A stretch of 26,057 bases of DNA from a virus: positions 1 to 26,057 of IMG/VR virus record IMGVR_UViG_3300048126_000058. One strand, written 5' to 3'. Below the pieces are notes generated by a model. It was not told the origin of the DNA and searched no databases. It was given only the letters and a program-made list of their open reading frames with translations. How positions within the stretch are numbered: the first letter of the stretch is position 1; each line of letters starts with the position of its first letter. Of this stretch, positions 1 to 26,057 are shown piece after piece. Both the position numbers and the translations under genes were made by a program.

Positions 1-72
1 CATCTATACTATTGCGAAGAAGTTTTACATAGTATAGACTGGTCAACTGTCGCTAAATGCTACGAAGTTTAG
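1..72 (+). CDS. 3' end of a small gene entering from the left edge
   Basis: Frame 1 is open from the first base to a TAG at 70-72 and encodes the last 23 residues of a protein ending DWSTVAKCYEV. The start lies outside the window. Nothing identifies a function. The stop codon abuts the first large hairpin (71-120), the same gene-end/hairpin arrangement seen after the genes ending at 1080 and 2510, which supports this being a genuine gene end. Fragment only, so moderate to low confidence. Confidence 0.45.
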   Translation, partial: HLYYCEEVLHSIDWSTVAKCYEV

Positions 73-120
73 TTAATTTATATAGCCTATTACGAAGTAG
101 TAGGCTCTATTAAATTAACT
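71..120. repeat. Long two-part intergenic hairpin 1 (TTACGAA family)
   Basis: Outer arms 71-80 (AGTTAATTTA) and 111-120 (TAAATTAACT) are perfectly complementary. A small internal loop follows, then inner arms 84-93 and 97-106 pair over 10 bp with one G-U wobble around a GAA loop (94-96). The apex contains TTACGAA (90-96), also present in the hairpins at 1088-1133 and 2522-2577. No T-tract follows, so it is not a standard intrinsic terminator. It may be an RNA processing or stabilising element; that is inference. Confidence 0.75.
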
Positions 121-138
121 CCAAAACGAAAAGGCTCA

Positions 139-303
139 ATGCTTATGTATAAAGTTATATTCGATGGTAATGTAATGGTCTGTCAAGACTTAGAAGATGC
201 TACTGAAACTGCTATGCATTTAAGAAATGCAGAATATAGTTTAGTAGAAGTTGTTCCGGCAGAGCCGACTGACTTAGATTCTTTCATTGAAGTGGAGGTA
301 TAA
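139..303 (+). CDS. Small hypothetical protein, 54 aa
   Basis: ATG at 139 follows AAAAGG at 129-134; a second in-frame ATG at 145 has a more usual 10-nt spacing and may be the true start. The product starts MLMYKVIFDG, is strongly acidic (many D/E, ending FIEVEV) and has no recognised domain. It is the first gene after hairpin 1. The next gene's ribosome site (GGAGGT, 294-299) lies in its last codons, indicating a tightly packed operon. No function can be assigned. Confidence 0.65.
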   Translation: MLMYKVIFDGNVMVCQDLEDATETAMHLRNAEYSLVEVVPAEPTDLDSFIEVEV

Positions 304-304
304 G

Positions 305-391
305 ATGATTATAATTGACGTAGCGTTTATAATAGTGTTATCTTTAGCTGGCTTTATAATCTATATAGTTGGAAAGGAGTTAGACTTATGA
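305..391 (+). CDS. Tiny single-pass membrane protein, 28 aa
   Basis: ATG at 305 lies 5 nt after GGAGGT (294-299). The 28-residue product begins MIIIDVAFIIVLSLAG and is almost entirely one hydrophobic helix (about residues 2-23) followed by the polar tail GKELDL. Its stop (389-391) overlaps the ATG of the next gene by 4 nt. Tiny membrane peptides are common in early regions of lytic phages, but no specific role can be read. The strong ribosome site and exact coupling to neighbours are the main evidence that it is real. Confidence 0.6.
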   Translation: MIIIDVAFIIVLSLAGFIIYIVGKELDL

Positions 392-519
392 ATAAATATA
401 CAGTTTGGGTTGGTGGTGTTGAGGCAAATCAATACTATCTCACCAAAGGTGAAGCAGAAAAGTTAGCAGCTATTTACAGAGCTGAAGGTTATCAAGATGT
501 TTACATTGAAAAGGTATAG
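388..519 (+). CDS. Small hypothetical protein, 43 aa
   Basis: ATG at 388 is preceded by AAGGAG at 374-379 with 8-nt spacing and overlaps the previous stop (ATGA). The product starts MNKYTVWVGGVEANQYYLT and reads as a compact beta-alpha-beta mini-protein: a YTVWVGG strand, a GEAEKLAAIYRAEG helix and a final DVYIEKV strand. This layout is frequent in small phage early proteins of unknown function. No catalytic motif is visible. Confidence 0.75.
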   Translation: MNKYTVWVGGVEANQYYLTKGEAEKLAAIYRAEGYQDVYIEKV

Positions 520-523
520 AACT

Positions 524-685
524 ATGAAAAAAGTTGATTTGTTTTACACTCCGACTAGCATGAAAGACTTAGAAGATAGACTCGAAAGTTTCTCAGGCAG
601 TGAAAAATCTATAGCTTGGCTGGCCGCAATGATGGCTTGGAACCTAGCTTGCGATATATCTAACAATGAACAAGAGGATAAGTGA
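524..685 (+). CDS. Small hypothetical protein, 53 aa
   Basis: The frame opens further upstream, but the chosen start is ATG 524 (MKKVDLFYTPTSMKDLEDRL). It sits after AAAAGG at about 510-514 and directly behind the previous stop at 519; an upstream ATG at 497 would lie inside the preceding gene. The middle SEKSIAWLAAMMAWNLAC is a likely amphipathic helix and the C-terminus is acidic. No family recognised. The ribosome site of the next gene lies in its last codons. Confidence 0.65.
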   Translation: MKKVDLFYTPTSMKDLEDRLESFSGSEKSIAWLAAMMAWNLACDISNNEQEDK

Positions 686-686
686 T

Positions 687-947
687 ATGTTAGAACTACA
701 AAAGACTTTACGGTCACGTTTAGATGCCGAACTTGTTAGCACTTGTGGTATACTAGGAATCTGTATTAGCTATAAGAGCAAACATATAGATTCTTTCAAG
801 CCTGATTCTGAATATATGTTCCATAGTTGGGGCAACACTGAAGATGGAGTAGATATATTTTGGGGTCACTATGACCTCACACTATCAGAAGCTTTAGACA
901 TCTGGAAAGATAAAATTAATCAGAACCCAAGGGGCAAGAGGTGGTAA
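687..947 (+). CDS. Small hypothetical protein, 86 aa
   Basis: The start at 687 (MLELQKTLRSRLDAEL) is preferred over an in-frame ATG at 666 because AGAGGA at 673-678 lies 8 nt before it and the overlap with the previous gene disappears. The protein has an N-terminal helix, a central Trp/His-rich segment (FHSWGNTEDGVDIFWGHYD) and a C-terminal helix ending in basic residues (NPRGKRW). No domain recognised. It is followed 1 nt later by the next gene. Confidence 0.7.
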   Translation: MLELQKTLRSRLDAELVSTCGILGICISYKSKHIDSFKPDSEYMFHSWGNTEDGVDIFWGHYDLTLSEALDIWKDKINQNPRGKRW

Positions 948-948
948 A

Positions 949-1080
949 ATGGTAGAACTAAGTAATGAATTTGTGCATTATCTAGTCGAAAGACTATTAG
1001 ATGGCGGTTATGTAACTAGCGGTGAAGTCTTTAATGCCGTAGAAGATTGGAATGAGCGCTATATACCTGAAGAAGATTAA
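949..1080 (+). CDS. Small acidic hypothetical protein, 43 aa
   Basis: ATG 949 follows AAGAGGTGG at 936-944. The product begins MVELSNEFVHYLVERLLDGG, contains YVTSGEVFNAVEDWNERY and ends in EED. It resembles a short helical protein but matches no family I recognise. It is the last gene before hairpin 2 (1088-1133) and therefore closes the first cluster of small genes. Confidence 0.7.
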   Translation: MVELSNEFVHYLVERLLDGGYVTSGEVFNAVEDWNERYIPEED

Positions 1081-1087
1081 TATTAAA

Positions 1088-1133
1088 TGTACTTATTAGT
1101 TAGTAAGTTCTTACGAACTAACTAATAAGTACA
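1088..1133. repeat. Perfect intergenic hairpin 2 (TTACGAA family)
   Basis: A perfect 16-bp stem pairs 1088-1103 (TGTACTTATTAGTTAG) with 1118-1133 (CTAACTAATAAGTACA). The loop is TAAGTTCTTACGAA (1104-1117). The upper 6 bp and the whole loop are identical to the hairpin at 2522-2577, while the lower stem differs yet stays self-complementary. It sits in the only gap between the genes ending at 1080 and starting at 1149. No U-tract follows. Confidence 0.85.
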
Positions 1134-1148
1134 CAATTGGAGATGCCG

Positions 1149-1766
1149 ATGTTCAACACTCACTGCAAAGCGGTTCAAGAATACTCACAGCGTAGTGCTA
1201 CTAATATGTCAGATACAGTTCTAATGGTAGTGCTAAGCATCCAACAAAACTGGCTCGGTGTTGGCGACCAGCTAACTGATGTAAGGCTAAATAAATCTGA
1301 GTCCCGATTCTTGTGGGGCAACAAAGGAAAAACATATAGCTATCTTAAATCTAATCAGCACAAAGTATATGCTCAAGTGATGGCTGTTATCAACAGCAAA
1401 CAAACAGACTTTATGAAGTCTATATCGCTAATGAATATATTCTTGAGGGTTGATGGCTTGGGCTTAGCTAAAGCTGGCTTCTGCTGCCAGTTGATTGCTG
1501 GATTGGTTGGCTGTATGGATACTCATAACATTAGAATGTATGGGCTGGACACCAAAGACTTAGCACTAGCTAAGAATCCAAAGACCCAGAAGGGCATTGA
1601 TGCTAACAACGCTAAGATAGATAAGTACATAGAGTTGTGTGCTGACTATGGCTGTGAGAATCTTTGGAATGCTTGGTGCGACTTTGTAGCTACTAAATCT
1701 AAGCGCTGGCAAGACGGCAACCATGTGTCTGAAGTACATTATACTTACCTGACCGGAGGTCACTGA
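1149..1766 (+). CDS. Hypothetical protein with an HhH-GPD (DNA glycosylase)-like segment, 205 aa
   Basis: ATG 1149 is preferred because GGAG (1139-1142) lies 6 nt upstream; ATG 1143 and TTG 1137 are in-frame alternatives. Seen in the sequence: VDGLGLAKAG (residues 101-110) is followed after 13 residues by MDTHNIRMYG, with Asp124. In helix-hairpin-helix-GPD glycosylases such as endonuclease III an LPGVG hairpin is followed by VDTH carrying the catalytic Asp, 22 residues after the first hairpin Gly; here the distance is 21. No lyase Lys sits in the equivalent place and no C-terminal iron-sulfur Cys cluster is seen. A glycosylase-like or merely DNA-binding role is inference. The gene heads the second small-gene cluster directly after hairpin 2. 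Confidence 0.6.
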   Translation: MFNTHCKAVQEYSQRSATNMSDTVLMVVLSIQQNWLGVGDQLTDVRLNKSESRFLWGNKGKTYSYLKSNQHKVYAQVMAVINSKQTDFMKSISLMNIFLRVDGLGLAKAGFCCQLIAGLVGCMDTHNIRMYGLDTKDLALAKNPKTQKGIDANNAKIDKYIELCADYGCENLWNAWCDFVATKSKRWQDGNHVSEVHYTYLTGGH

Positions 1767-1993
1767 TGAATTTACCCACAGAAGAAGAGTTTATTGCGAC
1801 CTGTCAGTCACATATGTTTAGCTTTATGATTGAGCCAGACCTCAATAAAGCTATGGAAGGTCTTCAAACCTACCACTATATGCAAGATGTTATCAAAAAA
1901 GGAGGCTCGAAGTACAAGAAGATACACCGCAAAGCCTTTGAAGATTACATAGATAAAGTTAAACAGGAGGCTAGAAATGGTACCAGCAACTGA
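1766..1993 (+). CDS. Hypothetical helical protein, 75 aa
   Basis: The ATG overlaps the previous stop (TGATG) and has GGAGG at 1755-1759. The sequence (MNLPTEEEFIATCQSHMFSF and onward) is predicted mostly helical with a lysine-rich second half (KKGGSKYKKIHRKAFEDYI). No recognised family. Its end overlaps the next gene by 17 nt, consistent with a translationally coupled cluster. Confidence 0.7.
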   Translation: MNLPTEEEFIATCQSHMFSFMIEPDLNKAMEGLQTYHYMQDVIKKGGSKYKKIHRKAFEDYIDKVKQEARNGTSN

Positions 1994-2165
1994 AGAATTA
2001 GAAAAAACTCAAGAGCTTTTATCGGATGTTATGCATCAAATTTATCGGGATGTAAGAGACGGTGAGGGCCAAGCAATATACGAAATGATTGAAAGACTTC
2101 CTAACTATATACTTGAAGGTTATTTAAACGAGGCAGAGCACCATGAAAAACTCAGATGGAATTAA
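1977..2165 (+). CDS. Hypothetical acidic helical protein, 62 aa
   Basis: ATG 1977 follows AGGAGG, placed inside the end of the preceding gene. The product (MVPATEELEKTQELLSDVMH and onward) is helical and acidic, with no motif I recognise. The gene overlaps both neighbours (17 nt upstream, 23 nt downstream), a compact organisation typical of small lytic phages. Function unknown. Confidence 0.7.
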   Translation: MVPATEELEKTQELLSDVMHQIYRDVRDGEGQAIYEMIERLPNYILEGYLNEAEHHEKLRWN

Positions 2166-2337
2166 AGAAGGCAATGTTCTATGGCGTATAGATTTTACAG
2201 ATGAGTTTGATTCGCCTATGTATTGTTTTAGTTTAGAAGATGCACATAAAATAGCTAGGACGAGAGGCAATAAACCCTACATAATTACCATGTTAAATGG
2301 TGATAGACTTCAAAGCGAACTTACAGGTAAAAGATAA
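2143..2337 (+). CDS. Hypothetical protein, 64 aa
   Basis: ATG 2143 follows GAGG at about 2130. The product MKNSDGIKEGNVLWRIDF continues with an acidic centre (FTDEFDSPMYCFSLEDAHKI) and a basic tail. Short alternating strands and one helix are likely. It resembles other small phage proteins with a sandwich of strands around EDAHKIA but has no assigned family. Its stop shares one base with the next start (TAATG). Confidence 0.7.
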   Translation: MKNSDGIKEGNVLWRIDFTDEFDSPMYCFSLEDAHKIARTRGNKPYIITMLNGDRLQSELTGKR

Positions 2338-2510
2338 TGGCTTACAAACTAACTCAAAACAAATTAGATTTCTTTAACATTCTTAAAGACTTAACAATAA
2401 CTACAGAGCAGTTGAAATATGACACAGCTTTTGAGCCAACAGAAGAAGAGCTTGAGATGTTGGATGACCTAGCTACTAGAGTATTTAATATATGCATCAA
2501 TGATAATTAA
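2337..2510 (+). CDS. Small hypothetical protein, 57 aa
   Basis: This ORF, too short for a standard length cut-off, starts at the ATG of a TAATG junction with the previous stop and runs to TAA at 2508-2510. The product is MAYKLTQNKLDFFNILKDL followed by a glutamate-rich helix (FEPTEEELEMLDDLATRVF). It is the last gene before hairpin 3. Start-stop coupling and coding-like composition are the evidence; no function is evident. Confidence 0.65.
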   Translation: MAYKLTQNKLDFFNILKDLTITTEQLKYDTAFEPTEEELEMLDDLATRVFNICINDN

Positions 2511-2521
2511 TATACTCAATT

Positions 2522-2577
2522 ACTTAATGACTTATAAGTTAGTAAGTTCTTACGAACTAACTTATAAGACATTAAGT
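2522..2577. repeat. Long intergenic hairpin 3 (TTACGAA family)
   Basis: Stem 2522-2529 (ACTTAATG) pairs with 2570-2577 (CATTAAGT). After one A-A mismatch, 2531-2542 (CTTATAAGTTAG) pairs with 2557-2568 (CTAACTTATAAG). The 14-nt loop TAAGTTCTTACGAA (2543-2556) is identical to that of hairpin 2. Together the stem is 20 bp with one mismatch. It separates the second small-gene cluster from the promoter at 2620-2648. Confidence 0.85.
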
Positions 2578-2605
2578 TATTGTACCACACTTCGATGGCG
2601 GTGTC

Positions 2606-2626
2606 AAGTAAAAAACCGCTTTACTT
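2606..2626. promoter_or_regulatory. Inverted repeat overlapping the -35 box (possible operator)
   Basis: AAGTAAA (2606-2612) and TTTACTT (2620-2626) form a perfect 7-bp inverted repeat separated by 7 nt. The right arm contains the -35 hexamer of the promoter at 2620-2648. This arrangement would suit a repressor or activator site. It could also be a weak A/T hairpin ending the upstream transcript. Seen in sequence; the role is inferred. Confidence 0.4.
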
Positions 2627-2648
2627 TTAAATAAATATATGTTATAAT
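2620..2648 (+). promoter_or_regulatory. Sigma70-like promoter upstream of the DUF932 operon
   Basis: The -35 box TTTACT (2620-2625, 4 of 6 consensus) and a perfect -10 box TATAAT (2643-2648) are separated by 17 bp. The flanking region is very A/T-rich. Transcription would begin near 2655, about 30 nt before the ATG at 2686. It lies in the first long gap after hairpin 3. This implies use of the host RNA polymerase for this block. Confidence 0.75.
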
Positions 2649-2685
2649 ATACATTCAAATATACACTCAAATAGGCATTAAAATT

Positions 2686-2943
2686 ATGGAAACTTTATTC
2701 AACTTAATCGCAAAATCTACACACTCTTTGGCATTTAGCGGCAAGAAAAACGGTACAGTATTCGGTAAGTCTTTTATTGTACGACAGCGAAGCACCAAGA
2801 ATCGTTTCGAGGTTAGCAAAGGAGAGTGTTTTCATATCTTCCACTGTTATAAGTGGGCTTTCTATGTACAGCACAAACAGTCTCGAAGCATTAGCTTCAA
2901 GAACATCAAAGATATTAATGGCATCGAAGGAGTACAAGCATAA
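2686..2943 (+). CDS. Hypothetical basic protein, 85 aa
   Basis: First gene behind the 2620-2648 promoter; its ATG follows an AGG-containing weak ribosome site (ATAGGC, about 2671-2676). The product (METLFNLIAKSTHSLAFSGK) is basic and rich in aromatic and Ser/Lys residues, for example FHIFHCYKWAFYVQHKQ. It has no recognised fold. A - strand ORF covers the same span, but the + strand version fits the promoter and the coupling to the next gene (TAATG at 2941). Function unknown. Confidence 0.65.
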   Translation: METLFNLIAKSTHSLAFSGKKNGTVFGKSFIVRQRSTKNRFEVSKGECFHIFHCYKWAFYVQHKQSRSISFKNIKDINGIEGVQA

Positions 2944-3881
2944 TGACTATCATGCAAATGTTCCCAAACAACTCAGCACTTCAAGCCATCCGAGAGGGTG
3001 GCTACGGCTCAGCAGATTTTGATATAGCTACACAGCCCTTAACATATCTTCCTGCTGAAGAGTGGCTACCAGAAATAACAAGCTCTAAGTCTGTAATCTA
3101 CCGCACTGATTCTGGTGCAGAGCTAGGTGTACATGGTCATAGCTATAAGCCAGTGGCTCCCAAGAAGATGATAGATGTTACCCGTAATATTATCGAGCGT
3201 TCAGGTCTTAATGTTGACGGCATCAGAGAGACTATCAGAACTTCTCACAATGGCTCCAGAACCTTTGTACAATATAAGCTACCTGCTCATACTTATAATA
3301 CTCCAGACGGCGACACTGCATCCCTTGGACTGCTTGCAGTGTCAAGCTTTGATGGGACTTGGCCCTTCATGATTAGTGCAGCAGCTATCCAGCAAGCGTG
3401 TACAAATCTACAAGTCTTTGTTGGCGGTGAGGTTGCAGTGTTCAGAGCTAAGCATACCCGAAACCTAGACATTGAAGTAGGCTCAAGAGTTATCACCAAG
3501 GCTCTAGATGTTTTCGAGAACCAACGTGAACTCTGGTCAGAGTGGAGTGCTCAGCCCATGTCAGACAGCATGGCATTCCAAGAGATTGTAGAAGCTTTGA
3601 AGATTGCTTCAGCTCAAAAGATTATAAACTCTAGACCACCATCTTCCCCTGAGGCTATCATGGGTGAGATGCCTAGAACTAATCCAGCACTTGAATACAT
3701 CTATGCTGCTTGGCATAAGTACAAGAGACGTTTAGGTGCTAATCGCTGGGCATTTTATAATGCTATGACCGACTGGTCTACTCATGCAACAGCACAACGA
3801 CGAGATGCTATAGTTAATATGGCTGCAACACAGAACACTCGACAGGCTGTTGTCCAACATCACTTCTCAAAGGTGGCGTAA
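2943..3881 (+). CDS. DUF932-family protein, 312 aa
   Basis: ATG 2943 has AAGGAG-like AAGGAG at 2927-2932 and overlaps the previous stop. The overall length, the central beta-rich region (SHNGSRTFVQYKLPAH, then SSFDGTWPFMISAAAIQQAC) and the C-terminal GANRWAFYNAMTDWSTHA agree with the phage/plasmid DUF932 family, whose members typically show a W-x-x-Y-N-A-x-T-x-x-x-x-H signature near the end. The family is widespread in phages and plasmids and its biochemical role is not established. Here it is the second gene of the operon driven by the 2620-2648 promoter and precedes the MazG genes, so it is expressed before or with the nucleotide and replication functions. Family call by eye; fairly confident. 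Confidence 0.8.
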   Translation: MTIMQMFPNNSALQAIREGGYGSADFDIATQPLTYLPAEEWLPEITSSKSVIYRTDSGAELGVHGHSYKPVAPKKMIDVTRNIIERSGLNVDGIRETIRTSHNGSRTFVQYKLPAHTYNTPDGDTASLGLLAVSSFDGTWPFMISAAAIQQACTNLQVFVGGEVAVFRAKHTRNLDIEVGSRVITKALDVFENQRELWSEWSAQPMSDSMAFQEIVEALKIASAQKIINSRPPSSPEAIMGEMPRTNPALEYIYAAWHKYKRRLGANRWAFYNAMTDWSTHATAQRRDAIVNMAATQNTRQAVVQHHFSKVA

Positions 3882-4144
3882 TGTTAAACAACGAACTAAC
3901 CCCGCAAGAACAAGAGCTTCTTGTTATAACTATGGAGGAGTGCTGCGAACTAGCGATGGTTTGCAGCAAGCTTCTGAGGTTTGGCAAAGAACAAAAACAT
4001 TTAGATAACTTACTACAGGAGTCAGCCGATGTTACTGTGATGATTAACCTGCTCTCAGATTATAAACTGGTGAGCCAAATAGAAAAGCTAGGACAGATGT
4101 TTAAGAAACAAGACAAGCTTAAAGAATGGAGCAGCCTGTATTGA
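3881..4144 (+). CDS. MazG-like NTP pyrophosphohydrolase (first copy), 87 aa
   Basis: The start overlaps the previous stop (TAATG) with AAAGGTGG just upstream. Residues 19-23 (EECCE) and 47-50 (ESAD) form the EExxE...ExxD metal-binding pattern of all-alpha NTP pyrophosphatases of the MazG type. The protein is one short four-helix half, the usual length for phage MazG-like proteins. The family hydrolyses (d)NTPs to (d)NMP and pyrophosphate; the phage substrate here is unknown. It lies 127 nt upstream of a second MazG-like gene, an unusual pairing. It could act on damaged dNTPs or shift nucleotide pools for replication, which is inference. Confidence 0.75.
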   Translation: MLNNELTPQEQELLVITMEECCELAMVCSKLLRFGKEQKHLDNLLQESADVTVMINLLSDYKLVSQIEKLGQMFKKQDKLKEWSSLY

Positions 4145-4311
4145 ATCAGAACTTAAAGAATGCTATGGAAGACTTAATGCAGGGACGATTAACACTGCTA
4201 CAAGCCATCAGTAAATGGGACGTAACATCTCAAGAACTGCTTAATTATATACAAGAGGAAGCCGAAAAGAATGAAGACACTGGAAGACAAGATAGTACAA
4301 TGGCACCATGA
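4126..4311 (+). CDS. Hypothetical helical protein, 61 aa
   Basis: ATG 4126 gives MEQPVLNQNLKNAMEDLMQG and overlaps the previous gene by 19 nt. An alternative TTG at 4141, 8 nt after GGAGC (4128-4132), would remove most of the overlap. The product is short and helical, ending in acidic and polar residues (EEAEKNEDTGRQDS). The segment LTLLQAISKWDVTSQELLNYI hints at a small helix-turn-helix-like helical pair but is too weak to name. It sits between the two MazG genes and overlaps the second by 41 nt. Confidence 0.6.
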   Translation: MEQPVLNQNLKNAMEDLMQGRLTLLQAISKWDVTSQELLNYIQEEAEKNEDTGRQDSTMAP

Positions 4312-4579
4312 CCGCAATTTGTTTGATGGCTCAACAGACCATCAACAATTTGAAAAACTTCTCGAAGAGGTTGAAGAGCTGCGAATTAACATTCAGAATG
4401 ACCAGTTAGTTATTGATGACATCGGAGATATTATTGTAGTTTTAATCAACATTGCCCACCGAAGCAAACTAACACTAGAGCAGTGCATGGAACACGCTTA
4501 CAATGATATTAAAGATAGGAAAGGTAAGATGGTTGACGGCCTGTTTGTTAAAGAGGCTGCTAACGGCAGCGCCTTATAG
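4271..4579 (+). CDS. MazG-like NTP pyrophosphohydrolase (second copy), 102 aa
   Basis: The sequence shows KLLEEVEEL (Glu32, Glu33, Glu36), then DDIGDIIVVLINIA (Asp50, Asp53) and AYNDIKDRKGKMVDG, the typical core and C-terminal lysine-rich element of phage MazG-like proteins. Its N-terminus (MKTLEDKIVQWHHDRNL) also matches the usual family start. The canonical second-helix Glu is replaced by Asp50 (D-x-x-D in place of E-x-x-D), a conservative change. It overlaps the upstream gene by 41 nt and its stop shares a base with a GTG start downstream. It is unlike the first copy in sequence, so the two are not a recent duplication and may have different substrates or form a hetero-oligomer (inference). 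Confidence 0.85.
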   Translation: MKTLEDKIVQWHHDRNLFDGSTDHQQFEKLLEEVEELRINIQNDQLVIDDIGDIIVVLINIAHRSKLTLEQCMEHAYNDIKDRKGKMVDGLFVKEAANGSAL

Positions 4580-4692
4580 TGACAACACTAGCAATAGTAA
4601 TAGGTCTAGCCCTCTGCGCTGCACCACCACCAGTTGTTTTTGTTTTAGCTTTGGCTGGTATGTGGGCAGAGGGTGAGTTTTTTTTCAAATAA
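4579..4692 (+). CDS. Tiny hydrophobic membrane protein, 37 aa (GTG start)
   Basis: A GTG at 4579 overlaps the last base of the MazG stop codon and opens a frame to TAA at 4690-4692. The product reads MTTLAIVIGLALCAAPPPVV and continues hydrophobic (FVLALAGMW) with a short acidic tail (AEGEFFFK), so it would be a one- or two-segment membrane peptide. No good ribosome site is visible (GAGG lies over 20 nt upstream), so translation would depend on coupling. Its end carries the T-rich run and touches the A/T-rich region in front of the promoter at 4696-4724. Plausible but not certain. Confidence 0.5.
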   Translation: MTTLAIVIGLALCAAPPPVVFVLALAGMWAEGEFFFK

Positions 4693-4695
4693 AAC

Positions 4696-4724
4696 TTTAC
4701 AAACGTAGTAACTTGTGGTACAAT
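4696..4724 (+). promoter_or_regulatory. Strong sigma70-like promoter before the replication block
   Basis: TTTACA (4696-4701, 5 of 6 for -35) and TACAAT (4719-4724, 5 of 6 for -10) have an optimal 17-bp spacer, and TGG immediately before the -10 makes an extended -10 element. A T/A-rich tract (about 4676-4695) could act as an UP element. The start point would be near 4731, giving a leader of about 33 nt to the SSB gene. This is the best promoter match in the window. Confidence 0.8.
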
Positions 4725-4763
4725 GCCACTTCAATTTTAACACCAACGATAGGAAATATAAAC

Positions 4764-5189
4764 ATGGCTATATTATCAGGAACAGCATACTGGGCAAGCG
4801 TAACTACCCCGAACACTACTTACGAACCAGTATACACAGTAAACTTAGTAGTAGATGAAGACACTGCACAAAGCTTTCGGTCTAAAGGTTTTGCAGTCAA
4901 GGACATGGACGAAGGCCCAGCGCTGGTAATCAAGCGTAAAGTTAATGGCCCAAATGGAATGATACGTCAAGCTCCTAAGCTTGTTGATGCCAGCAAGAAC
5001 CCCATTGATGAGCGTGTAGGTAATGGCTCTACAGTTAAGGTTCAGTACAAAGAGTGGGAATCTGTATGGAAAGGTAAGACCTTCAAGGGCTTAGACTTCC
5101 AAGCTATGCAGGTTCTAGATTTGGTATCTGTCGGAACAGCAGACGGCGGAGAATTTGAAGTAGAAGATGAAATGGAGGAAGCAATTTAA
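4764..5189 (+). CDS. Single-stranded DNA-binding protein, 141 aa
   Basis: The start at ATG 4764 (MAILSGTAYWASVTTPN) has AGGA at 4751-4754; the longer frame from 4713 would lie across the promoter and is rejected. The sequence gives an OB-fold-like series of beta strands (YEPVYTVNLVVDEDTA, PALVIKRKVNGPNG, STVKVQYKEWES) and ends in a very acidic tail (EFEVEDEMEEAI). A disordered acidic C-terminus is the hallmark of phage SSBs of the T7 gp2.5 type, where it contacts the polymerase and primase-helicase. It is the first gene after the strong promoter and immediately precedes the primase-helicase region, consistent with a replisome role coating ssDNA. Confidence 0.8.
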   Translation: MAILSGTAYWASVTTPNTTYEPVYTVNLVVDEDTAQSFRSKGFAVKDMDEGPALVIKRKVNGPNGMIRQAPKLVDASKNPIDERVGNGSTVKVQYKEWESVWKGKTFKGLDFQAMQVLDLVSVGTADGGEFEVEDEMEEAI

Positions 5190-5422
5190 TGGGTACATAT
5201 AAAGTAGGCGACACCGTATACGATGTATCTTTGCTAGACTCAGAAGCCCAAGGATTGTTTGGGCTTTTGAAAGACGCAATGGTTAAGGTACAAGTATCCA
5301 ACAACGATGTACAGTTATATCAAGCAGCAGCTCAGCAGATTAAAGCTTTGTTTGAAGATAGGCTCACGGATGAAGCCATCACCGAAGATGCAGAGGAAGC
5401 TGAAATTGTAGTTGAAGACTAA
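5189..5422 (+). CDS. Hypothetical protein, 77 aa
   Basis: ATG 5189 shares a base with the SSB stop and follows GGAGGA at 5173-5178. The sequence begins MGTYKVGDTVYDVSLLDSEA, has a helical centre (VQLYQAAAQQIKALFEDRL) and ends in a long acidic tail (EDAEEAEIVVED). The length and the N-terminal beta strand resemble a group of small phage proteins often found near replication genes, without a known function. The acidic tail recalls that of the SSB just upstream and could compete for the same partners, a speculation only. Confidence 0.7.
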   Translation: MGTYKVGDTVYDVSLLDSEAQGLFGLLKDAMVKVQVSNNDVQLYQAAAQQIKALFEDRLTDEAITEDAEEAEIVVED

Positions 5423-5437
5423 CCTAAAGGTGACAAC

Positions 5438-7099
5438 ATGCCGTTTGTTAAATTCCATCTGCCGTGCCATGACTGTGGCGGCAGTGACCCAGTAAGTCAG
5501 AACGATGACGGGTCAGCGTATTGCTTCAGTTGCAATACTTATTTTAAAGACTACGGCACATCGGAAGTGCAACCACAAGATACTGTAACGGACTTTACAA
5601 AGTATCAAGCCAGCGGAACCGGAAGTGGTTCTAGCTACAACGCCTTGACCGACAGGGGTATTAGTATTGAGACAGCCAAAAAGTATGGCGTTAAATCTAC
5701 TACCCTTAACGGCAAGGTTACTAGCCACCACTACCCCTACTTCCACAAGGGCGAAGAGGTAGCAACAAAAATTAGAAAGCTCAACAAGCAGTTTGCTTGG
5801 ACGGGTAACTCTAAAGAAACAGGGCTGTTCGGAGAGCAGTTGTTTAAAGCAGGCGGTAAGTTTATTACAGTGGTAGAAGGAGAGTGTGATGCGATGGCAG
5901 CATACGAACTACTTGGAAGTAAGTGGCCTGTAGTATCTATAAAATCAGGAGCACAAGGAGGTGCTCGTGACGTTAAGAATAGTCTAGAGTTTCTAGAATC
6001 TTTTGATACAGTAGTGTTATGTTTCGATAGCGACAATGTGGGCAAGGACGGAGCTAAAGCAATTGCCAAGCTTCTCACCCCCAACAAGGCTAAGTTAATG
6101 ACACTGCCCGAAGGGTTCAAAGACCCTAACGATATGCTCAAGGAACACAAGCATTCTATGTTTGTTAATTGTTTCTGGGATGCAAAAGTCTACACCCCTT
6201 CAGGGATTATGAACCTGTCCAGCCAGCTAGACGAGTACAAGCGTTTACGTACAGAAAAGCTTCCGTCAATCCCATATCCTTGGGGCGGCTTAAACAAGAA
6301 GCTAGAAGGCATGAGAGCAGGTGAGCTAGTAACTCTTACTGGCGGCACTGGTCTTGGTAAGTCTTCTGTTACTAGAGAACTAGAGCACTGGCTTATCAAC
6401 CACACCAAAGATAACGTAGGCATTGTAGCTCTTGAAGAGAACTGGAGCCGCACTGCTGAGGGTATCATGGCTGTTGAGGCTAACTCCAAGCTACACCTAG
6501 ACAGCGTTAAGAATAAGATAGGTGATGACAGGCTTGAACAATACTACCGCAAGGTATTTATGGGAGAGAACGAGGGGCGTGTTTGGATTCATGCTCACCT
6601 CGGAGTAAACAATCTAGAAGATATATTCAGCAAGCTACGCTACCTGATTGTTGGATTAGATTGTAAGTGGGTTGTAGTTGACCACCTTCATATGCTGGTG
6701 CTTCAAGCCTTGGAGGGCGATGAGCGCAAAGCTATTGACGGTATCATGCACCGACTACGTTCCCTTGTAGAAGAGACAGGTGCCGGTATGATACTAGTGT
6801 CCCACCTTCGTAGAGTTGAAGGCAACCGTGGACATGAGAACGGTATCGAGACAGGGCTGTCACACCTTCGAGGCTCTCAGAGTATCGCTCAGTTGTCAGA
6901 CTGTGTTATATCTCTAGAGCGCAATCAGCAGTCAGAGGATGAGATTGAGGCATCAACCACTAAGGTGCGAGTGCTTAAATCTAGATACACTGGAGATGTT
7001 GGCGTAGCTTGTAGTCTTCTATACGATGCCGACACTGGCAGGCTACGAGAGATTAATGATGGTGATAACTATGATGCCTTTGACGGAGACGAGCTATGA
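5438..7099 (+). CDS. Bifunctional DNA primase-helicase (T7 gp4 type), 553 aa
   Basis: One polypeptide unwinds DNA and lays primers at the fork. Residues 10-32 form a four-cysteine zinc finger (Cys10, Cys13, Cys29, Cys32). The TOPRIM primase core follows, with Glu147 (VVEGECD) and Asp197/Asp199 (CFDSDN). The helicase part has Walker A GGTGLGKS at 302-309, a Walker B region WVVVDHLHML, LVSHLRR, and the terminal KSRYTGDVG segment that supplies the arginine finger in T7 gp4. The length is close to T7 gp4 (566 aa), so no domain is missing. AAAGGTG at about 5425-5431 supports the start. It overlaps the DNA polymerase gene by 4 nt (ATGA), the coupling seen in many marine podoviruses. Confidence 0.95.
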   Translation: MPFVKFHLPCHDCGGSDPVSQNDDGSAYCFSCNTYFKDYGTSEVQPQDTVTDFTKYQASGTGSGSSYNALTDRGISIETAKKYGVKSTTLNGKVTSHHYPYFHKGEEVATKIRKLNKQFAWTGNSKETGLFGEQLFKAGGKFITVVEGECDAMAAYELLGSKWPVVSIKSGAQGGARDVKNSLEFLESFDTVVLCFDSDNVGKDGAKAIAKLLTPNKAKLMTLPEGFKDPNDMLKEHKHSMFVNCFWDAKVYTPSGIMNLSSQLDEYKRLRTEKLPSIPYPWGGLNKKLEGMRAGELVTLTGGTGLGKSSVTRELEHWLINHTKDNVGIVALEENWSRTAEGIMAVEANSKLHLDSVKNKIGDDRLEQYYRKVFMGENEGRVWIHAHLGVNNLEDIFSKLRYLIVGLDCKWVVVDHLHMLVLQALEGDERKAIDGIMHRLRSLVEETGAGMILVSHLRRVEGNRGHENGIETGLSHLRGSQSIAQLSDCVISLERNQQSEDEIEASTTKVRVLKSRYTGDVGVACSLLYDADTGRLREINDGDNYDAFDGDEL

Positions 7100-8853
7100 G
7101 TAACTTAGTGTTTGACATTGAGGCAGACGGACTTGACCCTACTAAAATCTTTTGTATTGTTGCTCAAGATGTAGACACAATGGATGTGTTTACATTTGAC
7201 AACACCCAACTCGAAGAGGGCTACGGTCTACTTCGGGCCGCAGACAAACTAATCGGCCATAACATCATAGGCTATGACCTTCCGGCTATCAAAGATATTA
7301 CCGGACTTGACCTAAGCAACAAGAAGATTGTCGATACACTGGTACTTTCTAGATTATTTAAGCCAACCCGTGAGGGTGGTCATGGTCTAGAGTCTTGGGG
7401 TTATCGCCTCAAGTTTAGCAAGGGTGACTACGGCAGCAACCAAGATGCTTGGGATGCTTACTGCCCTGAGATGTTAGAGTATTGTAAGCGTGATGTAGAA
7501 CTGAACACTAAAGTATATCAGCAGTTGCGTGTCGAGAGCCGAGGCTTCACACCTACCGCAGTAAAGCTTGAGCATTCAGTTGCTAAGATTATAGATGAGC
7601 AACGCCGCAATGGTTTTGAGTTGGATATGCGTAAGGCTATGCTGCTTGTTGCAATGTTCCAAGAGAAGCTTGACGCTACAGAATCTGAAGTGCATGAAAC
7701 ATTTAAGCCTAAGATTATCGTAGATATTCTCAAGCCTAAGTATACTAAAAGCGGTAAGCTTGCTAAGGTTTCCGAAGGCCCAGAGGGTAAGGGTGTTAGA
7801 CTTACTGATGACGAGTATGACATCATGCTTCAAACCAACAAGCCTCTCAAGCGTGAGACACACATAGACTTTAATCTAGGTTCCCGTAAGCAGATAGGTG
7901 AGTATCTTATTGATGCTGGTTGGACACCTAAGAACTTTACACCTACCGGACAGCCCATTGTTGATGAGGGCACACTGTCTAAGGTTAAAGATATACCCGA
8001 AGCTGCTTTGATTGCTAAATATCTAATGCTTCAGAAGCGCTTAGCTCAGGTAAACAGTTGGATAAAAGCGGTTGAGCCTGACAACAGGGTGCGTGGTTAT
8101 GTTAATCCTAACGGTGCCGTGACAGGCCGCATGACACACAGTCATCCTAACATGGCACAGATACCTAGCAGCAACTCACCCTACGGAAAAGAGTGTAGGT
8201 CTTGTTGGACTGTAAAGTCTGGTAACAAGCTGGTAGGTATTGATGCTTCAGGCTTAGAGCTTAGAATGCTTGCACACTATATGAACGATAAGGAGTATAC
8301 AAATGAAATCCTCAACGGTGATATTCACAGCGCTAACCAACGACTTGCAGGACTTGAATCAAGAAATCAGGCGAAGACTTTCATCTATGCCTTCCTCTAC
8401 GGAGCAGGAAATGCAAAGCTTGGGTCAGTGGCTAAAGCAGGTCAAGCAAGAGGTAAACAACTGCGAGAACAGTTTCTTAATAGTGTCCCATCACTTAAAT
8501 CTCTTGTCCAACGAGTACAACGAGACAGTAAAAAAGGATTCCTCAAGGGGCTAGATGGACGTAAGCTTTCTATACGCTCTGAACATGCAGCACTCAACAC
8601 GCTGTTACAATCAGCAGGTGCTATAGTTATGAAGGAAGCACTGGTTGTACTAGAGAAAAAGATACGGCACTTAGATGCTAAGTTTGTAGCCAACGTCCAC
8701 GATGAGTGGCAGATTGAATGTAGTGAACAAGACGCAGAAGCAGTAGGTCAAGCAGGCATCGATGCTATTGTTGAAGCAGGTAAGAACTTAAACTTAAACT
8801 GCCCCTTAGATGGGGATTACAACATCGGAGATGGATGGCATGAAACCCACTAA
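7096..8853 (+). CDS. Family A DNA polymerase with 3'-5' exonuclease, 585 aa
   Basis: This is the replicative polymerase. The exonuclease has motif I FDIEADGL (Asp6, Glu8), motif II LIGHNIIGYDLPAI and motif III YCKRDVELNTKVY. The polymerase has motif A GIDASGLELRMLAHYM (Asp383), motif B/O-helix RNQAKTFIYAFLYGAG (Arg423, Lys427, Tyr431, Tyr435) and motif C VHDEWQIE (Asp536). Tyr431 corresponds to E. coli Pol I position 762 and T7 Tyr526, the tyrosine state linked to strictly lytic phages and efficient ddNTP acceptance. At 585 aa it is shorter than T7 gp5 (704 aa), probably reduced in the thumb/processivity region, so a thioredoxin-like processivity loop may be missing. No DnaJ-like zinc insertion is present. 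It overlaps the primase-helicase by 4 nt and the next gene by 14 nt. Confidence 0.96.
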   Translation: MSNLVFDIEADGLDPTKIFCIVAQDVDTMDVFTFDNTQLEEGYGLLRAADKLIGHNIIGYDLPAIKDITGLDLSNKKIVDTLVLSRLFKPTREGGHGLESWGYRLKFSKGDYGSNQDAWDAYCPEMLEYCKRDVELNTKVYQQLRVESRGFTPTAVKLEHSVAKIIDEQRRNGFELDMRKAMLLVAMFQEKLDATESEVHETFKPKIIVDILKPKYTKSGKLAKVSEGPEGKGVRLTDDEYDIMLQTNKPLKRETHIDFNLGSRKQIGEYLIDAGWTPKNFTPTGQPIVDEGTLSKVKDIPEAALIAKYLMLQKRLAQVNSWIKAVEPDNRVRGYVNPNGAVTGRMTHSHPNMAQIPSSNSPYGKECRSCWTVKSGNKLVGIDASGLELRMLAHYMNDKEYTNEILNGDIHSANQRLAGLESRNQAKTFIYAFLYGAGNAKLGSVAKAGQARGKQLREQFLNSVPSLKSLVQRVQRDSKKGFLKGLDGRKLSIRSEHAALNTLLQSAGAIVMKEALVVLEKKIRHLDAKFVANVHDEWQIECSEQDAEAVGQAGIDAIVEAGKNLNLNCPLDGDYNIGDGWHETH

Positions 8854-9265
8854 AGCAGACAGAAAAAAGTTCGACCTTGACCTAGCATACGGAGAAGTGC
8901 GTGAAGATAAGATTGCAGCGATGCTTACAGGCAAGAAGATAGAAGTTAAATCAGAGCGTGACTTGTGGCAGAAGACGGGCAACATATGCATTGAGTATAA
9001 GTCATACGGTAAGCCGTCAGGTATTGACGCAACTGAATCCGATTACTGGTTTCATAACTTATGTATCGGTGATGATGAATATTGTACACTTGTGTTTAAC
9101 ACTGCTACACTCAAGAAGATTGTCAAGCGCCTAGATAGTTTTAAAACTGTGTCGGGTGGTGACAACAGGGCAAGCCAGATGTACCTGTTAAACCTTCAGA
9201 AGCTATTCTCTTCTGATGTAATCAAAGCATTCAAGGAGTTAGAAGATGAACCAGAAGCCGCTTAA
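8840..9265 (+). CDS. Putative PD-(D/E)XK nuclease, 141 aa
   Basis: ATG 8840 (MKPTKADRKKFDLDLAYGEV) is preferred over the longer frame from 8810 because CGGAG at 8826-8830 lies 9 nt upstream. Residues 19-41 read as GEVREDKIAAML followed by KKIEVKSERD: Glu19 in the first helix and the E-x-K pair Glu35/Lys37, the pattern of small restriction-like nucleases. IEYKSYGKPSGIDATESDYW follows and recalls nucleases that act on structured or host DNA. Location between the polymerase and a second nuclease suggests a part in recombination or host DNA breakdown. No exact family is recognised. Overlaps the polymerase end by 14 nt and the next gene by 20 nt. Confidence 0.6.
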   Translation: MKPTKADRKKFDLDLAYGEVREDKIAAMLTGKKIEVKSERDLWQKTGNICIEYKSYGKPSGIDATESDYWFHNLCIGDDEYCTLVFNTATLKKIVKRLDSFKTVSGGDNRASQMYLLNLQKLFSSDVIKAFKELEDEPEAA

Positions 9266-10109
9266 TACTATAGTCCCTGACATCTATGGGCTGCTTGAAA
9301 ACCTTTCAAACGGAGAGCCTCTTCCAATAACGGAGGAGGCGCTCGATGCAACGATGGCATCTATGAAAGAAGCTATCCTTCATTGGGCAACACCAAGACC
9401 CAGAGACACTGACTTCACCGTCCGAATGTCTAATGTAGGTAAGCCCTCTCGTCAGATGTGGTTTGAGAAGCGTGACCCTAATGGCCGTGGCAGTGTTGAC
9501 GGAGCAACTCAAATTAAGTTTCTGTATGGTCATATCCTTGAAGAGATTGTACTTATGCTTGTACGAATGGCACAACACAGCGTCACCGATGAGCAGAAAG
9601 AAGTTACAGTCAACGGTATTGTAGGACACATGGACTGTAAGATTAACGGTCAGGTAGTAGACGTTAAGTCTGCATCCAAGTTTGCTTTCAATAAGTTTGT
9701 CAAAGGAACACTGGCCGATGATGACCCCTTCGGTTACTTAGGACAACTTGCCGGTTACGAGAAAGCAGAGGGCACAGACAAGGGTGGGTTTCTTGTTATA
9801 AACAAAGAGAGTGGTGAGCTTTGTATGTATGTGCCGGATGATTTAGATAAGCCGAACATAGATACTAAAATAAATACGCTGCTAGACGAATTAAAACTTG
9901 ACACGCCACCAGAACTATGCTATACTCCCACACCTGATGGCAAGAAAGGAAACATGCAATTGCCTAAAGGTTGTACGTGGTGTAAGTATAAGTATGAATG
10001 CCACAAGGATGCCAACGATGGAGCTGGCCTCAGAACTTTCAAATACTCTACAGGATATAAATATCTAACTCACGTAGAGGCAGAACCAAAGGTGGATGAG
10101 ATACTATGA
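9246..10109 (+). CDS. PD-(D/E)XK exonuclease, RecB/Cas4-like, 287 aa
   Basis: Nuclease motifs in order: YGHILEE (Glu99/Glu100), GHMDCKINGQVVDVKSASK with Asp130, Asp139 and Lys141 (the D-x-K pair), then QLAGY (Gln167, Tyr171), the Q-x3-Y element of the RecB nuclease family. The C-terminal TWCKYKYECHK supplies C-x2-C-x6-C with one preceding Cys (GC of PKGC), resembling the cysteine-rich end of Cas4/AddB-type nucleases that hold an iron-sulfur cluster. The N-terminal partner cysteine is not obvious (RQMWFEKR lies where it is expected). In phages with this gene order the protein is usually annotated as the exonuclease that recycles host DNA or resects ends for recombination. It is coupled by ATGA to the next gene. 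Confidence 0.75.
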   Translation: MNQKPLNTIVPDIYGLLENLSNGEPLPITEEALDATMASMKEAILHWATPRPRDTDFTVRMSNVGKPSRQMWFEKRDPNGRGSVDGATQIKFLYGHILEEIVLMLVRMAQHSVTDEQKEVTVNGIVGHMDCKINGQVVDVKSASKFAFNKFVKGTLADDDPFGYLGQLAGYEKAEGTDKGGFLVINKESGELCMYVPDDLDKPNIDTKINTLLDELKLDTPPELCYTPTPDGKKGNMQLPKGCTWCKYKYECHKDANDGAGLRTFKYSTGYKYLTHVEAEPKVDEIL

Positions 10110-10393
10110 ATCGCAAGAAGTCTAAGCGTATAAGGAAGCATGCAGAAACTTTGCAGATTGAATGGCTTAAAAGTCTCCTCAATGACGAGGAGGCTTCTAA
10201 GATTACTAAAGATAACTTCAAAGACATGCTGCCCAAACAAACACACTTGTGGGCACAAGGCACAATACACACTAGCTTTTACACACTGAAGTGGCTGAGC
10301 AATAAAATAAAACAACTAATAAAAATCTTTCCCGACAAGGATGTTGAGGACGTAACTCCCCAAGACATTGCATGGAAGATGGAGCAGCGATGA
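10106..10393 (+). CDS. Hypothetical basic protein, 95 aa
   Basis: The start overlaps the exonuclease stop (ATGA). The product begins MNRKKSKRIRKHAETLQIEW, is strongly basic at the N-terminus, and has two helical stretches including WLKSLLNDEEASKIT and FYTLKWLSNKIKQLIKIF. The position between the exonuclease and the resolvase suggests a DNA-related accessory role, but no family is recognised. Its stop overlaps the resolvase start by 4 nt. Confidence 0.7.
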   Translation: MNRKKSKRIRKHAETLQIEWLKSLLNDEEASKITKDNFKDMLPKQTHLWAQGTIHTSFYTLKWLSNKIKQLIKIFPDKDVEDVTPQDIAWKMEQR

Positions 10394-10866
10394 AAAAAAT
10401 ACGCAAGGGATATAGGAAACCGAGGGTGAAGCGCCCAGTTGAAAAGGACTTAGTTAAAGGCTATGACTCAAACTGGGAATATGAGCTGCACTCTGGCATC
10501 CTAGATGCTTGGGAGTTTCATGCCGACAAAGTTGAGTACACTGTTACACACAAGTACGAGCCAGACTTTGTTAAAGAAATAGACGGCAAGAAAATACTGC
10601 TTGAAGCAAAGGGCCGGTTCTGGGACAGCGCAGAATACTCTAAGTATATCTGGATAGCAAAAGTTCTACCGACTGACGTTGAACTGGTGTTTTTGTTTGC
10701 TAACCCTAACGCTCCAATGCCTGCTTCCAAGGTACGCAAAGATGGAACAAGACGGTCACATGGTGAGTGGGCCTCTGCAAATAACTTTAAATGGTTTAGT
10801 GAAGATAGTATACCTGATAACTGGATTAACACGAAGAAGAAAGAGGACTTTAAAGATGAGCATTAA
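10390..10866 (+). CDS. Endonuclease I (T7 gp3-like Holliday junction resolvase), 158 aa
   Basis: Start ATG 10390 (ATGA with the previous stop) has GGAG at 10381-10384; an earlier in-frame ATG at 10372 lacks a site and is rejected. After a basic N-terminus (MKKIRKGYRKPRVKRP) come SNWEYELHSGIL (Glu30/Glu32), YEPDFV (Asp59) and ILLEAKGRFW (Glu72, Lys74), matching T7 endonuclease I residues Glu20, Asp55, Glu65 and Lys67. The end, SHGEWASANNFKWFS then IPDNWI, also corresponds to the T7 enzyme. T7 endonuclease I is 149 aa, so this is full length. It resolves branched replication and recombination intermediates and helps degrade host DNA. Confidence 0.9.
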   Translation: MKKIRKGYRKPRVKRPVEKDLVKGYDSNWEYELHSGILDAWEFHADKVEYTVTHKYEPDFVKEIDGKKILLEAKGRFWDSAEYSKYIWIAKVLPTDVELVFLFANPNAPMPASKVRKDGTRRSHGEWASANNFKWFSEDSIPDNWINTKKKEDFKDEH

Positions 10867-11362
10867 TGACGCTACTCCCCAAGACTGGGACAGGGTGAGG
10901 CAAACCGGACAACCCACATTCGAGGAATATATGAAACGACTAAAGTCTAATTATGTTTATGACAGCACCGAAAACTACGGCAATGAAGTTACTAACGATG
11001 CAGGAGATTTTGCAGATTGTTGGGATACAGGTACAGAGCATAGAGGACTAGACGCTTGGATGCGAGCAGCTCACCGAGAAAATTCAGAGCTTTGGGAAGA
11101 CGAGTCTCTGGAGGACATAATTGCTCGACAAGATGAAGAAGATATGGTAAGCGCTCCAAAGCACTACAACTCAGGAAATATAGAGTGTATTGAAGCTATT
11201 GAAGAGTCCATGTCCAGTCATGCATTCAAAGGCTACCTCAAGGGCAACTGCATGAAGTACCTGTGGCGCTATGACTACAAAGGCAAACAGGTAGAAGACC
11301 TACAGAAAGCTGGCTGGTACTTGAACAAGCTAACAAAAATGGTTGCCGAGGAGAACAGCTGA
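10856..11362 (+). CDS. DUF3310 protein (T7 gp1.7-like nucleotide kinase family), 168 aa
   Basis: Start ATG 10856 (MSINDATPQDWDRVRQTGQP) has AGAGGA at 10842-10847; the longer frame upstream lies inside the resolvase gene. The C-terminal half carries the DUF3310 signature: APKHYNSGNIECIEAIE, then FKGYLKGNCMKYLWRYDYKG and DLQKAGWYLNKL. DUF3310 includes T7 gp1.7, a dGMP/dTMP kinase, so a nucleotide kinase role is possible. The N-terminal 90 residues are acidic and unrelated to anything recognised. Overlaps the resolvase by 11 nt and the next gene by 1 nt (TGATG). Confidence 0.85.
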   Translation: MSINDATPQDWDRVRQTGQPTFEEYMKRLKSNYVYDSTENYGNEVTNDAGDFADCWDTGTEHRGLDAWMRAAHRENSELWEDESLEDIIARQDEEDMVSAPKHYNSGNIECIEAIEESMSSHAFKGYLKGNCMKYLWRYDYKGKQVEDLQKAGWYLNKLTKMVAEENS

Positions 11363-11472
11363 TGGATAGACAACCAGTGTTTGAGTTTATACACTATCCA
11401 GAGTTCGGAGAAGCAGAGAGAGCAGTTCAATTACTTTTTAAAAGCATGCTCCTACCACATACCACTAGATGA
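11362..11472 (+). CDS. Tiny hypothetical protein, 36 aa
   Basis: ATG 11362 lies 8 nt after GAGGAG (11348-11353), an excellent ribosome site, and shares a base with the previous stop. The product is MDRQPVFEFIHYPEFGEAER followed by AVQLLFKSMLLPHTTR. It ends in an ATGA junction with the next gene. No known domain. The strong ribosome site and coupling on both sides are the support. Confidence 0.65.
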   Translation: MDRQPVFEFIHYPEFGEAERAVQLLFKSMLLPHTTR

Positions 11473-11642
11473 GGAAGAATAAAAGAATACCACTGAAGGG
11501 TGGCGCAGAGTGGGATGCTCTTACTAACGCTAAAAAACTTTATTGTTATTTAAAAAAGTCTGGAGTTGCTAAGAGCATTAAGCGGGGTTACAACAAACGA
11601 TTTAGGCAAGAGGGTAAACGTGAAACAAAAGACATTAACTAA
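11469..11642 (+). CDS. Small basic phage protein, 57 aa
   Basis: The frame starts at the ATG of an ATGA junction and runs to TAA at 11640-11642; a stop directly upstream fixes this as the first start. The protein opens MRKNKRIPLKGGAEWDALTN and continues with basic helices (KKLYCYLKKSGVAKSIKRG, YNKRFRQ). The KGGxEWDA...IKR.YNKR pattern is familiar to me from small unnamed proteins of T7-like and other phages. Likely binds nucleic acid because of its charge, but this is inference. It overlaps the next gene by 23 nt. Confidence 0.65.
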   Translation: MRKNKRIPLKGGAEWDALTNAKKLYCYLKKSGVAKSIKRGYNKRFRQEGKRETKDIN

Positions 11643-11802
11643 GTGGTGGCGGATATGGGCAAAAAGTCTAGGTGAAAAGGTTGGCGAGACAGATAAGCAA
11701 GCTAATACTGTTGCTGGTATTAGGACTGTTTGGTGGCTTACTCATATGGTTACATGCATCTTTATTATTGCAGGCAACGTAAAGGCACTGGGTCTTTTAT
11801 AA
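11620..11802 (+). CDS. Small membrane protein, 60 aa (GTG start)
   Basis: GTG 11620 follows AGAGGG (11609-11614) with 5-nt spacing; the upstream part of the frame lies in the previous gene and is not used. The product has a Trp-rich basic start (MKQKTLTKWWRIWAKSLGEK), a polar segment (VGETDKQANTVAGIRT) and one C-terminal transmembrane helix (about residues 39-58, VWWLTHMVTCIFIIAGNV). Probably an inner-membrane-anchored protein of unknown role, located in a cluster of tiny genes before the ribonucleotide reductase. Confidence 0.65.
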   Translation: MKQKTLTKWWRIWAKSLGEKVGETDKQANTVAGIRTVWWLTHMVTCIFIIAGNVKALGLL

Positions 11803-11951
11803 TGGATAGAAAAGAAGAAAGGCGGGATAGGTTTGACCGCAAGAAGAAGTTTAAAAAATTAACAAGGTCTTCTAAAGCTAAGACCGAACGCAAAAAAAAT
11901 AAAAGGAAAGACAATGACAGTACAATTTATGGACATGCTGTGGAGCATTAA
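11802..11951 (+). CDS. Tiny highly charged basic protein, 49 aa
   Basis: ATG 11802 forms a TAATG junction with the previous stop. The 49 residues are extraordinarily rich in Lys/Arg (MDRKEERRDRFDRKKKFKKL, then SSKAKTERKKNKRKDNDS). No hydrophobic core is visible, so it is likely disordered and nucleic-acid binding or RNA binding, by inference only. The last 38 nt overlap the start of the next gene. Confidence 0.55.
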   Translation: MDRKEERRDRFDRKKKFKKLTRSSKAKTERKKNKRKDNDSTIYGHAVEH

Positions 11952-12117
11952 CATGAGGTTAGGTGTGGGTCTTGACGTTGAGTCGTGTAGCAGTAGACCT
12001 GTTTGGGTTACTAGCATGGACGAAAAGATTGAAGCAGGAGAGTTTGATGGATTAGTTTTTTCTATACCTTTTTTTGTTATAACTATTGGCAACGTGTGGA
12101 AGATGGAAAATGATTGA
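11914..12117 (+). CDS. Hypothetical protein, 67 aa
   Basis: ATG 11914 follows AGGA of an AAAGGAAA tract (about 11902-11906). The product is MTVQFMDMLWSINMRLGVGL, then DVESCSSRPVWVTSMDEKIE and a hydrophobic end (DGLVFSIPFFVITIGNVWKM). A DEKIEAGEFDGLVFSIPFFVITIG segment suggests a small beta-rich fold rather than a membrane helix. No family recognised. Overlaps both neighbours (38 nt upstream, 8 nt downstream). Confidence 0.6.
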   Translation: MTVQFMDMLWSINMRLGVGLDVESCSSRPVWVTSMDEKIEAGEFDGLVFSIPFFVITIGNVWKMEND

Positions 12118-12214
12118 TATTATTACAGGGATACTTTATTTTATATTAATAGTGCTCAGTAGCGTAGTTATTTTTGCAGCCATACACAACATTTACACAG
12201 GGGATAAAGATTAA
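12110..12214 (+). CDS. Tiny single-pass membrane protein, 34 aa
   Basis: ATG 12110 overlaps the end of the previous gene; GGA at 12104-12106 is a minimal ribosome site. The product MIDIITGILYFILIVLSSVV plus IFAAIHNIYTGDKD is one hydrophobic helix with a polar tail. Its stop TAA supplies the A of the ribonucleotide reductase ATG (TAATG), and its last codons hold the reductase ribosome site AGGGG. It may mainly serve to couple translation into the reductase. Confidence 0.55.
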   Translation: MIDIITGILYFILIVLSSVVIFAAIHNIYTGDKD

Positions 12215-14097
12215 TGGACAAGTACCAGCAGTTTATACACAAAAGCAGATACGCACGATGGTTGAGCACTGAAGGCCGTAGAGAAACGTGGGAAGAAACA
12301 GTACAGCGTTACGTAGATTTCTGGGTCAACCGTAAACAGATAGATAAGAAAACAGCAGACCGCCTGTACGATGGCATTGTAACACAGAAAGTTATGCCGT
12401 CTATGCGTTGTATGATGACAGCGGGTGAAGCTTTAGATAAAGATAATGTGGCTGGATTTAATTGTAGTTACTTGGCTATTGATTCACCACGAAGCTTTGA
12501 TGAATTGATGTATGTTTTGATGTGTGGTACTGGTGTAGGCTTTAGTGTTGAACGAGCTTTTATCAACAAGCTCCCAATAATTGCTGAGACATTCCACCCA
12601 ACTGACACAACGATTGTTGTTGCCGACAGTAAGATAGGGTGGGCTTCTGCGTTTCGTGAGTTGATTGCAATGCTATATGCCGGTAAGATTCCTAAGTGGG
12701 ACATGAGCAAAGTACGTCCCGCTGGGGCTAGACTTAAAACCTTTGGTGGCCGTGCTTCAGGCTCAGCGCCTCTTGAAGATTTGTTTCGCTTCTGTGTTGA
12801 AGTTTTTCAAAAAGCAGGTGGCCGCAAATTAACCTCTATTGAGTGTCACGATGTAGTGTGTAAGGTAGCTGACATTGTAGTTGTAGGTGGTGTACGCCGT
12901 TCAGCACTTATCAGCCTGTCAAATCTTTCTGACAATCGCATGGCTAAAGCTAAGACTGGCGCATGGTGGGAAGTAGACGGACATCGTAGACTGGCTAACA
13001 ACAGCGTAGCATACACTGAGAAGCCAGACTTTGAGGCATTCATCAATGAGATGAAGACACTCTACGAAAGCAGGGCAGGTGAGCGAGGATTGTTTAGCCG
13101 TGTAGCTGCACAAAATATTGCATCTCGTAATGGACGTAGAGATTCTGAGCAAGACTTTGGCACTAACCCGTGCTCTGAGATTATCCTACGCTCTAACCAG
13201 TTCTGTAATCTATCTGAGGTTGTTGTGCGTGAAGACGACACAGCAGAAACACTTAAAGAAAAAGTAGAACTAGCTGCTATCATTGGCACACTACAGGCAA
13301 CGCTTACAGACTTCCGATACCTGAGAAACATTTGGCAGAAGAACACAGCAGAAGAAGCGTTGCTTGGTTTAAGCATGACAGGAATTATGGACAATGAGTT
13401 ACTATCGGGTAAAGGAAGTGCAGAAGAGCTTGCATCAACACTGGAAGGTCTTCGTGACCACGCTATTAAGGTCAACGAGAAATGGGCTAAGAAGCTTGGT
13501 ATTGAACAGTCTGCGGCTATTACGTGCGTTAAGCCTAGCGGCACTGTATCTCAGCTTGTTGATTCTGCTTCTGGTATCCATCCTCGCTTCTCTAAGCATT
13601 ACATTCGCAGAGTACGTAGCGACAAGAAAGACCCGCTTGCAATCTTTATGGAAGCAGCCGGATTCCCAGTAGAACAAGACGTTATGTCAGAGTCTTCAGT
13701 GGTCTACAGCTTTCCAGTTAAGGCTCCAGAAGCTAGTGTGGTTGTAAAGGAAGTAGGGGCTATGCAGCAGTTAGCTCTTTGGAAGGCTTATCAAAATCAC
13801 TGGTGCGAACATAAGCCAAGTATCACTGTGTACTACACTGATGACGAGTACCTTCAGGTAGCTCAGTGGATATGGGAAAACTTTGATATATGTTCGGGTA
13901 TTAGTCTGTTGCCAGTTAGTGACCATGTATATCAGCAAGCTCCATATGAGGACATTAGTGCAGAGAAGTATGAAGAGTTAGTAGCTTCCATGCCTAAAGA
14001 TGTTAATTGGAATGACTTAATTTACTTTGAACAGGAAGACAATACCACAGGCTCACAGGAATTAGCGTGTGTCGGTGGAGCTTGTGAGATAGTATAA
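12214..14097 (+). CDS. nrdJ: Class II (B12-dependent) ribonucleotide reductase, monomeric RTPR type, 627 aa
   Basis: It reduces ribonucleotides to deoxyribonucleotides using adenosylcobalamin to generate a thiyl radical, supplying dNTPs for phage replication. All five cysteines known in Lactobacillus leichmannii RTPR can be placed: Cys84 (FNCSY; RTPR Cys119), Cys320 in NPCSEI with Glu322 (RTPR Cys408/Glu410), Cys331 in FCNLSEV (RTPR Cys419; the 11-residue spacing is identical), and the C-terminal shuttle pair Cys619/Cys624 in CVGGAC (RTPR Cys731/Cys736). KPSGTVSQLVDSASGIHPR is the typical substrate-loop region. It is about 110 residues shorter than RTPR, with no ATP cone seen. Activity depends on host cobalamin. 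AGGGG at about 12199-12203 supports the start. Confidence 0.95.
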   Translation: MDKYQQFIHKSRYARWLSTEGRRETWEETVQRYVDFWVNRKQIDKKTADRLYDGIVTQKVMPSMRCMMTAGEALDKDNVAGFNCSYLAIDSPRSFDELMYVLMCGTGVGFSVERAFINKLPIIAETFHPTDTTIVVADSKIGWASAFRELIAMLYAGKIPKWDMSKVRPAGARLKTFGGRASGSAPLEDLFRFCVEVFQKAGGRKLTSIECHDVVCKVADIVVVGGVRRSALISLSNLSDNRMAKAKTGAWWEVDGHRRLANNSVAYTEKPDFEAFINEMKTLYESRAGERGLFSRVAAQNIASRNGRRDSEQDFGTNPCSEIILRSNQFCNLSEVVVREDDTAETLKEKVELAAIIGTLQATLTDFRYLRNIWQKNTAEEALLGLSMTGIMDNELLSGKGSAEELASTLEGLRDHAIKVNEKWAKKLGIEQSAAITCVKPSGTVSQLVDSASGIHPRFSKHYIRRVRSDKKDPLAIFMEAAGFPVEQDVMSESSVVYSFPVKAPEASVVVKEVGAMQQLALWKAYQNHWCEHKPSITVYYTDDEYLQVAQWIWENFDICSGISLLPVSDHVYQQAPYEDISAEKYEELVASMPKDVNWNDLIYFEQEDNTTGSQELACVGGACEIV

Positions 14098-14110
14098 GGA
14101 GATATACATG
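14095..14110 (+). promoter_or_regulatory. Very strong ribosome binding site, T7 gene 10-like leader
   Basis: AAGGAGATATACAT, running straight into the ATG at 14108 and overlapping the reductase stop, is identical over 14 nt to the ribosome site of T7 gene 10. In T7 the ATG is 2 nt further on. It implies strong translation of the small gene that follows, but the match may be chance, because AAGGAG is the general consensus and the rest is A/T. Confidence 0.6.
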
Positions 14111-14329
14111 AAAGCAAAGGAAGCTAATATACTATCGTTTAAAATTATTGTCAATCATTCGGGGGCCATCCTAACTGAGATGGGTGGCCTCCCCGAAGAC
14201 CGACTACATGAAGTGTTTAAGGGTGATGAGCTGATGCTCGTGCGTAAGATTATCCGTGACGCTAAACCCAAGCTAGAGAAGATGCACGACTACCTTGAGC
14301 GTGAGCTAACAGCCTTCTCTACCACTTAG
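14108..14329 (+). CDS. Hypothetical protein, 73 aa
   Basis: Last + strand gene, started by the strong site above. The product MKAKEANILSFKIIVNHSGA continues with EMGGLPEDRLHEVFKGDELM and a charged helix (KPKLEKMHDYLERELTAF). Predicted beta-strand then helices; no family recognised. A GC-rich hairpin (14158-14197) is formed by its codons and its 3' end overlaps the 3' end of the opposing - strand gene by 11 nt. Confidence 0.7.
   Translation: MKAKEANILSFKIIVNHSGAILTEMGGLPEDRLHEVFKGDELMLVRKIIRDAKPKLEKMHDYLERELTAFSTT
14158..14197. repeat. GC-rich hairpin inside the last + strand gene
   Basis: TTCGGG (14158-14163) pairs with CCCGAA (14192-14197); after a 2-nt bulge on the right side, GGCCATCC (14164-14171) pairs with GGGTGGCC (14182-14189) with one G-U. 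Total about 14 bp around a 10-nt loop, far more GC-rich than the surroundings. No U-tract follows on either strand, so it is not a standard terminator. It lies just before the convergent gene junction and might slow both transcription streams. Confidence 0.5.
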
Positions 14330-14609
14330 ATTTATTAGCCCAATATGCCGCAGACATTTTGCCCTTGGCAATGTTCTTAGCATGGCGGGCTTTAAAACTT
14401 GCACGTTTTTTCTTCATCTTTTCTGACTCACCGGCTTTTGGCTTACCTGCTGTCTTGGCTCCCTGCTCTCCGTATCGGATTGTCTTGATTTTGTCGCCTT
14501 CTTTTGCCACAACAATATGGCTTTTCTTCGGGTGATTCGGTGTACGCTTCGGTTTATTATATCCGCTTACTCCTGCTCTAGCTAAACGTGGGTCTTTTTT
14601 CTTGCTCAT
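14319..14609 (-). CDS. DUF6321-like lysine-rich small protein, 96 aa
   Basis: Last gene of the late - strand operon. GGAG lies 9 nt before its ATG. The product begins MSKKKDPRLARAGVSGYNKP and ends KARHAKNIAKGKMSAAYWAN; the pattern IRYGEQGAKTAGKP...ASFKARHAKNIAKGKMSAAYWA is one I associate with DUF6321 proteins of marine phages, of unknown function. The sequence is strongly basic. It overlaps the preceding gene's stop by 4 nt and meets the + strand gene tail to tail. Family name from memory, so moderately sure. Confidence 0.75.
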   Translation of the reverse strand: MSKKKDPRLARAGVSGYNKPKRTPNHPKKSHIVVAKEGDKIKTIRYGEQGAKTAGKPKAGESEKMKKKRASFKARHAKNIAKGKMSAAYWANKSKW

Positions 14610-14860
14610 TTTCTATAGCTCCGTGTTTTCTTTGCAATCTTTTTGGGTTGAGCGCTGTGCTGCTTACCTTTCTTAGTGTCAGCTCGCTTCTTCTTTGTGG
14701 TTGCCGCATACTCCTTAGAGCTTAAAGCCTGCCTAGCTTTCTTAGGCAGATAGCGCTCCCCAGTTGCCTTCTTTCCTTGGGTACTAGGTTTACCTGACTT
14801 AGTACCCCACTCTTCTTTAGTCCATTTCTTTAAAGACTTCTGTGATTTTTTAAGCGCCAT
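14606..14860 (-). CDS. Lysine-rich small protein, DUF5872-like, 84 aa
   Basis: The ribosome site GGGGGAGG is formed by the last glycine codons of the gene before it, a neat dual use. The protein, MALKKSQKSLKKWTKEEWGT and then KSGKPSTQGKKATGERYLPK, ending in KKTRSYRK, has the W(T)KEEWGTKSGKPS...GERYLP...KGKQ pattern I recall for DUF5872-type proteins in phages and large viruses, without known role. It is extremely basic. Likely nucleic-acid binding, by inference from charge and its company of two similar proteins. Confidence 0.7.
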   Translation of the reverse strand: MALKKSQKSLKKWTKEEWGTKSGKPSTQGKKATGERYLPKKARQALSSKEYAATTKKKRADTKKGKQHSAQPKKIAKKTRSYRK

Positions 14861-15042
14861 TACTTGTAACCTCCCCCTTTAGCTTTATATTCCTTCGCAA
14901 GCATCTGAGCCTTGCGAGCTGACCATTGACCCGCCTTACCGCCTTTTGAACCTGCTTTAATTTTATTAAACAAGTTCTTACGCATAGTAGGCTTAGTATA
15001 GTTACCTGCCTTATTAACTGTTGATTTCTTTTTAGCTGCCAT
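14860..15042 (-). CDS. Lysine/glycine-rich small protein, 60 aa
   Basis: GGGAGA lies just upstream of the ATG. The product MAAKKKSTVNKAGNYTKPTM continues with RKNLFNKIKAGSKGGKAGQW and ends in AKGGGYK. It has about 17 Lys/Arg against one acidic residue in 60. Similar short proteins with NKAGNYTKPTMRK...GQWSARKAQMLAK occur in many marine phages. A DNA-condensing or virion-packaged role is possible but unproven. Its stop overlaps the next ATG. Confidence 0.7.
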   Translation of the reverse strand: MAAKKKSTVNKAGNYTKPTMRKNLFNKIKAGSKGGKAGQWSARKAQMLAKEYKAKGGGYK

Positions 15043-15043
15043 A

Positions 15044-15442
15044 TTACTTCTCCCTTTGAACGCCTTTAACTTTTTCTACGCTTCTCATGGCTCCAAGACC
15101 TAACATACCCATTAATACAGGCATCATTTCTCCAGTAGGTATTAAAGGAACAGTGACACTTGATTCAAGAAGCTCTAAAATCATGTTAGTAATTGGAATA
15201 GTAATAAAATTCCCGGCCATGCCAAACACACAAACCCACCCAACGGCTGGTCGCCAACCCGCAACAAACAAACTTTTGTGCGCTGCTTCAGCTTTGTTTA
15301 CTTCAATCTGGCCTTTAGCAAGTTCTTGTGCGTGTTTTTCTGCCATCGTACTAAGCTCAAAAGCAATAGCATTCTTTTTGTCTTTATCTTCTATGAATTT
15401 ATCTAACAGTCCAGTAACCGGCCCAATCAATGATTGCAACAT
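15044..15442 (-). CDS. Holin of the three-transmembrane (GTA-type) family, 132 aa
   Basis: The protein forms lesions in the inner membrane that time lysis. AAGGAG (15451-15456 on the + strand numbering, inside the endolysin stop region) sits 8 nt before ATG 15442, but only 2 nt before an upstream in-frame ATG at 15448, so 15442 is chosen. The N-terminal helix (MLQSLIGPVTGLLDKFIEDK) and charged segment are followed by KSLFVAGWRPAVGWVC, the FVAGWRP signature of the 3-TM holin family, then the hydrophobic stretch GNFITIPITNMILEL and a third near VLMGMLGLGAM. Directly downstream of the M15 endolysin, as expected for a lysis cassette. Confidence 0.85.
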   Translation of the reverse strand: MLQSLIGPVTGLLDKFIEDKDKKNAIAFELSTMAEKHAQELAKGQIEVNKAEAAHKSLFVAGWRPAVGWVCVFGMAGNFITIPITNMILELLESSVTVPLIPTGEMMPVLMGMLGLGAMRSVEKVKGVQREK

Positions 15443-15454
15443 AAGCATATCTCC

Positions 15455-15817
15455 TTAATAACACCACATCACAGGAGCTTTGTCAGCTCCACAAATCCTG
15501 CTATCCACATGGATGAAAGTACGAGCGACTCCAATACCATTAAATCCCATCTTAATAGCTTCTTCCACAATCTTGTATCTTTGATAACCATTTGCCGATT
15601 TAATGTCGGCTGCAATACCTTGGGCATGTTTTCCTGCTTTCTCCTTACGTTTTTCAATGGAGTGATTTGGACTTCTGTAACCACTCGTGATAATAAACGG
15701 AAAGCCGCATGCCTCCCGCAGTTCGTCAAGCTTGTGTATAAAGTCCCTTGACATCTCGTTTTCGCCAGTTTCTTGGCAATTAAAGTCTTCTAGTTTAAAG
15801 TATTTAAATTCGCTCAT
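15455..15817 (-). CDS. Endolysin, M15-family peptidase, 120 aa
   Basis: A zinc metallopeptidase of the D-Ala-D-Ala carboxypeptidase or VanY type that cleaves cell-wall peptide bridges. Seen: FIITSGYRSPNH (Ser45-Gly-Tyr-Arg), KHAQGIAADI with His64 and Asp71, and FIHVDSR with His103 and Asp105, the three-ligand arrangement of the family. No signal peptide is present, so exit depends on the holin encoded next. It has no separate wall-binding domain. The start overlaps the preceding ORF's stop by 4 nt (ATGA). Confidence 0.9.
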   Translation of the reverse strand: MSEFKYFKLEDFNCQETGENEMSRDFIHKLDELREACGFPFIITSGYRSPNHSIEKRKEKAGKHAQGIAADIKSANGYQRYKIVEEAIKMGFNGIGVARTFIHVDSRICGADKAPVMWCY

Positions 15818-16548
15818 AGCCCTAAGTCCTTTAATGTGCCAACAAATATCTTGCTCTTAAATTCATTACCCTTGTAGTTGCTTATCCAGTCTCTAAGCTT
15901 TGCATAGTCATCAGGAAGAACAGAGTTTATTTGTCTTTCTAGTTTGCTAAAGTCGTATGTGTCTGTAACGTAAACTTTGTCGCCTTCTACAGTTACGCCT
16001 CCTCCACCTACAGAAAATGCTGCTTCTTCTGTGGGTGTGATGTCACCAGACTTCATACGAGCTTCTAAATTGTCACGCTTTCTTTGCGCTGCGCTTCCGA
16101 CCTGCGCTCTAACATTAGATTCTTCTAAGTTGTAGTCGCCATAGTCAATAGTGCTTTTGTTTTTCTTCAAAGCATTAGCAGCAGCAAATCCTAGCGCGTC
16201 AACAACTTGTGGGTTGTAGTCTTCTTCTGTCTTATCTCCAGCAAGCGGGTTAAAAAACGCAATAAGGTTTTTAGCTACTTGAGATTGTGAAGCATTATAA
16301 AAACCTTTCAGCGTATCTACAAGACTTTCTTGGTCTTCCATTTGCTTTTCAGATTCTATCTCAATATCTCTAGGCTTAAACTCTATTGCTGGTAGTTTTA
16401 TTTCTTTAGGTTCTTCTGTAGTACCCGCAGTGTTTTCTGCTGTACGACCTTTAGAACTAAAGTCTACGTCTGGCATCTTAACATCTGACAGGTCAGGTGC
16501 ATCAGGTGTGTTAGCTTCGCGTACCTGCTCCATAGTCATATCACCCAT
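15814..16548 (-). CDS. Late hypothetical protein, 244 aa, in frame with the giant protein upstream
   Basis: The first ATG in this frame is at 16548 (MGDMTMEQVREANTPDAPDL), with no ribosome site next to it. The frame has no stop before 16831, so the real start is uncertain. The protein is polar and acidic in the first 100 residues and holds the repeat unit DFSSKGRTAENT found again just upstream. It then has a helical part (LVDTLKGFYNASQSQVAKNL) and a C-terminal domain ending FKSKIFVGTLKDLGL. No family is recognised. It is most simply the C-terminal continuation of the 2099-aa protein (stop at 16831-16833), produced by readthrough, or a separate gene with a non-ATG start. Expression with the endolysin is likely because of the ATGA overlap. 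Confidence 0.6.
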   Translation of the reverse strand: MGDMTMEQVREANTPDAPDLSDVKMPDVDFSSKGRTAENTAGTTEEPKEIKLPAIEFKPRDIEIESEKQMEDQESLVDTLKGFYNASQSQVAKNLIAFFNPLAGDKTEEDYNPQVVDALGFAAANALKKNKSTIDYGDYNLEESNVRAQVGSAAQRKRDNLEARMKSGDITPTEEAAFSVGGGGVTVEGDKVYVTDTYDFSKLERQINSVLPDDYAKLRDWISNYKGNEFKSKIFVGTLKDLGL

Positions 16549-16620
16549 AATGGATGTAGGCTTAGGCTCTGCTGTGGTTCCTGTTGTGTTCTCTGCTGTA
16601 CGACCTTTAGAACTAAAGTC
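16436..16620 (-). repeat. In-frame 29-nt direct repeat inside a 52-codon duplication
   Basis: The 29-nt segment at 16436-16464 is repeated exactly at 16592-16620, 156 nt (52 codons) apart and in the same reading frame. It encodes DFSSKGRTAEN in both copies, followed by TAGTTEEPK in one and TTGTTAEPK in the other. The exact DNA identity suggests recent duplication or recombination. The upstream copy lies in the start-less frame 16549-16830. Confidence 0.75.
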
Positions 16621-16830
16621 AGAACCTACTAGCTTTCTTAACGCTGAAAGTGTACGGCCTGTAGCACTGCTAACAGTTTTTTTAACGTCATCAAATGTTT
16701 CTGATACCGTACTTTGTACATCTTTAGAAACATCTGACAGCTTATCGGCTGTTGATTCTACAGTATCAATAACAACATCAGACTTTTCTGCTATGCTAGA
16801 TGTAATGTCGCTTATTTTTTCAGGTACACC
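16549..16830 (-). other. Open, coding-like frame lacking a start codon, between the giant gene and the next ORF
   Basis: Ninety-four sense codons directly follow the TAA at 16831-16833, in the same frame as both flanking ORFs. The translation starts GVPEKISDITSSIAEKSDVV and continues with amphipathic, coiled-coil-like repeats (DVSKDVQSTVSETFDDVKK) and the repeat unit DFSSKGRTAENTTGTTAEPK. There is no ATG or GTG in frame; ATA and ATT occur near an AAGGTG that overlaps the stop. Protein-like composition and an amino-acid-level repeat indicate real coding sequence. Confidence 0.7.
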
Positions 16831-19800
16831 TTAAAACAAAACCTGCTTAGATTCTATAACAGGCTCTGATTCTTTTATTATTTCAGCTTTGTTAGATATA
16901 TCAGTAGACATATCCTGACCGAAAGTTAATGTTTGTCCAGCATATATTTTGTTTACGTCTTGAATGTTATTTAGCTTAGCTATTTCAGCTATAGTCATTC
17001 CTTCGTCTCTAGCAATTTGAGAAAGCGTGTCGCCTTTTTGAATTACATAGCCGCCTTCAGCGAACATTGGAAGACCTTTAAGAATGTCTTCACGCATTTT
17101 TTTTGTTATTGCAAGAGTAGGAAGCTTAATAGTTTCTTCATTTTGTTTGTACTCTACCATTTTAATTTCAGTATCATACTTTTTAGCAAAATTATTTTTC
17201 CAAAGCTTCATTAAAGTTTTGTCATAAAAGTCTAAAAACTTTTTTCCTTCTCCAGCATCTACGTCTTTGGCGTTTCTTTCAGCTTGCATTCGCCCAGTAG
17301 TTAAAGCAACTTGGTCGTATCCTTCTTCTGCTGCGGTCATCATAGCCTTTCGAAGACCTTGTAAAGCCCAACGCTTTTCAGACTTAAACGGAAGGTCAGG
17401 GACACCGCCGTCACTTGTCATGCCTTGTTCAGATGCTTCATCAAGAAGGGCCTCAAGACGATTATTTTTTTCTTCTTCTGAAAGAGTTGAATTAACTATT
17501 TCTTGCCTACGAGATTCCAGTTCTTCAGCTTTATTTGCTCTTTGCTGTGCTTGCTCTTTGGTTATGTAACCTAACTTTTTACCTTCTTGCTGTGCGTCAG
17601 ACTGTATTTCATCAACCAATAAAGTCTTAGCAAAAGCATCGTCAGTTTGGTCAATGTCGGCCAAACGAACATGAGCTACAGGATTTGCAATATCAGGAAA
17701 ATGCATGTGCTTATAATCTGAATCTACTTTCTTAAACTTAGAAGGCAGTGCAAATACAAGCTCACGATAGTTTTGAGTGTCTCTACCTTCAAACGCATAG
17801 TCTAAATGAATATCAACAGTTTTAAAATCTCCTGCACCTTTTTCAAACTCTGCTTTTTTTGAAGTAAACCAAGCGTCAAACTGTTCTGGGTTATCAACCA
17901 AGTCATCCAGCATATCTACATCGTGCGGATAGTTTTCTTCTGCCCAAGCCCAGAAAGCATCATCTTCATCTAAGTTATCTGCAAAAGTATCAGTAGGTAT
18001 ATCATCTATTACTTCTTCTTTTTTTGTAGATGGCTTACCAGTATATACATCAAAATCAAAACCAGACTCTTCAAAGTGCTGTAAAACTTCTTCTTTAGTC
18101 ACTGGCTTGTTGTTTCCAAATTTTTCAGCAACGCCAGTCCACTCAAGCTCTTCATCGCTTACGCTTTCTTTTTTCTTTAACTCATTCAAGAAAGACTGTC
18201 CCGGTCTTGGCTTAGAGCCTTCTAACTGTAAAGCTGCTTTGTGTGCAGCACTAAAGAAACCTGAATCCATTTTAGGTGCAAAAGCTTTAGCTCCTTTAGT
18301 AATGGTTTTTACAGCACCACCCAAAACAAAGCCGTGTCTTGGGTCTTTTGTATTAAAAGACTTTGAAGAAGACAGCTTAAACTGCTCAGGCTCAAAGAGT
18401 ATATAAGAATAAGGGTCTTCTCCAGCGTAACTAGGCTCGGCAGTGTTACGATATTTAATAGAATCAAACCCTAGTTTGTTTATAAAGTCTTTAAACTTCA
18501 TATTAAACTCAGCACGTTGTAAATCCATCTCAACTTTTTCTAGCGGAGTTGAGTATGGCTTGGTGTCTGCCCCTATGTACTTAACATAATCATCTGATTC
18601 AATCTGAAGAATATCTATCATGTCAATATCTTCTTCAGATATTTTAGCTCCTTGAGATTTAGCAGCTTTAATTATTGTTGAAATAGACTCCATGTCTTGA
18701 ATAATATATTCAGCTCTCCAGCTAGGCATATCTTCTTCAACAATTAAAGGTTTCTTAACATTAATATACCCTTCTTGCATAGTGTACGGTCTAATAGTCT
18801 TATTGCTTTTCTTTAGCTCAGTTGAAACATAGTTAAAAAACTTATCGTAAGCTTCAGGTTTAGGATTCGCAGAGGTGCCAATGTATTGTTTCATTAAAGA
18901 CATTGCTGCTTTTTCATCATTACCCGTAAATTCTAAAGCCAAGTCTCTAATCATGACCTTATCTGCTGAACCTTTAGTTCCTACATGGGTTCCTACTTCA
19001 CGAGCAAACGGAAAAGAAATATTAGAGTCTGCGTTCTCATAGCTTGAAACAACTCTGTACACAGTATTTTTGTTTTCAGAGTCTTCAATATATTTTTCTT
19101 GGGCTTTCTTTCTAGCTTCTGGAGAAAGCAATACACTTTCTTCAGCCTTAGCAGAAATGTTAGGAGTTTTAAATCGTGAAAAGTTTACATCTCCTTTGGC
19201 TGCTACTTTAACTATAGCATTTTTAGATAGTTCAAAAGCTCCTTTATCGCTTAACAACGGAAAGGTTTTTTTAATTTCATTTCTAAAGTAGTCATGCATA
19301 AAATCTAAAGAATCTTCATCATATTTATTTACAGAAGCTTTTTCAATTTCTTCTGGAGATACTTTGATTTTAGCCTTGTCGTAAAAAGCTTTAATATTTT
19401 TAACTTGATTATTTACTTTTTCAAAGATTATATTATTTTGACCTGTGTTTTTATCTATAGACTCAATAGTTTTAAGCGCCAGTATTTGTTCATCATCATA
19501 ACCTAAGCTTTTTTGAAAGTCATATAGTTTTTCATTAGATTTTAAAACGTCAGTCTCTTCTACAATTTCTGAGAATAAAGGATTAGAAATTATTTCTTCT
19601 TGAGTTTTTTGATTATATTTCATTGCTTGAACAACATTGGCTTCAGCCAGCTCATACAGTTCATAGTCAGCAAAAGAAATTTTTCCCGCCGCTTGAGCAG
19701 ATGTAATTTCAGAATCTATATTACGAGATACAGATTCAATAGCTTTTCCGTCTATCATTCCTTCTGTAAGTTCTGAAATTTTAGAAGCATTTATATTGCT

Positions 19801-22800
19801 TAGTTCAGTAGGCTCCATAATTTCAGAAGCTTTATTCATAAGCCCTTTAAATGCTGCACTTGCACCACGCACTACACTTCCAGTAGCGTAAGCAGGTCTG
19901 GGTGCAGACTTTTCAAACTCTGGAATAAATTCTCCAAATACATCTTTTTGGGTTTTTCTTAAACTTCTTCTATAGTGAGTAACATAATCATCACCTAAAA
20001 TTTGTTTACCGAAATAACTACCAGAAACTAAAGGTGCTTTGTTTCCAAGAGTAGGTACAATTCCTTGCTGTATTAAACTTAAAGCATCTGAAGCCGCAGG
20101 GCCGAACGGAAGAGTAGCGTAAGCTAAGTTACTTTTTGAATACTTAGCAGCAGTCTGAGCACGTTTTAAACTGTCAAGCAACAAACCATTACCGCCCCAA
20201 CGTGCAATAGCTTCTTTAGTGATTTCAAACTCAGTTTTGTTTCTTTCGTTTTCGCCTCCTGTACGGGCGTAGTTAGTCCAACGAGCCATTCCAGTCATTA
20301 TGGCACCCGCAGCTAAGAGCTTAGGAGCATTGCGCTTAGGAGCCTTTATCATAGCTTTAGTGGCACCTTTAAGCACAGTGTTACTGAATGCAGCAGGATA
20401 GCTAAGCAGTTGGAACATTACAGCAGTTTTAGGGTTTGAAAACAACAAAGGCTTAATGCCCGACATAGCAGTAGGCTGTAATACTACAGAGTTTGTATAA
20501 CGTGCAGCACCTCCTAAAAAATCAGTCTTATAAAAATCATTGTCTGTTTTAGCGCCGCTGTTATGCCAGTCAACCGCTTTCTTCCAATCAATTCCTAGCT
20601 CTGCTAGTTCGCCAGCCAATACTTCGCCGTCTGAATCTAAAGTTTTATTTTTGTAACGACTAGCAAGCTTTGTAATATTATCATTAATAAGATTCTTACC
20701 GCTTGCAAAAGAAACATTTTGTACAAATTTAGTCCACTGGTCAAGAAGCGTAATACGGAAAAACTTATTACTTGCAGTTTGCATTCCTTCAGAAACTAAC
20801 TCATCGCCTGCTAACCTGTCGCCTACCTGTGCAAGCGCTTGGTCTACATGGATGCTAAAGTTACGCATTTCAGACAAAGCTTCTTTTGCGGTTAAGCCGT
20901 TCTCTGTCATCAGTTTAGACTGCATGTCTTTAGTAATTGTTTTATGTGAGGTGTTTAAAGCTTCTTTAAATCCTTTTACAGAATTCACTGCGCCTGCTTT
21001 ACCAATGTTAATAAACACTTCCGTCAAACTTGATAACGTAGCCAAGCCTAACAAAGCTACACGGTTAGTAAAGCTATAAGCATCTACGGCTGTTTGAGCA
21101 GTTTTACCGTATCTTTCCATGCCCTCGCCTGTAGCAGTACGATATAGTTTTTCTAGCTGACGCTCCATTTTAGGCGTGAAGTTTTCTCCGCTATTCGTCA
21201 TCTCCTTACGTATGCGGTTAATGTAAAAACCTTTAAACTGTTCAAAGTTATTTACACCAAGTACACGGTGTTTAGCTACAGACTTACCAGCCTGATAAGT
21301 ATAAGCATGCAATGCACCTAAAACATCAGAGTTTAAAAACTCTTCAAAGTCTGCATCGTTTCCAATGGTATCAATTTTACGCTTGGCTGAAAAGAAATAA
21401 CCGCCTGAAGTTCCTTGGTCTACTTGATTCTTAACATCCAACATATTATTTACAGTTCGCCGAGCTTCTGCTTTACCCATACCAGCTTTTTGTACAAACA
21501 AATCTACTAGCTTATTAGGATTAGACTCAATAGCGCTACGGCTCCACATACGAGGAACATAGTTATCTACCAGCTTATCAATAACACCGATGTCATTAAG
21601 CTGTACACCCATTTCATTATACAAAGCTTTTGCTTCTGTGGCTGCCTTTGCAATAGCTGAGTTTGTTTCATCATCAAACTGAGGATGATTAATTGTTTTT
21701 TCGCTACGCATACTTTTGCTTAGTGCATCGTTTATATCTGTAGCAAGTTTAGTGTCCATCTCACTTAACGAAAGAGAGTCAACAATAACACGGAAGCGCT
21801 CATTAAACTTTCCAGTAACTTCGCGTTGCACTTCTGACAAATCTTTTTGAACTACTTCATCTTGTACTTTATATTTTATTCCAAACTCATGGCTTAGTTT
21901 TTTCTGTAGCTGCGCTGCGGTTCCAGAAAACTTTGTAATAGGCGATAGAATGCCTGCTCCCTTGCCTAAAAAGTTTCCCGATAGGTCAGAAGCTATAGTA
22001 TACAAGCCTTGTTTTATACGGCTTGTCTGGCCTTCTACAGTGCTTTCAGCATCAGCAGCAGCTCTAATCATTGCTAAAATTTCTTTACGTGTTTTTTCGC
22101 CGCCACCCAAATCTTCGGCAAACTTAGAAGCTGCTGTATTTAATGCATCATCTGCACCTTCTACAGTTTTTGCTATTGAACCTTCAGGGCCGCTAATACG
22201 CAAGGCTTCTTCGATTACATTTCCGCCGGATGCAGGAATAAGCTCACCCTCAAGAGCTTCATCAAAATACTGATTAGCTTCTCTAACTGAAAGCTCTTTA
22301 GCAGGTTTAGTTCCGTCTCTAAAATATTTATTAGCTAATTTAGAGCCAGCGGCATATAACCCCATACCAGCTACAGCACCTATAGATGTCCCAAAAACTG
22401 TTTCTGAAACGCTATAATCATCTTTAATATCCGCAGCAATGTTTAACTCTTGTTGTATGTGTGCGTCTGCTCCCCCATAAGTAGCGCCAATAAGTGCAGA
22501 AGCCTTATAAGGATTTTTAGATTGTGCAGCAGCAGTAGCTCTTACAGCATTCATAAGAGTTCTTGAGGCTGCTTGTTGTGCAGTTTTACGTGCTGCTAAT
22601 CCCGCAGCGGCACTTGTACCCCCCGTAGTTACTCCTGAAAGCAGAGAACCAAAGGTCAATACATTTTCTGGACTAAACACAACATCAGCAGAATAGTCTC
22701 CAACAGCCTCTAGTCTTTCCCCCAAGCCTGAAATTTCAGCCTTGTCCCAACGAGTTTTCATTGTTCTAAAAGCTTTCTTTACATTTTCAGGTGCATTTTC

Positions 22801-23130
22801 CATTGCTTTAGCAAGAGCAAGCGGCGCACCTAAACGCATAGTTAGGTCACGCATGTACTCAGCAGGGTCAGTAGTTTGACCGGTAGCTGCTTGGTCAATG
22901 ATATAGCTGCCTAACCCTTGTTCTTCAGCCAAGTAATCTGTAAGGACTTCAAAACTTGATAAAACTACTTCATCGTTTTCCCAATCAGTTACCGAGTAAT
23001 CTGGCGGAGTAAAAATATTTTCACCAGATTCCATAATTCCTCGTTCACTTCCCTCTCCTTCTGTATATAATTCCCAATCAGAGCCATCGTAAGCTGAACC
23101 TGTATAAGTGTTTGAGTTTTCTTCTTTCAT
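16831..23130 (-). CDS. Giant internal virion / polyvalent protein with ART-PolyVal-like and LysM domains, 2099 aa
   Basis: ATG 23130 follows AAAAGG by about 11 nt. The N-terminal half (to about 1080) is mostly helical with Ala/Gly-rich segments and resembles the large internal virion (DNA-ejection) proteins of podoviruses; no transglycosylase motif is seen. Residues about 1357-1596 look like the ART-PolyVal ADP-ribosyltransferase module: VYRVVSSYEN, REVGTHVGTKGSA, GYINVKKPLIVEED, LGFDSIKYRN, then SYILFEPEQFKLSS and DPRHGF. Residues about 1619-2015 contain GFFSAAHKAALQLEG, ELEWTGVAEKF, VDEIQSDAQQEGKKLGY, LQGLRKAMMTAAEEGYD and ITKKMREDILKGLPMF, typical of polyvalent proteins in marine phages and prophages. 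LysM lies at 2028-2072 (YVIQKGDTLSQIARDEGMT). It is packed with structural genes, so is probably carried in the virion and may modify host targets on entry (inference). It ends at TAA with the same frame open beyond. Confidence 0.8.
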   Translation of the reverse strand: MKEENSNTYTGSAYDGSDWELYTEGEGSERGIMESGENIFTPPDYSVTDWENDEVVLSSFEVLTDYLAEEQGLGSYIIDQAATGQTTDPAEYMRDLTMRLGAPLALAKAMENAPENVKKAFRTMKTRWDKAEISGLGERLEAVGDYSADVVFSPENVLTFGSLLSGVTTGGTSAAAGLAARKTAQQAASRTLMNAVRATAAAQSKNPYKASALIGATYGGADAHIQQELNIAADIKDDYSVSETVFGTSIGAVAGMGLYAAGSKLANKYFRDGTKPAKELSVREANQYFDEALEGELIPASGGNVIEEALRISGPEGSIAKTVEGADDALNTAASKFAEDLGGGEKTRKEILAMIRAAADAESTVEGQTSRIKQGLYTIASDLSGNFLGKGAGILSPITKFSGTAAQLQKKLSHEFGIKYKVQDEVVQKDLSEVQREVTGKFNERFRVIVDSLSLSEMDTKLATDINDALSKSMRSEKTINHPQFDDETNSAIAKAATEAKALYNEMGVQLNDIGVIDKLVDNYVPRMWSRSAIESNPNKLVDLFVQKAGMGKAEARRTVNNMLDVKNQVDQGTSGGYFFSAKRKIDTIGNDADFEEFLNSDVLGALHAYTYQAGKSVAKHRVLGVNNFEQFKGFYINRIRKEMTNSGENFTPKMERQLEKLYRTATGEGMERYGKTAQTAVDAYSFTNRVALLGLATLSSLTEVFINIGKAGAVNSVKGFKEALNTSHKTITKDMQSKLMTENGLTAKEALSEMRNFSIHVDQALAQVGDRLAGDELVSEGMQTASNKFFRITLLDQWTKFVQNVSFASGKNLINDNITKLASRYKNKTLDSDGEVLAGELAELGIDWKKAVDWHNSGAKTDNDFYKTDFLGGAARYTNSVVLQPTAMSGIKPLLFSNPKTAVMFQLLSYPAAFSNTVLKGATKAMIKAPKRNAPKLLAAGAIMTGMARWTNYARTGGENERNKTEFEITKEAIARWGGNGLLLDSLKRAQTAAKYSKSNLAYATLPFGPAASDALSLIQQGIVPTLGNKAPLVSGSYFGKQILGDDYVTHYRRSLRKTQKDVFGEFIPEFEKSAPRPAYATGSVVRGASAAFKGLMNKASEIMEPTELSNINASKISELTEGMIDGKAIESVSRNIDSEITSAQAAGKISFADYELYELAEANVVQAMKYNQKTQEEIISNPLFSEIVEETDVLKSNEKLYDFQKSLGYDDEQILALKTIESIDKNTGQNNIIFEKVNNQVKNIKAFYDKAKIKVSPEEIEKASVNKYDEDSLDFMHDYFRNEIKKTFPLLSDKGAFELSKNAIVKVAAKGDVNFSRFKTPNISAKAEESVLLSPEARKKAQEKYIEDSENKNTVYRVVSSYENADSNISFPFAREVGTHVGTKGSADKVMIRDLALEFTGNDEKAAMSLMKQYIGTSANPKPEAYDKFFNYVSTELKKSNKTIRPYTMQEGYINVKKPLIVEEDMPSWRAEYIIQDMESISTIIKAAKSQGAKISEEDIDMIDILQIESDDYVKYIGADTKPYSTPLEKVEMDLQRAEFNMKFKDFINKLGFDSIKYRNTAEPSYAGEDPYSYILFEPEQFKLSSSKSFNTKDPRHGFVLGGAVKTITKGAKAFAPKMDSGFFSAAHKAALQLEGSKPRPGQSFLNELKKKESVSDEELEWTGVAEKFGNNKPVTKEEVLQHFEESGFDFDVYTGKPSTKKEEVIDDIPTDTFADNLDEDDAFWAWAEENYPHDVDMLDDLVDNPEQFDAWFTSKKAEFEKGAGDFKTVDIHLDYAFEGRDTQNYRELVFALPSKFKKVDSDYKHMHFPDIANPVAHVRLADIDQTDDAFAKTLLVDEIQSDAQQEGKKLGYITKEQAQQRANKAEELESRRQEIVNSTLSEEEKNNRLEALLDEASEQGMTSDGGVPDLPFKSEKRWALQGLRKAMMTAAEEGYDQVALTTGRMQAERNAKDVDAGEGKKFLDFYDKTLMKLWKNNFAKKYDTEIKMVEYKQNEETIKLPTLAITKKMREDILKGLPMFAEGGYVIQKGDTLSQIARDEGMTIAEIAKLNNIQDVNKIYAGQTLTFGQDMSTDISNKAEIIKESEPVIESKQVLF

Positions 23131-23160
23131 TAATGCTGTACCTTTTGGTTAGGTTTTTGC

Positions 23161-25104
23161 TTAAAGATTGCTATAGCTTTCTAAATACTTATTTCTTAAA
23201 GCTACAAAGTTAGCTTTTGCTACTGCGATTCTTCTTTTTAAATTTTTACTAGCATTAGGCGCTTCTACTATTTTAGGGTCGGCTGCTTCAGCTTCTAACT
23301 TTGCTATCAATTCTGAGGCTTTATTAAGCTCTGAATACTCTTTATGCTGAGGAGAAGACCACTTTAAGCCTCTAGCTGTTTTTACTTTAGGCTTTCCTTC
23401 AGGAGCAGGAACTTCAGACAGTCCTAAAGTTGTTACGTCTTTCACACCAGTTTTAGATGTAGCAGCTTTAACGCCCTTAATAGTTTGTTTTGCTGTTGAA
23501 GAGTTTTTATCTTGTAACTCTTCTATTACTTTAGCTTCAGCATAAGCAAGCATTCCGGCTTTACCGCCCTTATATTCTCTAGGGTTTAGTCTATTATCTA
23601 CAGCGTATTTTACAGCAAGAAAAGATTTAGTAGCTCTTACTCTACTTGGAGCTTCTTGTGCTCCTTCTCCAGTAAAATAGTTCATGCTAAAAAACTGGGT
23701 TTCAATATCATTTCTTTTTTCTACGTCTTGAATACCTTTTAAGTTATCATATAAAAATACACCGTTAGAAACAATTTTAGAAATTCCTAAATTCCCAGAA
23801 GCAAGTTTGTCTGAAATCGTGTCTATTTTAAACATCGTGTTAAAAGGATTACCCAAACCAGAAATAGGCATTCTTTGTGCAGTGTCATTTTTTAACGAGT
23901 CGTGAATCATAGAAGCTTGAATTTCAGCACCGTCACTTAAAGTTCCCCAACCTTCAAACTTAGCTTGATATCCACCTTGAGTTATATATCCTGCCATTTC
24001 ATTATATCTAGATTCTACTTCAACTTTAAAATTAGGGTCAGTAGGATAATACTTATCACGAACACTTTCTATTACAAGCTCTTCGATTTCTGCAAATCTT
24101 GCAGGGTTTGAGTTTCTTAACTTAACAGTTCCTAGTTCAGTGTTGTCGTTTTTAATTTGTATCGCTACATTATTATCAAAATCTTGCTGTACTCCTAATG
24201 TTTCAGGAGATGCAGAGTTATATGCACTTCCATCTGCAAAAACAAAACCGGCGGTAACAGTCTTACCATCTACCCCTACTTGAGTAACTTGATATATTTC
24301 GTGTTCAACAAAATCTCCAGTTGCAGTAGGAACTTTTATTGTTCTTGCTGTGTCGCTTACTACTGGCGAAGGAACACCAAGTTTTAAATCTTTTTCTGTG
24401 TAGTTTTCAGCTATAAACTCAGCTACACCTGCGTTTTGAGCTTTGTTGTAGCTGTTTATCAACTCCCTTTGTTTTTCTGCTTTATCTAGGAATGTGCTGG
24501 TTGAAAGTATACCATCAGCAGGCTTGCCGGTAAGTCCGTCTAGCCCTAAACCTTTTATAATACTTCCTGTAAAACCTACTTCTTTCTTTTTATTCTCTAA
24601 GTATTTTTCATAGGCTGCTTTGTTTCCGCTAGACAAATAAACTTTGTTAGCTTCTTTTCGGCTTTCCCACTGCTCTTGTAGAGTAGGCAAGTATGCTTTA
24701 GATGTTTTGTTTAATAACATCTGAAAATCGGCTTCGTTATAAGTTCCTTTAGGCCCATATTGACCTCTAAGATGTGCTTCAACGGATGAATTAGCAACAC
24801 CCTGCAAATACTTTAACTCTCCTCCCGGAGCTTGCTGGGCAGTTTGAAAAGTAGTGTTCCAATCTTTTGCTTCTTGTTCGAGCTGTCCGAGCATAATTTT
24901 ATTTTGAGCAGCTTTTTCATTTTCTAAAAAAGCTTCTTGCCTTTGAGAAAAAATATCTGAAACAACATCTGACCCTATTTTTACAGCAACAGACTTCCAT
25001 AGGTCTTTGTTTCGTTCTTTTTTTGCTTGGCTTCTAAGCTTATCATTCCTTTTACGGATGTCAGCTAAAAGACTTTCACCGTATGCAATTGAATCTTGTG
25101 CCAT
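23161..25104 (-). CDS. Putative internal virion protein, 647 aa
   Basis: ATG 25104 follows GAAGGA. The sequence begins MAQDSIAYGESLLADIRKRN and is helical and charged throughout its first 180 residues (LRSQAKKERNKDLWK, SQRQEAFLENEKAAQNKIML), with a central region of mixed strands and a lysine-rich end. There is no catalytic motif. Its size and its place immediately upstream of the giant late protein parallel T7 gp15, the middle component of the DNA-ejection apparatus; the assignment rests on position and composition, not on sequence identity. It is 30 nt from the giant gene, so both are likely transcribed together. Confidence 0.65.
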   Translation of the reverse strand: MAQDSIAYGESLLADIRKRNDKLRSQAKKERNKDLWKSVAVKIGSDVVSDIFSQRQEAFLENEKAAQNKIMLGQLEQEAKDWNTTFQTAQQAPGGELKYLQGVANSSVEAHLRGQYGPKGTYNEADFQMLLNKTSKAYLPTLQEQWESRKEANKVYLSSGNKAAYEKYLENKKKEVGFTGSIIKGLGLDGLTGKPADGILSTSTFLDKAEKQRELINSYNKAQNAGVAEFIAENYTEKDLKLGVPSPVVSDTARTIKVPTATGDFVEHEIYQVTQVGVDGKTVTAGFVFADGSAYNSASPETLGVQQDFDNNVAIQIKNDNTELGTVKLRNSNPARFAEIEELVIESVRDKYYPTDPNFKVEVESRYNEMAGYITQGGYQAKFEGWGTLSDGAEIQASMIHDSLKNDTAQRMPISGLGNPFNTMFKIDTISDKLASGNLGISKIVSNGVFLYDNLKGIQDVEKRNDIETQFFSMNYFTGEGAQEAPSRVRATKSFLAVKYAVDNRLNPREYKGGKAGMLAYAEAKVIEELQDKNSSTAKQTIKGVKAATSKTGVKDVTTLGLSEVPAPEGKPKVKTARGLKWSSPQHKEYSELNKASELIAKLEAEAADPKIVEAPNASKNLKRRIAVAKANFVALRNKYLESYSNL

Positions 25105-25106
25105 GT

Positions 25107-25706
25107 TTACTGTCCTTCAGGTTGTGCCATAAGGCTAGGTTGTGCAGGTGTTGTTTCTTCTACTGGTGATTCTAAGGGAGCTTCTGGTTTTTCTAACAAG
25201 CTAACTTCCGGAAGCTCTACTATATCAGCGGTCATTTCTTCAGTTAAAAAACCTTGTGGAAGCATACCGCTTTCTGTAGCGGCATCTCTAAGTTTTTGCA
25301 AAGAAGCCTCTTCCATATCAACTCCAAAGACATCGCCTTCTTCTTCATCGTTGTCAATCTTAATGTCTAGGTCTAAACGCTCAGCAAGTGCAATAAGCAT
25401 ATAAGCTAAAGGCTCAGCAAGCATCATCATTAGGTCAGGATTAAACTTGCCTTGTTGAAACTGGTCAAATAATAAGACCTGTACAATGCTCATTACTGGG
25501 ACACCCTTAGATATTCCAGTCATTAAAGCTATGTAGGTTTCATCTTCAGTTACAAAGTCCCACATATACATACTAGCTTCGTGTACATTAGTAAACTCTG
25601 GAGGTCTTTCATACGGAGCAGGATTTTCCGGGTCTGTAGTAAGCGACTGGCCCGGAATAGGTCTGTTCATTTTAGACACTTCTTCCATATATACTTCTTC
25701 TTCCAT
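25107..25706 (-). CDS. Late virion-associated hypothetical protein, 199 aa
   Basis: GGAGGT lies 9 nt before ATG 25706 and supports this start over an internal ATG at 25670 (MNRPIPGQSL). The N-terminal third reads NRPIPGQSLTTDPENPAPYE then RPPEFTNVHEASMYMWDFV, a pattern I recognise from uncharacterised late proteins of marine phages. The middle contains two hydrophobic stretches (SIVQVLLFDQF, MMMLAEPLAYMLIALAERL). The tail is acidic and Pro-rich. It overlaps the partial upstream gene by one base (TAATG) and ends two bases before the 647-aa gene. Perhaps an inner-virion or assembly component; not certain. Confidence 0.65.
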   Translation of the reverse strand: MEEEVYMEEVSKMNRPIPGQSLTTDPENPAPYERPPEFTNVHEASMYMWDFVTEDETYIALMTGISKGVPVMSIVQVLLFDQFQQGKFNPDLMMMLAEPLAYMLIALAERLDLDIKIDNDEEEGDVFGVDMEEASLQKLRDAATESGMLPQGFLTEEMTADIVELPEVSLLEKPEAPLESPVEETTPAQPSLMAQPEGQ

Positions 25707-26057
25707 TACGCTGTACCTCCAATTCCTCTAGCCATTGTTTGTGTATAGAAATTAGCGCCAGCTCCAAAGGGTGCCAAGTTATAAAAATCAGTACCCGCAA
25801 GCTGAACTTGCATGGCTCTATCGTTAATTTCTGGAGAGCCGTAAGTTCCTGCTGGGGCTGTATCAAACTGAGCAACAGCGCCGTAGTACACTTTAGCACC
25901 TTCAGGCTTAGCTTCTAAACCTATGTTTTGAAATAGTCGCTGTTTGCCTAGCCCTACTATTTCGTCTGGTATTTTAGCTACTTGCTCGCCAAGGTAGTCT
26001 TTACCTTCTTCAAATACGGCTTCACCTAAAGGTCTGTCGTCAAGAAACTCTTTATAT
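25706..26057 (-). CDS. 3' part of a late gene continuing beyond the right edge
   Basis: The frame is open from the window edge to a TAA at 25706-25708, giving the last 117 residues. It includes KEFLDDRPLGEAVFEEGKD, FQNIGLEAKPEGAKVYYGAV and the C-terminus FGAGANFYTQTMARGIGGTA. A GTG at 25889-25891 could begin a short ORF, but the frame continues well upstream with coding-like sequence, so it is the end of a longer gene. In a T7-like order a gp14-type internal virion protein would sit here; not shown by sequence. Confidence 0.7.
   Translation of the reverse strand, partial: YKEFLDDRPLGEAVFEEGKDYLGEQVAKIPDEIVGLGKQRLFQNIGLEAKPEGAKVYYGAVAQFDTAPAGTYGSPEINDRAMQVQLAGTDFYNLAPFGAGANFYTQTMARGIGGTA

Follow-up and report, generated by a model that had tools for sequence, protein, structure and literature searches.

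Hairpins with a rule-bound tip and free stems as candidate early-message signals in uncultured phages

Results

Many uncultured phages carry hairpins whose stems are free and whose tips obey a rule, and judged by their sequences these look like an undescribed family of early-message signals. Two hairpins of the window, that is, the whole stretch of 26,057 nucleotides of viral DNA analysed here, are members of this wide family. Sequence, repeat search and fold assign a type I tip to both. Hairpin 2 (positions 1088-1133, plus strand) has an unbroken stem of 17 bp with 100% complementary arms (1088-1104 and 1117-1133) and the tip AAGTTCTTACGA at 1105-1116. Hairpin 3 (2517-2582, plus strand) has the same tip at 2544-2555 between arms at 2517-2543 and 2556-2582, which are 93% complementary, the first break being an A/A mismatch after 13 bp. 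A Shine-Dalgarno sequence GGAG (1139-1142) is separated from the base of hairpin 2 by 5 nt and is followed on the plus strand by an ATG at 1149 (element 1139-1151), according to sequence and open reading frame list the likely start of a 209-aa reading frame.

An earlier note on this DNA had described three hairpins in the gaps flanking the small-gene clusters, and all three are indeed there. Folded on the plus strand they reach z values of -6.0 (hairpin 1), -8.0 (hairpin 2) and -7.7 (hairpin 3) against shuffles, and for each of them 0 of 200 shuffles folded as well as the native sequence. The common TTACGAA apex which the note had given to all three fails, however, at hairpin 1 (71-120, plus strand). 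Here the apex letters sit within CUAUUAC-GAA-GUAGUAG, the fold leaves a GAA triloop, and the rule of the tip family is violated. Hairpin 1 is a real hairpin with a conserved sequence of its own but a different element from hairpins 2 and 3. The latter share the tip and the upper pairs, and below 6 bp, where the note had called the stems entirely different, the likeness continues. Counted outward from the tip, the left arms are identical at 13 of the first 14 bases, a single compensated swap (T-A/A-T) is found at pair 8, and the stems diverge only past pair 13. Exact matches to TTCTTACGAA within the record are confined to these two hairpins, and the four matches obtained when one mismatch is allowed are not above chance. 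The further copies that the note had proposed to look for are many in IMG/VR stretches, and it is because of these copies outside the record (a 24-mer and a 16-mer) that TTCTTACGAA stands above chance.

The 24-mer, which comprises tip and upper stem, is present in 42 IMG/VR stretches. IMG/VR contigs combine the tip RAGTTCTTACGA with a wide variety of stems; its 16-base form occurs in at least 119 stretches and a second form in 67. The tip is a unit of 12-13 nt carrying RA, UC and GA. The general form reads S-X-RA-Y-UC-N3-5-GA-X'-S', and tip forms outside any scan pattern still obey it. X often equals Y, in which case X' could pair with X or Y. Among 67 hairpins not chosen by the scan patterns, X' fits both segments in 36, X only in 14, Y only in 7 and neither in 10. 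Prediction puts the alternative pairing at an energy 0.8 to 6.2 kcal/mol higher than that of the best fold, and it may therefore be seldom populated. A left arm of 19-20 nt is the commonest length (31 of 79 nonredundant hairpins, counts which ignore shared descent). For the initial uninterrupted run of pairs 11 bp is the most frequent length (20/79), and stems usually have at least one break.

Of 11 pairs compared across 33 distinct stems 10 vary on both sides, and in the coding-strand reading the stems hold 14 G.U against 5 A.C pairs. The hairpin family expected to survive strong sequence change, with more copies and covariation, was thus seen. The further claim that retained pairing means selection for structure is weakened and falls short as a proof. 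Between loci with 98-99% identical flanks 113 changes are two-sided and 46 one-sided (85 non-independent comparisons), so template switching may help to keep the stems perfect; since it could also give two-sided changes, retained pairing alone does not prove selection.

Template switching during replication would be the main force if the hairpins were small mobile or self-perpetuating inverted repeats of the DNA, with any effect in RNA being secondary. At one gene junction a stretch of 77 nt is present in L037, L044 and L027 and absent from the window, L015 and L005, the neighbours at the junction being otherwise matched. Furthermore, L016 carries a stem of the hairpin 3 type at the place of hairpin 2, and L068 has a partial extra copy consisting of left arm and tip. 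This presence and absence is one piece of evidence for the small mobile hairpin suggested earlier, but no target duplication is seen at the 77-nt junction and insertion is not indifferent to strand and place. All hairpins of a record lie on a single strand (20/20 records) and they keep a fixed place before a Shine-Dalgarno sequence (65/79). In addition, bacterial genomes, scanned with one 18-base form, and the cultured relatives tested yielded no copy with a stem. We regard a mobile or self-perpetuating DNA element as quite unlikely.

The placement of the hairpins points to the messenger RNA. A Shine-Dalgarno sequence with start codon follows within 90 nt downstream in 65 of 79 nonredundant hairpins, compared with 15 of 79 for the mirror image and 28.8% for random positions. 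The coding strand gives the better fold in 72 of the 79, which again speaks against a DNA palindrome, and folds equally well in 3. Overlap with a reading frame by more than 15 nt is seen in 19 of 133 contexts, whereas random placement would give 86%. The hairpins share the strand of PolA in all 41 cases (12 contigs with PolA) and lie opposite to the terminase in all 25 (9 contigs with terminase), some of the contigs in both counts being close kin. According to a rough count, reading frames of at least 50 aa mostly occupy the opposite strand around 28 of 133 hairpins, which counts against an RNA reading. On the grounds of position, strand and tip conservation we prefer a signal in the mRNA to a selfish element.

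Such a signal could act without cleavage. A phage or host protein might bind the tip and, as repressor, activator or antiterminator, switch translation of the early clusters or elongation through them, with the pairing of X' to X or Y as the switch. The constant tip on a free stem, the 1-6 exact tips found in each of 20 records, the nearby Shine-Dalgarno sequence and the 36 of 67 hairpins in which X' matches both segments would suit this. The remaining 31 hairpins, in which X' fits only X, only Y or neither, do not, and the carriers have no phage gene in common as candidate binder. As 65 of 79 hairpins have the Shine-Dalgarno sequence beyond the stem, it is not masked directly. A regulon or switch of this kind is possible but in our view unlikely.

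Are the hairpins simply terminators or attenuators? They are stable and intergenic as intrinsic terminators are, but the absence of a U-tract reported earlier was confirmed. None of the three hairpins has a G+C-rich stem followed by a U-tract, and the 16 terminator-like sites in positions 1-15000 of the window include none of them. The stems are AU-rich and the hairpin is set against the next Shine-Dalgarno sequence. Termination or attenuation is thus highly improbable.

A leftward sigma70-type promoter (TTGACA-17-TACAAT, 2579-2607, minus strand) overlaps the base of hairpin 3 with its -10 element, and a rightward promoter-like site (TTTACT-17-TATAAT with TG before the -10, 2620-2648, plus strand) lies upstream of the reading frame 2686-2943. 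At hairpin 3 and its counterparts, 18 of 40 distinct contexts have the leftward promoter. In 15 of 77 hairpins TTGACA precedes the tip by 22-65 nt, about tenfold over background, and promoter-like sites with up to two mismatches lie upstream of 6 of 78 as compared with 1 of 78 at random. The hairpin could thus be part of a promoter cassette in which an upstream -35 is combined with the AT-rich lower stem as -10, and the RNA would start inside the arm and open with a short hairpin as its 5' end. But 62 of the 77 lack TTGACA at this distance, hairpin 2 has no strong promoter, and neither the constant tip nor the lower right arm is explained. Such a cassette is very unlikely. A leftward antisense RNA from the hairpin 3 promoter that pairs with all tips was also considered and rejected, as the promoter is confined to the lineage of the window and leftward sites number 3 against 2 at random (78 nonredundant hairpins).

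Searches for known families gave little. Rfam 15 had no family match at the gathering threshold in the window, and the hairpins were without match up to E = 5; six further loci gave sub-threshold matches only. Four of these were to microRNA models lying over hairpins on the opposite strand with 23-33 bits, compared with thresholds of 62-96. A model built from type I tips (R1) gave only two matches (E = 3.5 and 4) in the whole records of HTVC104P, HTVC115P, HMO-2011 and CRP-9 and the early parts of CRP-227, CRP-118, CRP-207, CRP-235, CRP-603, CRP-403 and HTVC033P; the parts of CRP-4, SIO1 and CRP-345 searched had no match. The general rule has no match in 358,617 bases of cultured relatives, whereas the window and the carrier records, 943,770 bases together, have 55. 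When hairpin stretches were compared by blastn with 50,697 phage records, hairpin 3 matched only at E = 0.7-8 and another search was without match; with further hairpin stretches none of the matches listed covers the tip. In the relatives and phage records searched no cultured carrier was found. The literature searched, which did not cover most subscription journals, contains neither GAGUUCUUACGA nor a description of the hairpin element.

Discussion

There is good support for action at the RNA level. As to mechanism we infer, and prefer tentatively at somewhat less than an even chance, that hairpins 2 and 3 work in cis as RNA in the leader regions of early clusters, where a factor reading the tip would set or protect mRNA 5' ends. 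The host RNA polymerase would make a long early transcript bearing the hairpins. We propose the host enzyme because no phage enzyme was found, a search which is uninformative, as the family PF00940 of phage-type RNA polymerases had no match in 21 records and the controls likewise had none. Each hairpin would form a modular boundary between early gene clusters, on the coding strand and shortly upstream of a ribosome-binding site. The putative factor would recognise the tip, accept any stem and process or shield the RNA there, and would thus determine the 5' end and stability of each downstream gene cluster. The left arms shorter than 15 nt in 20 of 79 nonredundant hairpins count against such an RNA boundary, and so does the point that bacterial RNase III is not known to read the loop. 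Processing, protection and protein binding, all of which the earlier note had listed, are indistinguishable from sequence alone.

The factor is more likely to come from the host than from the phage. A host factor is the better guess because the tip-bearing lineages do not all have any one gene family in common and a search of 21 records gave no RNase III gene (the control was positive in 8 of 14 genomes); a phage RNase III was therefore dropped as a candidate. We also found no gene common to the carriers and missing from cultured relatives, the widest such family being present in 5 of 9 lineages (only 12-16 kb were available for 7 of 11 relatives). Since the N3-5 loop and the X and Y segments vary, the idea that a fixed RNA pairs with the loop in antisense was dropped.

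A bolder proposal, which we hold to be possible but unlikely, is a tip code. The unit S-X-RA-X-UC-N-GA-X'-S' might alternate between two pairings whatever the sequence of the stem, provided this has about two helical turns, and be read by one host factor, and several phage lineages might have adopted it to punctuate their early messages. If true, this would be a tip-recognised and stem-free system of mRNA processing or switching in bacteria. The nearest logic known to us is that of eukaryotic RNase III.

The hairpin is a compact and readily recognised RNA element, repeated across many uncultured phage contigs in the least understood, early region. Should the tip be read by a host factor, the element would offer a handle on the layout of early expression in the carrier phages, a marker by which to find relatives and a model for RNA signals in which the tip rather than the stem is decisive.

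Among known systems the RNase III sites of bacteriophage T7 come close. These are hairpins between cistrons, several per early transcript, each with some two helical turns of stem and an irregularity inside it. The family shares the intercistronic position near the next gene start, the number per transcript and, in part, the irregular duplex of about 20 bp: arms of 19-20 nt are commonest and the most frequent place of the break is after 11 bp, short arms being the exception noted above. The difference is that here the constant part is the tip, on free stems, which we do not know from the T7 sites. The promoter of the N4 virion RNA polymerase is a hairpin with a stem of 5-7 bp and a 3-nt loop, used by a phage RNA polymerase; most stems of the family are far longer.

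The promoter early stem-loops (PeSLs) of T4-type phages, as cited in PMC4503421, join an early promoter to what a title cited there calls a terminator. They are likewise stem-loops in intergenic gaps among early genes and are gained and lost as modules, but our hairpins lack a U-tract and most copies have no promoter beside them. The translational operator of gene 43 in T4 and RB69, according to PMC3014915, is also a hairpin upstream of a start codon with the loop as its conserved part. It is a single autoregulatory site for one protein, whereas the present hairpins occur in many copies before different genes. Finally, the yeast RNase III Rnt1p reads NGNN/AGNN tetraloops (PMC4334505). Its substrates end in an NGNN tetraloop, and the phage tip, known here from sequence, has 12-13 nt with RA, UC and GA instead; the likeness to these substrates is that the tip would be read while the sequence of the stem is free.

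Hairpins of the window and their relatives

The window is a complete IMG/VR record of 26,057 bases. Its PHROG matches indicate a tailed phage, with primase/helicase, PolA, a Cas4-type exonuclease, an endonuclease and ribonucleotide reductase on the plus strand; the minus strand encodes endolysin-like and large virion-type proteins. Hairpin 1 (71-120), hairpin 2 (1088-1133) and hairpin 3 (2517-2582), all on the plus strand, fold far better than shuffled sequence. The earlier note had placed the three in one family. The 12-nt tip AAGTTCTTACGA is common to hairpins 2 and 3. Hairpin 1 is built differently, with a GAA triloop, and is treated here as a separate element. Its 50 nt are nearly invariant over 12 distinct 85-nt contexts (window counted in) with varying flanks, and its core is present in 16 IMG/VR stretches, every contig also bearing the tip family.

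Further copies of the tip family, as the earlier note predicted, are found in many IMG/VR stretches. Exact copies of the 24-mer of tip and upper stem occur in 42 stretches, and at least 119 contain the 16-mer GTRAGTTCTTACGAAC. At least five further unbroken pairs follow the 16-mer in 102 of 139 distinct contexts; 14 contexts have none and may be chance matches. A second tip, TAGAGTATCTTACGATA, occurs in 67 stretches, with 7/7 stem pairs in 54 of 59 distinct contexts from newly fetched loci, and a third, CTGACTTCTTAGGAAG, in 16 stretches, with a stem in just 4 of 13 distinct new contexts. A scan of the bacterial and archaeal genome collection for one 18-base form gave seven matches, each with only 1-2 further unbroken pairs past GT/AC and thus no stemmed copy of that form. 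By the general tip rule one of 17 records scanned (G017) has no hairpin. In the IMG/VR record G004 (106,894 bases) PolA and portal genes are each present twice and 47 kb separate its two tips, so the record may be chimeric or doubly assembled.

The tip runs in the order stem, X, RA, Y, UC, 3-5 free bases, GA, X', stem, where X, Y and X' are short pairing segments. A loose rule gave 155 distinct hairpins, of which 88 match a scan pattern, where X' fits X and Y by construction. In the other 67, X' fits both X and Y in 36, only X in 14, only Y in 7 and neither in 10. The 36 comprise six kinds (GU, GUA, AGU, GGU, CU and AC), and a second search added GUU and AGUA. When X' fits only X, Y pairs mostly with the loop side. 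In 13 model hairpins, nearest-neighbour energies place the pairing of Y with X' 0.8-3.5 kcal/mol above plain X pairing and 0.8-6.2 kcal/mol above the best fold. In most tips of types I and II the best fold gains a small inner helix past RA opposite GA; RA and GA would here form tandem sheared G.A pairs.

Stem covariation and differences between loci

The earlier note had proposed a covariance search and had read the compensated stem changes as selected structure. The covariance model of the tip family recovered tip forms not asked for by any scan, and 33 distinct stems show both-sided change at 10 of 11 pairs. In these stems 92.6% of cells are paired versus 54.2% in shuffles and 31-48% with a slid partner; because rows were selected for seven paired bases adjoining the tip, the four outer pairs, paired in 67-97% of rows, are the fairer test. 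Two-sided changes outnumber one-sided ones by 113 to 46 in 85 non-independent comparisons, and both-sided changes are seen even where the flanks of two loci are 98-99% identical (L250/L283 and L023/L038). Selection can be the source of such changes, and so can template switching within the palindrome, which cuts against covariation as proof of selection.

At the locus L068 (6503-6570) a partial extra left arm and tip lie immediately 5' of a complete hairpin and could be a remnant of slippage or template switching. In the loci L037, L044 and L027 the junction from stop codon to ATG holds 77 nt including hairpin and SD, which are absent between stop codon and next ATG in the window, L015 and L005. 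In L016 a hairpin-3-type stem occupies the place of hairpin 2. In raw counts, shared descent included, the commonest left arm is 19-20 nt (31/79; below 15 nt in 20/79) and the most frequent first unbroken run 11 bp (20/79), then 8 bp (12/79); a mismatch or bulge follows this run.

Strand, promoters and proposed role

The hairpins are oriented. An SD and start codon lie within 90 nt downstream in 65 of 79 nonredundant hairpins versus 15/79 for the mirror image and 28.8% for random positions, and the coding-strand fold is better in 72/79 and equal in 3/79. On 12 contigs with PolA all 41 hairpins are on the PolA strand, and on nine with terminase all 25 are on the opposite strand, some of these contigs being close kin. 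By cruder counts, ORFs are overlapped in 19 of 133 contexts versus 86% expected, and ORFs of at least 50 aa around the hairpin lie mainly on the opposite strand in 28/133.

The promoter data lend support to a rival reading, in which some hairpins would supply a transcript's 5' end. Beside hairpin 3 are promoter-like sites at 2579-2607 (minus strand, sigma70-type, -10 in the stem base) and 2620-2648 (plus strand). The leftward promoter recurs in 18 of 40 distinct contexts of hairpin 3 and counterparts (0-2 mismatches), at identical offset in 17 of the 18 and with the rightward site further down in 10; its predicted transcript would run opposite to the early small genes, as antisense RNA. Taken across the family as a whole, leftward sites show no enrichment (3/78 vs 2/78), rightward upstream sites are slightly enriched (6/78 vs 1/78) and TTGACA lies upstream in 15/77. 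In the loci L111, L232, L233, L235, L240, L046 and L054 a GCTTGACA stretch often closes the upstream ORF, roughly 40 nt ahead of the tip; a -35-like box thus seems built into gene ends.

That the tip-family hairpins are cis elements acting at the RNA level on the early strand is well supported. Our best guess, a tentative one, is that they are putative boundary signals for early-mRNA processing or protection. Several tip kinds coexist within one genome, and therefore the reader should recognise the common form and not a single sequence. No RNase III gene was found in 21 records and no gene family common to all tip carriers; the putative reader would more likely be a host factor.

The tip family has no counterpart in Rfam, no description in the literature searched and no copies in the cultured relatives tested. 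The DUF932 protein (PF06067; window 2943-3881) is common to four tip-bearing lineages and HMO-2011, and the nearest cultured-phage match of the window PolA is Pelagibacter phage HTVC115P, at 50.5% identity.
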